Positions 1 to 64,000 of a stretch of DNA of 64,000 bases are shown here, piece after piece; within the stretch, counting starts at the first letter, position 1; every line of letters starts with the position of its first letter. Source of the stretch: Desulfobacteraceae bacterium. Lineage in GTDB: Bacteria; Desulfobacterota; Desulfobacteria; Desulfobacterales; UBA5616. Under the pieces are notes generated by a model. It was not told the DNA's origin. It did not search any database and saw nothing but the letters and a program-made list of their open reading frames with translations. Both the position numbers and the translations under genes were made by a program. The stretch spans positions 1-64,000 of the forward strand of contig VMSV01000150.1 of assembly GCA_013791935.1 (NCBI GenBank), given 5' to 3'.

Positions 1-3000
1 GGTATCCGTACTGATTTTCCCCCGCATCTGGGAATTCGGAGTGTTATCCACATAAAAGTGGTGAGTATAATTCAGATCCGCCAGATTGACCAGGTTTCCA
101 AACACAAAGCTGGGTATATAAGCAAAAATCTCCCTGCCGGTGGTTTTGTCAAAAGCATGGAGCATGCCGTCGTTGGCACCGGAATAAACAGCGCTCCCTT
201 TTAAAAACGGTGCGGAATGCACGATATCCCCGAGTTTACGGGTTCGGGGTCTGAATCCGAGAATTTCACTTCCCCGAAGATATTCCACCAGGTTATTGGC
301 GTTGGCGGGATTCAAAGCCCACCCACTGTCCAAAGCCGTTTTCTGGGCATCGCTGAGATAAGCATACCGGAAAGGCACGGCTGATCCATTTTCATCAAAT
401 GCCGTGTTAAAGGTGATAATTTTTCTACCCGTATTCCAATCCAGGGCCTGAAGTCCGTTAGGATCTCCTGTTTTTCCAGAAGCTTTCCATTTAATATCAC
501 TTTCGGTTCTCAGAATTTCCCCTGAATTCGGATCCATGGGATAGGCCAAAATATCTCCGGTCCAGGTATCAGAATTGAAGAGGGCCTGGTAAAGGGTTGT
601 ATCGCTGCCTAGTTCTTCTCCGTTCACTGAAACGGATGCGCCGGAGGCAATTCTGGATGCGATATCTTCGAAAAGGGCTTTTAAAGAATCTGCCAGTTCA
701 ACCGGATCGGATGCACTGAAAAACTTGCCTCTTCCATTCACTGCGGCATGCCAGAGGTCATCAATTTTATAAGAATCATCATTGGCAGGATTCGGCCAGA
801 CCGGGAGGGTCGTGTTTTCATCCAGAAAACACGGGTCATCCTCTTTGCCGCTTCCGTCACTATCCTGGGGAGTCAGGCTACCGAATACACCGAATGAAAC
901 CGAATAGGTCACCAGATGTTGCTTTTCATTCCGGTCACATGAACTGGTGGGAACCATATCAGGCAGAGAACTGGAAAGATCCGTGTCATAATACTTCATG
1001 GCGATATCCGCCAGGGTGTTGGAATAGGTATCTCCATAGGGTGCCGCCATTCCGGAATCCATGTTGCCCACAGAAGTAAAGGTATCGTTGTAGAAACCAT
1101 CGGTCATTAGAATGGTAAAGGATTGCTGGCAACTTCCTCCATTGGTTTCACTATCAAAGGGGGAAGTCCCCAGATTCCCGGTGGAACCATCATCGGCATG
1201 GAAATATTTCCCCACATTTTCAAAAGCAATTCTCAAAGGAGTACTGTTTGCGGAATTCACGTTGTACAATGTGTTCAGAAGCGCCGTGGTCTCATCCGCA
1301 TTCACCGATGACCCTGATAAGTCCTCAAAATAGATGGCATCGGCCACGGTGCTTCCAGTGCTGGTGCTTTGCCGTTCCACGGATACAGAACCGCTTGACC
1401 CGATATTAAAGTTATAAGTGCCGAGTTCCACCCATTGGCCACAGGGATTCCCGGTTTCCTGTTTCTGGCTTTTTTCAAAAATATGTGTTCCCGTGCTATG
1501 AACAACCGTGTATTTGGCTTTGGTATCCCAATTGGCGTTGCATCGCCACCAGGCATAAACCTTATGGGCTCCGGCCACTTTAATATTGGGTGTCCAAGTG
1601 GCTTTTCTTCCGACCGTGGTTGTATAAACCTCTCTGCTATTATAAGAACCAACAGCGGTGGAATTGCTCCAAGTACCGTTGGTTGTGAAAGTACTGTCCT
1701 TGTCATCCACGATAAGACTTGCCCCGGTATCCAGCTTGATGGGCAGAACCGTCTGTCTTCCCGTTGAGCTGTTAATGGTATAAAAACCCACCCTCACCCC
1801 GGACATTTCATTGATCACATTGGACACGCCTGCCTTTGCGGAAAGTTCCCTTCGTCGATAGAAGGAATACCAGTTGGCGAAATTCTGTAGATCCTCTTCG
1901 GCCGTGACATATCTTACAAACTGCCCTTGTTCATTTCTCACCACGGGTCTGATGCTCGCGGGTGGATCATTCACAGGGGTCAACTGATCATTGATGACAT
2001 CATTGGTTAAGGTCACTCGGTAATAGGTTCGCCCTGAGCTATCCAGATTCACCAGGTAAACATCCTCTGTGGTGTCCCGTACGCCGTTATTATTCACGTC
2101 ATCCAGAACAAAATAGTGGGAGTTTTTAATATTCACACTGCCGAAGCTATACCCGGGGGGTACAAAAGCCACGGCATCCGCACTGGTGGGATAATCGCTG
2201 TTGGTGGAACCGCGTTGCAATTTAATATGCTGGGGATTGACCCCGCCACTGCTTACAAATTTGATGGCATCTGCCATGGTTCTCGTATTGGCTGTGCTTC
2301 CGCTATGACGCGTCACCGATACCGATCCGCTGGTTCCTCCGATAAACGCATAGGTTCCCAGTTCAACCCACTCCCCGTAAGTGCTTGATTGGTCAATAAG
2401 TAAATCCGTTTCACCACCGGAGTAATTTATGGTGTACTTTGCATTCTTATCCCTAGGGGTAGAGCTGTTCCACCAGGCATAGACAGTATAATTCCCTCCC
2501 ACCGGAATATCCGGGGTCCAGGTGGCTTGTGCATCCTTTTTGGTGGTTCGACGTGAATTGGTTCCGTATGAACCGGCGGAAGTATCATTAGTCCATTGTC
2601 CGGATGCTGTGTAATTCGGACTGCCGTCTGAATTGTCTACGATCAATTCATTAACGGGCCAGACGGCGTTCTGGGCATTGAAATAATGTCTGCCCAGGTA
2701 ATGCCAGGTGCCTGCGTCTGAATCCATCTGATTGATCGTGTAATCGGTTGTGCCTGAAGCATGGGACACTGTATATTTTGCGCTGGTGTCCCGATTTGAT
2801 CCGGCATTCCTGGCCCAGAATACCCAAACATAATATTCACCCGATGTATTTAGTCTCGGTGTCCAGAATGCTTCACTGATGTCACCCGTAGCACTGCAAT
2901 ATAAAGAGCTATCGTCCCACTCAGGGGAGTGGCTGGATTCTGGCCATTTGCCGGTAAAATAAAAGTTCCCTCCTGCTGCATAGGGGTTTCCTGTATTGGT

Positions 3001-3537
3001 CAGATTATCCACAAAGATCACAGAGCCGGAAGTATCATTGAGTGCCATGTAGGTATCACTCAAATTGATCGTCCAGGTATCATAGTGGGGATTGGACCGG
3101 GGGGTGGTGGTGCTGGCATTCGCCTTTCCGGGCCAGGGGTGGTAGTTCACAAAGGGATTGTAAAAAAGTTTGTTATGCCCGGACCATTGGGATTTCCATT
3201 TTTTCCGGTTGGCACCGGTAAGAATGGTACCGTTGCTGTCACTGCTGGAATAAGTATTATCCCCCGGATTATCAAAGAGATACTCCGTATTGCCTTCAAA
3301 TTTCCCTTCCGTATCCCGGGTCATGAATTCCCAATCCATACTACCTGAATCATCCAGGACGAACATGATGTTGGGCGGAGCGGATTGAACCAGAGTTTCC
3401 ATGGGGCTATCACTTAGATCTATGGCGTAGGCCAATCCCGAACAAGATAGAAAGGCAAAAAGACCTATCCATAACGACCGTTGCATCATGCCTGAAAAAT
3501 GATCCGTTAATTTTTTATTCCTTCGGTTATTTTTCAT
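1..3537 (-). CDS. pilY1: PilY1-like type IV pilus tip/biogenesis protein, 3' end truncated by window edge
   Basis: Continuous open frame read on the minus strand from ATG at 3537 to the left edge: signal peptide, VWA-like start (SAPPNIMFVLDDSGSMDWEF), later YLRGSEILGFRPRTRKLGDIVHSAPFLKGSAVYSGANDGMLHAFDKTTGREIFAYIPS typical of the PilY1 beta-propeller. Absent from the ORF track because no stop lies inside the window. Confidence 0.9.
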   Translation of the reverse strand, partial: MKNNRRNKKLTDHFSGMMQRSLWIGLFAFLSCSGLAYAIDLSDSPMETLVQSAPPNIMFVLDDSGSMDWEFMTRDTEGKFEGNTEYLFDNPGDNTYSSSDSNGTILTGANRKKWKSQWSGHNKLFYNPFVNYHPWPGKANASTTTPRSNPHYDTWTINLSDTYMALNDTSGSVIFVDNLTNTGNPYAAGGNFYFTGKWPESSHSPEWDDSSLYCSATGDISEAFWTPRLNTSGEYYVWVFWARNAGSNRDTSAKYTVSHASGTTDYTINQMDSDAGTWHYLGRHYFNAQNAVWPVNELIVDNSDGSPNYTASGQWTNDTSAGSYGTNSRRTTKKDAQATWTPDIPVGGNYTVYAWWNSSTPRDKNAKYTINYSGGETDLLIDQSSTYGEWVELGTYAFIGGTSGSVSVTRHSGSTANTRTMADAIKFVSSGGVNPQHIKLQRGSTNSDYPTSADAVAFVPPGYSFGSVNIKNSHYFVLDDVNNNGVRDTTEDVYLVNLDSSGRTYYRVTLTNDVINDQLTPVNDPPASIRPVVRNEQGQFVRYVTAEEDLQNFANWYSFYRRRELSAKAGVSNVINEMSGVRVGFYTINSSTGRQTVLPIKLDTGASLIVDDKDSTFTTNGTWSNSTAVGSYNSREVYTTTVGRKATWTPNIKVAGAHKVYAWWRCNANWDTKAKYTVVHSTGTHIFEKSQKQETGNPCGQWVELGTYNFNIGSSGSVSVERQSTSTGSTVADAIYFEDLSGSSVNADETTALLNTLYNVNSANSTPLRIAFENVGKYFHADDGSTGNLGTSPFDSETNGGSCQQSFTILMTDGFYNDTFTSVGNMDSGMAAPYGDTYSNTLADIAMKYYDTDLSSSLPDMVPTSSCDRNEKQHLVTYSVSFGVFGSLTPQDSDGSGKEDDPCFLDENTTLPVWPNPANDDSYKIDDLWHAAVNGRGKFFSASDPVELADSLKALFEDIASRIASGASVSVNGEELGSDTTLYQALFNSDTWTGDILAYPMDPNSGEILRTESDIKWKASGKTGDPNGLQALDWNTGRKIITFNTAFDENGSAVPFRYAYLSDAQKTALDSGWALNPANANNLVEYLRGSEILGFRPRTRKLGDIVHSAPFLKGSAVYSGANDGMLHAFDKTTGREIFAYIPSFVFGNLVNLADLNYTHHFYVDNTPNSQMRGKISTDT

Positions 3538-3550
3538 TTTCTTCCCCTGT

Positions 3551-4093
3551 TCAAAATTTTCTTATATAACCCACTTCAATGAAAGCGCTTTCATTTTCGC
3601 TGATACAACGACCATAAACCCTGAACTTGTGCTTTTGACTGGTATCGGTCGTTCCCAAGGATGAACCTTTGGTGACACCCTCATCTATGGCTCCAAAAAA
3701 GGAATCATCAAAAGGCCCGTTTTCCGCATTATCGTCACTGCCCAGGCCGTCATAATCCCACTGGCTGACATCCAGAAAATCGACATCGTTTTTTTCGTTA
3801 ATCCAGTCTTCGGATCTGTCCACCAACACTTCAGGTTCTGCGTTTTCAACTTCCTGGGCACCCCTCATGGCCGCACCTTCCGCCTTATAAAAATTTTCCC
3901 TGGCCGTTCGTTCGGCGGATGCAATCTGGACTTCCAGGGTGGAAGTGTTGGAGGACTGAATGCCAATCAGGGAGACTACCACCAAAATCATTACTGCGAT
4001 CAAGATGGCCATTGACCCTTTTTCATTACCAATCATGAAATGGCCGGCAAGATTTTTTTTTATCAACGATTTCTTTTTTTTCATAAATTTCAT
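3551..4093 (-). CDS. PilX-like minor pilin assembly protein
   Basis: EKGSMAILIAVMILVVVSLIGIQSSNTSTLEVQIASAERTARENFYKAEGAAMRGAQ: PilX N-terminal type; between pilV and pilY1. Confidence 0.8.
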   Translation of the reverse strand: MKFMKKKKSLIKKNLAGHFMIGNEKGSMAILIAVMILVVVSLIGIQSSNTSTLEVQIASAERTARENFYKAEGAAMRGAQEVENAEPEVLVDRSEDWINEKNDVDFLDVSQWDYDGLGSDDNAENGPFDDSFFGAIDEGVTKGSSLGTTDTSQKHKFRVYGRCISENESAFIEVGYIRKF

Positions 4094-4098
4094 TTTTA

Positions 4099-4584
4099 TT
4101 ACCTGAGCCGAGGTTTAATGGATTCCAATGTCAAGCTTTTGTTGGCTCCAAATGAGCCGAAATTAAGCCAATTGACATTCACCGTAATCCTCTTCATATT
4201 TGCTGTTTGAAGATAAGCGCCATTCAAAATTTCCAAATCGTCAATGCTCGTATTGATGGCATAGCCGGCACGCACTGCCGGATGGTTGGGGCAGCATGTC
4301 GAATTGATCACATAATCGACTTCATCCGTTCTATCCTGAAGATAGGCACTCTGATAATTCAAAGCCATTCGATATTCCATCTCATCGGATGCGTACGTGG
4401 AAGCTTCGGTAATGCCCCTGGCATTGCTGTTCATCCTCACGGAGGAAGTCTGTAAAACACTTACAGCCAATATCCCGATGGCCAGGACTGACACTGCGAG
4501 AACCACTTCGATTAAGGAAAAGCCTTTGTCATTATTTTTAATGTTCCTAATCCTCATAAGTATTTTTTCCCGGAGATTTTCCAT
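4099..4584 (-). CDS. pilV: PilV-like type IV pilus modification protein
   Basis: KGFSLIEVVLAVSVLAIGILAVSVLQTSSVRMNSNARGITEASTYASDEMEYRMAL; start moved to MENLREKIL (GGGAG upstream), ORF track gives 4611. Confidence 0.8.
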   Translation of the reverse strand: MENLREKILMRIRNIKNNDKGFSLIEVVLAVSVLAIGILAVSVLQTSSVRMNSNARGITEASTYASDEMEYRMALNYQSAYLQDRTDEVDYVINSTCCPNHPAVRAGYAINTSIDDLEILNGAYLQTANMKRITVNVNWLNFGSFGANKSLTLESIKPRLR

Positions 4585-4589
4585 GAACC

Positions 4590-5438
4590 TTAAACTCCCA
4601 GGTTTCTGCATTTTACAATAGTGCTCAGCAGCCGTCTTCGAATCCGATCATCAGGCGTGATGATATTTCTGCCCACGATATACTGATTGCCGTCATGATA
4701 ACTCACATCGGCTCTCTCGGCTTGGCCAAGAACCCATATCCTGACGGCCCGAATATTGGCCATGGCCACAGGAGAGGCCAGCGCATTTCCATCAATAATG
4801 TTATCGTTGCCTGTATCATCGGCAAGACTCATTTCACCGTCATCATTCGTATCCAGCCTCAGGTCCAGTTCATCATCGTTATTCGTATCCACCGCCCAGA
4901 TGATATGGCCGTTGGGACTGACATCGAGTTCCCCGTCTCCATTGTCGTCAAATGCATAGGCCAGATAGAATCCGTCCACGCTTCCGGAATCATATATATT
5001 TTCAGCCAATATGTACTTTTCATCATTCAGGTCAGTACCCGCAACATCTTCGTTAAATTTAACAACTCTCCTTAATTGCGACCCCACCAGAGCATAAGCT
5101 ACGGAACCGTATCCGCCGTCGCCATCGTCATAGGTAAATCTGAGCATGTTGTTTTTGATGTTATCCACTCCGTAGCCTATTGAATCCGGATCAAAACCCG
5201 CCATGCGCAACTCTTTTTCCATAACGTACAAGGAAGCTCTCATATTCTGCTGAATTTTCGCAGATTGTTCCTGGGCTCTATAGATTGTGTTCTGGGAGTT
5301 GAAATTCGACCAAATTGCGGTGGTAACCAAAGCAAAAATGGTCATGGCCACCAGAAGTTCCACCAGGCTGAACCCTTTGTTCGACAACCCCTTGGAAACG
5401 CTTTTCTTTTGCACTGTCATTGGTTTTACCTTCATCAT
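4590..5438 (-). CDS. pilW: PilW-like minor pilin
   Basis: NKGFSLVELLVAMTIFALVTTAIWSNFNSQNTIYRAQEQSAKIQQNMRASLYVMEKELRMAGFDP prepilin/PilW signature; overlaps fimT by 4 nt. Confidence 0.85.
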   Translation of the reverse strand: MMKVKPMTVQKKSVSKGLSNKGFSLVELLVAMTIFALVTTAIWSNFNSQNTIYRAQEQSAKIQQNMRASLYVMEKELRMAGFDPDSIGYGVDNIKNNMLRFTYDDGDGGYGSVAYALVGSQLRRVVKFNEDVAGTDLNDEKYILAENIYDSGSVDGFYLAYAFDDNGDGELDVSPNGHIIWAVDTNNDDELDLRLDTNDDGEMSLADDTGNDNIIDGNALASPVAMANIRAVRIWVLGQAERADVSYHDGNQYIVGRNIITPDDRIRRRLLSTIVKCRNLGV

Positions 5439-5881
5439 AACTCTTCCAGTTTTATAGCCCCTGAAACAAATACCGTTGTACGATAAGACTTACCGCCGCC
5501 CGTCACTTTGACCTCCGTTTTTTCATTGGATCTGGTTATTCCATTGGACCGAAAGGTTATCCTTTCCGGAGGATCATCAAATTGAAGATGATCATTGTAT
5601 TTGGAAAGATCAGCGATTTTAAGAGTTTTGGAGTTCAGACTCAACGTGTATTGCCCTGTATTGGGCTCATTAAAGTCCAGATAGCAGTCCTGCCCGGCTT
5701 TGATGGCGTAGATTCTTGCGTATTGGATATTGTCATGTAATTCCCGGGAGGCACTCCTGAGTTGCTTCTCCGGAATCCAGCTGAGAATTCCGGGCAAGCT
5801 GACAGCCATCATGACACTGACGATACTCAGAGACGTCATGAGCTCAACCAAGGTAAATCCTTTTTTTGAAAAATATTTCAA
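5435..5881 (-). CDS. GspH/FimT family pseudopilin
   Basis: KKGFTLVELMTSLSIVSVMMAVSLPGILSWIPEKQLRSASRELHDNIQYARIYAIKAGQ. Confidence 0.85.
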   Translation of the reverse strand: MKYFSKKGFTLVELMTSLSIVSVMMAVSLPGILSWIPEKQLRSASRELHDNIQYARIYAIKAGQDCYLDFNEPNTGQYTLSLNSKTLKIADLSKYNDHLQFDDPPERITFRSNGITRSNEKTEVKVTGGGKSYRTTVFVSGAIKLEEL

Positions 5882-5922
5882 TATATGCTCCTTTTGAATC
5901 TTTCAACAGGGTCAAAGACAAG

Positions 5923-5941
5923 TCAGCAAAATCAGTGCCAA
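5923..5941 (-). promoter_or_regulatory. Candidate sigma-54 (-24/-12) promoter for fimT-pilW-pilV-pilX-pilY1
   Basis: Minus strand TTGGCACTGATTTTGCTGA: GG and GC separated by 10 nt as in TGGCAC-N5-TTGC; about 42 bp upstream of the fimT ATG. Confidence 0.7.
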
Positions 5942-6117
5942 AGGGCTTTTCCGCTCAAACGGTTTGGGCGTTCGAATGCCCCGATATGGATTCAAATATT
6001 ATTAAAACAGCCTAATATCAACGACATATCATTGCTTTTCCCTTTGTTCCCTGAAGAAACGCCGGTTCAGGCAATCCCCGCTCGTCCTTGCTGAGTCCTT
6101 CAAGGAATAAAAAGATA

Positions 6118-7149
6118 TTATAAATTCTTTTTATATTCTTCGTTGGAATGCTGATCTTTCACCGCCTTTATCAGGACTTCATCCAACAACAGATCAAATT
6201 TCATGTGAAGCGCATAATCATCCAAATTGTATTCGCCCACGCTAACGATGATTCCACTTCGGTCAATAGATACAGGTTCCTGATCTTTCATCACACCGAA
6301 TTGGGCATTTAATTTCCTGCCGAGGATCATTCTCGCGGTTTCCTTTTTGGTGATCCTCATGGCAAAGGACATGCCGCCCATGGAGATATCCAGAAGGGAG
6401 CCCTTAACCGGACTTCCCAAGGCCTTTCCTTTGTTATCCATGAACTGGAACCTGCCATTTCCCGGCAATGGTATTCGGTCATAAATCCGGCGACTCAGTT
6501 TCATGGTCTTGAGCAATTCTTCGGTAGTTCCGGCTTTTAAAAGATAATCCGTCAATTTGCTGCATAGCCCGGGCAGATTATTGCTCCATTGAGCGAAACT
6601 TTCTTTGGGCAGTTTCCTGATCTTAACATCGGATTCGGCAATTAATGACACGGATGAAAAAGCCTGAAAGGAAAGAAAGGTGTCATCGCCTGCAAAATCT
6701 CCCGGTCCCAGCTTTTTCACCATAATTTCTTTATTTTTCAACCTGCACGACATTTTTAGCTTGCCCTCATCCACAAGATAAAGAAAAGGGCTTGAGCTTT
6801 CCTGTTCCAAAACAACCTCATTTGGACCGAAGCGCATCTCACGTGAGGCATAGAACAGTTTGTTTTTCTCGTCCTTGTTAAGCATGTCGTATAACCCGGA
6901 CCAGAGCTCCAGGTGCTTTTTATCAATGGCATCTGCTTGTAACTGTTCTATGATTTCGCCGCTTTTGATGATTTCATGCAGGGCCATGGAATCAACAGCC
7001 ATGAGTTTTTCTCTTAACTCCTCTGCTTTTAAGAAATCCCCTGCGTTTGCGTGGGAGAGAATAAGATCGAATAAAATAGGAACTGCGCTGCTGATATTGT
7101 TTTCACTCAGGAATTGATTCACAGCTTTTTCTTTTTCATAATTTTCCAT
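6118..7149 (-). CDS. Cyclic-nucleotide-binding-like domain plus PilZ-like domain protein
   Basis: MRFGPNEVVLEQESSSPFLYLVDEGKLKMSCRLKNKEIMVKKLGPGDFAGDDTFLS (cNMP-binding fold) followed by SRRIYDRIPLPGNGRFQFMD...GSLLDISMGGMSFAM (PilZ RxxxR...D.SxxG). Confidence 0.8.
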   Translation of the reverse strand: MENYEKEKAVNQFLSENNISSAVPILFDLILSHANAGDFLKAEELREKLMAVDSMALHEIIKSGEIIEQLQADAIDKKHLELWSGLYDMLNKDEKNKLFYASREMRFGPNEVVLEQESSSPFLYLVDEGKLKMSCRLKNKEIMVKKLGPGDFAGDDTFLSFQAFSSVSLIAESDVKIRKLPKESFAQWSNNLPGLCSKLTDYLLKAGTTEELLKTMKLSRRIYDRIPLPGNGRFQFMDNKGKALGSPVKGSLLDISMGGMSFAMRITKKETARMILGRKLNAQFGVMKDQEPVSIDRSGIIVSVGEYNLDDYALHMKFDLLLDEVLIKAVKDQHSNEEYKKNL

Positions 7150-7316
7150 TAAAGGGGGTCCCGAAACTTTTATAAATTATTTTACAAAGCATTCCATTAA
7201 AGACCCATTACGGGCATTATCCATTTTTCCTTTATATCGGCAATTATTAATAAAAAGTTAATGATGATGAAAATAAGGACAAGTTGCTTGGAAAAATAGG
7301 CAGGATTTATCGATTC

Positions 7317-7832
7317 CTAATTTGAGCGATTGACTTTGATTCGGCCCGATATGCTGACACGGATATGGATCATGCCTGAGGGATTTTGAAGAGTTATGGT
7401 CCGCATACGGCCCATGGCTCCCCGGGAATTGAATATATTCCGGGTATCGGCCGTGATATTATATACACCCTGGAATTTATCGGTAAGGTTTTTGATGAGG
7501 TTGGTTTCCCCCGGGTCCGCACTGTTATTGCCGTTATTATCCACCAGAATTTGGTAACCAGTGGCGTTAATAAAAGAAACTGAAACGTTGCAGTTCTGCT
7601 TGATGGCCTCCATCCTTGCACCCGTAAGATCGCCGGAGACCTGCAGGGCTGCGCCCCTTAACATGGACTTGGATCTGTATGACATCATTTTGGGGATACC
7701 CAAGCCAAGAAGAACAGACATCACCGCGAGAACCATAACTGCTTCAGTCAAGGTGAAGCCTGTTCTGTTTCCAAGGCAAGGAATTGAACTCACCGATGAA
7801 CTTCCGGAAATCAATTCAGCACCTTTTTCCAT
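7317..7832 (-). CDS. GspH/FimT family pseudopilin (second cluster)
   Basis: RTGFTLTEAVMVLAVMSVLLGLGIPKMMSYRSKSMLRGAALQVSGDLTGARMEAIKQ. Confidence 0.8.
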   Translation of the reverse strand: MEKGAELISGSSSVSSIPCLGNRTGFTLTEAVMVLAVMSVLLGLGIPKMMSYRSKSMLRGAALQVSGDLTGARMEAIKQNCNVSVSFINATGYQILVDNNGNNSADPGETNLIKNLTDKFQGVYNITADTRNIFNSRGAMGRMRTITLQNPSGMIHIRVSISGRIKVNRSN

Positions 7833-9139
7833 GATACGATAGATAGATCATTGGACAAGTATTTATCTTTCAAGGCCGTATCAAAATACAGGATTGAATG
7901 ATCGTAACAGACAATGGATTTTCCCATAAATGCGCCATGCAGGGGTTTGCTGCTTTGAAGAAAAATTATGGAATGGGGGGCATAAACCAATCCGTTTATT
8001 TCGGTCGCATCCTTGAACTCCAGCATGGCATCTGAATCCGTTATCAGAACAAAATCTGTGGGCCGTCCGAACTTATTCAGTGTGGAACTGTTATAAAGTC
8101 CCAAGAAGACCTGGTGAGTCGATATGGGATTTAAGGGGTCTTCCGTCATTTTAATAGTTATATCCTCTACTGAACCTGTAGAAAGAATCTGTATTCCTGA
8201 AGCATCCTTTGCCGTAAAGCTTCCCCGGAGATACAGGACGACAGGCCCGCTTGTCGCATCCATCATGATGGTATCGGAAAGGGACAGATCGATTTTTTCC
8301 AGATAATAAATGCTGCCACCTGATTTACCCGGGAGATTGACAATGCAACCTGGATGGACGATTTCCCTGCCGGGAATAGAAGGAGTGATGTCCGCATTAT
8401 CGTTGGTCAGGGCCGCTGAATCGAATTCCGCCTGGAAATCTCCTGAATTGATGTTCATAGGATCAGGCTCCAACCGTCCGGAATAATAACCTTTCTTGCC
8501 CGCTACCACAGGGGCTCCGAAAGGGTGATACGAAGCATCGGCAATGCGGTTGTTTCCGAGAACCACATTCCCGTCAACAAAGGTTCCCGCATTCAGGACA
8601 ATGGAACCGTTGGATGCCAAATCACACTGCCCTGTTGAATCGGATGGGGTGGGGTCCGGGATCACTCTGCTGTCATAACTGTAATATTGAACATGGGTTT
8701 TGGAGTCGACGTTTAAATCCCCGAAAACGCCACCGGGAACCACCGGCAATCGCCGGAGGCCCACCTTGATTTCTGAAGAGGCCTTTTTTTGAGCTTTTCC
8801 CGTGGATGAAAAACTGTATAGATTATTCCCTTCCACGGTTAATGGGGAAAGTGAGAATAAAAACCCTGATGGAGCAGATGCCCCGGGGATATCCAAGGTT
8901 CCGGATGCCGGCAAGGAAGCCCCGGATTTTAGTGCGATTTCCAGTTTTGTAATACCGTACTGAACCCCTGCTTCCGCATGGTTGAAAGCCTGTTCCGAAT
9001 ATTTATAGTTTGCGCTGATCAGGGAATCTTGGGTGGAAATTACATAGGCCGTTGCAGCCAGAACGGATAAAAGAGCTATAAACATCAGGCCAATGATAAG
9101 AACAATACCTTTTTCATTCTGATCAAAAAAATTGCCCAT
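7811..9139 (-). CDS. PilX-like pilus assembly protein with long C-terminal region
   Basis: NEKGIVLIIGLMFIALLSVLAATAYVISTQDSLISANYKYSEQAFNHAEAGVQYGI N-terminus; position between pilW-like and fimT-like genes. Confidence 0.7.
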   Translation of the reverse strand: MGNFFDQNEKGIVLIIGLMFIALLSVLAATAYVISTQDSLISANYKYSEQAFNHAEAGVQYGITKLEIALKSGASLPASGTLDIPGASAPSGFLFSLSPLTVEGNNLYSFSSTGKAQKKASSEIKVGLRRLPVVPGGVFGDLNVDSKTHVQYYSYDSRVIPDPTPSDSTGQCDLASNGSIVLNAGTFVDGNVVLGNNRIADASYHPFGAPVVAGKKGYYSGRLEPDPMNINSGDFQAEFDSAALTNDNADITPSIPGREIVHPGCIVNLPGKSGGSIYYLEKIDLSLSDTIMMDATSGPVVLYLRGSFTAKDASGIQILSTGSVEDITIKMTEDPLNPISTHQVFLGLYNSSTLNKFGRPTDFVLITDSDAMLEFKDATEINGLVYAPHSIIFLQSSKPLHGAFMGKSIVCYDHSILYFDTALKDKYLSNDLSIVSWKKVLN

Positions 9140-9145
9140 GATAAC

Positions 9146-9823
9146 CTAATTCCTGATTTTTACTTTTGACTCCAGCTTGAAGGTTTTTTGCTGATTGCTA
9201 ATCCCGGTTCTCGCAGCTTGGGTTTCAATAAGGATTTCCACATTCCGGATATCTCCCGGAAGGTTTGCCGTTGCTCCGTCTGCTTTCAGGTAATTAAAGC
9301 GGAAAGTTTTGATGTTTTCCGCAAAGGGTTGGAAATATCCTTTTCCGGTTTTTCTTTTCAACTGGTTGCCGATTTTTTTATATACGATGCGCTCATTTTC
9401 ATCATAGTTCCAGGTGTTGGGATTGCTTCCCTGCGCATTGGTTACGATTTTCCCGTCTCCATCAAGATCCGCCCGGATTTCAAGTTCTGAATTTGACCCA
9501 TCATGGACAATGCCGCAGAACGTGGAAAGGGAGTCATCCCGGGATTGAAGGCTACTCGATGGATTTGGATTATATCCTGCCATCATCACTTCCTGGATAA
9601 TGATATTCATTGCCGCCCGGGCAGTCTGTAAACGTTCAGCCTTATCTTCCTGAGCCCCGAAGGTATTTTTCTGAAGGATGAATGTGCTCACAAGAGCCGC
9701 CATGACAACCAATCCCAAAGTCAGAGAGATCATCACCTCAATAAGTGTAAATCCGTTTTGCATGCCTGTGGTCTTGTGATCCATTATGCCATAGCCCATG
9801 GTTCCCAACTCATTTCTCATCAT
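9146..9823 (-). CDS. PilW-like minor pilin (second cluster)
   Basis: NGFTLIEVMISLTLGLVVMAALVSTFILQKNTFGAQEDKAERLQTARAAMNIIIQEVMMAGYNP. Confidence 0.8.
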   Translation of the reverse strand: MMRNELGTMGYGIMDHKTTGMQNGFTLIEVMISLTLGLVVMAALVSTFILQKNTFGAQEDKAERLQTARAAMNIIIQEVMMAGYNPNPSSSLQSRDDSLSTFCGIVHDGSNSELEIRADLDGDGKIVTNAQGSNPNTWNYDENERIVYKKIGNQLKRKTGKGYFQPFAENIKTFRFNYLKADGATANLPGDIRNVEILIETQAARTGISNQQKTFKLESKVKIRN

Positions 9824-9921
9824 TCATTACTCATCACTCATTACTCATTACTCATCACTCATTACTCATCACTCATTACTCATTACTCATTACTCATTAC
9901 CCTTTTCTCATCACTCATCAC
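9817..9921. repeat. Degenerate heptanucleotide tandem array (ACTCATT/ACTCATC)n
   Basis: Read directly: ctcatcattcattactcatcactcattactcattactcatcactcattactcatc... between the pilV-like stop and pilW-like start. Confidence 0.95.
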
Positions 9922-9943
9922 CCGCCCTTCGCCTCTTCTCCTT

Positions 9944-10342
9944 CTACCTCGATAGGATGGTCTTCAGTTCCACGGATTGAGGATAGGGCGCTTTCCAGGA
10001 TACGTTAACCGTTACGGCTTTTACGCCGGATACCCCTGGAATGGATGACACTGACACCTCCCGTTGGAAAAAAGGATTATCCGGAATCGTGTGAAAGGCT
10101 TCGATGGAAAAAGACCCTTCCGAACCCAGGCCATGGTAGGCCATCTGCCTGATTTCCTCCATTTTTTTCTGGGCCATGGTGGTGGCAAGGGCCATTTCAC
10201 CGCTGTTTTTATTCCTGTTGATGGAATGAATCATGAGGGTAGCCGTTCCTATCAGGCCCACGGAAAGAATGGCCGCAGCAACCACCACCTCAAGCACGGT
10301 AAATCCCCTTTTGTTATCCCGGGTTTGGTGTTTTTTGATCAT
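9944..10342 (-). CDS. PilV-like type IV pilus modification protein (second cluster)
   Basis: KRGFTVLEVVVAAAILSVGLIGTATLMIHSINRNKNSGEMALATTMAQKKMEEIRQM. Confidence 0.75.
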   Translation of the reverse strand: MIKKHQTRDNKRGFTVLEVVVAAAILSVGLIGTATLMIHSINRNKNSGEMALATTMAQKKMEEIRQMAYHGLGSEGSFSIEAFHTIPDNPFFQREVSVSSIPGVSGVKAVTVNVSWKAPYPQSVELKTILSR

Positions 10343-10512
10343 GGTCTTCTCGAAAGATGAATGGGAGACTTTTTGATGGATATTCGAAATAACGTTTTAT
10401 ATTTCCAATATCGTAAAATAAAAGGTTATGCAATACAATAATAGCGTTATTATTGTTTTTATATAATATTTACTGAGTTTTAATTGATTGCTTAGGGATT
10501 AGGCTTCATGGA

Positions 10513-11334
10513 TCAGGATTCACGGATATAAGCCACTCCGTTTTGAAGCAGGCGAACGCCCAAAGTGATGGCGCTAAAATCGGGTTTTTGACCCTGTCTT
10601 TTCAAGGTTTCTTTTTGAAGGGTCCACTGGGGGTGGTTGGTGATGTTCAGGAAGCCTTCCGGGTGGGGCATCAAACCGAAAATCCTTCCGGTGGGATCAC
10701 AGATTCCTGCGATATCACAAATGGAGCCGTTCGGGTTTTCAGGAAATTTCCTGTTTGCAAGGGTTCCGTTGGGCAAGGCATACTGCAAGGCAATCTGGTT
10801 TGCGCTAATAAGCCTGTTGAGGTTCTCTGCATCACAGTAGAATTTTCCCTCACCATGGCGCACCGGCAACTCTAAAAAATCCATGCCTTGGGTGAATACA
10901 CAAGGGGAAGGCGGATTGGTTTTTAGAGCCACCCAATCGTTTCGAAAATTGCCGCAGTCATTGTTCGATAGAGCAACGGAACGTTTTGAATAATCACCGT
11001 CAAACCCTGGCAATAGTCCTATATTCACAAGGGTTTGAAACCCATTGCAGATCCCGAGAACAAGATTTCCCTTTTGAACGAATTCAAGGATATCCTCTCC
11101 CAGATGGGTTTTCATTCGAACCGCCTGGAGCACGCCGGCCCCGTGGTCGTCCCCCCAGCTGAATCCTCCACCGAAAACGAGAATCTGGAAATCTTTGAGA
11201 AAGACCTCATGATGGATCAGAGCATTGATGTGTACCCGCCGGGACTTGGCCCCGGCTTTTTCAAACGCAAAGGCGGTTTCATGATCACAATTCAATCCAT
11301 ATCCGGTAAGCACCAATACGTTGACGTCGGTCAT
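10513..11334 (-). CDS. purQ: Phosphoribosylformylglycinamidine synthase subunit PurQ (glutaminase)
   Basis: VLVLTGYGLNCDHETAFAFEKAGA...FGGGFSWGDDHGAG...LVLGICNGFQTLV...LMPHPEGFLN class I amidotransferase; 4-nt overlap with purL. Confidence 0.93.
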   Translation of the reverse strand: MTDVNVLVLTGYGLNCDHETAFAFEKAGAKSRRVHINALIHHEVFLKDFQILVFGGGFSWGDDHGAGVLQAVRMKTHLGEDILEFVQKGNLVLGICNGFQTLVNIGLLPGFDGDYSKRSVALSNNDCGNFRNDWVALKTNPPSPCVFTQGMDFLELPVRHGEGKFYCDAENLNRLISANQIALQYALPNGTLANRKFPENPNGSICDIAGICDPTGRIFGLMPHPEGFLNITNHPQWTLQKETLKRQGQKPDFSAITLGVRLLQNGVAYIRES

Positions 11335-14327
11335 ATCAAATCTCCAAACGGTTTTTTCCAGGCGGTCTTCAGTTCCTCAAGGGTGAGGTCCATACATTTT
11401 ATACTATTGATATCATGGATGATTAAATGCTTTTCCTTCAAAACGGTTCCGATGCAGGCGCAATCCGAATCCTTGAACAGATGGGTGAATCGCTCCTCGT
11501 TTTCGGGTGAAATCGTCACCAGAAAACGCCCCGGAGATTCGGATAAAAGGATAACGTCATTCCGAAGAGGCTTATCTGCTGGCACTTTGGAAAGGTTGAT
11601 CCGCATGCCCAGATCACCGGCCATGGCCTTCATGGCAAGATGCACAAGGAGCCCTCCCCTGTAGATGCCGTGAACCGAGGCCGGAAGATCCTGTTTCAGG
11701 GCATGGGTCATTTTCTGATACATGGTCTTATGGATTTCCGGACGAACCTCGGGAACATTCAATCCCACATAGTCAAAAAGTTCGTAATAAGCCGAGCCCC
11801 CCAATTCGTTCAAGGTTTTACCGATGATATAGACCTTGTCTCCGGCCACTTTACAATCCAGGGTTGTGCAATGCGATATATCGTCAATCACCCCAAGGGT
11901 TGAAAACTGCATGGTTTCCATGGCCGAAACCTTATGGGCTTCCCCGTACTTTCCCGTCAGAAATCCATCCACATACATGCTGTCTTTGCCGGATAGAAGA
12001 GGAATGCCATAGGCAAGACACAGGTCCTTTAAAGCCCGGGAGGCCCTCACCAGTTGGGCAGCCTTGTGCATACCATCGGGATTTTCCTCGGGATCAAACT
12101 GAATGCTGGGCCAGCAGAAATTATCCACCCCGCCTATATGGTCAAAATCCCCTCCTACGGATAAAAGCCTTCTCACGGCTTCATCTATGGTACAAGAGAC
12201 CATATGATAGGCATCAATGGCTGAGTATTGGGGGATTAAGGCCTGGGCAAAGGCCAAACCTTTGTGACTGTTCAGAACCGGACGAATCACCGATGCATCG
12301 CTCGGGATATCCCTGTTTACGCCCATCAGAGGTTTGATGACAGTTGCTCCCTGAACTTCATGGTCGTACTGCCGGGTGATCCATTCCTTGGAAGCGATAT
12401 TGGGACTGGCAAGCAGGTCCAGGAGTAACTTTCCATAATCCCCCGGTTCCCGGATCACCGGCTCGAAAAGTCCTCTTTTTTGGGGAGGCTGCCACCGAGC
12501 CTCGAATTCCCATTGGGGAAATCCGGAGGTCAGAAGGTCCAGGTCAATATACGCGCAGGTTATGCCGTTGTATGTGATGTGCAGTTTGCCGGTGTCCGTA
12601 TATTTTCCGATCACGGTGCTTTCCACCGCATGCATGGCGGAAAGGGCCATGAAGCGTTCGAGATTTTCCGGCTTGATCGCAAGGGTCATTCGTTCCTGGG
12701 ATTCGGAAATCCAGATTTCCCATTGATCCAGGCCGTCATATTTTAAAGGCACCTTTTCCAAATGGACTTCGCAGCCATTGGAAAACCTTGCGGTTTCCCC
12801 AATGGAGGAGGACAGTCCCCCGCCGCCGTTGTCCGTAATAAATTCAATCAAACCCCCATCCCTGGCTTCCATGAGAAAATCATGCATTTTTTTCTGGGTG
12901 TAGGGGTCGCCGATCTGAACGTGTCCGGCAGGGGTGTGCTCCGAATAGACTTCCGAAGAAGCGGTGACGCCATGGATTCCATCCTTTCCCACCCGGCCTC
13001 CGCACATGATGATCAGGTCCCCGGGATGGGTGGTTTTGTTCTCGCTGGGCTCACCGCTCACCCTGGAAGGCATTATGCCCACGGCGGTGACAAAGACCAG
13101 ACATTTTCCCATATACCCGGGATGGAAGGTGACTTGACCGAAGGTGGTGGGAATTCCGCTTTTGTTGCCCCCGTCCCGAACCCCTTCGATGATGCCGTCC
13201 AACAGCCTTCTGGGGGCAAGCCTGGGTTTTAGGTCCCCCGAATAATCCCGGTGTCCCACACAAAATCCATACCCCCCCATGACGAGTTTCGCCCCTTTGC
13301 CCGTTCCCATGGGATCCCTGTAAACCCCCACGATCCCGGTGATGGCCCCGCCATAGGCTTCCATGTTGGACGGTGAATTATGGGTTTCACCGGTAATGAC
13401 ATAGTTGTTTTCTTCATCAAAGGCCCCGATGCCCGCATTGTCCCACAGCACGGAAACCACCCAGGGTTTCTTTTCCGCAAGTTCCAGGGTGGGGTTTTGA
13501 ATACAGGTTTTAAACAAGCTGTTGATCACCGCCTCTTCACCGGTTTCCTCATCCACATAGCGGAAAAGCCCGCCAAAGGTGTTGTGATTGCAATGGTCGC
13601 TTCTACCTTGGGAGATATACTCCAGTTCAACATCCGTGGGGTCGGCCAATCCGACACTTTTCCGCTGCCCAAGAACTTCCGGATTTAAAAAATAATTCCG
13701 GATCACCGGCACATCGTTGGAATTTAAAGCAAGGTTTCGCTCCCGGCTTATTCGGATCAGCTCCGCATCACTATGGATGGGAATGGTTGCCACGGTTGGG
13801 GTATGGTTCAAGATCACCTTGGGAAGAATGATCCCCACCCCGCTTTCAGGACTCCATTCTTTAGAGGAAGCCACCTTCCATTGCTGAATGATGTCATTGG
13901 CCAGAATTTCGGATGCGATTTTTCGAGCCTGTTCAATAGTCAGATCTATTCCGGTCAAACAAAAGCGCTTGGACGTGTAAACCGCTTCCCCGGGCTTTAG
14001 TGATATCCCCAGAACATCTTCAATGGCCTCGACGGCGGTGGCGCCTGGATTGTCCTTGACACCTGGCCGGAAGCCCACCCAGACGGTGTGGTCAAAAGGG
14101 ACCGCCAGGGGGCTGAAGGAGGACAACTGGGTTACCGGATTGGTAAAAATCTCTGATTGAACCCTTGCTTTCTGTTCGTCCGTCAGGGCGATGTCAAGGG
14201 TGATCACCTGGATGGTCCGAACCTTTTCCAGGTGAATACCGAAATAATTGCCTGCTTTTTTACGAACCGCCTCGCCTTCGGCATCAAACAGTTCCGGTTT
14301 TAATGCAATTTCAAGTTGAAAAGCCAT
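11331..14327 (-). CDS. purL: Phosphoribosylformylglycinamidine synthase, PurS-like N-terminus fused to PurL
   Basis: 998 aa; SQGRSDHCNHNTFGG, ETHNSPSNMEAYGGAITGIVGVYRDPMGTGKGAK, DNGGGGLSSSIGE; N-terminal ~170 aa PurS-like. Confidence 0.93.
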   Translation of the reverse strand: MAFQLEIALKPELFDAEGEAVRKKAGNYFGIHLEKVRTIQVITLDIALTDEQKARVQSEIFTNPVTQLSSFSPLAVPFDHTVWVGFRPGVKDNPGATAVEAIEDVLGISLKPGEAVYTSKRFCLTGIDLTIEQARKIASEILANDIIQQWKVASSKEWSPESGVGIILPKVILNHTPTVATIPIHSDAELIRISRERNLALNSNDVPVIRNYFLNPEVLGQRKSVGLADPTDVELEYISQGRSDHCNHNTFGGLFRYVDEETGEEAVINSLFKTCIQNPTLELAEKKPWVVSVLWDNAGIGAFDEENNYVITGETHNSPSNMEAYGGAITGIVGVYRDPMGTGKGAKLVMGGYGFCVGHRDYSGDLKPRLAPRRLLDGIIEGVRDGGNKSGIPTTFGQVTFHPGYMGKCLVFVTAVGIMPSRVSGEPSENKTTHPGDLIIMCGGRVGKDGIHGVTASSEVYSEHTPAGHVQIGDPYTQKKMHDFLMEARDGGLIEFITDNGGGGLSSSIGETARFSNGCEVHLEKVPLKYDGLDQWEIWISESQERMTLAIKPENLERFMALSAMHAVESTVIGKYTDTGKLHITYNGITCAYIDLDLLTSGFPQWEFEARWQPPQKRGLFEPVIREPGDYGKLLLDLLASPNIASKEWITRQYDHEVQGATVIKPLMGVNRDIPSDASVIRPVLNSHKGLAFAQALIPQYSAIDAYHMVSCTIDEAVRRLLSVGGDFDHIGGVDNFCWPSIQFDPEENPDGMHKAAQLVRASRALKDLCLAYGIPLLSGKDSMYVDGFLTGKYGEAHKVSAMETMQFSTLGVIDDISHCTTLDCKVAGDKVYIIGKTLNELGGSAYYELFDYVGLNVPEVRPEIHKTMYQKMTHALKQDLPASVHGIYRGGLLVHLAMKAMAGDLGMRINLSKVPADKPLRNDVILLSESPGRFLVTISPENEERFTHLFKDSDCACIGTVLKEKHLIIHDINSIKCMDLTLEELKTAWKKPFGDLI

Positions 14328-14376
14328 AGTTTCCCAATATGATAGAGTTTTTTACCGTAAAATAACGGGATGTGAG

Positions 14377-15438
14377 TTAAAATATCAGTCTTGTAATGTC
14401 ATTGTAAAAAACAAAAACAACCAGGGCCATCAAAACGAATATGCCAACCTGCTGGGCGGTTTCACGGACTTTCAGATTTACGGGCTTTCCGGTGAAGGCC
14501 TCAATGATGAAAAAAAAGAGATGACCGCCATCCAATACCGGAATGGGCAGAAAATTCAAAATGGCAAGGTTGATGCTGATAAAGGCGATAAAGTAGATCA
14601 GGTTCAGGGGGCCCTGTTTGGCCTGATCCCCGGCCATCTGTGCGATCATGATGGGCCCACCCAGGTTTTTGGCGGAAACCTCTCCTTTGATCATCTGCAC
14701 GATCCCCACGAACATCAGCCGTGTGATTTGCCAGGTCTGAACAAAGCTCTGGGAAAGGGCCTGTATAGGATTCAGCTTCAGGTATTGCACATGCGCAGGT
14801 GAACTGGCCACCCCGATGAGAAAGGTGTCCACGGTTTCACCAAACATGGTTTTTTCTTCCTTCCCGGGAGTAATCTTCACATCAAAAGTAACTTCAGCTC
14901 TTTTCACTGTGAATGTGATGGGCTTCCCCTGGCTTTCTGTAATCGCTATGGCCATTTGGTCAAAGGTGTCCATGGTCCTGTTTTGAATGGCCAGAATCCG
15001 ATCGCCTTTTTGCAATCCCGCTGCCTGGGCAGGTGATTTTTCCATCACGGAGCCGATCACCGGCTCAATCCTCGTCATTCCGTAGATCTGGAAAAAACAG
15101 AAATAGATGGCCACGGCAAGCAAAATATTGAAGGCCGGGCCTGCGGCAACGATGAGAAACCGTTTCCAGACGCTTTTATGGGTAAAGGAAAGGGGGATGT
15201 CTTTGGGGTCAATGTCGGCGCCCGGTTCCTCGCCGATCATTTTCACATAGCCTCCCAGAGGAATGGCTGAAATCCGGTAGTCTGTAATTCCGATGGTTTT
15301 GCCTACAATGCGCGGTCCGAATCCCAGGGAAAATTTTTCAACCCCCACACCGCACAACCTGGCCAACAGGAAATGCCCCAGTTCATGAAAAAAAACCAGA
15401 ACTCCCAGAACAATGATGAATGAAATAAAATAGCTCAT
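14377..15438 (-). CDS. rseP: Site-2 intramembrane zinc metalloprotease RseP
   Basis: FFHELGHFLLARLCGVGVEKFSLGFGP (HExxH), PDZ, NFLPIPVLDGGHLFFF. Confidence 0.93.
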   Translation of the reverse strand: MSYFISFIIVLGVLVFFHELGHFLLARLCGVGVEKFSLGFGPRIVGKTIGITDYRISAIPLGGYVKMIGEEPGADIDPKDIPLSFTHKSVWKRFLIVAAGPAFNILLAVAIYFCFFQIYGMTRIEPVIGSVMEKSPAQAAGLQKGDRILAIQNRTMDTFDQMAIAITESQGKPITFTVKRAEVTFDVKITPGKEEKTMFGETVDTFLIGVASSPAHVQYLKLNPIQALSQSFVQTWQITRLMFVGIVQMIKGEVSAKNLGGPIMIAQMAGDQAKQGPLNLIYFIAFISINLAILNFLPIPVLDGGHLFFFIIEAFTGKPVNLKVRETAQQVGIFVLMALVVFVFYNDITRLIF

Positions 15439-15514
15439 GACGCCTTAAATAGTCCAATTCTCCCTTAAAGGTCAAGATGAATGCGGCACAGAATTCATTT
15501 ATAAGTGCCAATTA

Positions 15515-16666
15515 TCATCTTTTTCCATTGATGATTCTTTCGGCTTCCTCCCTGGCCCAGGCGTCGGCGGCCAGGATATTCTCCAGGCCAGGATGCTCTA
15601 TATTTGTATGGTTTTGCATTATTTTATCAATAAGTTGTGGTATTTTATCAAAGGATATCTTTAAGTCCAGAAATCCCTGCACAGCAATTTCATTGGCTGC
15701 ATTCATCACAGCCGGCAGGGTTCCGCCCGTGCGACAGGCACTAAGTGCAAGTTCCAGGCAGGGAAACCGATCCAAATCCGGTTTTTCAAAGGTGAGTGAG
15801 GCGATTTGGGTAAAATCCGGAAAAGGTTGTTCAATGGGCATTCTCTCCGGGAAGGACAGGGCATAGGCGATGGCCCCTTTCATGTCCGGAATTCCCATCT
15901 GGGCCATAACAGACCCGTCTTTGAAACCTACCATGGAATGCACGATGCTCTGGGGATGAATCACCACTTCAATCCTGTCCACCGGAACCTCAAAAAGGGC
16001 CGCGGCCTCGATGACTTCAAGCCCTTTGTTCATAAGCGTGGCGGAATCAATGGTGATTTTTCTCCCCATCTGCCAGTTGGGGTGACGCAGGGCATCACCG
16101 GGGGTGATTTTTGAAAAATCGCTCTTTTTGGTTTTAAGAAAAGGGCCGCCAGATGCCGTGAGAAATATTTTTTCCACATCCTGCCTGCGACTTCCGGCCA
16201 TGGACTGGAAGATGGCGCTGTGTTCACTATCCACCGGCAGAATTTTCACCCGGTGGGCCGCCGCCTCTTCCATGACGATTTCTCCGGCCATCACCAGAGT
16301 CTCTTTATTGGCCAGGGCAATGTCCTTGCCTGCAGATATTGCCGCAAGGGTGGGTGAAAGCCCGGCAGCACCAACCATGGCGGCCACGACCATATCCACG
16401 GACGAAAGGCTTGCCGCGGTTTCAAACCCCTTGGTGCCAAAAAGAATTTCAACCCCTTTGACTTTTTTTTGGAGTTGGTCCGCATGAATTTCATCGATCA
16501 CCGCCACGACTTCGGGCTTGAACCTGTTCACCTGCTCGGCCAGCAAATCAATGCTGGTGGCGGCGGTCAGGGCTTTGACACGAAAAGCTTGAGGAAACAT
16601 TTGAACGATTTTGAGGGTGTTCCGACCAATGGAACCGGTTGAACCGAGGATGGCAAGATTTTTCAT
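15515..16666 (-). CDS. dxr: 1-deoxy-D-xylulose 5-phosphate reductoisomerase
   Basis: MKNLAILGSTGSIGRNTLKIV...LPVDSEHSAIFQ...HPNWQMGRKITIDSATLMNKGLEVIEA; ATG at 16666 (track ORF over-extended to 16912). Confidence 0.95.
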   Translation of the reverse strand: MKNLAILGSTGSIGRNTLKIVQMFPQAFRVKALTAATSIDLLAEQVNRFKPEVVAVIDEIHADQLQKKVKGVEILFGTKGFETAASLSSVDMVVAAMVGAAGLSPTLAAISAGKDIALANKETLVMAGEIVMEEAAAHRVKILPVDSEHSAIFQSMAGSRRQDVEKIFLTASGGPFLKTKKSDFSKITPGDALRHPNWQMGRKITIDSATLMNKGLEVIEAAALFEVPVDRIEVVIHPQSIVHSMVGFKDGSVMAQMGIPDMKGAIAYALSFPERMPIEQPFPDFTQIASLTFEKPDLDRFPCLELALSACRTGGTLPAVMNAANEIAVQGFLDLKISFDKIPQLIDKIMQNHTNIEHPGLENILAADAWAREEAERIINGKR

Positions 16667-16685
16667 TCCTGTTTCTCTTTTTGAG

Positions 16686-17525
16686 CTAAAACCCGAAAAT
16701 GAATTCTTTATAAAAATAGGCCACGGGGGCTGCAAACAGCAAGGCATCGATCCGGTCCAGCAATCCGCCGTGTCCGGGCAGAATTTTCCCGGAATCTTTA
16801 ATATTTGCAGCGCGCTTAAACAGGGACTCAAAGAGATCCCCCACCTGTCCCATGGCACCTGCCGTGATGAAAAACAATATGGCCGAAGGCCAGGGAAGCC
16901 TGGGCATGTCAAGACCCCATGGCAAATCAGGAAGATAAAGATTGATGAGGCTTCCCACCAGAATATTGGCCAAAATACCTCCTGCTGCTCCCTCTATGGT
17001 TTTTTTGGGGCTTACCGCAGGCATCAATTTGTGCTTTCCCATATAGGTGCCCACATAATAGGCCCCCACGTCTCCGGCAAAGATGATAAATAACAAATAG
17101 AATACCCATATGGTTCCAAACTCTCCAAGCCGCAGAAAAACTAAAAATGCCAGCATCAAGGGAATATAAACCATGCCCTGAACCTGCTTTGCCATCACCT
17201 CCGTCGACCCCAAGGGTTGGCCTGCCTTAAAAACACAGATCATGGCGGAAGAAAGATAATTAATCGCAAACACCAGAAACATGATATCACTCGTCTTCCG
17301 GCTCGCAGCGAGAATCATAAGACATCCGCACAGAATCCCCAAAAAAGAAATCAGGCTGGTTTTCAGGGTTTCCGGAAAGACAATGCTGAAGTATTCATAA
17401 AGTGAAACAGCGCATACAAAGCAAATCAGCAAAACAAACGGCATTCCCCCCTCGGCGATGAGAAAAAGAACAAGGGGAAAAGCGACGATACTGGTCAGCC
17501 AGCGTTTAAGATGCATGTTTTTCAC
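16686..17525 (-). CDS. cdsA: Phosphatidate cytidylyltransferase
   Basis: Multi-TM; GDVGAYYVGTYMGKHKLMPAVSPKKTIEGAAGG...GQVGDLFESLFKRAANIKDSGKILPGHGGLLDRIDALL. Confidence 0.93.
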   Translation of the reverse strand: MKNMHLKRWLTSIVAFPLVLFLIAEGGMPFVLLICFVCAVSLYEYFSIVFPETLKTSLISFLGILCGCLMILAASRKTSDIMFLVFAINYLSSAMICVFKAGQPLGSTEVMAKQVQGMVYIPLMLAFLVFLRLGEFGTIWVFYLLFIIFAGDVGAYYVGTYMGKHKLMPAVSPKKTIEGAAGGILANILVGSLINLYLPDLPWGLDMPRLPWPSAILFFITAGAMGQVGDLFESLFKRAANIKDSGKILPGHGGLLDRIDALLFAAPVAYFYKEFIFGF

Positions 17526-17581
17526 CGAAAGGACTGAGGTTTGCGGGAATGGGTTTTAATCATTTGAAAGACCATGGCTTC

Positions 17582-18367
17582 TTACTCGGAAGGAATTTTA
17601 CCGAATCGACGTTGACGAAGCTGGTAGTCTTTGATGATCGCATGGAATTCGGCTTTGTCCAGATCAGGCCACAGGGTGTGTGTAAAGTAAATTTCCGAGT
17701 ATGCGATCTGCCATAACAGAAAATTGCTGATGCGCATTTCACCGCTGGTTCTGATAACCAGATCGGGATCAGGCATTCCATGGGTATAAAGATATTTGGA
17801 CAGGAGTTCCGGAGTGATTTCCCCAAGCTCAATTTTGTGACGGACCGCATCTTCTGCAATTTTCGCCGCAGCCATGGCGATTTCGGATCTTCCCCCATAG
17901 CTTAAGGCCAGGGTTAAAACCATCCCGCTGTTTTTGGCAGTGAGCTCCAAGGCATAATCAAGCACTTGGGTTACGTCCTTGGGAAGTCTGTGGGTCTGTC
18001 CTATGGCGTTTAACCGAATGTTATTTTCCAGAAGCTCATTCTGCTCTTCCACAAGGAATCGTTTCAAAAGCTTCATCAGGGCCATCACTTCAGTTTTGGG
18101 CCTTTCCCAGTTTTCCGTGGAAAAAGCATACAACGTCAGAAAAGAGATGCCCATCTCACGGGCCGATCTTACCACGGTCCGGACGGTTTCAGCCCCCCGG
18201 TTATGTCCGTTGATGCGATTGAGTTTCCTTTTCTTGGCCCAACGGCCGTTCCCGTCCATGATAATGCCCACATGCGTGGGAATTTTATCAGGATCCAATC
18301 CATCCGAGATTTTGGATTCATTCTTAAAGTTCAAGGATTTCTTTCTCTTTTTCTTTATACAGGTCAT
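17582..18367 (-). CDS. uppS: Isoprenyl (undecaprenyl) diphosphate synthase; start codon uncertain
   Basis: PTHVGIIMDGNGRWAKKRKLNRINGHNRGAETVR...MPDPDLVIRTSGEMRISNFLLWQIAYSEIYFTHTLWPD. Confidence 0.93.
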   Translation of the reverse strand: MTCIKKKRKKSLNFKNESKISDGLDPDKIPTHVGIIMDGNGRWAKKRKLNRINGHNRGAETVRTVVRSAREMGISFLTLYAFSTENWERPKTEVMALMKLLKRFLVEEQNELLENNIRLNAIGQTHRLPKDVTQVLDYALELTAKNSGMVLTLALSYGGRSEIAMAAAKIAEDAVRHKIELGEITPELLSKYLYTHGMPDPDLVIRTSGEMRISNFLLWQIAYSEIYFTHTLWPDLDKAEFHAIIKDYQLRQRRFGKIPSE

Positions 18368-18881
18368 CGACTTTCTTGATATGCTCGTCGGTTATTTTCT
18401 GAATCTGTTCCTGAGCTTTGAATGCCTGGTCTTCGGCGATATCCCCGTCTTTTTTCAATCCTTTGATCACTTCATTGGAATCCCTGCGAATATTGCGTAT
18501 GCCCACCCGGTATTCCTCGCAGATTTTATTGATGACTTTCACCAATTCTTTTCGTCTCTGCTCCGTCAGCACTGGAATGGAAATTCTGATGATTTTGCCG
18601 TCATTGGACGGATTAAGGCCAAGGTCCGACTTCAGGATAGCCTTTTCAATTTCCTTTAATATGGACAATTCCCAGGGCTTGATGGTGATAAGCCGGCTTT
18701 CCGGAACAGCAAGGGCCGCCACCTGGTTCAGGGGCGTAAGGGTGCCATAGTAATCGACTTTGACATTATCCAGTAAATTAAGAGAGGCTCGGCCGGTTCG
18801 TATTTTGCTTAATTCATGTTTGCAGGCGGTAATGGTTTTATCCATACGATCTGCAGTATCTTCATAGGTGGCCTGTATCAT
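18324..18881 (-). CDS. frr: Ribosome recycling factor
   Basis: ELSKIRTGRASLNLLDNVKVDYYGTLTPLNQVAAL...RKELVKVINKICEEYRVGIRNIRRDSNEVIK. Confidence 0.95.
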   Translation of the reverse strand: MIQATYEDTADRMDKTITACKHELSKIRTGRASLNLLDNVKVDYYGTLTPLNQVAALAVPESRLITIKPWELSILKEIEKAILKSDLGLNPSNDGKIIRISIPVLTEQRRKELVKVINKICEEYRVGIRNIRRDSNEVIKGLKKDGDIAEDQAFKAQEQIQKITDEHIKKVDDLYKEKEKEILEL

Positions 18882-18955
18882 GGTGTTATCCTCTTGATTT
18901 AGCTAATATTAACTTTCAATCAGAGGGGCCTTGAAAAATGGTTAAGGCCCTGGAG

Positions 18956-19672
18956 TTAATTATTGATGCGGGTTCCCAGATCGCCGTCACACACTGCTCT
19001 TTTAACACTTCCCTTTGTGTTCACGTTAAAAATCATCAGAGGCAGGTTATTGTCCATGGCAAGAGAAATGGCGGTCATGTCCATAACGTTGAGTTTTTTT
19101 GACAGAACTTCCATGTAAGTAGCATTTTTAATCAGTTTGGCATCCTTGTTCGTTTTGGGGTCCGAATCGTAAAGGCCGTCTATATGGGTGGCTTTCAGGA
19201 GGATTTCTGCATGGATCTCCTGGGCGCGAAGCACAGCTGCAGTATCGGTTGTAAAATAAGGGCTTCCCATTCCTGCAGCAAAGATGACCACTCGGCCTTT
19301 CTCAAGATGACGGATGGCCTTTCTTCGAATATAGGGTTCTGCCAGTTCATGGGTGGATATGGCGGTTTGAACCCGGGTGGGAATCCCTTTTTTCTCAAGG
19401 GCATCCTGAAGGGCAAGGCTGTTAATCAACGTGGCAAGCATTCCCATATGATCGGCGGCAACCCTGTCCATACCATAGGCTCCTGCGGCAATACCTCTAA
19501 AGATATTGCCGCCACCCACAACACTGGCGACCTGAACCCCAAGATCAAAAATGGATCGGATCTCTTCGGCCACATATTTCAGCATATCCGGACTGATTCC
19601 GAAACCCAGGTCTCCCATAAGGGCTTCACCACTGAGTTTCAGTACAATCCGCTTGTATCGGGGTAAAGTCAA
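18956..19672 (-). CDS. pyrH: UMP kinase
   Basis: [33 protein letters not shown]...[10 protein letters not shown]...[20 protein letters not shown]. Confidence 0.95.
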
Positions 19673-19674
19673 GA

Positions 19675-20271
19675 TTACTCTCCAATCTGATATCTAACAA
19701 ACCTTCTGATGGTGATGTTTTCACCGATTTTTGCAATCAGTCCATTCAACAGGTCTTGAATGGAAATTTGCGGATCACGCACATACTGCTGATTCAACAG
19801 GCAGCTGTCTTTGAAGAATTTGTTTAATTTGCCTTCTGCAATCTTATCCACCATCTGTTGCGGTTTTCCGGATTCCAGAGCCTGTGCCCTGTATATCTCT
19901 TTTTCTTTCTCCACAACCTCCGGGGGAACATCAGCGGATGTGATTCCCACAGGATTTGTGGCGGCGATATGCATGGCCACATTTTTCACGAATTCCTGGA
20001 AATCATCACTCTTGGCTACAAAATCGGTTTCGCAATTCACTTCCACCAAAACCCCGATTTTTCCCCCTGTATGAATATATGCGTGAATCAGGCCTTCGGA
20101 CATGGCCCTTCCGGCCCTTTTCGCCGCAGTGGCAAGCCCTTTTTTTCTTAAATAATCAGAGGCTTTTTCCATATCACCGTCACACTCTTTCAAGGCTACC
20201 TTGCAGTCCATCATTCCGGCGCCGGATTTTTCCCTGAGTTGTTTTACCATGGCCGCACTAATTGTTGTCAT
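19675..20271 (-). CDS. tsf: Elongation factor Ts
   Basis: [39 protein letters not shown]...[18 protein letters not shown]. Confidence 0.95.
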
Positions 20272-20295
20272 GCCTACTCTCCTAAATAATATATC

Positions 20296-21195
20296 CTATT
20301 GATTATCTTCTTCAAAATCGTTTAAATTTTCAGTCTCTTCCGTATCATCTTCGTCTTCGGAGACTTTTGAGCGTTTGATCAGTTCAACAATCGGTCCATC
20401 TGTTCCATTGGAGATGATTTTTCTCTCCCCAGGTTTCAGGTTTGCAGTATCCAGCGCAGCCACCGGGCTTTCTATTTCAGTTTTATCCATGTCCGCTTGG
20501 CGTTTTTCTTCATACCGCTGGCGGCCTTCTATGCAGGCATCTGAAATTCTTGATGAAATCAGTCGGATGGATCTTATGGCATCATCGTTTCCGGGTATCG
20601 CGAAATCCACCTCTTCAGGATCACAGTTGGTATCCACAATGGCAATAATAGGAATATGCAGTCGGTGAGCCTCTTTAACCGCAATATCTTCGTGTTTGGG
20701 ATCCACAATAAAAATGGCCCCGGGAAGATGATTCATCAAGCGAATCCCACCCAGGTTGTCGTCCAGTTTCACGCGTTCTTTCCCCAACTTCAATCGTTCC
20801 TTTTTAGGAAAAAGCTCAATCGTTCCATCATTTTCGATGGTGTTGAGATAATTCAGACGGTCGATGCTCTTTTTGATGGTTTGAAAATTCGTGAGCATCC
20901 CGCCCAACCATCGGTTGTGGATATAATACATTTCACTTTTGTTGGCTTCTTCGTAAACCGCTTCTCTGGCCTGTTTTTTCGTTCCCACAAATAACACAGA
21001 CTTGCCTTTTGATGTTACGTCAACGATAAAATCATAGGCTGTTTTAAACATTCGAACGGTTTTCTGAAGGTCAATAATGTAGATGCCGTTCCTGGCCCCG
21101 AAAATATAGGGTTTCATTTTGGGATTCCAGCGTTTTGTCTGATGACCAAAGTGAACCCCCGCTTCCAACAGTTCTTTCATGGTAATGTAAGCCAT
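20296..21195 (-). CDS. rpsB: 30S ribosomal protein S2
   Basis: [41 protein letters not shown]. Confidence 0.96.
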
Positions 21196-21394
21196 TCTAT
21201 CTCCCTTTCAGTTGGTTTTTTCCTTCGCCCAATTCTTCCCCGCACCTTACTTTTCATGGCTTTCGACTTGATGGTTTCAAGACAATGAAAAGCACCAGGG
21301 AGCAGGTCCTTGGACGTGTGAATTAATAAATCGAAGTTTTGTAACAAATTTCCTATTTTACCGCAACAGCTTTTTGGGCAATCATTTTTCTTTT

Positions 21395-22321
21395 TTATGC
21401 AACGGATGATGCCTTTCGTGTTTTCTGCATTTTGACCGCCCGATGGTTCCCGCCGTAGTCCTTGGAAAAAGCAACCGAATCATAGACGCTTGCTTCTGCG
21501 GCAATCCGTTCCATTCCAGCTTTCTGATCATGCCCCATTTCCAGGATCAGATAGCCCCCCGGCTTTAAGAATCGATGGGCAGAGAGGGTGATCTGCCTCA
21601 AGCAGTCCAGACCGTCCGGCCCTCCATCAAGGGCGGAGAGGGGTTCATATTGAAAAATTTCCGGCTGAAGCAAGGCAATGGTTTTGGTTGGAATATAGGG
21701 TGGATTGGCCAAAATCATATCAAACATGGGCCCTGTTTTAAATGCGGATAGCCAGTCTCCGGCCAGAAAATGGACGCGATTTTCGAACCCGTGCTTTGCT
21801 GCATTTTGTTTTGCCGTTTTCAAGGCTTCAACCGATCGATCCACGGCAAAATACTCATGACCCGGTCTTTCGGACGCCAGGGATAGGATGATTGCACCGG
21901 TTCCTGTTCCAAGATCCACTATTTTACAGGCCTTTCCATTTTCTGCAGACGGAGACAATTCCGGTAGACAGGATAGGCTCGCTTCAATAAGACACTCCGT
22001 TTCAGGACGGGGGATCAGGGTGTGGGGGGTCACTTGAAGTTCCAGGGACCAGAATTCCCTCAAGCCCAGAATATAGGCCACGGGTTCACGCCGGATTCTT
22101 CTGCGAATCAGGGCTTTGAATTGACTGAGCTCTTCTTCGGTCAAAGGCTGGTCATACCGGAGATAAAGGTCAATTCTTCTTAAGCTCAACACATGGGCAA
22201 GGAATATTTCTGCGGTGGATCTGGGGCTGTCGATATTGTGCGTTTTAAAGTAGCCTGTAGTCCAGGTAATAAGCTCTATGATGGTCCATTTATTTTTTGG
22301 CGGTTGAAGCGGGGTCTGCAT
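21395..22321 (-). CDS. prmC: Peptide chain release factor N5-glutamine methyltransferase
   Basis: [11 protein letters not shown]...[19 protein letters not shown]...[11 protein letters not shown]; overlaps prfA. Confidence 0.93.
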
Positions 22322-23375
22322 TTTTCATGGCCTGGGCCTGATAGAAAGTGGTTAGTTCTTCAACAACCTCGTCAAGATCGCCCTGAAGCACATCTTCCAG
22401 TCTGTAGAGTGTCAGTCCAATGCGGTGATCGGTCACCCTCCCCTGGGGAAAATTGTAAGTTCTTATTCGCTCGCTTCTGTCTCCGCTGCCTACCTGATTC
22501 TTTCTCTGTTCCGAACGTTTGTCGTCGTGCTCTTTTTGCATGATATTCAGCAGGCGGGCTTTCAGAACTTTCATGGCCTTGGCCTTATTTTTCCACTGGG
22601 ATTTTTCATCCTGGCAGGTGACCACAAGACCTGTAGGCAAATGGGTGATTCGTACAGCGGAATCGGTGGTATTGACATGTTGGCCGCCCGACCCCGTGGA
22701 GCGATATACATCAATTCTTAGTTCGGAAGGGTCCACATGGACTTCGACATCCTCAGCTTCAGGTAAAACAGCAACCGTAACCGCAGAGGTATGAATACGT
22801 CCCTGGGCTTCTGTGGTGGGAACTCTTTGCACCCGGTGGGTGCCGCTTTCATATTTGAAAGTGCTGAAAACGGCCTTGCCTGAAATCATGGCAATGATTT
22901 CTTTCAATCCACCTGAACCGGTTGGGTGATGGGACAGAATTTCAACCTTCCATCCCTTATTTTCCGCATACCGGCTGTACATGCGAAACAGATCTCCACT
23001 GAAAAGCGCCGCTTCCTCCCCTCCGGTTCCAGCCCTGATCTCGAGAATGACATTTTTGTCATCATTGGGGTCCTTGGGCATGAGAAGCTTTTTCAGCTCT
23101 GCTTCGAACGATTCCTTCCTGGCCGAAAGAGAGGAGACTTCATCCTTGGCCAGGCTTTTTATTTCATGATCACTGTCGGATAACAGAGCCATGCTTTCTT
23201 CCAGGTTTCCCAGAATGGCCTTATAGGATCTATAAACAGAAATAACCTTATTCAGGTCGGCATGTTCTCTGGCATAAGCCTGGTATTTCTGAATATCTTT
23301 AACAACTGCCGGATCACTGAGAAGACTCTCCAACTCAACGAACCTGACTTCAACGCCTTCTAATTTTTCAAGCAT
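22290..23375 (-). CDS. prfA: Peptide chain release factor 1
   Basis: [27 protein letters not shown]...[24 protein letters not shown]...[25 protein letters not shown]. Confidence 0.96.
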
Positions 23376-23390
23376 GGCGATTAGCGGCTT

Positions 23391-23597
23391 TTATTCCTGT
23401 AACTTCGCATATTTCTTTCTGAATCTTTCGATTCGACCTGCTGTATCCACAAGTTTCTGTTTACCGGTGAAAAACGGATGGCATTTTGAGCAGATTTCAA
23501 CCTTGATTCCGGATTTTATGGACCCAACCTCAAGGGCATTGCCACACGCACATTCAATGGTGGTCTCTTTACGTTCAGGATGTATATTTGCTTTCAT
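23391..23597 (-). CDS. rpmE: 50S ribosomal protein L31 (Cys-containing form)
   Basis: [63 protein letters not shown]. Confidence 0.95.
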
Positions 23598-23639
23598 ATC
23601 TTATACTTATTACCCCCTACCTGTTTCTTTTTTAATTAA

Positions 23640-24887
23640 TCATGAATTCATGGATTTCATAAACGCAGCATTATCCTTTGTTCCGTGCATTTTTTCAAGT
23701 AAAAATTCTAAGCTGTCCACAGAATTTAACGAGGATAATAATTTTCTTAGGATCCAGATACGATTTAATACATCGCTCTTGAGCAACAGCTCTTCTTTTC
23801 TGGTTCCGGATTTGTTGATGTCGATGGCGGGGAAAATCCGCTTGTCGGCCAGCCGCCTGTCCAGCGCGATTTCCATGTTGCCCGTGCCCTTGAATTCTTC
23901 AAAAATCACTTCATCCATTCGGCTTCCCGTATCAATTAGGGCTGTTGCAATAATGGTGAGGCTTCCTCCCTCTTCAATATTCCTTGCGGCACCGAAAAAC
24001 CTTTTGGGTCTTTGAAGTGCGTTTGAGTCCACACCACCGGATAGGATTTTGCCACTGGGGGGAATCACCGAGTTATAGGCCCTGGCAAGCCGTGTGATGC
24101 TGTCCAGGAGAATCACCACATGTTTTTTATGTTCCACCAGCCGTTTTGCTTTTTCGATGACCATTTCCGCCACCTGAACATGTCTTTCCGCAGGCTCATC
24201 AAAAGTTGAACTGATCACTTCCGCATTAACGGAACGCGCCATGTCCGTAACTTCCTCAGGGCGCTCATCAATGAGCAGCACAAAAGGAACCACGTCCTTG
24301 TGACTGGCAATGATGCTGTTGGCGATGTTCTGCAGAAGCATGGTTTTACCGGTACGCGGCGGAGATACAATGAGCCCCCTCTGGCCAAATCCGATGGGGG
24401 TTATCAAGTCCATGATACGGGTTGAGTAATTATTCTTGTCCGTTTCAAGGGAAATTTTTACGTTGGGATAAATGGGGGTCAGGTTATCAAAGAGGATCTT
24501 ATCCCTGGCGACCTCCGGATCCTCATAATTCACCGCTTCCACCTTCAGAAGGGCAAAATACCTTTCCGTTTCTTTGGGTTGGCGGATCTGGCCGGAAACC
24601 GTATCCCCCGTCCTTAAATTAAACCGCCTGATCTGGGAGGGTGAAACGTAAATGTCATCCGGTCCCGGCAAGTAATTATAGGAAGGGGACCTTAAAAAAC
24701 CGAATCCGTCCGGCAGGATTTCAAGGGTTCCTTCACCATAGATCAAACCGTTTTTTTCGATTTGAGCTTGAAGCAGGGCGAAGATCAATTCCTGTTTCCT
24801 CATACCCGCTGCCCTGTCTATCTTATACTCCTTGGCAAGCTCATTCAATTCGCTGATTTTCATGTCTTTCAGTTCAACAATATTCAT
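23640..24887 (-). CDS. rho: Transcription termination factor Rho
   Basis: [27 protein letters not shown]...[16 protein letters not shown]...[12 protein letters not shown]. Confidence 0.96.
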
Positions 24888-25454
24888 TAAAACTCACCTC
24901 ATTGATTAAATTATATCTATATATTTTTTGCTTGGATTTCATTGTGCGGAAGGGAGCGGAAACATCGCACTCCTCCCGAAGAGAACAAGGGAAAGGACCG
25001 TCGCCAAGGGGAAAAATATTCCCGGGCCTTTAACGAGTACCCAATTTTTCATCCACAAAAAAACACCACTTAAAAGTGTAAATCAGGATCCATGATGATT
25101 AGTAATGGAGGATTATGATGTTTTTGAATTGTTTCAGCAGATCATTTAAATAAAGGTAATTAGCTCCTATCGGCGGGCATTTCTTTTATTGCCTACTAAA
25201 ATAATGAATTATAATGCTTGTGTCAAGCGCTTTTGAAATATTTTTGCGCTGGTGCCGTCAGAAATTCAAGCCATGGATCAAATAAACCTTTTATGGTAAC
25301 CGATGAAGGAATTTCCCAATGACCGTTTTTCCCTTTTTTCTCATCTATCGGTTAATTGGATGTATCCTTTAGAATATATTGCTATATTGTGGGATAAGGG
25401 TTACACATAGAGTCCATTCATCTTCTTGTTTTAATAGAATAAAGGAAGCAGATC

Positions 25455-26828
25455 ATGCAATTTTTTAAGGACGGTATTCTACCCGGAGGAGAAGGCGTTT
25501 ATCTTGTGGGAGGATGCGTTCGGGACATCCTGTTGGGATTCAAACCGGTTGATTTCGACATTGTTGTGGCGAACAGGAATCCGGAATCCTTTGCCGGTGA
25601 GATGGCTGAGAAAATGGGCACCCGGGTGATTTGTCTTGGGAAAAACAACCACCGGATATTTCGAACCATGGGGGAAAATGGTTGTTTTGACATTTCCACC
25701 GTGTTCGGTGGCCACATCCATCATGACTTATTGAATAGGGATTATACTTTAAATGCAATTGCTTATGACCTTACTTCTCAAGAATATGTTGATGTAACGG
25801 GTGGCTTGAGTGACTTGAATCAGAAAATTGTAAGGAAGGTTTCGGATAATATTTTCATTCAAGACCCGGTAAGACTGTTACGAGGGTTCAGAATAGCCGC
25901 CGGCTGCGGCTTTGTTATCGAGCCTGAAACCAGAAGACTCATCCAAAGGGATTGCACTTTGCTTCAATCCTCCGCAAGTGAAAGAATCAAGGCAGAATGG
26001 TTTAAACTATTGACCTATTCCAACAGCTTCCCCCATCTTTCGGCCATGGAGCAAACCGGTCTGCTGTTTGAACTCTTTCCGGAGCTTAAACCTCTTAAGG
26101 ATTGCGTGCAAAACAGGCACCATGCTTTTAATGTGCTGGATCATACCCTTTTTGCTTATGAGGCCCTTGAGACACTAATCCATGAGGCCCTTCCCGGCAT
26201 GAAAAATGATTTTCTATCCGGCCATTTTACCGGCGATCAAAAAGCCTTATTGAAATTCACGATGCTTCTCCATGACGTGGGAAAGCCCTCAACAAAATCC
26301 ATCCACAAGAATGGAACCATCCATTTTTACGGGCACGCCTCAAAAGGAGCCGACCTCACCCTGGGTATCACTGCCAGGTTGAGAGCCTCCAACCGGGAAA
26401 AAGACTATATCTATGAAGTGGTTCGCCATCATAACCGGCCTTTGAATTTATTTATTTTGCATAAAAAGAACAACCTTCTGCCCAAAAACATTACGCGGTT
26501 TTTTATGGACTGCGGCAAGTTTGTTCCGGATCTTCTGATTCATAGCCTGGCAGATCATCGGGGCAAAGGGATATTGGACACGGATGAATTTGAATCTTTT
26601 GTGTTTAAACTACTTCAGCTCTATTTTGTGAATTTCAAATCAAGGCAAACCCAACCTTCTCCGATTCGCGGAAACGACCTTATGGAAATATTCAACCTTT
26701 CCCCGTCACCTTTATTTAAGTTCTTATTAAATAGAGTGGAGGAAGCCTGGCTCTCCGGTGAGATCAAAGATAAGGGCCAGGCTGTGGATCTGATTAAAAA
26801 CCTCCTGGTCAATGAAAATTCTGTCTAA
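25455..26828 (+). CDS. tRNA nucleotidyltransferase/poly(A) polymerase family protein with HD domain
   Basis: VYLVGGCVRDILLGFKPVDFDIVV...LNRDYTLNAIAYDL...DPVRLLRGFRIAAG...LLHDVGKPSTKS. Confidence 0.9.
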   Translation: MQFFKDGILPGGEGVYLVGGCVRDILLGFKPVDFDIVVANRNPESFAGEMAEKMGTRVICLGKNNHRIFRTMGENGCFDISTVFGGHIHHDLLNRDYTLNAIAYDLTSQEYVDVTGGLSDLNQKIVRKVSDNIFIQDPVRLLRGFRIAAGCGFVIEPETRRLIQRDCTLLQSSASERIKAEWFKLLTYSNSFPHLSAMEQTGLLFELFPELKPLKDCVQNRHHAFNVLDHTLFAYEALETLIHEALPGMKNDFLSGHFTGDQKALLKFTMLLHDVGKPSTKSIHKNGTIHFYGHASKGADLTLGITARLRASNREKDYIYEVVRHHNRPLNLFILHKKNNLLPKNITRFFMDCGKFVPDLLIHSLADHRGKGILDTDEFESFVFKLLQLYFVNFKSRQTQPSPIRGNDLMEIFNLSPSPLFKFLLNRVEEAWLSGEIKDKGQAVDLIKNLLVNENSV

Positions 26829-27031
26829 AAGCAGAATTTTTTATCTGAAATTCATTTTCCCTGCATGGCTTCAATCCATGATTTGTAACGAACGAATCCT
26901 TGACATTATCATTTCAATTTAATAGTTAAGCTACTTTCGATGACCCCTCGAGAAATCGATTTTTTATTTTTTTGACCTTAAAATATTAAACCAAATAAGA
27001 AATCCATCATAAAAAAAAGGAGAATTTTTAA

Positions 27032-27706
27032 ATGAACATTTTATTTTTCGGGCCGAACGGCAGCGGCAAAGGCACCCAGGGAGCTATCCTAAAAGGCAAA
27101 TACAACCTTCCCCATGTTGAATCAGGGGCTATTTTCAGGGAGAACATATCCAAAGGCACTTCTCTGGGCGCACAGGCCAAGGCATATATTGACAAAGGAG
27201 ATCTGGTTCCTGATGAAATCACCATCCCCATGATCCTGGATCGCCTGCAACAAGAGGATTGTAAAAAAGGATGGCTTCTGGACGGATTCCCCAGAAACCG
27301 GAACCAGGCCGTCAAACTCCAGGAATCTTTAACCAAAGCCGGACTCGCCCTGAACATCGTCGTGGAAATCCTTCTGGATCGTGAACTGGCCAAAAACAGA
27401 ATCATGGGTAGAAGACTCTGTGTGAACGACAATAACCATCCGAATAATATCTACATTGACGCCATCAAACCCAATGGGGACAAATGCAGGGTATGTGACG
27501 GTGATCTTAAAACCCGCTCGGATGATCAGGATGAGGACGCCATCAACAAACGTCATGCCATTTATTACGACTCGGAAACCGGGACCCTTGCATCCGCGTA
27601 TTATTTCAGAGACCTTGCTAAAAATGAAGGTAAAATAAAATATATTACCCTGGATGGAACGCCCGGCGTTAAGGATGTGACCAACGAATTGGTTTCCAAA
27701 CTTTAA
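27032..27706 (+). CDS. adk: Adenylate kinase, metal-binding LID type
   Basis: MNILFFGPNGSGKGTQGAILKGKYNLPHVESGAIFRENI...DGFPRNRNQA; LID has C-X5-H-X15-C-X2-C. Confidence 0.88.
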   Translation: MNILFFGPNGSGKGTQGAILKGKYNLPHVESGAIFRENISKGTSLGAQAKAYIDKGDLVPDEITIPMILDRLQQEDCKKGWLLDGFPRNRNQAVKLQESLTKAGLALNIVVEILLDRELAKNRIMGRRLCVNDNNHPNNIYIDAIKPNGDKCRVCDGDLKTRSDDQDEDAINKRHAIYYDSETGTLASAYYFRDLAKNEGKIKYITLDGTPGVKDVTNELVSKL

Positions 27707-27857
27707 TCGCAGGTTCTTCACTGTCCACATTTTTGCAGTCCAAAACATTTTGTTTGCAAATTGATAACGGTTGGGTTATATAGGCGCACTATTTTAAAGT
27801 AATTAAATAACCATTTGACATTACTACAATGTTGATGTGAAGAAAGGGGCGAGGTTT

Positions 27858-28064
27858 TTGAAAGAAATTCAGGTAAAGGTCCTTGATAACGACCTGGAAA
27901 AGGCCATGCGGATTTTAAAGAAGAAAATTCAGAATGACGGCCTTTTCAAAAGACTAAAACTAAAAAAGAGCTATGAAAAGCCAAGTGAATTCAAGCGAAG
28001 AAAACAACGTGAGGCCTTAAGACGTCAGCGAATAACAGCTTCAAGAAGCAAGTTCAAACATTAA
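27858..28064 (+). CDS. rpsU: 30S ribosomal protein S21 (probable TTG start; track gives 27837)
   Basis: LKEIQVKVLDNDLEKAMRILKKKIQNDGLFKRLKLKKSYEKPSEFKRRKQREALRR; AGGGGCGAGG just upstream of TTG. Confidence 0.9.
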   Translation: MKEIQVKVLDNDLEKAMRILKKKIQNDGLFKRLKLKKSYEKPSEFKRRKQREALRRQRITASRSKFKH

Positions 28065-28090
28065 TGTTTTTTTTCGTTAATTTCATGATA

Positions 28091-28125
28091 ACCCGGCAAG
28101 AATTTTCATTCTTGCCGGGTTTTTT
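28091..28125 (+). terminator. Rho-independent terminator after rpsU
   Basis: 13-bp perfect stem ACCCGGCAAGAAT-TTTC-ATTCTTGCCGGGT followed by T tract. Confidence 0.92.
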
Positions 28126-28131
28126 CTCCCT

Positions 28132-29436
28132 ATGCAGGCAAAAATAGATTACCAGGCGTGCCTGGACGAAATGTTCGGTTTGGCAAGATTCGGGATCGTT
28201 CTTGGCTTGGATACCATTCGGAAAATTCTCTCTGAAATCGGCAATCCCCAGGAAGCCTATTCCTGTATTCATATTGCCGGAACCAACGGAAAAGGGTCCA
28301 TTGCCTCGTCCTTATCCACCATCCTCCTGATGGCCGGGTATAAGGTCGGCCTGTATACCTCCCCTCACCTGGTTCGATTCAATGAAAGAATCTGCATCAA
28401 CAACATCCCCATATCGGATGAAGAAGTGGTGGAAAGCTATCTTGAGGTGAAGAACGCAGACACCGGGCCTCGAAAAGCGACTTTTTTTGAGATCACCACA
28501 GCCATGGCCCTCTTAAAATTCAAAAAGAGCAAGGTGGACTGGGCCATCATTGAAACAGGCATGGGAGGCAAACTGGACGCCACCAATGTGCTGTTCCCCA
28601 AGGTGAGCATCATTTCAAACATTTCCTTGGAGCATCAGGACTACCTTGGCAAAACCATCGCCAAAATCGCCGGGGAAAAAGCAGGCATCATCAAACCGAA
28701 GGTACCGGTGGTTACAGGGGTCAATCAGAAATCCGCCGTTGCCATCTTGGAAAAGGTTGCAAAAGAAAATCATGCCCCCCTATATCGTTTGGGAGAGGCC
28801 TTTCACATCCGCCGGAACAGAAATCAAACCTTTAATTATAATGGTTTAGACCAAAAGGCTGAACATCTGAAAACCAGCCTCGCCGGAAAACATCAGGCGG
28901 ATAATGCAGCCCTGGTCTTGGCTGCTTGTGAAGTGTTAAGCCGCGAAGGCGTGCGAATACCTTTTGAAACCATTCGAAACGGCATAGAAAACAACCAATG
29001 GCCTGGAAGGCTTGAAGTCGTTTCCCGAAATCCCCTTGTAATCCTTGACGGGGCGCACAACCTGGCCGCAGCAAAGTTATTGGGCCGATATTTATGCGAA
29101 CTTCCCGGGCATCCGGATTTAACACTTGTGATAGGAATTCTGGATGACAAACCCTATGAAGCTATGCTAAGAGAGCTCTTGCCGGTTTGTAAAAAGGTGA
29201 TCCTCACCAGTCCGAAAATCGATCGGGCCTTGCCGGTTGAAAAATTGCTCCCGGTTGCAGAGAAACTGCATGGTAAAATTGAAATGATTAAGGATGTCGA
29301 AGAAGCGGTTTACCATGCCATGGATCAAGCAACAGCTGAGGAAGCGGTTTGCATCGCCGGATCATTATACGTGGTGGGAGAAGCCAAGCAAGCCTTGGAA
29401 AAAAGAGGGACCCCAGCGTTTAAATTGAAAACCTGA
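28132..29436 (+). CDS. folC: Folylpolyglutamate synthase/dihydrofolate synthase
   Basis: IHIAGTNGKGSIASSLSTILLMAGYKVGLYTSPHLVRFNERI...WAIIETGMGGKLDATN...LDGAHNLAAAKLL. Confidence 0.93.
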   Translation: MQAKIDYQACLDEMFGLARFGIVLGLDTIRKILSEIGNPQEAYSCIHIAGTNGKGSIASSLSTILLMAGYKVGLYTSPHLVRFNERICINNIPISDEEVVESYLEVKNADTGPRKATFFEITTAMALLKFKKSKVDWAIIETGMGGKLDATNVLFPKVSIISNISLEHQDYLGKTIAKIAGEKAGIIKPKVPVVTGVNQKSAVAILEKVAKENHAPLYRLGEAFHIRRNRNQTFNYNGLDQKAEHLKTSLAGKHQADNAALVLAACEVLSREGVRIPFETIRNGIENNQWPGRLEVVSRNPLVILDGAHNLAAAKLLGRYLCELPGHPDLTLVIGILDDKPYEAMLRELLPVCKKVILTSPKIDRALPVEKLLPVAEKLHGKIEMIKDVEEAVYHAMDQATAEEAVCIAGSLYVVGEAKQALEKRGTPAFKLKT

Positions 29437-29445
29437 AACATTTAT

Positions 29446-29521
29446 GCGCCCGTAGCCCAGGGGATAGGGCGTCAGCCTCCGGAGCTGGAGATCGCAGGTT
29501 CGAATCCTGCCGGGCGCACCA
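29446..29521 (+). tRNA. tRNA-Arg (anticodon CCG), CCA encoded
   Basis: GCGCCCG...CGGGCGC acceptor, GCCC/GGGC D arm, TCAGC-CTCCGGA-GCTGG anticodon arm, GCAGGTTCGAATCCTGC T arm, then ACCA. Confidence 0.96.
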
Positions 29522-29532
29522 TCCAACTCATC

Positions 29533-29565
29533 AAGGACTTAAAACAATTTTTAAGTCCTTTTTTT
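29533..29565 (+). terminator. Rho-independent terminator after tRNA-Arg
   Basis: AAGGACTTAAAA-CAAT-TTTTAAGTCCTT then TTTTT. Confidence 0.88.
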
Positions 29566-29710
29566 ATTGATAAAACCCCCCATGTTCCAGTACCCAACGT
29601 CTGCGTTGTAATCGCAAGCATTGATTCAAAGGCAGAAACAACGACATCATCTTGACGATTTTCGTTTTGCGTGTTTTGTCGAAGGCAGCCGATAAAACAA
29701 ATCCATTGAG

Positions 29711-29735
29711 GATTTCATTAATAATTAATGAAATC
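29711..29735. promoter_or_regulatory. 25-bp palindrome upstream of the MCP gene
   Basis: GATTTCATTAA-TAA-TTAATGAAATC, 11-bp perfect arms. Confidence 0.5.
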
Positions 29736-29844
29736 AATAAATTTGTCGATAAACTCAGATATGTTGAAGATGAAGTTGCACTTCTTATTGGAGCTACCTG
29801 AAATTTACATGGGATTGAAGATCAACACCTTTTAATTTGGATGC

Positions 29845-31299
29845 ATGGAGGAATCAACAATGAATAAAATGAAACTTGACGTGAAACTAATCGGCAGCTT
29901 TCTCTTCGTGGGAGTTATCATATTAATTGTTGGCTCCATCGGTTGGCACGGTCTTCGTTCCCAAAGCGAATCCTTCAACCAAATGAATTACTTGGAACAT
30001 ATCAACGTTCAAATACTGCAACGGGAGATCGATCATCTCAATTGGGCGAGCAAAGTAGGACGATTCCAAAGCGATGAAAACTTGAAAGAATTGAGTGTTG
30101 AAAAAGACCCGCATAAGTGTGCTTTCGGGAAATGGTATTTCAGCGAAGACAGACTCAAAGCGGAAAACAATGTTCCGGAAATCAAAGAGTTGCTTCTTAA
30201 AATTGAAGGCCCCCATAGCAGCCTCCATAAATCAGCAATAGATTTGGAAGAAATACTTCAGAAAGGCAAGGAATTTCACCAGGAAGCCACTCAGTATTAT
30301 AGGACCGAAACCTCCCGGCATTTAGCAGACGTTCAGGGCCTCCTGAAAGAAATCAGGCCGATCGTGGATGAACATGTTGAACTCCAATTAATGGCCAGCC
30401 AGGTTCAGTCCCGCCAAACAACAATGCTCTCCTTGATCTTCATGGTGGCAGGGACCCTTCTTGCTGTGATTATGGGTATCTTTATTAGCCGATCCATTAC
30501 AAAACCCATTCATCGCGTGGTTTCCGGTTTAACTGAAGGAGCCGAACAACTGGCTTCCGCATCAGGACAGATATCTTCATCAAGCCAGTCTTTGGCGGAA
30601 GGGGCATCCGAGCAAGCGTCTTCCATTCAGGAAACCTCTGCATCACTTGAAGAGATGTCATCCATGACCAAACAGAATGCCGATCATTCATCCCAGGCCG
30701 ATAACCTGATGAAAGAAGCAAAGCAGGTGGTTTCAACCGCAAACGAATCCATGGGCCAATTGATCAACTCCATGGATGATATTTCAAAGTCAAGCGAAGA
30801 GATCTCAAAAATCATAAAGACCATCGATGAGATCGCATTCCAGACGAATCTACTGGCATTGAACGCTGCGGTCGAGGCAGCCCGGGCCGGTGAATCCGGA
30901 GCAGGATTTGCCGTGGTGGCCGATGAAGTTCGAAATCTTGCCATGAGGGCTTCGGATGCGGCCAAAAATACAGCAAACCTGATCGCGGGCACCGTCAAAA
31001 AGGTGAAAGACGGATCACAACTGGTGGCCCTAACCAACGAAGCATTCAGTGGCGTAGCCAGGAGCACCTTGAGGGTCGGAAACCTTGTAGAAGAAATTGC
31101 GGCTGCCTCGAATGAGCAGTCCCAGGGCATCGTTGAGATCAGCAATGCAGTGGCTGAGATGGACAAGGTGGTTCAGCAGAATGCCGCCAGTGCCGAAGAA
31201 TCGGCATCAGCCTCTGAACAAATGAATGCTCAGGCAGAACAAATGAAGCAGTATGTGGAAGAACTGGCAATGGTGATCGGAACCACTGGAAAAGGGTAA
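29845..31299 (+). CDS. Methyl-accepting chemotaxis protein with CZB-like extracytoplasmic region
   Basis: Two TM segments flanking [15 protein letters not shown]...[10 protein letters not shown]...[17 protein letters not shown] hairpin [38 protein letters not shown]. Confidence 0.93.
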
Positions 31300-31416
31300 T
31301 TCTGGCCGAATCTTCATGTCCCCCGGGGGGGGATCAAAATAATTTGCCCGTCTGTTTGGGATATGCCTGTTTTTTTTGGATCATGGACTTTAACATTTTC
31401 TTAAGAAAAAATACTT

Positions 31417-32022
31417 TCACGAACAAAGCCGGTGCACGAATATCGTCACCAACACGGCCAGAAACTCAAATTCAAGAAAGCATGTGGCGTTACGATCAAA
31501 AAGGAGGGTTGCCCTGACGGGGAATTCATCATCCCGTTCATAAAAAATCAACTGAACGGGGATGTGGGGCAGCAACTCAAAAATGAGGCTGACGCTGCCC
31601 ATACCCGCCTCTCCACCCACTCGGCCCCCGGCTCTTTCCGCAATAGCCAAGAGCTCCGGCACACGGCCTTCAAACCGCTTGACGACGGGATGTTCCAAGG
31701 CACTGGCCGAATACCCGCCTTGTTTAAACAGGGGGCCTGCAAGCGTGGCAAAAGTCACAAATTGGCCTGCGGCCTTTGCCTTGCACGCCTGCTTCAAATA
31801 ATGGATCAAACCACTGCCGATGGACTCATAAAATTTCTGGCCATCTGCCCGACGAACTCCCTGACTGGACACTTTGTAGATAAACCCCATGAAAGGAATT
31901 TCCGCTTCTGCCCAGGCATTGAATACCAGCTCCAGTTCCGCACATGACCCGGCAATGTCGATTTTTGCCAGGTCCTTTAGCAAGTCCCGGTAGATCTTTT
32001 TATATCCTTCTTCCTGTTCCAT
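31417..32022 (-). CDS. DUF3786-like protein
   Basis: Family resemblance (IPFMGFIYKVSSQG..., IPVQLIFYERDDEFPVRATLLFDRNATCFLEFEFLAVL). Confidence 0.6.
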   Translation of the reverse strand: MEQEEGYKKIYRDLLKDLAKIDIAGSCAELELVFNAWAEAEIPFMGFIYKVSSQGVRRADGQKFYESIGSGLIHYLKQACKAKAAGQFVTFATLAGPLFKQGGYSASALEHPVVKRFEGRVPELLAIAERAGGRVGGEAGMGSVSLIFELLPHIPVQLIFYERDDEFPVRATLLFDRNATCFLEFEFLAVLVTIFVHRLCS

Positions 32023-32045
32023 TGCTCCTTTTCAGCAAATATATT

Positions 32046-32831
32046 TCAGCTCATGAAAAAACCACCGTCAATGAGAAACTGCGTACCCGTGTGGTATTGG
32101 CTGGCATCGCTCATGAGATAAACCGCAATCCCACCGAAATCGTCTCCCGTGCCCCATCGCCGGATGGGAAGCCTTGGCCAAATGGCTTCCACGAATCTTT
32201 TATCATTCTCATACCGTTGCTCGGTCATGGGGGTTTCAATATGCCCTGGAAGAATGGAGTTTGCCGTGATCTTGTACCGGCCCAACTCAACCGCCAGGGC
32301 CTGCATGATGGAAATCAACGCCCCTTTGGTGCCGGAATAGGCCTCACCTAAAGGTTGTCCGGCGATGGCGGCCAGACTGGATGTGGCGATGAGACGCCCG
32401 CCGGCATCTCCGTCTTCAGCCCGTTTCACCATGTGACGGGCCGCGGCCCGTAAGGTATAAAAAGCCCCATCCAGGTTCACGCTCATCACCCGCCGCCAAT
32501 CCGCATCACTCATTTCCACGAACCGTTTACCGAAACCCATCCCGGCATTGGCAAAACAGGTGTCCACCCGGCCGTGGTCTTTCAAAACCTTCTCAAACGC
32601 AGAATCCACGGCTGAAGAATCCGAGACATCCACGATGTGGCTGGTAATTTTAGGGCCGTATGTTTCAAGGACCTCTTTGGCCGTCCGGTTTTTATCCGGG
32701 TTGGTTCCCCAGATGGATACATCTGCTCCGGCTGCGGCCACGGCCTTGGCCATTCCCAAACCAATCCCTGAATTGCCTCCGGTGATCAAAGCTGTTTTTC
32801 CTGAAAGATCAAAAGGTGTATAAGTCATCAT
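32046..32831 (-). CDS. Short-chain dehydrogenase/reductase
   Basis: GKTALITGGNSGIGLGMAKAVAAAGADV...YSGTKGALISIMQALAVELGRY...GTQFLIDGGFFMS. Confidence 0.93.
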   Translation of the reverse strand: MMTYTPFDLSGKTALITGGNSGIGLGMAKAVAAAGADVSIWGTNPDKNRTAKEVLETYGPKITSHIVDVSDSSAVDSAFEKVLKDHGRVDTCFANAGMGFGKRFVEMSDADWRRVMSVNLDGAFYTLRAAARHMVKRAEDGDAGGRLIATSSLAAIAGQPLGEAYSGTKGALISIMQALAVELGRYKITANSILPGHIETPMTEQRYENDKRFVEAIWPRLPIRRWGTGDDFGGIAVYLMSDASQYHTGTQFLIDGGFFMS

Positions 32832-33334
32832 TTTTCCATTTCTTTTAAGAGATTATCAGCATAATGGCTTCTCAGCGCAGCCCTTGAAGCTCTGTCCACC
32901 AATGAAAAAAGTTTATCAATATCATTTTTTTGATTCGACACCTGATGTCCACGCACTTTAACAAATTCGCAATTCAATTCATCGGATATTTTAAAAAACG
33001 CCTGATACAATTCAAAATTGTTCAGACGTTTTTTATTCCTTCCGCGATAATCATTTTCCTCAAACCGCACTCGTCTTTCTTTTAACCCCAGTATGTTTTG
33101 TGAATCCGTATAAACGATAATTTTTTGCTCCGATACCTGAATATCGGTTAGCGCCCATAACACCGTCTGCAGTTCCAATTTCGTTGAAGATGTAGGATTA
33201 AATTGTTTAAGTTTCACCCGGTCTTTCAATACCTCCAACGAGAGCCCGGGTTCGGAAACAGCAAGATAAGCTCCATACCCGATTTTTGAGAGGGGTTCCA
33301 CACTTCCATCTGTAAGCAGTATCAGTTCATTCAT
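32828..33334 (-). CDS. RNase H-like protein
   Basis: MNELILLTDGSVEP...STKLELQTVLWALTDI...IIVYTDSQNILGL...EFVKVRGHQ; RNase HI-like acidic residues. Confidence 0.8.
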   Translation of the reverse strand: MNELILLTDGSVEPLSKIGYGAYLAVSEPGLSLEVLKDRVKLKQFNPTSSTKLELQTVLWALTDIQVSEQKIIVYTDSQNILGLKERRVRFEENDYRGRNKKRLNNFELYQAFFKISDELNCEFVKVRGHQVSNQKNDIDKLFSLVDRASRAALRSHYADNLLKEMEK

Positions 33335-33410
33335 TTTCTAATTCGCGGAAGGGACCTCCCGGCAACACGCTTTGGCTTTAATGAAAATCCATGTGGATAT
33401 TTTTGAAAAA

Positions 33411-34559
33411 TTAAGCCTTGGGTTTCGGACCCAGCCAGCCGTGAACCTTGGCCAGTGCTTCGGGAATATCAAAATCCTGGGGGCATATTTCTCCACATTC
33501 ACCGCATTGAACACATTTATCCGCCTGGGATTCCTGGGGCAGCTGACGGTAATAGAACCGGGCCATCCGATGTTCATCATACATATAGCCGTTATTGTAA
33601 ATTGATAAAATCCCCGGGATATCCACATCATTGGGACAGGGCATGCAATACCGGCAACCTGTACAGGGAATCGGGCAGGAGGTGATATACTCCTCCCGAA
33701 CCCGGTCGATGATGGCCAGATCTTCCATGGATAGGCTGTCCTGGCCGGATCGGTCTGCACTGGCAAGATTCTCCGTGACCTGGGTCATGGTGCTCATACC
33801 GCTTAAGACAACGGACACCTCGGGATGATTCCACACCCATTGAAGCGCCCAATCCGCCTGGCTGCGTTGGGTCTTACTCCCTGCATAGGCTTTTTCCACA
33901 CTTTCCGGGGGTTTTTTGGCCAGGGCACCGCCACGAAGCGGTTCCATGATAACAATACCGAGTCCCTTTCCGGCCGCATACTGAAGCCCTTCAGTTCCAG
34001 CCTGATACTCGGTATCCATAAAATTATACTGAATCTGACAAAAAGTCCACTGGTCATAGGCATCGATGATTTCTTTAAACACATCCAACGTGTCGTGGAA
34101 TGAAAACCCAAGATCCCGGATACGTCCGTCGGCCTTGGCTTTTTCGGACCAGTCCAGCACCCCCAGGTCCCTTAGTTTCGGCCATGAAGTTTTGTTGATC
34201 CCGTGGAGAAGGTAAAAATCAATGTGATCCGTGTTCAGTTTTTTAAGCTGCTCGTTTAGCAGTCTGTCGAAATCAGCAGCGGTTTGAACGGCATGGGGGA
34301 AGAGTTTGGTAGCCAGGCGCACTTTGTTGCGATAGCCGTCGCCCAGGGCTTTTCCCACCAGCACTTCACTGTTTCCGCCATGGTACCCGTAGGCGGTATC
34401 CACATAATTCACCCCGTTGTCGATGGCGGTGCGAATCATTTGAATCGCCTCCGGCTCGATGATTTTTCCTTGATCGTTGTCAAGGACGGGCAGCCGCATG
34501 GCGCCAAACCCCAGGACCGATACCTCCCAGTCCAGTTTCCCGAATTTGCGGAATTTCAT
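33411..34559 (-). CDS. Aldo/keto reductase with C-terminal 4Fe-4S domain
   Basis: MKFRKFGKLDWEVSVLGFGAMRLP...VDTAYGYHGGNSEVLVGKAL...CIPCTGCRYC / CVQCGECGEICPQDF type cysteine clusters. Confidence 0.92.
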   Translation of the reverse strand: MKFRKFGKLDWEVSVLGFGAMRLPVLDNDQGKIIEPEAIQMIRTAIDNGVNYVDTAYGYHGGNSEVLVGKALGDGYRNKVRLATKLFPHAVQTAADFDRLLNEQLKKLNTDHIDFYLLHGINKTSWPKLRDLGVLDWSEKAKADGRIRDLGFSFHDTLDVFKEIIDAYDQWTFCQIQYNFMDTEYQAGTEGLQYAAGKGLGIVIMEPLRGGALAKKPPESVEKAYAGSKTQRSQADWALQWVWNHPEVSVVLSGMSTMTQVTENLASADRSGQDSLSMEDLAIIDRVREEYITSCPIPCTGCRYCMPCPNDVDIPGILSIYNNGYMYDEHRMARFYYRQLPQESQADKCVQCGECGEICPQDFDIPEALAKVHGWLGPKPKA

Positions 34560-34571
34560 ATGACCTCCTTC

Positions 34572-35147
34572 TTATTCTATAATTTTTAGAATGGTCGGTT
34601 CTTTTCGATCTCTCATGGGGGGTATTTTCCCATCTTTCGCATAACCGATGATAATCGGTGCGATGAGATGATGGCCTTCCGGAAGCCCCATTTCTTTTAA
34701 AACCGCCTTGTCCCGCACGCCCCCCCCCATGCCGATCCAGCAGGTCCCCAATCCCTTGTTTGTCGCCGAGAGCATAAAATAGGCGGCAAGTATCCCCACA
34801 TCCTCACGAATCGTACTGACGTTGGTGGGACCGGTGATATAAACCAGGCAAGGGGCATCAAAAAAGCAATTAACCTCTTTCCTGTTTTCCAGCCCCTTGG
34901 CATACTCTTTCAGGGGGGAATCCGGATTGCGTTTTACACTGTCGATAAATCCCTGGCGACTGATATCCGACAGCTTTTTCATGAATTCCGCGTTGGTGAT
35001 GATGATGAAATTCCAGGCTTGTTTATTGCTGGCATTGGGTGCTTTGATGCTGTCTTGAATAATCTCTTTGATCAGTGCAACAGGCACGGGTTTGTCCTCA
35101 AAATTTCTTATGGACCGTCTTTTTTCCAACAACTCTATAAAATCCAT
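34572..35147 (-). CDS. Nitroreductase family protein
   Basis: MDFIELLEKRRSIRNFEDKPVPVALIKEIIQDSIKAPNASNKQAWNFIII...GLGTCWIG. Confidence 0.9.
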   Translation of the reverse strand: MDFIELLEKRRSIRNFEDKPVPVALIKEIIQDSIKAPNASNKQAWNFIIITNAEFMKKLSDISRQGFIDSVKRNPDSPLKEYAKGLENRKEVNCFFDAPCLVYITGPTNVSTIREDVGILAAYFMLSATNKGLGTCWIGMGGGVRDKAVLKEMGLPEGHHLIAPIIIGYAKDGKIPPMRDRKEPTILKIIE

Positions 35148-35161
35148 TCGTTTACTCCTTA

Positions 35162-35815
35162 TTATGATCTGTAAGTGACAATTTCCTCAAAAGGAAGACG
35201 GGGCATAATCAATTTATTGATGGCTGAGTTTTTATCAGGATAGCCCAAAGATATTGTGGTGACCAACTCCACATCATCGGGTATATTCAGCACTTGGATG
35301 ATCTTATCTTTGAACGCCATGGGCATGCCCAGCCAGCAGGTGGCTAATCCTTCCGCATGCGCGGCTAAAAGGATATTTTGAACTGCCGCACCGATGCTTT
35401 GATGGGAAGAACCTCCCATTTGCTTTGGTGTAGCCACGATAATGACCACGGGTGCCTGGTAGAACCGGATACTTCCATAGCGAATAAATTTCGCGCCCTC
35501 TTCACTCGTTCTTCTGATGCCCACTTCAGCCGTATTATTTTCGGTCATGGCCGCTCTGATTTGATCCACCCGCTCAACGAGTTGATCATAGGCGTCCATG
35601 GACGGGGCTTCAGGGCCGGACGCATGAATCATCGCCTGGATGAGTTCATCCCGCTTTTTCCCCGAAGCCACATAGAATCGCCAGGGTTGAGTGTTACTTC
35701 CCGAAGGTGCCCATATAGGTGCCATCATAATTTTATTGATTAAATCGGGAGGCACTGGATCTTTCAGGTATTTTCTTATGCTTCGTCTGGTCAACAGAGC
35801 ATCGTAAGTCTCCAT
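35162..35815 (-). CDS. Nitroreductase family protein
   Basis: METYDALLTRRSIRKYLKDPVPPDLINKIMMAPIWAPSGSNTQPWRFYV...GLATCWLGMP. Confidence 0.9.
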   Translation of the reverse strand: METYDALLTRRSIRKYLKDPVPPDLINKIMMAPIWAPSGSNTQPWRFYVASGKKRDELIQAMIHASGPEAPSMDAYDQLVERVDQIRAAMTENNTAEVGIRRTSEEGAKFIRYGSIRFYQAPVVIIVATPKQMGGSSHQSIGAAVQNILLAAHAEGLATCWLGMPMAFKDKIIQVLNIPDDVELVTTISLGYPDKNSAINKLIMPRLPFEEIVTYRS

Positions 35816-35906
35816 TTTCTGTTCCTCCTTAAATTAACCATTTAAGAAAAGGGAAGGCGCATCGTGCCAATCAATTTCTTTCCTGCTGCCCGCCACCAAA
35901 AGGCTT

Positions 35907-36734
35907 TCATTCTTTCCAGAAAATTCTGGCTGGTTTTCTTTCCGGCAATCGATGGTATTTGAATTTCGGATATCCCAAGACCATGGGATAAAACTGGGTA
36001 TGAGATTCAGGCAGCCCTACCATTTCTTTTAAGGGTGCAAAGGCTTTTAATGCACGGGTAATCAAACCCAGCCAGCAGGTGCCCAAACCGGCTGAAACAG
36101 CAACAAGTTCAAAGTAGGACAAAGCAATACTTAGATCCACCATACCATTATCATAGCTATCCGGTGCGGATGCAAAAATAAGGCATGGTGCGTTGTGTGT
36201 AATAGAATTGATGCCTGCTTCATAGGCGGCTATGATCATGGGTAAATACGAAGCCATGGCATTGTTTGAATTCGATGCCATGGATTGGCGCATCCAATCA
36301 ATGGTGAGGTCCGCGATATTTTTGATTTTGGCTTCATCGGTAAATACCGTCCACGTTACCAACTGGGAGTTGCTGCCTGTTGGGGCATAACGAGAAGTGT
36401 CAATGAGAAATTGAAGGGTCTCTTTTTCTACGGGCTTGTTTTTATACCGCCGGATGGATCTTCTGGACCTTAGGAATTGAACCGCCTGCTCTTGGCTGAT
36501 GGCAAGTTCTTTTAAAATGGGAGGACTGTCTTCCATTGGTATTTTCTCATGATCCAGCGCATCATGCGGACAAACCGCAACGCAGTGTCCGCACAACAAG
36601 CAGGCCTGCTCCCCCTTTGATACCATTGCTGGAAAACTGTCTTTGTCCTGCTGCCTGATAATAGAGACGGGGCATTCCTGCACGCAGAATCCGTCCTTTT
36701 TACATTTTGTTTCGTCAATTTTTATTAAAGTCAT
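35907..36734 (-). CDS. Ferredoxin-nitroreductase fusion protein
   Basis: CKKDGFCVQECP...CLLCGHCVAVCP then RSRRSIRRYKNKPVEKETLQFLIDTSRYAPTGSNSQ. Confidence 0.9.
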   Translation of the reverse strand: MTLIKIDETKCKKDGFCVQECPVSIIRQQDKDSFPAMVSKGEQACLLCGHCVAVCPHDALDHEKIPMEDSPPILKELAISQEQAVQFLRSRRSIRRYKNKPVEKETLQFLIDTSRYAPTGSNSQLVTWTVFTDEAKIKNIADLTIDWMRQSMASNSNNAMASYLPMIIAAYEAGINSITHNAPCLIFASAPDSYDNGMVDLSIALSYFELVAVSAGLGTCWLGLITRALKAFAPLKEMVGLPESHTQFYPMVLGYPKFKYHRLPERKPARIFWKE

Positions 36735-36800
36735 GGGAATCCATTTTTTTATTGTTTATAAATTAAGGTTTGGCATCCAAAGTTTTTTTCATTGATTCAT

Positions 36801-37895
36801 TTACTTCCGGGCGGCATAGGCGGCCTTGATGGCTTCTCTCAGGGCCATGGCATCTTTCGGTGGCTCGGCAAAATCAGGCCGATGAACCATTGAGATGGCC
36901 TCGGACGGGCACCCCGTGGCACAGGCGGCACATCCGAAACACCGGTCCACATTGACTTCCGGGACATCGTCTGCTCCCATGGCAAGGGCTGTGGAAGGAC
37001 ATCGATCGATACAGGTCTCACAGGCCGTACAGGCCTCCGGATCAACCCGGGGGATAAAGACGGAGTTCATGGTCAATGCCGGTTTGGCGGATTGGATCGC
37101 CCGGGCCACGACCCCGCAATGCCATCGGTCGCAATTGCAGATAAACCCGGCGCCATCGGCAGTGTTCTGACTCATATGGATCAGGCCGGCTTCTTCCGAT
37201 TGTTTCAGGATGTCCGTGGCTTCTGCTTTTGATATTTTCCGGCCACCCAGCCGTTCAACGGTAAATTGGGCCGAATCGCCGAACTGCATACACACATCCG
37301 TGGGCATGTCATGAAGATCTTCGCCGCGCAACAGGGCGGTATGCCGGCAGTAACAGGTACCCACGGCAATATAGTCGTTTGCATCAATATAGTGTTGCAC
37401 CTGGTCAAATGTATGCACCGTATCCTTGGTGTTGATGGCCCGGTCTACGGTAATAACCCGGGCTGTGGGAAAACCGGGGGTCGCTGCTTTGCCGGATGCT
37501 AAAGCATCACAGGCTTTTTCATAGGCATGGATCAGTTTGGCGAGTTTTTTTTCTCTTTCCGTGGTTTTCCCGGACATGAAAATAAATTCCAGTATCCCCG
37601 GCATGAAGGGGGCCCGCATAAAGGTGGTTCCATCTGCCTTGTTCGTAGCCCGACAAAGACCTCTGTAGGCCATGCCCTCGAGAATTTCTTCGCACGCCTT
37701 TTTATCCATCCCCATGGTTTCAGCCAGTTGTTCAGCCGTAAACGGTGTTTTGGGCATGGCATTGTTTACCCTGGCCTCCTCAGGGGTGAACATTTCTTCC
37801 ACCATGGCGTAAAATTCAGGGATGTCGGCTCCCGAATAGGCGCCTCCCCGGGATTTCATGACTTCCAACAATTCTTTATAGACTGCTTTATCCAT
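36801..37895 (-). CDS. 4Fe-4S dicluster ferredoxin-domain protein
   Basis: CTACETCIDRCPSTAL...CFGCAACATGCPSEAISM; additional CYCRH and CNCDRWHC motifs. Confidence 0.82.
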   Translation of the reverse strand: MDKAVYKELLEVMKSRGGAYSGADIPEFYAMVEEMFTPEEARVNNAMPKTPFTAEQLAETMGMDKKACEEILEGMAYRGLCRATNKADGTTFMRAPFMPGILEFIFMSGKTTEREKKLAKLIHAYEKACDALASGKAATPGFPTARVITVDRAINTKDTVHTFDQVQHYIDANDYIAVGTCYCRHTALLRGEDLHDMPTDVCMQFGDSAQFTVERLGGRKISKAEATDILKQSEEAGLIHMSQNTADGAGFICNCDRWHCGVVARAIQSAKPALTMNSVFIPRVDPEACTACETCIDRCPSTALAMGADDVPEVNVDRCFGCAACATGCPSEAISMVHRPDFAEPPKDAMALREAIKAAYAARK

Positions 37896-37900
37896 CTCTT

Positions 37901-38287
37901 TTATTTCCTTTCCGTGAGTTGCAATAAAATGCCATGGGCGGATTTGGGGTGAACGAAAACCTGGGGGCTGCCAACGCCAATCAATTGTGCACCGCTATCC
38001 TGCATGGTTTTCACCGTTGCGGCCAGATCATCGACGGCCAGGGACATGGTATGAATCCCTTCTCCCCGGCCCTCAAGTGCCTTGCCCACGGGCGAATCAG
38101 GACCCAGGGGCGCGATCACTTCCAGAAATCCCCCATCGGCAAAGGGAAAGAAGGCCTGCTTGATTCCCAGGGCTTCCGACTCGGCTGTTCTTTCCAGGGT
38201 CATGCCCAGTTTATCCCGAAATGTTTTTATTCCTTCTTTAATATCCTTCACCCGCACAACAATGTGATCCATTCCTGTGATTGTCAT
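37901..38287 (-). CDS. VOC family protein, methylmalonyl-CoA epimerase-like
   Basis: MTITGMDHIVVRVKDIKEGIKTFRDKLGMTLE...VFVHPKSAHGILLQLTER. Confidence 0.75.
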   Translation of the reverse strand: MTITGMDHIVVRVKDIKEGIKTFRDKLGMTLERTAESEALGIKQAFFPFADGGFLEVIAPLGPDSPVGKALEGRGEGIHTMSLAVDDLAATVKTMQDSGAQLIGVGSPQVFVHPKSAHGILLQLTERK

Positions 38288-38307
38288 TATTTATCTCCTT
38301 TGTGAAT

Positions 38308-38787
38308 TTATTTATCCCGATCCAATCTGGGAAGCCGATAGGGCTGTTTTGCCCCGCATGAATAGCAGGTGCGCTCGTACCAATGCATCTGAGCACGGCA
38401 CTCGGGGCAGCTCCACCGCTCTTCTTGTTCCTTGATCCATTTTTCCGCACCGATCTCGTGCATCTGTTTAAGGTTTTCTATGGCCTCGGCATGGTGTCTC
38501 ATCCCGTCGTTATTAAAACCGGTGATCAGATCGCAGGGGAAATCCGGACAATCTCCGCAACGGGTAACTCCCGGCCTTTCCGCGGCACATTGCCGCATCT
38601 TGCAATCCCTGCAATAGGGGGTAAGGGCACCCCCGCCAAGGCAACCGTCGCAGAAGCTCTCGCCTTCCGGCATGTTCCAGACTTTCAAGATCTCCTCAAG
38701 ACGATTTGCATCGTTGTCCCGTCTGGCCCGATAGAGGGCACATGCCCCACAATATAGCCCGCAGACCGCCGCTAAAGGTTCATTCAT
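38308..38787 (-). CDS. DUF3795-like Cys-rich protein
   Basis: AAVCGLYCGACALYRARR...CDGCLGGGALTPYCRDCKMRQCA...RCGDCPDFPC. Confidence 0.7.
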   Translation of the reverse strand: MNEPLAAVCGLYCGACALYRARRDNDANRLEEILKVWNMPEGESFCDGCLGGGALTPYCRDCKMRQCAAERPGVTRCGDCPDFPCDLITGFNNDGMRHHAEAIENLKQMHEIGAEKWIKEQEERWSCPECRAQMHWYERTCYSCGAKQPYRLPRLDRDK

Positions 38788-38817
38788 CGTTGTGCCTCCT
38801 TTCAACCCCCCGGAGGG

Positions 38818-39681
38818 CTATTCGAAGCGAACCTTGATGGGCTTTCGATCCACGGTTCGATGATAAGTCCAGCTTGGATACCCCATGATCAATACACTGA
38901 TGATTTTGTGTCCGGCCGGAAGATTCAATTCCTCCATAATGGGTCGATAGCTTGCTGCCATTTCGAAGATGCCGATGTAGGTGCTTTCCAAACCCATGGT
39001 CATGGCGGTTAAGGCCACGGTCGTGGACGCGATCACGCCATTGTCCTTGGGCGCGCTGGTGGCCTCGGGAGAATGGAAGATCCAGACCAAAGGCGCCTTG
39101 TGAAATACCGTGTCTCTTCCCGGTTCCCGGCTGGCCATGCGCTGGCTTCTCAGCCGGAGAACATCCAGTGAATACTGCATGCTTGCGGGCAATTCCTTGC
39201 CTGCCGCCTTCAGGGCCTTTGCCCGCCCTTCGAGCATTTCCTGGGCCTTTTCAAAACTCTCCATGGTCAGATCCGACAATTTTTTAATTTTTGCAGGGTC
39301 CTGAAGAAGCAGGATTTCCACATTCTGGACATTGCTTCCCGTGGGGGCATACCGACAGACATCCACCAGTTTTTCAGCAACTTCCCGGGGAACCGGTTTG
39401 TCCGCCCATTTCCGGTGGCTTCTCCGGCGGCGAATAAGATCGATAAAATCGTCGGTTTTGATTTTAATGTTTTCATCCAGCTCGATGAAATTTTCCATGT
39501 TCATCTGGCTGTGGGAAATCGCTCTTGTTGGACACAAGGACACACAATGGCCACAAACATTGCAGCTGTTTACATCCGCTGAAGCGATGATTTCCCCGTC
39601 CTTTTCTGAAAAACAGGCGCACCTTTCAACGCAGGTGCCGCATACCGTGCATAGATCCTTATCGATTGAAACCCAACTCAT
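38818..39681 (-). CDS. Ferredoxin-nitroreductase fusion protein
   Basis: CTVCGTCVERCACFSEKDG...CNVCGHCVSLCPTRAI then RRRRSHRKWADKPVPREVAEKLVDVCRYAPTGSNVQ; start at MSWVSIDK. Confidence 0.9.
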   Translation of the reverse strand: MSWVSIDKDLCTVCGTCVERCACFSEKDGEIIASADVNSCNVCGHCVSLCPTRAISHSQMNMENFIELDENIKIKTDDFIDLIRRRRSHRKWADKPVPREVAEKLVDVCRYAPTGSNVQNVEILLLQDPAKIKKLSDLTMESFEKAQEMLEGRAKALKAAGKELPASMQYSLDVLRLRSQRMASREPGRDTVFHKAPLVWIFHSPEATSAPKDNGVIASTTVALTAMTMGLESTYIGIFEMAASYRPIMEELNLPAGHKIISVLIMGYPSWTYHRTVDRKPIKVRFE

Positions 39682-39706
39682 GTCATGTCTCCTTTTTTTT
39701 GGTTTA

Positions 39707-40834
39707 TTATTTCCCAACCGCCTTGGACTTTTCCAGATGCCTGCAGCAAATGTGGAGTTTCCCCTCGTCGTCCCGGTTCATGCACCCCCGGCAGGAGATG
39801 CAGTCCGCGGTTGTTTTTGCACTTTTCTTAAACTGTTTGACCAGATCCGGTTCCCGGATGAAGGGGCGACAGATGGAAATACAGTCCACAACGCCGCTAC
39901 CCACAAGTTTTTCAGCCACGGAAAGGGTGCGGATACCCCCCACCAGGCAAAGCGGTATGGACACCGCACTTCTTATGGCCTTGGCATCGTCCAGCATGAA
40001 TGCCTCTTTTTCCACCGAATTGATCTTTTCCATCATTTTCCTGAAATTTTTATCCACCCGGCCGTGGCTGATTTCAATCAATGCTATACCTTCTTTTTCG
40101 ATGGCTTTTGCCACTTGTTTGCCCTCTTCAATGGTCAAACTGTCCGTCCCATCCAGATAATCCCGGCACCCCAGCTTGATCATGACGGGAAAGTCATTTG
40201 ACACCTGCTTTTTGATGGATCGGATGACTTCGATTAAAAATCGCATGCGGTTTTCCAGACTTCCCCCCCATTTGTCCTTGCGATGATTCGTGGTAGGGGA
40301 AAGAAACTCGCTCACCAGGTAACCATGGGCCCCGTGGATTTGAACGCCGTCAAAACCCGATGCCTGAACACGGCGGGCTGCTTGCCCGAATGATTCAATA
40401 ATCCCTATAATATCAACATCCGTAAGTTCCCTTGGCTTTCTGCCAAAATCCGGGAGGTCGCCGTTTAATGAAACCGCCACATAGTCACCCTCCCCTTTGG
40501 CGGCGAAGGTGGCCTGGGCCCCGCCATGGGCAATCTGCATGACGATTTTACCTTTTCGTTCATGCACCGCCCGGGTCATTTTTTGGTATGCGCTGATATG
40601 ATCATCCTCATCAATACCGTTCATGTCCGGAAACACCTGCCCTTGTTTGGATACAAAGGCATAGCCGGTAATGATCAATCCGACCTCTCCCTCTGCCAGG
40701 GTTTTCATCAGTTCAACACTCTCATCACTGATATAACCGTTTACGTCACTTAAAGCGTAATAGGTGGCTGACCGTACAAAACGGTTGGGGATATTCAGTT
40801 TTCCGATTTCCAATGGTTCAAATACTTTTGACAT
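39707..40834 (-). CDS. NADH:flavin oxidoreductase (old yellow enzyme family)
   Basis: FEPLEIGKLNIPNRFVRSATYYAL...GFDGVQIHGAHGYLVSEFLSPTTNHRKDKWGGSLENRMRFL. Confidence 0.93.
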   Translation of the reverse strand: MSKVFEPLEIGKLNIPNRFVRSATYYALSDVNGYISDESVELMKTLAEGEVGLIITGYAFVSKQGQVFPDMNGIDEDDHISAYQKMTRAVHERKGKIVMQIAHGGAQATFAAKGEGDYVAVSLNGDLPDFGRKPRELTDVDIIGIIESFGQAARRVQASGFDGVQIHGAHGYLVSEFLSPTTNHRKDKWGGSLENRMRFLIEVIRSIKKQVSNDFPVMIKLGCRDYLDGTDSLTIEEGKQVAKAIEKEGIALIEISHGRVDKNFRKMMEKINSVEKEAFMLDDAKAIRSAVSIPLCLVGGIRTLSVAEKLVGSGVVDCISICRPFIREPDLVKQFKKSAKTTADCISCRGCMNRDDEGKLHICCRHLEKSKAVGK

Positions 40835-40852
40835 GTTTATGCTCCTAAGCTT

Positions 40853-41989
40853 TTAATCGTAACTGGGAACGGGTTTTCCGTCGCTCTTGTGCTTAATGAT
40901 CCGCTGGACATTGGCGACCTTCTTGGTCTTTGCCATTGTTTGATCAATGGATATTGCCATCTGATCCATCAATCCGTTGGGTTCGGACGGAACCAGCCAA
41001 CCATCTGCAACTACCTGATCGATAAGATCTTCCCCTTTCGGGGTTCGGCAGGTGATGTGTGACCCGCCAAAGGAAATATCGGCGTATTCGGCTGCATAGT
41101 CCGTGCAGAATTTACACCGGTGCCAGCGCTGATACGGACCGATCACTTCAAAGAGTTGCATGATGTTCATTTGTTTGACCTTGTTCTCACCGTTTTTCAA
41201 AACAATATCAAAGGCAATGTCAAATTCCTTGGAAACCCTTTTAAAGTCCACAGTGGCGATATCATGAACGGAAACACCCATCATATTGGCAACATAGGTC
41301 ATGAAATCTTCTTTGCTTCTCATGGGTGAACCACAATACAAGCCAAAGCTGTATTTTACCTTTTTGGCCAGAGCTGCGTAGGACTGTCCAAGAAGCTCCA
41401 ATTTCCTCAATCCCTGCATATGACACCCAAGGCCCACAATGGCGACCGACTTGATGTCCTCTCGATCGGCAATCTCGGAAAGCGCCATGAGATTGGGGCT
41501 GAACACGTATTTGCTGCCGGCCCCTTTGATGATCTCCTCCCGGGTTGTGGCAATCACAGGCCAGGATACCCATGCATAAGGAGAGGCTGCTCCCCATTGG
41601 GAGACGATGGCCGCATCGATCTCCTTTTTCTCAAGCAGATACGCAAGCGTTGCCGTAAGTTTTCCTCCGGTATACCCCTTTCCCTGTATTTCTTTGTCCG
41701 CACTGACAAGGTTTCTGTCGGATAGATAAATGCCCAGGCCCTTTGCTTCTTCTTCCGGCGTTGTTTCCCGGCCAAAGACCTGAATGTCCAGCTTTTTTAG
41801 GGGCGAACCCAGGCCCGGGCAAGCTTCCAGGCATTGGCCGCAGGAGACACACTCCCCATCCAGTTCAGGCCCGTTATCCTTAAAGGAAATGCATCCGGTT
41901 GAACAAACCGCGCAACACTGACCGCAAAAAAAGCACAACTTTGTATCGATCACTCGTTTTTTTAATCCGTCAAAAGAATCTTCCAGCAT
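40853..41989 (-). CDS. FrhB/FdhB-like (coenzyme F420 hydrogenase/dehydrogenase beta subunit family) Fe-S protein
   Basis: CFFCGQCCAVCSTGCI...CVSCGQCLEACPG...GLGCHMQGLRKLEL...CKFCTDYAAEYADISFGG; start set at MLEDSF with GGAG upstream. Confidence 0.88.
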   Translation of the reverse strand: MLEDSFDGLKKRVIDTKLCFFCGQCCAVCSTGCISFKDNGPELDGECVSCGQCLEACPGLGSPLKKLDIQVFGRETTPEEEAKGLGIYLSDRNLVSADKEIQGKGYTGGKLTATLAYLLEKKEIDAAIVSQWGAASPYAWVSWPVIATTREEIIKGAGSKYVFSPNLMALSEIADREDIKSVAIVGLGCHMQGLRKLELLGQSYAALAKKVKYSFGLYCGSPMRSKEDFMTYVANMMGVSVHDIATVDFKRVSKEFDIAFDIVLKNGENKVKQMNIMQLFEVIGPYQRWHRCKFCTDYAAEYADISFGGSHITCRTPKGEDLIDQVVADGWLVPSEPNGLMDQMAISIDQTMAKTKKVANVQRIIKHKSDGKPVPSYD

Positions 41990-42051
41990 AAAACTTCTCC
42001 TTATCATAAAGTATTTATTCAAGACTGGGAGCTGATTGCAAATGGCTCAGG

Positions 42052-42069
42052 ACGGAACGTTCATTCCGT
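42052..42069. promoter_or_regulatory. Candidate TetR operator, copy 1 (between tetR-like gene and FrhB-like gene)
   Basis: ACGGAACGTTCATTCCGT; first 15 bp identical to copy 2 at 42765. Confidence 0.65.
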
Positions 42070-42096
42070 AGATAGGCAAAAAAATCCTTCCCCCCC

Positions 42097-42672
42097 TTAC
42101 CTTTTTAAAGCATCCCAACTGGTTTCTATTGCCGAGCGGATGATTTTGTCATCCAGGCTAATTTCACCGGCAATGTGCATTTTAGCCAGGGAAACCACCT
42201 GCCCGTTGGCTGTGGCAAAGATTAACTGGGTCGAAAGGTCCTTGATCACCTGGTGTTTTTTGCCATATTCAAAAAAGTTGACCAAGGATTCCGCATACGC
42301 CGAACAGACTTGCTGCTTGGCAGCGCAATTGATAAAGGGCGAATAGGAATATTGTTCCATAAACGAAAATTTTTGAGGGTTCGCGATATAAAACTTCAGA
42401 AGATTCTCAAAGATATTGATGAATTGTTCCCGGATCGGCATTTCTTTTGTAATATTTTCCCTCATGGCGGCCACGGATTCACCTTTGAGTTCTCGGTATA
42501 AATTAACAATGACCTCTTCTTTATTCTTGAAATAACGATAAATCGTGCCGATGCCGACATTGGCCCTATCCGCCAGGAGGGTCATGGGTGTGCCGTGAAA
42601 ACCGTTTTCAGAAAACAGTTCAAGCGCTGCGTTTAAAATAGCAATACGTTTGTCACAATCCGATTTTGTCAT
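42097..42672 (-). CDS. TetR family transcriptional regulator
   Basis: KRIAILNAALELFSENGFHGTPMTLLADRANVGIGTIYRYFKNKEEVIVNLY. Confidence 0.92.
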   Translation of the reverse strand: MTKSDCDKRIAILNAALELFSENGFHGTPMTLLADRANVGIGTIYRYFKNKEEVIVNLYRELKGESVAAMRENITKEMPIREQFINIFENLLKFYIANPQKFSFMEQYSYSPFINCAAKQQVCSAYAESLVNFFEYGKKHQVIKDLSTQLIFATANGQVVSLAKMHIAGEISLDDKIIRSAIETSWDALKR

Positions 42673-42764
42673 TATTCCATCATCATCTGTAAAAATTGGT
42701 TACGGTTTATATCCCATTCAATTCAGGAAGGACTTGAATTATGGAAATCATTTTTTCGCCAAGA

Positions 42765-42779
42765 ACGGAACGTTCATTC
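42765..42779. promoter_or_regulatory. Candidate TetR operator, copy 2 (upstream of tetR-like gene)
   Basis: ACGGAACGTTCATTC, identical 15-mer to copy 1. Confidence 0.65.
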
Positions 42780-42925
42780 ATTTTGTTTTTTTATTCTTTT
42801 ATCGGGTGACCTGTCAAGGGATTTTATTTTTCCTGTCGCTCATTCATCTATCATAAATGAAAGTCCGTGACAGCGCTCAGTTCAGTACCAGGGTTTTTCA
42901 GCATCCCTGGTACTGAAAAGGATGG

Positions 42926-43996
42926 CTATGAAGGATTCACAGCAACCGTCCAGCCGAATTTATCTTCGGATTTACCGTACTGAATGTCTATGAGCTCTTT
43001 GAACATGCGGGATGCAATGGGGCCAACTTGCCCATTTCCGATGGTGATGACTTTTTCATGGAATTTGATGTTGTCAACTGGCGAGATGATCGCTGCGGTT
43101 CCCGATCCAAATACTTCCATTAATTCACCTTTGGCATGGGCGTCAAACACTTCATCAATGGCGATTCGTCGTTCACTGACTTTCAAACCCCATGATTTTG
43201 CCATGGTGAGGACCGAGTCTCGGGTGATGCCGGACAGGATGCTGCCATTCAACCGGGGGGTGACAATTTCATCGCCCAGGACAAAGAAGATGTTCATGGA
43301 ACCGACTTCTTCCACGTATTTCAACTCAACGCCGTCCAGCCACAGCACCTGGGTATACCCGTCCTTATGGGCAAGCTCGGTGGCGTAAAGGCTGGCCGCA
43401 TAGTTTCCGGCAGTCTTCGCTTGTCCCACGCCGCCCCTTACAGCACGGACGTAATCTCTTGTCACCCAGATTTTAACAGGGTTGAATCCTTCAGGATAAT
43501 AAGCACCAACCGGTGACATGATCATGAAGAAGCGATACGTATTGGATGCACGAAGTCCGATGTAGGGGTCTGTGGCGATGATGGTCGGTCGGATATACAG
43601 AGAAGTGCCGGTTTCACTCGGTACCCAGGATCGTTCCATGTCTACGAGTTTCAGAAGTGCTTTTAAGATAAACGCTTCGTCTATCTGAGGAATGCAGAGC
43701 ATTTCGGCTGATTTGTTCATCCGTTGGAAATTATCCCTGGGTCTGAAAAGTTGGATGTTCCCCTTGGGTGTCCGGAACGCCTTGAGGCCTTCGAAAATGG
43801 CTTGACCGTAATGAAGCACCATGGTGGCCGGGCTCATGCTCATGGGACCGAAGGGTTCGATACACGGATTATGCCATCCTTTTTCAGGATTGTAATCCAT
43901 GTTGAACATATAATCTGTGAAAAAGGTGCCGAACCCCAGACCCGAATCGATGGGATGGTCTTTTAGTGTTTCTGTCTTTTTAATGGTAATATCCAT
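42926..43996 (-). CDS. ilvE: Branched-chain amino acid aminotransferase
   Basis: LHYGQAIFEGLKAFRTPKGNIQLFRPRDNFQRMNKSAEMLCIP...GGVGQAKTAGNYAASLYA; start at MDITIKK with AGAGGGAACC upstream. Confidence 0.93.
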   Translation of the reverse strand: MDITIKKTETLKDHPIDSGLGFGTFFTDYMFNMDYNPEKGWHNPCIEPFGPMSMSPATMVLHYGQAIFEGLKAFRTPKGNIQLFRPRDNFQRMNKSAEMLCIPQIDEAFILKALLKLVDMERSWVPSETGTSLYIRPTIIATDPYIGLRASNTYRFFMIMSPVGAYYPEGFNPVKIWVTRDYVRAVRGGVGQAKTAGNYAASLYATELAHKDGYTQVLWLDGVELKYVEEVGSMNIFFVLGDEIVTPRLNGSILSGITRDSVLTMAKSWGLKVSERRIAIDEVFDAHAKGELMEVFGSGTAAIISPVDNIKFHEKVITIGNGQVGPIASRMFKELIDIQYGKSEDKFGWTVAVNPS

Positions 43997-44331
43997 GGTT
44001 CCCTCTGATGTTATAAGTGTTAAATGCGGTCTTCTAACGGCAAACAATAATTTTTTCTAAATCATTTATTCCATGCGGTCAAAATATCCATCGAAGCCAA
44101 GCCACTTTTTTTTAAATCATTTATGGAACCTAAATCAAGCTTTTGTTTTAAACCACGAAGGGTGTTTCCATAATATGATCCGGTTTAAACCCTGAGAATC
44201 TTTTTTAATCCGTTTGACAAAAACTGTTTTCACGGGTATCTCATAATTCTCCGATTTTGGCGTAAACATTAGCATTTGCTTTCATAACGCAGTCCACAAT
44301 ATTAAAAAAAGATTGGGGACAACGAGGGATA

Positions 44332-44898
44332 ATGAATAAAGAAAAAATAGATATCAGATGGCACGGTAGAGGAGGCCAGGGTGCCATAACCGCTGCAAAA
44401 ATCGTTGCCAACGGTGCATTTATTTCAGGCTACAAAGGGGTTGTTATGGCCCCGACCTTTGGAACAGAAAGAAGGGGGGCTCCCGTATTCACCTCTCTTA
44501 AAATCTCCACAAATAAAATCTACGATCTATCCCCCATTGAAACTCCGGATATGGTGGTGGTGCTGGATCATACCCTCTTAGAAGAAGTGAATGTGACCGC
44601 AGGCCTCAAACAAGGAGGTTTGCTGATCATCAACACGCCCATGGGCCTTGAAAAGTACTCTTTTGAAGGGGTCCAGCTTGCGGTATCCGATGTCACCGCC
44701 CATGCCATTGATTCAGGATTGCCGCAAGGAGTTGTGAGTTCAGGGATTATCGGCGCTTTTTCTAAAGCCAGCGGCCTGATTGATATCGACATCTTGGTTA
44801 AGGCTGTTGAAGAAGAATTCAAAGATAAAAAACCACGAATAAATGCCGATGCGGCACGCCTCGTGTATGAGCGGACGCAAATCAGAGGTTTGATATGA
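44332..44898 (+). CDS. 2-oxoacid:ferredoxin oxidoreductase gamma subunit
   Basis: IDIRWHGRGGQGAITAAKIVANGAFISGYKGVVMAPTFGTERRGAPV. Confidence 0.92.
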   Translation: MNKEKIDIRWHGRGGQGAITAAKIVANGAFISGYKGVVMAPTFGTERRGAPVFTSLKISTNKIYDLSPIETPDMVVVLDHTLLEEVNVTAGLKQGGLLIINTPMGLEKYSFEGVQLAVSDVTAHAIDSGLPQGVVSSGIIGAFSKASGLIDIDILVKAVEEEFKDKKPRINADAARLVYERTQIRGLI

Positions 44899-45215
44899 AA
44901 CATGAGAAATTTCCCGGCATGATATCCCGGAGTGAAGCGGGCCCGGGAGACGGTGGACGGACCGGTTCATGGCGAGTGCTTCGCCCGGTGATCGATCTTT
45001 CACACTGTATCCCCGCCAAAACCAATAAAAAGGCATGTTTTACGTGCTGGCTCTACTGCCCTGACGGGGTTGTTTCTAAAACCATCCCACCGAAAATCGA
45101 TTACGAATATTGCAAAGGTTGCGGAATCTGTGCTGAAGAATGCCCCGGCAAGGCGATCAGCATGGAGGAAGAATCCAGTTTTATCAATAAGGAGAAAAGC
45201 CAGGGATGCATTTAA
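44895..45215 (+). CDS. 2-oxoacid:ferredoxin oxidoreductase delta (ferredoxin) subunit
   Basis: CFTCWLYCPDGVV...DYEYCKGCGICAEECPGKAISM; 4-nt overlap with gamma. Confidence 0.9.
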   Translation: MKHEKFPGMISRSEAGPGDGGRTGSWRVLRPVIDLSHCIPAKTNKKACFTCWLYCPDGVVSKTIPPKIDYEYCKGCGICAEECPGKAISMEEESSFINKEKSQGCI

Positions 45216-46405
45216 TCGAATCAGGTAATGTTGCGGCAGCAACAGGGGTAATGCTTTCAAGAGCTCAAGTGATCGCCGCATACCCCATTACACCCCAGAC
45301 ACCGTTAACGGAAAAATTATCCGAATTTGTGGCTTCCGGAGAAATGGAAGCCGAATACATACCGGTGGAGAGTGAACATAGCGCCATGGCCGTCTGTATA
45401 GCCGCTTCATCTGCAGGGGCAAGGACGTTTACCGCCACCAGTGCCAATGGCCTTCTTTACATGAGCGAACAGCTTCACTGGGCTGCGGGGGCACGACTGC
45501 CCATCGTGATGTGCGTGGCAAATCGAGGGATTGGCGCACCCTGGACCGTATGGAATGACCACCAGGATTCGGTAAGCCAGAGAGACGTGGGCTGGATTCA
45601 GCTTTACGCCAATGATCATCAACAGATTATCGATTCAGTGATCAAGGCCTTTTTCCTGGCGGAAACCGTGAGCATTCCGGTGATGGTCTGTTATGACGGG
45701 TACCTTTTGTCCCATACCTACATGCCCTTTGAAAAGCCGGATCAGGACGCGGTGGATGCTTTTTTACCCCCATACAACCCCATCCATTTTCTCGACCCGG
45801 AAAACCCGTCGAATTTCAACACCGTGACGCTTTCGGAGGTGAGACCCGATATCCATGGACAAACAGCGCCGGGTTACATGGAAATTCGTCATGCTCTTCA
45901 TCAGGACATGCGGACTGCCATTGAGGTTCTTGAAGAAATCGACTCAAGATTTTTTGAAAAATTCGCACGGGGCGGGAATCCTTTTGTTGAACCTTACTGC
46001 TGCAGCGATGCGGACCATGTGGTCGTGTGCATGGGATCTCTGTCCTATCATTTCAGGGATGTAATCGATCTTTTGAGGGAAGCGGGTGTTAAGGTTGGTG
46101 TTATGGGCATCCAGCTTTACCGGCCTTTCCCTGATCAAGCCATTGTCAAGGCTCTCCATGGAAAACGAAATGTCATGGTATTTGAAAAAGCCCTGAGCTA
46201 TGGAAATCAAGGCGCTCTTTATGCGGATACCAAATCCGCCCTGTACACCACCTCGGAAAAACCGCTGATGAGTAATTATATTCTAGGGCTTGGCGGACGG
46301 GAAATCAAAACCCGGCAATTGCTGGATGTGGTCAAGGCATCCTGTGAAAACCCTGAAAAGAACGGTGATACGCCCATCTGGATCGGGCTGGAATGCCAGG
46401 AATAA
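45206..46405 (+). CDS. 2-oxoacid:ferredoxin oxidoreductase alpha subunit
   Basis: GNVAAATGVMLSRAQVIAAYPITPQTPLTEKLSEFVASGEMEAEYIPVESEHSAMAVCIAAS. Confidence 0.93.
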   Translation: MHLIESGNVAAATGVMLSRAQVIAAYPITPQTPLTEKLSEFVASGEMEAEYIPVESEHSAMAVCIAASSAGARTFTATSANGLLYMSEQLHWAAGARLPIVMCVANRGIGAPWTVWNDHQDSVSQRDVGWIQLYANDHQQIIDSVIKAFFLAETVSIPVMVCYDGYLLSHTYMPFEKPDQDAVDAFLPPYNPIHFLDPENPSNFNTVTLSEVRPDIHGQTAPGYMEIRHALHQDMRTAIEVLEEIDSRFFEKFARGGNPFVEPYCCSDADHVVVCMGSLSYHFRDVIDLLREAGVKVGVMGIQLYRPFPDQAIVKALHGKRNVMVFEKALSYGNQGALYADTKSALYTTSEKPLMSNYILGLGGREIKTRQLLDVVKASCENPEKNGDTPIWIGLECQE

Positions 46406-47290
46406 ATGATGGAAATTAAAACAAGCATACTTAATCTGACGGAAGACGAAGGGGTTTATCCGGGGAACAGGGCCTGTGCCGGATGCGGGCTCGGCATTGT
46501 TTACAAGATCGCCCTCAAAGCTTTGGGGAAAAACACCATACTGGTGGTTCCGCCCAGCTGCCTCACGGTGCTTCAGGGGCTTTATCCCATTGCATCAACG
46601 AAACTGCCTTGTCTCAATGTGACCTTTGCCTCAACAGGGGCTGCAGCCACGGGCGTCCGTGCCGCCATGAACGCGTTAAAAAAACAGAACATCAATGTGG
46701 TGGCCTTTGCCGGAGACGGCGGCACAGGTGATATTGGAATCCAGGCATTGTCCGGAGCGTGTGAGCGGGGGGATGATATCCTCTACATCTGCTACGACAA
46801 TGAAGCGTATATGAACACAGGGGTTCAACGGTCCGGGACCACTCCCCAAGGCGTGATAACCACCACCACACCGATTAAAGGCAAAGTTCAGGTAAAAAAA
46901 GACATCCCGGCGATTGTTGCCGCTCACAACATTGCTTATCTGGCCACGGCATCGGCAGCTTACCCCCTGGATCTTTACGACAAAGTCAAAAAGGCCATTT
47001 CGTTGAAAGGGACCAAATACATTCATGTTCATACACCCTGTCCACCAGGGTGGGGATTCGAGTCCCGAATGACGGTCAAAGTGGGTAAACTGGCCGTTGA
47101 GACCGGACTGTTTGACCTCTATGAGAAGGACGCAGCCGGGTTCCGACATACCGGAGCCTCTAAAAAAGTGAAAGATAAATCACGGCTTCCGGTTACGGAT
47201 TATTTCAAAACACAGGATCGATTCAAATCCCTTTCTGATGAACTGATTGGCGACATCCAGGACCAAGTAGACCGGAAGTGGCGGGAGTAA
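46406..47290 (+). CDS. 2-oxoacid:ferredoxin oxidoreductase beta subunit (TPP-binding)
   Basis: GNRACAGCGLGIVYKIALKALG...AGDGGTGDIGIQALSGACERGDDILYICYDNEAYMNTGVQRSGTTP. Confidence 0.93.
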   Translation: MMEIKTSILNLTEDEGVYPGNRACAGCGLGIVYKIALKALGKNTILVVPPSCLTVLQGLYPIASTKLPCLNVTFASTGAAATGVRAAMNALKKQNINVVAFAGDGGTGDIGIQALSGACERGDDILYICYDNEAYMNTGVQRSGTTPQGVITTTTPIKGKVQVKKDIPAIVAAHNIAYLATASAAYPLDLYDKVKKAISLKGTKYIHVHTPCPPGWGFESRMTVKVGKLAVETGLFDLYEKDAAGFRHTGASKKVKDKSRLPVTDYFKTQDRFKSLSDELIGDIQDQVDRKWRE

Positions 47291-47294
47291 CGAA

Positions 47295-47328
47295 TAAAAA
47301 ACCAGGAGGCATACGAACCCCCTGGTTT
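47295..47328. terminator. Hairpin terminator shared by convergent genes (best for minus strand)
   Basis: AAACCAGG...CCTGGTTT stem; minus strand reads CCTGGTTTTTTATT. Confidence 0.65.
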
Positions 47329-47367
47329 CAGAACTATTCCTTGGCTTGTCTTCAGACGCTATTCTTA

Positions 47368-47575
47368 CCTAAATTGAGCGTTTCAAAATTTCGAACCTGA
47401 GAAATGTTTCATGATCCTATGGGATGTAAACCAACTGTCTGTCAAAAATTTGAAACCCTTCGGGATTTCCGATTTCACCGCATCTGCTGTGTCAAATGCC
47501 ATCCCGCATAGGCAAGTATAGCGAAATACCATTTTCCTTGCATCTGCGGCAAACTCGAAAATCGCTCAAATTAGG
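47368..47575. mobile_element. MITE-like non-coding element, 208 bp
   Basis: Terminal inverted repeats CCTAAATTGAGCG / CGCTCAAATTAGG (12/13), flanked by TCTTA direct repeats at 47363-47367 and 47576-47580; internal inverted CCTATGGGATG / CATCCCGCATAGG; no credible ORF. Confidence 0.7.
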
Positions 47576-47577
47576 TC

Positions 47578-48237
47578 TTACAGTTTAAAACGAATCCCGA
47601 CTGTAAAATTATGGCTGCCGTAATCCCCATCCACCAAAAGGCCGTCCTTGTCAAGGTCAGGATCGGCCGTGACAAAATAGCGGTAGCCCAAATCCAGATC
47701 CATGGTTTCGCATAGAGTCCAGGCCACCCCCAGGCTACCCTGGTAGGCAAAAACCGTATCATCGACGTTAAGATCGTCTACATCATGCCTGGCATATCCA
47801 ATGCCTGCACCAACATAGGGGGTTAAGGCGGAATCCGTTTTGAAATCATAATAGCCGTTTACCATCAGGGCCATGGTTTTGAGGGTATCCTCCCCTTCCA
47901 GACCGGTTGCTTGCACATCGCTGTTTCGGTATTCAAATTCGCCTTCCACTCGGAAAGTATCCATGATGGTTGATCCAACCGATACCCCGACCAGATATCC
48001 GGTGTCAAACCCCAGTTCGCCGGCATAATCCTCTGTAGGGGGAGCCATATCGGCAAGCGTTGCGTCTAAATAGACAATCTCTTCACCCGGAATCCTGATC
48101 TCAATGTCTTTTACCACGCTAAGACCGCCTTTGACTCCCACATACATCCCTGCCGAAGCAGATCCAGCCAAGAGTAACGACAAGCATACAAACAAGATCA
48201 TCCAATGGCTCTTCTTCATCATCCTTCTCCTTTTCAT
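47578..48237 (-). CDS. Outer-membrane beta-barrel protein
   Basis: Signal peptide (LLLAGSASAGMYVGVKGGLS), MALMVNGYYDFKTDSALTPYVGAGIGYARHD, C-terminal SHNFTVGIRFKL. Confidence 0.8.
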   Translation of the reverse strand: MKRRRMMKKSHWMILFVCLSLLLAGSASAGMYVGVKGGLSVVKDIEIRIPGEEIVYLDATLADMAPPTEDYAGELGFDTGYLVGVSVGSTIMDTFRVEGEFEYRNSDVQATGLEGEDTLKTMALMVNGYYDFKTDSALTPYVGAGIGYARHDVDDLNVDDTVFAYQGSLGVAWTLCETMDLDLGYRYFVTADPDLDKDGLLVDGDYGSHNFTVGIRFKL

Positions 48238-48703
48238 GCCGGAAATCGGCGTTTAATAAATAAAAACAATCCGAAAAGTGCCCTGTCTCCGAAACTGGCG
48301 ATTCATTACCAACGATTTATGATTAAATCAATAAAAAGGTCTTTAGGTTGAGCAAAGTTATTCTGACTGCCCGGTTAAGAAGGTTTTTGAGAAAGACCTT
48401 ATTGAAAATTCAGGCCTGCAAGAATTTTGTTTTTTCTGCCCCACCTCTTTTGTTTTTTCAAACAATATCGAATATACGAGTTTTGTTTCGCTCTTCGATA
48501 CTTCTTTCCGGGAGACAAAACAAGCCAGATGAAAGACAAGTGTCCGGTTTTATAGATTAAATATCAACTTATTGATTTTAATTTTGATATTTAAGTACAG
48601 CAAAGCATGACTTGCCTTTTAGCGCATAACGGGTTATGGTTTGCCGATTTTTTTCATATGAAATCCTATCCCTTCAACACCTTATTTTTAAGGAGACGAA
48701 ACG

Positions 48704-49990
48704 ATGATGGACCATGGAATCAGATCATATTTATGCTTGTTGTTCACTTTTTTAATCGTCATCACATCGGTCTTTGCCCAGGAGGAAGAGAAACCCGCCA
48801 CCCGGGACAAGGGGCCCTTGGGGGGATTTCTCAAAATAATAGGGGATGCAGCCCAGGAATCCCTCAAGCAAGGCATCGATGAATTCATCGGCACCTACAA
48901 AGGCCGGATCGGTGAAGTTAAACTACTGGAAAGACGCGGGGATTCCATTGCCCTGGAAGTGAAATATGAAGGCGTCAGGCGCAAGGACGGAGTATATGTC
49001 CAGGGAGAGGTTATGGGCTGGGGAAATCCCATGGCAGGCTTCAAAAGCACCTTAACACCCATTCAAGAAAAAGACGGAGTTGTGCGGCTGACCATTGGCT
49101 GGCAACAACAGGATGATTCCGGATGGTCTGTTTCAACGGAAGAGGCAATTACATCGGACCAGATTCGATTATCCCTGGTACGGGACACCAATCCCGAGCG
49201 CCCCTTCGGCATTCTGGACTATGATTTCCAAAAGACCTGGACCGCAAACCATGATATCGAAACCGTCGAAGATACCGCAGGAGTGGAAACCAGCCCATCG
49301 GGTGGATCCATTGAGTTGGCCGAGGGTGAAACTCCGGCGCAAGCTGGCGCCCCTGCTCCGGGAACTCTAAAACCGGCGGGTGTATTGATAAAACCGGGAG
49401 CGGTATTAGCCCCCAGGGCAACCACAACCATTCAACAATCCACCGCTTTGCCCGGAACAACCGTGAATACCCAGACTTTGCAGATCCCGGCCCGGGTGAT
49501 TTCCGATTATAATTTCTTTACTAATGCTTCCAAAGCCAAATGGCGGAGCGCCGCCGGGGATCTTTCCTTTCCCGGAAAGACCAGCAACAACCAAGGGTTT
49601 GCACTTACCCTGAACACCGGCGTAATCTGTCCCAACAACAATGCCGTCAACCTTCTGCAAACCCACCCCCAGTGGGTAAACGGCGGATGGATTGAAGGAC
49701 GCTTTCCTGCCATGGTTCTGGGCCAGAACGTGAAGTTCAAATCCGTGGGCGCCCTGCTGAAAGGCGCAGACCAATCCGACGGTGTGGTCATGTCCGTGTC
49801 CGTATGGCATGACGGCAAATTATATCCGGTTCTTTCCAAACGTGTGAATACCACCCAATATGTGGACATGGAAGCGGACCTGTCCTCCTGGAACGGTAAA
49901 ACCATCCAGATCGTCATGGCTGTAAAATCAGGCCCAACCAGCACCCGGGACTGGGCGGTTTGGGTGAATCCGAGACTGGTTAAGCCATAG
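48704..49990 (+). CDS. Exported hypothetical protein, first gene of the paralog operon
   Basis: Signal peptide (LCLLFTFLIVITSVFAQEEE); AAGGAG RBS; no recognised domain. Confidence 0.7.
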   Translation: MMDHGIRSYLCLLFTFLIVITSVFAQEEEKPATRDKGPLGGFLKIIGDAAQESLKQGIDEFIGTYKGRIGEVKLLERRGDSIALEVKYEGVRRKDGVYVQGEVMGWGNPMAGFKSTLTPIQEKDGVVRLTIGWQQQDDSGWSVSTEEAITSDQIRLSLVRDTNPERPFGILDYDFQKTWTANHDIETVEDTAGVETSPSGGSIELAEGETPAQAGAPAPGTLKPAGVLIKPGAVLAPRATTTIQQSTALPGTTVNTQTLQIPARVISDYNFFTNASKAKWRSAAGDLSFPGKTSNNQGFALTLNTGVICPNNNAVNLLQTHPQWVNGGWIEGRFPAMVLGQNVKFKSVGALLKGADQSDGVVMSVSVWHDGKLYPVLSKRVNTTQYVDMEADLSSWNGKTIQIVMAVKSGPTSTRDWAVWVNPRLVKP

Positions 49991-50135
49991 GACTCGTTTT
50001 CACTCAAATTGCGTATAGAAACCCGTGTAGGGAACAGGCATGCCTGTTCCCGCCTTTGTGTAAACGTAAAAAATGTTTTTAGAATTCGATCGGGTTAAAA
50101 TCTCACACTACCCAAAGACAACAGGAGTAAAACCC

Positions 50136-51737
50136 ATGCGCACCTGGATTGCCCTATTCATTTTTCTCGGTTTGATGTTACCCGTCCCGGCCGAAGACAA
50201 TTCTTCCTCGGGAGGCAAAACCACAAAAAATGCCAAAATTCTTCTTTCGCCCATAAAGCCCATGAAAACCATGGAGTTCAAGCCGGTTACCGCGGTCCAG
50301 ATCAGAAAACCCCTGGCCATCAAACTGGAAAGACTCAGACCCATCCTCCCCTCCCCCACCCTTCCTAAACCAAAAGGACCTGACCCGAGTGCCATCCTTG
50401 ATTTAAGCGATGTCATCGATGATCCGAGCCTGCTGGAAGACTTGGCCATGGTCTGCGGGTGGGACAGCCACCTGATTCTTCAGGATACGGCCGCGCCCCA
50501 TGTATTTTATTATATCCCCAGAGAGTTTCTTCTGAAACGGGACCCGGACGGGTACCGTTTCAATGTGCAATACAACACCCGGGCAGAACCCGGGCAACCC
50601 TCGGTGATGCTCACCGCGGAATTGGAGGCTCCCCATCGTTCCGGAGATGTGAACCTCCTCAAATCCATTATGCGTCAGGCCCTTGGCCTCAAGGCCACAG
50701 ACCCCCTGGACATCAAGGCCCTTCCTGGGCTGGGCGCAACCGCGGACCTTCAATCCCTGGCCACGGGTCTTGCCCTTACGGCCGATCGAATTCATTTAAC
50801 GGTTCCCGCCTATTTAAAGCAGGTTTTCCGCATGACCCTGTCACTCACCCAGGATGAAACCGAAGAAGTCCTGGCCCAGGTTTCCCGTGATGGTCTGGTG
50901 GGAAGTCTTAACGTAAAGGTCATGGACACGGTGATTCCCATTCCCATCCGCATTCAGTATCAGGAATTTTCAGGCCCCCGGCTCAAGGGATTTGATGAGT
51001 GGTCGGAGGGAAAATCCATTGCGTCCCTTGAAAATATAACGGATTTTCCCTTAAATATCGATTCCATCAATGCCTATCGATTACAAGAAGGCAACCTGGA
51101 AAGGGTCTCCAAAAAGCTAAAACCCATGGACATGGAACCTGGAAAGACCAAGCCCCTTTCCCTTCCCACCTCCGAAAAGCTTCTGGGAGACCACCTCATG
51201 GTGACCTGGATGGGCTTAACCCTGGATGGCAATTGCGAAAACTGCATCAAAAAGATTGATTTGAAGGCAAGAAAAGGCGTGGGGCTTGCTCCCGGAAGTA
51301 AAATCCACCTGGAAGCCATTCCCGCCATTTTTGAAGAGTTCGGTTTATACAAACTCATCGTCCATGTTCAGTCCCCCTATTTTACGGCAAACGGAACCGA
51401 GGTTCAGGAACAGGAAACCACCCTGTCTTCGGATAAGAACCAGAATGAAGATCTCCAGATCTTTGTTCCTTCCAACAAAGGCAACGAGCCACTGCTTTAT
51501 AAATACCGTCTTGAGGTCGTAACAGAAACCGGAGAAACCCGCATGGAACCCGATTGGACCGAAGCCCGGAAGCTGACCCAGTTCTTCGGTTCCAACCAGG
51601 TTTCCGCCCTGTTCCCGGACACCCAAAGCCCGGTAATGACCCCTGACCCTTCTGAATCCCCCGATTCCGAAGGGTCCAAAGATACGACAGAACCAAAGGA
51701 TACGACCACCGCACCCGAAGAAAATCAGGGGGAGTAA
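50136..51737 (+). CDS. Exported hypothetical protein with FYYIP motif (operon gene 2)
   Basis: MRTWIALFIFLGLMLPVPAEDN signal peptide; RBS ACAGGAG; HVFYYIPREFLLKRDPDGYRFNVQYNTR. Confidence 0.72.
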   Translation: MRTWIALFIFLGLMLPVPAEDNSSSGGKTTKNAKILLSPIKPMKTMEFKPVTAVQIRKPLAIKLERLRPILPSPTLPKPKGPDPSAILDLSDVIDDPSLLEDLAMVCGWDSHLILQDTAAPHVFYYIPREFLLKRDPDGYRFNVQYNTRAEPGQPSVMLTAELEAPHRSGDVNLLKSIMRQALGLKATDPLDIKALPGLGATADLQSLATGLALTADRIHLTVPAYLKQVFRMTLSLTQDETEEVLAQVSRDGLVGSLNVKVMDTVIPIPIRIQYQEFSGPRLKGFDEWSEGKSIASLENITDFPLNIDSINAYRLQEGNLERVSKKLKPMDMEPGKTKPLSLPTSEKLLGDHLMVTWMGLTLDGNCENCIKKIDLKARKGVGLAPGSKIHLEAIPAIFEEFGLYKLIVHVQSPYFTANGTEVQEQETTLSSDKNQNEDLQIFVPSNKGNEPLLYKYRLEVVTETGETRMEPDWTEARKLTQFFGSNQVSALFPDTQSPVMTPDPSESPDSEGSKDTTEPKDTTTAPEENQGE

Positions 51738-51741
51738 CCCA

Positions 51742-52767
51742 TTGAAACACACGGTAATTTTCCTGATCATGCTGATCGGAAGCTTTTCCATTTGCCATGC
51801 TGACCCGGATCTGGGCCGTTTTCAGGACATGGAAGGGATTCGGATCTACGGGGACCATAAATCCGCTTCAGACTGGTACCTGACCCCTTCAGGACCGAAA
51901 CTCGGGAAGCGAAGCGACGGGAGCCCGGACTACGGTCTGGTCCTATACCGGTATCTCGGCCGGTCGGGTACCGGCGATTCGGGAAGTTTCCGGGTTCGCG
52001 GTGTACTCACCCTGGGTCTGGACCGGTCCCAAAAACCCGAGCTTTCCGCCAAGATCAAAAAGTCGCTGCGCCTTCAGGGAATTCCAACCCCCCGGCTGAA
52101 ATCCATGCCGGTTTCAAAAAGCCTTGTGACCTTGATTTTTGCGGGCCAGCAGGATTCCAAGGAATATGCCATACGGTGGAAAACCGGTCCCATGGTGGTT
52201 CCCCTGGATGACCAATTCTCCCAGATTCTCTGGGATGCCGTGGAAGCCGGCCAGACCCTGGTAAGCATCTCCCTGGAGGAATCCCTGGCCGGGGTCCGGA
52301 AAAAGGATGAGGAATGGGAGCCTTCCGCCACTTCAGCCAGCTGGGTGGTTCCGGTTGAGATGGACATGAAAAACCATCCGGACCATTTTCAGCGCATGGA
52401 TCTGGGGGGAAGGATGAAGGTCGGGTATACCGGCCTGGATGTATTCTGCTTTGATTTTCTCGAAAACCTTGAAGATAAATTATATGCCAAGATGGTTGAG
52501 GTATCCATTCCCACGACCGGAAGAGACCTGGTGGAAACCATCACCTTTAAGGCGGACGGCGAGTACCGCAGCCGCATGGAGTTTAAGCTGGCCAAAGATC
52601 TGGACCGTCCCTACCGCTACCGTATCTCCAGGATCTGGCAGGATGGCACCAGAGAAACCGGCCCATGGCAGGAAAAAGAAGGGGAAACCCTTCTGGATAT
52701 CACCGCCTATAAAAAAATAGAGGAGCCGGGTGAAGAACCACGGGAATCATCTGCATCAGAACCATGA
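51742..52767 (+). CDS. Exported hypothetical protein (operon gene 3, TTG start)
   Basis: MKHTVIFLIMLIGSFSICHADPD signal peptide; 4 bp after gene 2. Confidence 0.72.
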   Translation: MKHTVIFLIMLIGSFSICHADPDLGRFQDMEGIRIYGDHKSASDWYLTPSGPKLGKRSDGSPDYGLVLYRYLGRSGTGDSGSFRVRGVLTLGLDRSQKPELSAKIKKSLRLQGIPTPRLKSMPVSKSLVTLIFAGQQDSKEYAIRWKTGPMVVPLDDQFSQILWDAVEAGQTLVSISLEESLAGVRKKDEEWEPSATSASWVVPVEMDMKNHPDHFQRMDLGGRMKVGYTGLDVFCFDFLENLEDKLYAKMVEVSIPTTGRDLVETITFKADGEYRSRMEFKLAKDLDRPYRYRISRIWQDGTRETGPWQEKEGETLLDITAYKKIEEPGEEPRESSASEP

Positions 52768-52784
52768 TTTAACAAAGGAGGCGT

Positions 52785-55583
52785 ATGAACTTTTCCATTT
52801 TTCGAAAACCCCTGTTATTCTCGGCCTTGATGGTCTGGATCCTTGCCATGGTCAACCCTTCGTCGGCCCAGGAAATTCTTCTGGACAAAATGGAAAAGGG
52901 CGGGGATCTGGTCTGTTATCCCAGTTTGAAAGATCCCAATCAGTGGTATTATCTTCCGGATCAGCCCAGGTTGGCGGTTGAAAACGGCAAGCCCCAGTTT
53001 TCATTTCTTAAATATGCCAGAACCCAGGCTTCGGGAAAGGCCGGTACGGGCCGTGCCGATGGGGGTGGCATTGTGCATTTTCTGGTGACTTACGGGGCCT
53101 CGGAAACCCGGGTCCGCCAGGCCCAGAAAGCCCTGCAGGAAAGGCATCCCGATGCCACCATCGTGGGGCCCATCGTGTACCGGAAAGGAAGTTTCGCCCT
53201 GATCACCTCCTTCAAGGAAGGGGACAATCTCACCACAAAAACCGTGGCGGTAGGCAAAGCGCCTCTGATGGAAGGACAAAAAGCGGCCGTGTCCATGGCA
53301 CTCACCAGGGAAGGGGCTGAGTTGCTCTGGGAAAGCTTTCAAACTTCCACCCCGGACATTTCCCTGGTTTTTGACATGGAGTTCGCGGGCGTTCGAGAGC
53401 CCTTTGAAGCCACCCTGGAGGCGGACTGGGCCCAGATCAGCAAACATCAACGGGTCAAAGCCGGGTTCAGCTCCCGGTGGTTCGGCGCGGATGTGGACAT
53501 CCTGCTTCAGGAGCTCCGGCAAACCGGCGCGGTGAAGATCACCACCAAAGGGGAAAGCGCCCCCATGGAAAAAATCCTGGACAGCGTCAACAACAAGCTC
53601 CTCCAGGTGATGTTCGACCCTGCCCCCACGGATGACATCAGCCGGGCCGCGGCCGACAACAACAGTTACAACAGCCTTAATCAGGCGGTTCAGATGCTCC
53701 GCAATGCCTCCCAAACCAGCGGAAGCGGCTCCTCTACATCCTCTACGGGAACCCGAAGTGATATAGGAAATCTCCCCGGTTTTTCATGGAATTCCCTTCA
53801 GGCCAGGGCATCGAACCCTTTTTTCTCCAACCTCTTCTCCAATGCTTATGCCGATCCCGCGGAATCCACCGCCCGAACGGAAAGCGGCGGTGAAGGTGCG
53901 GTGGCAACCCCCCAAACCGATCCGGCAGAAGCCCGGTCGAGGGAAGCATTTGCAAGGGGACGGGATTATTATTCCAACAACCGGTTCCAGGAGGCCCATG
54001 ATGCTTTTCGGGAAGGTCTGGACCTCTATTCCACGGTTCCGAATCCCCAGTCCAGAGTACGGGCCGGATTCTTGAATAACATGGGTGTGTCGCTCATGCA
54101 TCTCAACCAGTATGATGCGGCCATCGCCAATTTGAATGAATCTGCGGATTTATATGGCCGTGATACCCAAGACGGAAGGGATGTTCTGGAAAAATTACGT
54201 GAAGCCGAGGAACTGGCTCGTCCTGCTCAGGGTGCGGGTGAAGCAAGCGCCCGGGAAGATACATCCAGGCAAACCACCTCAGACCAGACCCAGGCTCAAA
54301 CAGCCAGTGAAGCATACAATCGGGCCAGACAATTGCACGAAGAAGCCAGAACCGGGGGATTCGAGCCTTCCAGGACCAGAGCGGCCCTGGACGCTTATGA
54401 AACTTACCAGCGGGATCATAGCCCCACGGGCACCCGTGCCGAAGAGATAGCCGGAAATATTCGAAACCTGCAGGAACGGCTTGCCGCTGCCAGTCAAACC
54501 GCCCGGGGGACTTCCCAAGATGGTTCCGCCACGGAAACTTTACCCGGCCTTCTTCCCAATCCCTTTCAAATACCCGACAACGGAAGCACCACCGGTACCA
54601 CAGGGACCGTAACCCCGCCGTCATCGGGGACCACAGGTACTCCATCCACCCCAGCCCAGCCTGTGGGTTCCGGTTCAACACCAGCCTCAACAACCCCACC
54701 GGCTTCCACCACGGCAGCACGCCCGGCCACCCCGGCAACGGGAAGTGCGGCCGGGAGCCGGTCCAACGGAAGCCCCGGTTTTTCCCTGGTGGCGTCCTAT
54801 CAGATGAAAAACATTAAACGGACCGGCAAGCTGGTTTACAACCTCAACCATTTCTCAACCGAAACCCAGGCCTTTGCCATGTCGGAAAATATCGGGGACA
54901 TCTTTCGTAAATACGGAAAGGATTCCAAGATTTTCAGGGCCGTGACCATCGACGACCCGGTGTTCAAGCAACGGGAGATTCTCGTGACCCTGGATGGACA
55001 GGACGCCTCCACCTTCACCAAATATCTGAATTTTGTGACGGTGAAAATGAAAAAACAGCACCAGGCCGGGGATCAGACCACCGGAGAAGTCGTCATCACG
55101 CCGGACACCTTCAATAAGTCGGGCAACAATTTTTCCCTGACCTATGGCTGGAAAGATGATCCCGACCGGAATGCCTGGCTCAATTACGAATACCAGGCCA
55201 TCTGGTCCTTTTTCGGCGGGGTTGAAATCCGAACCCCATGGACAACAAGTGAGAGCCCCATGATCGCCCTGGCGCCGCCCCACCGTTACCGGACGGTCAC
55301 CATTGAAGGGGACGGCAGTGCTTTGACCAAAGCAGAAGTTCGCCACGCGGTGATCAATCTCAATTGCCGGATCGGTGACAAGTACATCACCAGACAGGCC
55401 ACCCTGAAAAACAACAGCCCTGCCCCGTCTCTGGTCTTGGATCTTCCCGAAGATCCGGCCCATCCGGAAACCAAGGTGTTCATCACCTGGGTCCTGGCCA
55501 ACGGCAAGCAGGTCTCTTCCCCGGAAGCCAAACTGGAAGGGGATATCATTTATTGGGACCAGGTTCCCAAAGGAGGCGCATAG
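52785..55583 (+). CDS. Exported paralog-family protein A with internal TPR-like region and Thr/Pro/Ser linker (operon gene 4)
   Basis: NQWYYLPDQPRLAVENGKPQFSFLKYART...KAPLMEGQKAAVSMALTREGAELLWESF...FRAVTIDDPVFKQREILVTLDG. Confidence 0.78.
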   Translation: MNFSIFRKPLLFSALMVWILAMVNPSSAQEILLDKMEKGGDLVCYPSLKDPNQWYYLPDQPRLAVENGKPQFSFLKYARTQASGKAGTGRADGGGIVHFLVTYGASETRVRQAQKALQERHPDATIVGPIVYRKGSFALITSFKEGDNLTTKTVAVGKAPLMEGQKAAVSMALTREGAELLWESFQTSTPDISLVFDMEFAGVREPFEATLEADWAQISKHQRVKAGFSSRWFGADVDILLQELRQTGAVKITTKGESAPMEKILDSVNNKLLQVMFDPAPTDDISRAAADNNSYNSLNQAVQMLRNASQTSGSGSSTSSTGTRSDIGNLPGFSWNSLQARASNPFFSNLFSNAYADPAESTARTESGGEGAVATPQTDPAEARSREAFARGRDYYSNNRFQEAHDAFREGLDLYSTVPNPQSRVRAGFLNNMGVSLMHLNQYDAAIANLNESADLYGRDTQDGRDVLEKLREAEELARPAQGAGEASAREDTSRQTTSDQTQAQTASEAYNRARQLHEEARTGGFEPSRTRAALDAYETYQRDHSPTGTRAEEIAGNIRNLQERLAAASQTARGTSQDGSATETLPGLLPNPFQIPDNGSTTGTTGTVTPPSSGTTGTPSTPAQPVGSGSTPASTTPPASTTAARPATPATGSAAGSRSNGSPGFSLVASYQMKNIKRTGKLVYNLNHFSTETQAFAMSENIGDIFRKYGKDSKIFRAVTIDDPVFKQREILVTLDGQDASTFTKYLNFVTVKMKKQHQAGDQTTGEVVITPDTFNKSGNNFSLTYGWKDDPDRNAWLNYEYQAIWSFFGGVEIRTPWTTSESPMIALAPPHRYRTVTIEGDGSALTKAEVRHAVINLNCRIGDKYITRQATLKNNSPAPSLVLDLPEDPAHPETKVFITWVLANGKQVSSPEAKLEGDIIYWDQVPKGGA

Positions 55584-55584
55584 C

Positions 55585-57351
55585 ATGAAGCACCTTGGAA
55601 AAATCTGTAGGATGGGAATCATCGGCCTGGGGTTTGTTTTTTTCATGCCCTCCGCATGGGGTCTTGTGAATTATGAATCCGGCCAATTTGAACTCAACGG
55701 TGTTTTGCTCCTGCAGGACGCCGATGACCCGAATGTGTATTACTACCTGCCTCCGGCTCCACGGGTTTCCCAAAGAAAGGACGGCGGATTAGAATTATCC
55801 CTGGTAAAATTTGTGGACCCCCGGGGAGACACCAGCGGCGGATTGCTGCACATGCTCGTGACCTTTACCCTGCCCGATGATGAGCTGACTGCCCTTCGGG
55901 AAGCACTTGGAAAGGAGAAGGGCAAAGTCCGCCTGGCCGGTCCGGTTCCCCTCCGCCAGGAGGAGGAAGGCAGTTTCACCATCATTTCAGGCTCCCTGTC
56001 GGACAAGGGGTTCACCCGGAATCTGATCACCAGCGGCCGGGCCCCGGTAACTCCAGGCGCAAAGGCCGCCATCGCCGCCACCCTCACCCCCCAGGGGGCT
56101 ACCCTGTTGTGGGAATCCCTCACCAAGCCCACCTCCGATGTTTCCGTGGCTTTGCGCACCTATTATGAAGCCGTTCTGCCCTCGTTCCAGGCCAAGATCA
56201 GCGCGGATATCAGCACGGTGTATGAGCATTTTTCCCGGGTGAAAAACCGGCAGGAGGATTACACCAAACGCCAGCTTCGGGACATCATGGACGAACTGGT
56301 ACGAACCGGCGTCATTCAGGTGGAAATCTTCGACCGCCTTCCGGAAGATGCGGCCAACAAGGCCATGCAGAGTCTGGTGGATCTGGCCACCACCAAACTG
56401 ACGGAAATCATCTTTGACACCCAGACCGGGTTCACGGCCCTTCCGGAAAAGGAAAAAGCCGTGGAATCGGGGCAGTTGGCCGGTCGCCAGCAGAAAGGGT
56501 GGCTGGCCAAGCTTTTCACAAGCTCCGGGAATCAGAAATATTACACGGATGACCAGTTTGTTCTGAAAAAGCGCACGGACATCAACCGGGCCGCCTTCAC
56601 CATCAACCTGACCCGCAAGGCGGTGGTAAAAGTTCCGGTGGACACTTCAGGCAATATTTCCGGACTGTACCAGGAATTCAAAGAAAACCCGGACATGTTC
56701 CGGGTGGTGAACCTGGCGGATCCGGCGTTTCAGAAACGAGAAGTATTTTTCCGGATCGACGGGGATTTCACAGGGGTTTTCGAGGACATGATGAATTTTG
56801 CCGGGGTGTCGGTGTTGAAGAAGTACGCGGACCATGATGCCGCCACGGGGGAACTCGTGTTCACACGGGAGGATATTCGGGACGGAAAGCTCAGCAAGTC
56901 CTGGCAGTACGCTCGGCTTGGAGAGAAAAACGAAAGCTGGCTGGATTACGGGTATCGCACCACCTGGAGCATTCAGGGGCAGCATCAGATTAAATCTCCG
57001 GAAAAAGAAGGGGAATGGATTCAAAGCAGCGACCCCATCATCACCATTGCACCGCCTTTGAAACGTCTGGACCTGGAAATGGACGGAGATCGTTTCCGTT
57101 TTGAAAACGCGGGCATGCGAAGCGCCATGGTGGAGGCCCGTTACACGATGTTCAACAAGGAAGTCATCAAACGCCTGGGGGTGATGCGGTCCACGGACGC
57201 GGAATCGGTTTCCAAGGTCGTTTTGTTTCATGACCCCGGAAAGCAGGTATCCTACCGGGTGAACTGGTATCCTGCAACCGGTGAGGCCGTGAAAGGAGAT
57301 TGGCAGCCTTTGGAAGAGACCTATGTGGTGTTTACTCCACCCGTCAAATAA
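55585..57351 (+). CDS. Exported paralog-family protein B (operon gene 5)
   Basis: NVYYYLPPAPRVSQRKDGGLELSLVKFV...LITSGRAPVTPGAKAAIAATLTPQGATLLWESL...FRVVNLADPAFQKREVFFRIDG. Confidence 0.78.
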   Translation: MKHLGKICRMGIIGLGFVFFMPSAWGLVNYESGQFELNGVLLLQDADDPNVYYYLPPAPRVSQRKDGGLELSLVKFVDPRGDTSGGLLHMLVTFTLPDDELTALREALGKEKGKVRLAGPVPLRQEEEGSFTIISGSLSDKGFTRNLITSGRAPVTPGAKAAIAATLTPQGATLLWESLTKPTSDVSVALRTYYEAVLPSFQAKISADISTVYEHFSRVKNRQEDYTKRQLRDIMDELVRTGVIQVEIFDRLPEDAANKAMQSLVDLATTKLTEIIFDTQTGFTALPEKEKAVESGQLAGRQQKGWLAKLFTSSGNQKYYTDDQFVLKKRTDINRAAFTINLTRKAVVKVPVDTSGNISGLYQEFKENPDMFRVVNLADPAFQKREVFFRIDGDFTGVFEDMMNFAGVSVLKKYADHDAATGELVFTREDIRDGKLSKSWQYARLGEKNESWLDYGYRTTWSIQGQHQIKSPEKEGEWIQSSDPIITIAPPLKRLDLEMDGDRFRFENAGMRSAMVEARYTMFNKEVIKRLGVMRSTDAESVSKVVLFHDPGKQVSYRVNWYPATGEAVKGDWQPLEETYVVFTPPVK

Positions 57352-57376
57352 TTGAATCAAAAAAGGAGAATGGACG

Positions 57377-59356
57377 ATGATAAAACCCTGGAATAAAATG
57401 GCTTGGGCAATGGCTTTTACGGTCTTTTCCCTTGCTGGAAGCGCCCTGGCCGCACCGGGAAAAGGTGCGGATCAGAAGATCAATTACATCCGTCAATTCA
57501 AACCCCTGGCCATCTCCCCTTCCCTCACGATACCCTCCGGGGATTCCGCAAAGGAAGTGGGCGGCATAGCCTACGGCCGTCATGTGGACGTGAAGCTCGC
57601 CGACGGCAGCACGGTCCGGTGCTTTCCCACAGCCACCACCGACCCGGAAAAACCCGGCAAGAACTATTACTACCTTCCCACCAATCCCCATGTGTCCAAG
57701 TTCCCGGACGGCATGCCCAAATTTTCCATGATCCGCTTCGTATCCGATAAGGCCAAGGAAGCCGGCGGTGCGGAAGGTGCTGTTCTTCACTTTCTGGTGG
57801 AATACGGCCTGGATCAGGCCCAACAGCAGGAGACAGCCAAGTTGCTCCAGAAACAGGTGAAAGACGCCGTGCTCAAGGGCGCTGTTCCCCTGGAAGTGGG
57901 AGCCGAAGGCAACAGCTTCAATGTCATCTCCGCTGTTTTAGGGGACAAAAATTTTGCCCCCACCCTGATCACCAGCGGCAAGGCCCCGGTCATGGAAGGC
58001 CAGCAGGTGGCGGTGGCTGCCCGGCTGGATGCCTACGGCGCAACCCTTCTGGCCAAGGGATTTGAGCAACCTACATCCCAGGTCTCCGTGGCTTTTGATC
58101 TCAAATACGTGGTGAAGCTCCCGGCCTATGATGTGAAAGTCACCATTGATTATGACAAATTCAATTTGGTGGAATCGGAGTACAGCCATACCAGGCAGAA
58201 AACGTCCACCAGCAAACGTACCTGGGATCCCAAATGGTATAACCCTTTTAATATCAGCACCAAAACCGCCACCACCCTAACGGAAAAAGAGCAATCCCAG
58301 GCCCTGGATTTCCTTCAGGAAAACGGGGTGGTAACCTTTGACTATGTCCAGCACGTACCGGATGCCGACAAGGAAATCGTGGAGAGCGGCCTTCATAAAA
58401 TCGTTCTGGAATCCTTCTTTGACATGCAAAAACGGCTGGGAGAACCCACCGATCAGGAGCTCACCTCGGAAGATGAAGGAGACCAAAAGGAAGAAGCCGC
58501 CGCCAGACGAAAGGAAGCGGCCAAACACAACAATTACTCCTACACGGTTTTTCAGCGCAAACAGATTCAGCGGAAATCCAAACAGGTCCTGAATCTGAAA
58601 AAAGTCATGGCCCGGTATGAAACCTATACCATGACCGGCAACATCGGCGCTTGGTATGACCAATACAAGGACAACCCCAAGCTCGTTTCGCAAGTCAACC
58701 TGGATGATCCCTTTTTCCAGAGAAGGGAAATGCGCTTTGTCATCGACAATGAAGCCTATGATATTTTCAAAGACATGGTGAACTACGCCACCATCCAGGT
58801 GCGGGTGGACCGGAAAGACCAGCGGCCCTTCATCGATGAAATGACCATTGACCGGAAATACCTGGAGACCAACGGCCAGACCGCCACCCTCACCTACGCT
58901 CGCATGGGGGACGATGCCCAGACCTATGATTATGCGGTCCAATGGAGCCTGCGGGGCGGAAACCTTTACCCGGCGGAACCCAAATGGGCCAAGGGCGAAC
59001 TCATGGCCGTCACCCTGGCAGCTCCGGTAAGGCCCAGAACTCTGGAAGCCGAAGCGGATCTTGAGGAGCTGGGACAGATTGGCGTGGCCCGGGTCAGCGT
59101 GGAACTGCAATACAACCGGTTCGGGAAACTTTATACGGACACCTCCGGCTTGGCCATCTCCGCAGCCGGGGGGGAAGCCCGGGTGAACAAGGTGATTTAC
59201 CAGGATGCGGGAAACCACAAACTTTCCTACCGGCTCATCTACCATCACAAAAAACTGGGTAAAGTTTCTTCAGATTCCTGGAATCCCGTGGAAGGCGATT
59301 ATATTTACTGCGCGCCCACGGAAATGATCCTTGAAAAGATCAAAAGTGCTTTATAA
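57377..59356 (+). CDS. Exported paralog-family protein C (operon gene 6)
   Basis: NYYYLPTNPHVSKFPDGMPKFSMIRFV...LITSGKAPVMEGQQVAVAARLDAYGATLLAKGF...VSQVNLDDPFFQRREMRFVIDN. Confidence 0.78.
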   Translation: MIKPWNKMAWAMAFTVFSLAGSALAAPGKGADQKINYIRQFKPLAISPSLTIPSGDSAKEVGGIAYGRHVDVKLADGSTVRCFPTATTDPEKPGKNYYYLPTNPHVSKFPDGMPKFSMIRFVSDKAKEAGGAEGAVLHFLVEYGLDQAQQQETAKLLQKQVKDAVLKGAVPLEVGAEGNSFNVISAVLGDKNFAPTLITSGKAPVMEGQQVAVAARLDAYGATLLAKGFEQPTSQVSVAFDLKYVVKLPAYDVKVTIDYDKFNLVESEYSHTRQKTSTSKRTWDPKWYNPFNISTKTATTLTEKEQSQALDFLQENGVVTFDYVQHVPDADKEIVESGLHKIVLESFFDMQKRLGEPTDQELTSEDEGDQKEEAAARRKEAAKHNNYSYTVFQRKQIQRKSKQVLNLKKVMARYETYTMTGNIGAWYDQYKDNPKLVSQVNLDDPFFQRREMRFVIDNEAYDIFKDMVNYATIQVRVDRKDQRPFIDEMTIDRKYLETNGQTATLTYARMGDDAQTYDYAVQWSLRGGNLYPAEPKWAKGELMAVTLAAPVRPRTLEAEADLEELGQIGVARVSVELQYNRFGKLYTDTSGLAISAAGGEARVNKVIYQDAGNHKLSYRLIYHHKKLGKVSSDSWNPVEGDYIYCAPTEMILEKIKSAL

Positions 59357-59437
59357 ATTAATAATGACCTGTTTTTTTTCATGCGACTGTGCTATTTCTA
59401 GCCAATTTCATTTCCATTAAAAAAGGAGGATTCGGTT

Positions 59438-59833
59438 ATGCTGAAACAATTTCGAAATTCCACACTGGCCCTGGGTATTGTGACTTACCTTCTGTTATTT
59501 TGGACTTCTCCGGCTGCAGCGGCCATGATGGATTCGGCCCTGTCCAATGGTCCTGCTTCCAATTCGGCCAGAAATCTCGAAATTAGTAAAATTCAGAGCG
59601 TTCTGGAAAACAAGATCGTCATGGACAAGCTGAGCGCCTACGGGCTTTCCGCTGATGAAATCCGGGGCAAACTTTGCCAGATGACCGACGATCAGATTCA
59701 CATGCTGGCCCAGGCTTCGGATAATGTTCCGGCCGGCGGAGACGCGGTAGGCCTTCTGGTGGGCGTTCTTTTGGTTATTCTGCTGGTCATCGTCATTCTC
59801 AAGCTCTTGAATAAAGAGATCGTCGTTCGGTAA
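59438..59833 (+). CDS. PA2779-like exported protein with C-terminal TM helix
   Basis: Signal peptide; IQSVLENKIVMDKLSAYGLSADEIRGKLCQMTDDQIHMLAQASDNVPAGGDAVGLLVGVLLVILLVIVILKLLNKEIVVR. Confidence 0.8.
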   Translation: MLKQFRNSTLALGIVTYLLLFWTSPAAAAMMDSALSNGPASNSARNLEISKIQSVLENKIVMDKLSAYGLSADEIRGKLCQMTDDQIHMLAQASDNVPAGGDAVGLLVGVLLVILLVIVILKLLNKEIVVR

Positions 59834-59841
59834 CACAACTA

Positions 59842-60336
59842 TTGAAAGCCTTTTTGGCAGCGCTTCTCTGCCTGGCTTTTGCAGCCAGCTCGGGGGCCCG
59901 GGAAATTGAAGGGATTCCTTTCTTCAGACAGGAAAGGCACCAATGCGGTCAGGCCGCCCTTGCCAGTGTATTGGCGTATTATAAAATCCCCGTTGATATG
60001 GAGATCCTTATCAGGGAAACGTATAGCCAAGCCCTGAAGGGAAGCCTCATGGCTGATCTTGAAAATTACGCCAAGGGACTCGGATTCAAAACCAAGTCCG
60101 GCCAGGGAACCCTTCAAATCCTCAAAGAAAGTGTTCTGGTCCGAAAACCGGTGATTGTTCTTCTGGATAATGGGGTTTGGCTGGCTGCCAAACCCCATTA
60201 TATTGTTATTTTCGGGTTCAATGAAAAGGGCTTCATTGCTCATGACGGAAGCGAGCCTTCGATTTTGTTCAAATATAAGGGATTTGAAAAAACCTGGAAA
60301 AAAATGGGCCACCCTTACCTGATCATCCATCCATGA
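59842..60336 (+). CDS. Exported C39-like cysteine peptidase (PA2778-like peptidase domain)
   Basis: Signal peptide; IPFFRQERHQCGQAALASVLAYYKIPVD...KPHYIVIFGFNEKGFIAHDGSEP: Cys/His papain-like C39 layout. Confidence 0.82.
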   Translation: MKAFLAALLCLAFAASSGAREIEGIPFFRQERHQCGQAALASVLAYYKIPVDMEILIRETYSQALKGSLMADLENYAKGLGFKTKSGQGTLQILKESVLVRKPVIVLLDNGVWLAAKPHYIVIFGFNEKGFIAHDGSEPSILFKYKGFEKTWKKMGHPYLIIHP

Positions 60337-60770
60337 GATCTTTTGTCATCATTGCAGCGGTTTTATGCCTTTCGGGATGCTCCCTTCTCGGGGTTCATAT
60401 TCTCCACGACTCCCTGACAGCAGCCCAGCACAGCGACCTGGGATACACCTATGAAAAGCAGAACAAGCTGGAACTGGCGGAAAAGGAGTACCTCAAGGCC
60501 CTGAAAAAAGACAAGGCCCTGGCGGTCCCCTGTTTCAATCTGGGAAATGTGTATTATAAAATGGGAAAGTCGAAACAAGCGGTCAAATATTATCGCCTTG
60601 GCCTGAAAAAAGCACCGGATCAATCGGACATCATGAACAATCTTGCCTTTGTTCTCATGGAACAGGGCAAATTCGTTGAAGCCCGAAAATGGATTGAAAA
60701 AGCCATCGCTATCGCCCCCAAACCCGAATACCTGGACACCCGGAATAAAATCCTGAACCGCTTGGAATAG
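60333..60770 (+). CDS. TPR lipoprotein
   Basis: Lipobox LCLSGC; LGYTYEKQNKLELAEKEYLKALKKDKALAVPCFNLGNVYYKMGKSKQAVKYYRLGLK; 4-nt overlap with peptidase gene. Confidence 0.82.
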   Translation: MRSFVIIAAVLCLSGCSLLGVHILHDSLTAAQHSDLGYTYEKQNKLELAEKEYLKALKKDKALAVPCFNLGNVYYKMGKSKQAVKYYRLGLKKAPDQSDIMNNLAFVLMEQGKFVEARKWIEKAIAIAPKPEYLDTRNKILNRLE

Positions 60771-60778
60771 CCTCTCCT

Positions 60779-61507
60779 TTATGATTTTCCGGCACCCTTA
60801 TCCGGCCCGTCCTCCCCTTTGATTTTGCGAAGAATTTTGGGGATGAAAAAGGAAAACACAAACAGACCCACCGAAAAAAAGATCTTAAAAGAGATGAGAT
60901 TTTGCCAGTTTCCGGAAGCCCACACCTCCTTTACCGTCCCGATAAAAAACGTGAAGATAAAGGTTCCCACTATAATCCCCAGACCGGTACCGAAAAAATA
61001 GTCCCGAAATTGGACTTTCGTGAGCCCCATACCGAAATTCATGGGGGTAAATGGGAAGTAGACCAGCCGGAGGTAGAGCACCGCAGCAAAGCCGTTTTGC
61101 TTTATGGCTTCATCATATTTCTTCAACCGGTCGCCAACAAGGGACGCGGCAAAATCCCTGCCCAGGGTTCTTCCGATCATAAAGGCCCCGCTGGCCCCAA
61201 GCATGGCACCGATCCACACGTAAAGAAAGCCCCAATAGGGTCCGAAGATGGCCGCACCCAATCCGGTAAGAAGGGTCCCGGGCACGAACAGACACACACC
61301 TATGGCATAGACCAATATATAAACCACCGGTGCCCAGAGGCCTGCATGATCAAGAAACCGGCCCAGTGCTTCCGCCGTAAGAAATTGTTTCACCGGGGTG
61401 AATCTCACCACATAAATAGCCCCGATGATGAAGATAAACAAAAGAAGCGCTTTGAACCAGGCTTTCTTGCCCTCCGGGGAAGATCCCTGAACCGGTGTTT
61501 TGTTCAC
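60779..61507 (-). CDS. TVP38/TMEM64 (DedA-like) family membrane protein, GTG start
   Basis: LFVPGTLLTGLGAAIFGPYWGFLYVWIGAMLGASGAFMIGRTLGRDF; AAAGGAG upstream of GTG. Confidence 0.88.
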   Translation of the reverse strand: MNKTPVQGSSPEGKKAWFKALLLFIFIIGAIYVVRFTPVKQFLTAEALGRFLDHAGLWAPVVYILVYAIGVCLFVPGTLLTGLGAAIFGPYWGFLYVWIGAMLGASGAFMIGRTLGRDFAASLVGDRLKKYDEAIKQNGFAAVLYLRLVYFPFTPMNFGMGLTKVQFRDYFFGTGLGIIVGTFIFTFFIGTVKEVWASGNWQNLISFKIFFSVGLFVFSFFIPKILRKIKGEDGPDKGAGKS

Positions 61508-62520
61508 GTTGATTCTCCTTTGACCCTGACCTCAGGGTTGATGGCCCCCCCTCAAGTGAAGCCCGCTCCAGCGGTGCAGGTATAGCAATGGTCACCCACG
61601 GCGATGGGGAGCCCTTCCTCCGGCGGCCCGGGCATTTCGGAGACGTGCGTCCTTTGTGCGCCCAGGTGGAGCCCCCTGGACAGATTGAAGTCGCAGTCAT
61701 GAAGAACCCCATCCCAAGAAACGGAAACCAGGGATCTGCACATGAGACCTTCAACCGTGCAGGAATTAAACCCCGATGATAGTCTTTCGAGGTAGGCTTC
61801 CAGGTTGCCCTTTTCGTCAAGCCAGTTTCGAAAACGCCCCAAAGGCGCATTGGCAAAAGCATAGAGGTTATTAAAAACAATACCCCACTTTTTCAGAAGC
61901 ACCTCACGAAATCTCTTTTCCAGCTGGTCCTGGGAGCCGGGCAGAAAAGCCCCGGCCGGATTGGAAACCAAATCCAGTGTCAACCGTGTTTCAGGATTCC
62001 CATACCCCAGGGCATTGAGCTTCAAAAGGGTATCGACACTCTTTCTGAAAATACCATTTCCTCTTTGGGCATCTGCCTGGGCTTCATTCAAAGAGGGGAA
62101 AGAGGCCACAATGCCCACGCTCTTTTCTTTCAGCAGCCTGATTAAGTCATGCCTTTTCCCATCGCTTAAGACACTCAAATTCGAGCGGAACGTTATCCTT
62201 GGGGCTTGTGGAAAAAGTCCTTCGATGAGCTTGACGATATTCGGGTTCAGCTCCGGGGCCCCGCCTGTGATATCGATGGCTTCGAACCGGCTTCGATCTG
62301 CGTAGGCGATGATATCATCCATCGTCTCCGAGTCCATATTCTCTTTTCGGTCAGGCCCTGCGCTTAAATGACAATGGCGACACCTCTGATTACAGAGAAG
62401 CCCCACATTGACTTGCAGGGCGGTTGTCTTCTTCCGGGAAAGAACAAGGCCATGGTTGGCCAGGGTCTGGCGGAACGTTTCCGGTGGCCTTATTTGCTCC
62501 CAAGGATAAGCAGCATTCAT
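61504..62520 (-). CDS. arsS: Arsenosugar biosynthesis radical SAM selenoprotein ArsS; UGA at 61552-61554 predicted to encode Sec
   Basis: CNQRCRHCHLSAGP radical SAM CX3CX2C; C-terminus DHCYTCTAGAGFT-TGA-GGAINPEVRVKGEST-TGA. Track ORF stops at the internal TGA. Start MNAAYPWEQ with AGAGGTGA RBS. Confidence 0.82.
61523..61538 (-). promoter_or_regulatory. Candidate bacterial SECIS hairpin downstream of the arsS UGA
   Basis: ACCCTG-AGGT-CAGGGT (6-7 bp stem, loop AGGT about 20 nt after UGA). Confidence 0.68.
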
Positions 62521-62536
62521 CTTCTGGATCACCTCT

Positions 62537-62869
62537 TTACATGGAAAGCTTTTGAGCGATATTGCGCATTTGCACCCCGTGAACCAGGGAAGCTCCCCCT
62601 CGAATGGCCGTTGCCACATGAATGGCCTCGGTCATCTCTTCCAGGTTGGAGCCTTTCTCCAGGCAGGCCCGGGTATAGGCGTCAATGCAGTAAGGGCATT
62701 GAACGGCATGGGCGACGGAAAGCGCGATCAGGGTTTTCTCCCGCTCGGTGAGCGCTCCTTCAGCAAATACCGCGTTATAGTAGTCAAAGAACTTTTGTGC
62801 CAGGTCAGGTGCCTGTTGCCCGATTTCTGAAAACTTGGGTAGGTCTTCCGGCTTGTAATAGGTTTCCAT
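62537..62869 (-). CDS. AhpD/carboxymuconolactone decarboxylase-like protein of arsenosugar clusters
   Basis: ALTEREKTLIALSVAHAVQCPYCIDAYTRACLEKG...HVATAIRGGASLVHGVQM; start at METYYKPEDL, track ORF extends to 62962. Confidence 0.85.
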   Translation of the reverse strand: METYYKPEDLPKFSEIGQQAPDLAQKFFDYYNAVFAEGALTEREKTLIALSVAHAVQCPYCIDAYTRACLEKGSNLEEMTEAIHVATAIRGGASLVHGVQMRNIAQKLSM

Positions 62870-62946
62870 CATCAATCTCTTTGAACTCCTTTCTTGAACA
62901 GGTTTTTTTGTTTTAAAAGCTTTAGAAGAAAGCCGGTCTTCTTCTT

Positions 62947-64000
62947 TCATTCTTCTCCGCACGCCCTCCCTTTGAGGTGAAAGAAAAACTTGAGCCCTTT
63001 CCTGATTTTATCTGAAAAAATCTTCGGGGAAAAATAGGTTCCCGCCACACGCTTGTTGATCTCTCCCAGGGTGGGATACGGGTGGACGGCGGAAGCCAGG
63101 GTGGACAGCTTCACTTTGCCGTTGAGCACAGCCACCCACTCATTGATCAGTTCCCCGGCGTGGGGTCCCAGGATCTGAATGCCCACGGGTTTTTCATCAT
63201 CATTCAGAATCATTTTGATCTTGCCTGCCGTGTTTCCTTCGGCCAGGCTTCGGTCGTTGTCCCTGAAAGCTTCCGTAACCACCGAGTAGTGTATCCCGGC
63301 TTCCTTGGCGGCTTTTTCATTCATCCCGATACTGGCCAGTTCAGGGTCGGTATAGGTGCACCACGGCAAAAAAGTATAGTCGGCCTTTCGGGGAAGATGA
63401 AAGATGGCGTTGCTCACCACAATGCCCCCTTCATATCCTGCGGCATGGGTGAACTGAAAAGCCCCGGTGATATCCCCGGCCGCATAAATATGCTTCCGGG
63501 TGGTTCGCATTCGGGCATCCACTCGAATGCCTTTCCGATTAAACTCAACGCCGATGCCGTCCAGGTTCAGACCGTTCACATTGGGCGCACGACCCATGGC
63601 CACCAGAATCTGTTCCGCAAAAAGGGAGGAGATTTTGCCCTCCTTGGTCTGGATGCGTACTTCTTTCCCTCGGCCGGAATCCCTCACCTCAAGAACCGAA
63701 CTGTTGAGGTGAAACACAACCCCCTCGGATTCAAGTACTTCCATGATGCCATCGGCCATGTCCTTGTCTTCTTTGGTGAGAATCTGATTGCTTCTTTGAA
63801 CCACGGATACCTTTGTGCCCAGTCGGGAGAAAGCCTGGGCCATTTCAATGGCAATGGGTCCGGCGCCCAGAATCACCATGGATTCGGGAAGAGCATCCAG
63901 GGAAAAAATCTCCTTGTTGGTGAGATAGGGGGTTTTGTCCAACCCTGGAATGGAGGGCCTTTCGGGGGATGAGCCTCCGGCGATAACCCAGGTCTTTGCA
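62947..64000 (-). CDS. FAD-dependent pyridine nucleotide-disulfide oxidoreductase (mercuric reductase-like), 5' end outside window
   Basis: AKTWVIAGGSSPERPSIPGLDKTPYLTNKEIFSLDALPESMVILGAGPIAIEMAQAFSRLG...AAGDITGAFQFTHAAGYEG; frame stays open to the right edge. Confidence 0.88.
   Translation of the reverse strand, partial: AKTWVIAGGSSPERPSIPGLDKTPYLTNKEIFSLDALPESMVILGAGPIAIEMAQAFSRLGTKVSVVQRSNQILTKEDKDMADGIMEVLESEGVVFHLNSSVLEVRDSGRGKEVRIQTKEGKISSLFAEQILVAMGRAPNVNGLNLDGIGVEFNRKGIRVDARMRTTRKHIYAAGDITGAFQFTHAAGYEGGIVVSNAIFHLPRKADYTFLPWCTYTDPELASIGMNEKAAKEAGIHYSVVTEAFRDNDRSLAEGNTAGKIKMILNDDEKPVGIQILGPHAGELINEWVAVLNGKVKLSTLASAVHPYPTLGEINKRVAGTYFSPKIFSDKIRKGLKFFFHLKGRACGEE

What the first reader, a model, noticed from the sequence alone, without database searches (positions are those of the whole stretch)
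48704..60770. Nine-gene run of exported proteins with a paralog family, PA2779-like protein, C39-like peptidase and TPR lipoprotein: candidate undescribed envelope system
Nine consecutive plus-strand genes with short gaps (2-145 bp) all start with a signal peptide or lipobox. Three large proteins (52785, 55585, 57377) are clear paralogs sharing YYYLPxxPxvs..GxpxfSxxkF, litSGkAPvmxGqxaAvaaxLtxxGAxLLweSf and FrxVnldDPxFqxREixxxiDg. Genes at 50136 and 51742 share looser features (FYYIP near the N-terminus, beta-rich). The last three genes resemble the P. aeruginosa PA2779/PA2778 pair, with peptidase and TPR as separate genes overlapping by 4 nt. No known secretion ATPase, S-layer or pilus machinery is nearby. 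I recognise no characterised function; a peptidase-processed, surface-deposited protein complex is a hypothesis.
Basis: partly seen in the sequence, partly recalled or inferred. Interest (0 to 1): 0.75.

Follow-up and report, generated by a model that had tools for sequence, protein, structure and literature searches.

The report
Undescribed six-gene exported protein cluster
Six neighbouring genes encode large exported proteins from families absent from the main public family and structure databases, and they recur in the same order in nine genomes of this bacterial phylum; the three genes after them form a separate, common peptidase unit that happens to lie next door.

Summary
The nine-gene run is real, but it is two independent units. 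Genes 1-6 (48704-59356) are a collinear operon found, complete or nearly so, in nine genomes of this phylum (35-78% identity to the window), with different flanks wherever flanks could be read. Genes 7-9 (59438-60770) are a PA2779/PA2778-type module (DUF6627 protein, C39 peptidase, TPR lipoprotein). DUF6627 occurs in 95 of 395 phylum genomes but in only 2 of the 9 with the six-gene operon, and adjacent only here.

Genes 3-6 are four strict orthologue groups of one protein superfamily ("A"); gene 2 is a second family ("B"). Neither matches Pfam, NCBIfam, PHROGs or PADLOC, and no significant PDB relative was found. Non-exported A clusters exist in Pararhizobium, Paracoccus and two other genomes, three of the four with B. 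Two of the four sit directly behind STAND-NTPase conflict genes with TIR or EAD1-trypsin.

Best mechanism, inferred: a Sec-exported hetero-oligomeric extracytoplasmic complex of four non-interchangeable A subunits plus B, with gene 1 (weak NPCBM-like C-terminus) as a possible glycan-binding part. Function remains open.

The parts
48704..49990 (+). g1: exported protein, 428 aa; C-terminal part weakly like an NPCBM carbohydrate-binding domain; first gene of the six-gene operon
   Evidence: Orthologues in seven other genomes at the same place. NPCBM below cut-off in 3 of 8 members, best E 0.0069. Found only in the exported type.
50136..51737 (+). g2: exported family B protein, 533 aa, with an invariant CxxC pair
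   Evidence: Orthologues at 38-65% identity. hhalign 96%, E 3.8e-9 over 342 columns to the C-terminal halves of L013 d6 and Pararhizobium r1. C367/C370 invariant. No Pfam or significant PDB match.
51742..52767 (+). g3: exported family A protein, shortest and most diverged paralogue
   Evidence: hhalign 95% to g4, 89% to g6, 87% to g5; own orthologue clade 100/100.
52785..55583 (+). g4: exported family A protein with a large variable insert carrying TPR repeats and low-complexity stretches
   Evidence: TPR_2 E 8e-8 at 388-453. An independent Pararhizobium query finds it at E 1.4e-19. Clade 96/94.
55585..57351 (+). g5: exported family A protein, most conserved member (60-78% across genomes, apart from the transposase-interrupted G637 copy)
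   Evidence: AlphaFold model pLDDT 66, pTM 0.51: N-terminal alpha/beta domain plus C-terminal Ig-like region.
57377..59356 (+). g6: exported family A protein, last gene of the six-gene operon
   Evidence: Orthologues at 54-77%; clade 99/100.
59438..59833 (+). g7 (separate unit): PA2779-family protein; signal peptide, [AV]-G-[GA] motif, C-terminal TM helix
   Evidence: NF033919 E 4.8e-25; DUF6627 E 4.4e-11. Motif in related loci.
59842..60336 (+). g8 (separate unit): exported C39 cysteine peptidase, N-terminal half of the PA2778 type
   Evidence: Peptidase_C39 E 6.9e-15; NF033920 positions 1-144 E 9.7e-24. QCGQ and KPHY motifs present.
60333..60770 (+). g9 (separate unit): TPR lipoprotein, C-terminal half of the PA2778 type as its own gene
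   Evidence: TPR E 1.6e-21; NF033920 positions 164-255 E 1.5e-13. Split and fused forms both exist in relatives.

Best explanation
The run holds two unrelated neighbours. Shown: genes 1-6 form a conserved collinear operon of exported proteins with four paralogous A subunits, one B subunit and a g1 protein; genes 7-9 are an independent PA2779/PA2778-type peptidase module. Inferred: the six proteins cross the inner membrane by the Sec route and assemble into one hetero-oligomeric complex in the periplasm or on the cell surface. The four A subunits take fixed, different positions, joined through their shared N-terminal domain, with Ig-like domains outward. B caps or links the assembly, and g1 binds glycan or cell wall through its NPCBM-like end. 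Inferred separately for genes 7-9: the C39 peptidase, helped by the TPR lipoprotein, cuts the PA2779 protein at its conserved Gly-Gly/Gly-Ala site just before its C-terminal membrane helix.
For: Same six genes, order and strand in G162/L011, L009, G557, G277, G273 and G294. G637 keeps the order but g3 is shortened and g5 interrupted, and the L010 contig holds g4-g6 only. Flanks differ where readable. Every A paralogue is a clean orthologue group: 34 queries, no cross-hit, and a tree with four clades. That pattern fits non-interchangeable subunits rather than redundant copies. Signal sequences recur in the orthologues. A and B co-occur again in clusters in other bacteria. Separation of genes 7-9. 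GG in 27 of 33 PA2779 tails and AG[AG] in most of the rest; C39 next door in 28 of 30 loci.
Against: No physical interaction, localisation or expression data. The structure models are of low to middling confidence and match only generic Ig/FN3 chains, so the complex is inferred from gene organisation alone. The operon is rare (5 exported-type genomes in a sample of 395) and is broken by a transposase in G637, so it is dispensable. No outer-membrane secretion or anchoring gene travels with it.
Confidence: 0.5

Rival explanations
1. All nine genes are one envelope system in which the C39 peptidase and TPR lipoprotein process or deposit the large paralogues.
For: Adjacency on one strand in this genome, with all nine products exported. 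The gap between g6 and g7 is only 81 bp and holds no hairpin terminator in the scan, so read-through is possible.
Against: DUF6627 is absent from 7 of 9 genomes with the operon. DUF6627 occurs without the operon in 94 other genomes of the phylum sample, and the three-gene module lies on another contig in G421. G+C differs: g1-g6 54.2%, g7-g9 48-50%, rest of window 47.5%.
Confidence: 0.04
2. The operon is an exported offshoot of a bacterial conflict or self/non-self system: the A/B assembly acts on other cells or on invaders, as its non-exported relatives may do behind STAND NTPases and TIR or EAD1-trypsin proteins.
For: In G446 a TIR protein and an nSTAND1 NTPase lie directly before B and four A-type genes. 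In Paracoccus pNSM5a an EAD1-trypsin, an EAD1-annotated protein and an ATP-binding protein come directly before five A genes, with PLD, tyrosinase and trypsin genes among or after them. An HBL/NHE-like protein is near the Azospirillum relative. EADs are described as parts of conflict systems (PMC7159879).
Against: No STAND, TIR, EAD or toxin gene lies near any exported cluster seen. Pararhizobium and G012 clusters show no recognised conflict gene. No immunity-type partner was found.
Confidence: 0.2
3. The six proteins form a structural surface layer, fibre or matrix that binds substrate or neighbouring cells, with no catalytic or conflict role.
For: Large Ig-like beta-rich exported proteins, no enzyme domain, NPCBM-like end in g1. 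A variable low-complexity and TPR insert in g4.
Against: No anchor, sorting signal, outer-membrane porin or usher in the operon; no match to S-layer, pilus or adhesin families.
Confidence: 0.3

Closest known systems
PA2779/PA2778 pair (NCBIfam NF033919, NF033920; Pfam DUF6627), for genes 7-9
   Same: Same three parts in the same order; short exported protein with C-terminal TM, C39 peptidase, TPR
   Different: C39 and TPR are two genes overlapping by 4 nt rather than one fused gene. This split form is also common in relatives, so it is an ordinary variant.
Non-exported A/B clusters in Pararhizobium qamdonense p2, Paracoccus sp. SMMA_5 pNSM5a, G012 and G446
   Same: Family A (several paralogues per cluster) in all, with family B in Pararhizobium, G012 and G446; gene 4 matched directly at E 1.4e-19 by the Pararhizobium protein
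   Different: No signal peptides, more and longer A proteins, extra genes (proteases, PLD, tyrosinase, STAND/TIR/EAD1), no g1
FapD, C39 peptidase of the Pseudomonas functional amyloid system
   Same: Periplasmic C39-type peptidase; weak match of g8 (E 0.0014)
   Different: No amyloid subunit, FapF-type channel or other fap gene here; far below the model's cut-off
NPCBM/NEW2 carbohydrate-binding domain (PF08305)
   Same: Weak similarity of the g1 C-terminus in 3 of 8 orthologues
   Different: Below the family cut-off in the window protein (13.4 against 23.9 bits)

Membership tests
PA2779/PA2778 peptidase module (genes 7-9) | DUF6627/PA2779-family protein | tested here: met
   NF033919 E 4.8e-25, 88 bits over a cut-off of 40
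PA2779/PA2778 peptidase module (genes 7-9) | Adjacent C39 peptidase with catalytic Cys and His | tested here: met
   Peptidase_C39 55.5 bits over a cut-off of 22; QCGQ and KPHY present
PA2779/PA2778 peptidase module (genes 7-9) | C39 and TPR in one PA2778 protein over the NF033920 cut-off | tested here: not met
   Split into two genes, 84 and 51 bits against a cut-off of 150; the split form recurs in relatives
PA2779/PA2778-C39-TPR system extended to genes 1-6 | Conserved co-occurrence of the two gene sets | tested here: not met
   DUF6627 in 2 of 9 operon genomes, adjacent in 1
STAND/TIR/EAD1 conflict systems | STAND NTPase, TIR or EAD gene in the cluster | tested here: not met
   None recognised next to the window operon or in the flanks read of its exported orthologues; present beside two non-exported relatives
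Any Pfam, NCBIfam, PHROG or PADLOC family (genes 1-6) | Match at the curated cut-off | tested here: not met
   Only TPR in the g4 insert passes
Fap functional amyloid system | FapF-type channel and amyloid subunit beside the C39 gene | tested here: not met
   None in the window's gene run
Alpha-2-macroglobulin/complement-like proteins | Sequence or whole-fold match of the A family | tested here: inconclusive
   Foldseek lists complement chains but with TM about 0.1 and rmsd mostly around 20-35 A, a generic Ig-chain signal

The most novel reading that the evidence does not exclude
The A/B proteins are a previously unnamed class of multi-subunit effector assembly shared by cytosolic STAND/TIR-linked bacterial conflict systems and, in an exported six-gene form, by Desulfobacterota-like bacteria, where it acts outside the cell on competitors or invaders.
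Probability: 0.13. Interest if true: 0.85.

Novelty: categorically new. Interest (0 to 1): 0.58.

Why it matters
Two protein families that recur in fixed multi-gene sets in two phyla have no entry in the family libraries searched and no recognised solved relative. Splitting the nine-gene run makes both halves testable: the six-gene operon as one complex, and the PA2779 protein as a candidate substrate of its own C39 peptidase at a conserved Gly-Gly/Gly-Ala site. The link of the non-exported relatives to STAND/TIR/EAD1 genes gives a first functional lead.

Tried and rejected
Nine genes as one system: rejected by co-occurrence. Phage or virus origin: no hit in phage records, IMG/VR pattern scans, or PHROGs. 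Complement/alpha-2-macroglobulin fold: the Foldseek hits are generic Ig chains with TM about 0.1. The N-terminal domain model gave no hit below E 0.04 and its confidence is low. PDB profile searches for g1, g2 and the A family: nothing, or one chance-level hit. Literature: no paper holds DUF6627, none holds both PA2778 and C39, and in the one relevant paper read, PA2779 is only an uncharacterised neighbour of bswR.

Full report
Observation. The nine ORFs are present as described. Domain searches give no family for genes 1, 2, 3, 5 and 6, only TPR in gene 4, and DUF6627/PA2779, Peptidase_C39 and TPR for genes 7, 8 and 9. Gene 8 matches positions 1-144 and gene 9 positions 164-255 of the PA2778 model, so together they are a split PA2778. 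Genes 4-6 are clear paralogues, and gene 3 is a diverged fourth member.

Two units. A search for gene 5 relatives and their neighbourhoods gave the same six genes in the same order in other genomes. G637 keeps the order but has a shortened g3 and a g5 interrupted by a DDE transposase, and the L010 contig carries g4-g6 only. With the window that is nine genomes. Identities to the window run from 35% (g1) to 78% (g5) and gene gaps are short throughout. The flanks, where readable, are unrelated from genome to genome, apart from the two near-identical loci L009 and L011 and a small lipoprotein gene after g6 shared by L009, L011 and L100. DUF6627 was then sought in all of these genomes: it is present in G000 and in the genome of L010 (G421/G433) and absent from the other seven. 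In G421 it lies on another contig as PA2779-C39-TPR. Across the phylum DUF6627 occurs in 95 of 395 genomes, while the A family occurs in 6 of the same-sized sample; only the window's genome is in both lists. In 28 of 30 DUF6627 loci read, a C39 gene is next to it, either split from TPR as here or as one longer ORF. The three-gene unit is thus an ordinary, common module that adjoins the six-gene operon in this genome only.

The six-gene operon. A tree of 34 A proteins resolves four orthologue clades matching positions 3, 4, 5 and 6, and no query finds a non-orthologue ahead of its own group. Four ancient, non-exchanging paralogues kept together in fixed order are best read as different subunits of one assembly; this is inference. 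Within the g5 and g6 clades the window groups with G277, which is of another order, rather than with relatives of its own order (93/86 and 100/97), and g1-g6 have 54.2% G+C against 47.5% for the rest of the window. Both fit horizontal gain. The operon is rare and decaying in G637, so it is dispensable.

Wider superfamily. A single Pararhizobium plasmid protein, used as an independent query, finds the same six genomes in the phylum and matches gene 4 at E 1.4e-19. Profile comparison links genes 3-6 with several proteins each in Pararhizobium p2 (L032), G012 (L012/L013) and Paracoccus pNSM5a (L035). Gene 2 matches the C-terminal halves of L032 r1 and L013 d6 (96%, E 3.8e-9), and a gene 2-like protein stands in the G446 cluster. 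hhalign E-values here are for single comparisons with few sequences. These relatives lack signal peptides by eye. Two of the clusters stand directly behind conflict genes: TIR and nSTAND1 in G446, and EAD1-trypsin, an EAD1-annotated protein and an ATP-binding protein in Paracoccus. EADs were described as parts of conflict systems in PMC7159879; that paper's text has no tyrosinase, immunoglobulin or phospholipase D. No conflict gene was recognised by the exported clusters.

Structure. The full g5 model has pLDDT 66 and pTM 0.51: an N-terminal alpha/beta domain, a helical and disordered middle, and a C-terminal beta region. Foldseek gives only generic Ig/FN3 chains with TM about 0.1. The N-terminal domain alone was modelled no better and has no significant match. 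A new fold is neither shown nor excluded.

Genes 7-9. The PA2779 tails share an [AV]-G-[GA] motif right before a C-terminal membrane helix (GG in 27 of 33). C39 peptidases of known type cut after double-glycine motifs (general knowledge), so the neighbour peptidase is the natural candidate to cut there. This is inferred, not shown.

Verdict.

Noticed in passing
window 60167-60201 (inside g8): Perfect 15-bp inverted repeat with a 5-base loop inside the C39 coding sequence (ATAATGGGGTTTGGC-TGGCT-GCCAAACCCCATTAT) followed by a T-rich stretch; its 10-bp core occurs once in the genome.
   Followed up: partly
L101 (G637) 14383-19479: The orthologous operon carries a DDE transposase gene between a truncated g5 and g6, and g3 is shortened: the operon is decaying in this genome.
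   Followed up: partly
L035 6414-32266 (Paracoccus sp. SMMA_5 pNSM5a): Large non-exported A-family cluster with EAD1-trypsin, EAD1 protein, ATP-binding protein, PLD, TAT-type tyrosinase and a second trypsin; undescribed as a system as far as found here.
   Followed up: partly
L102 1627-20000 (G446): TIR protein, nSTAND1-pentapeptide NTPase, then B-family, four A-family proteins and further unknown proteins on one strand.
   Followed up: partly
L079 12481-20285 (Azospirillum lipoferum 4B AZO_p5): A-family relative two genes after an HBL/NHE-like (PF05791) protein, among insertion sequences.
   Followed up: no
PA2779 loci L038-L067 and window 59438-59833: Conserved [AV]-G-[GA] motif directly before the C-terminal TM helix of PA2779-family proteins: a candidate C39 cleavage site.
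   Followed up: partly
L009 14497-14928, L011 14512-14928, L100 17927-18364: Small lipoprotein gene of about 140 aa directly after g6 in one clade of the operon.
   Followed up: no
window 61552-62962 (- strand): Radical SAM protein with DUF3641 (ArsS-like) next to a short AhpD-like gene, downstream of the run.
   Followed up: no
window 50030-50051: GC-rich hairpin with a 9-bp stem between g1 and g2, without a strong T tail.
   Followed up: no
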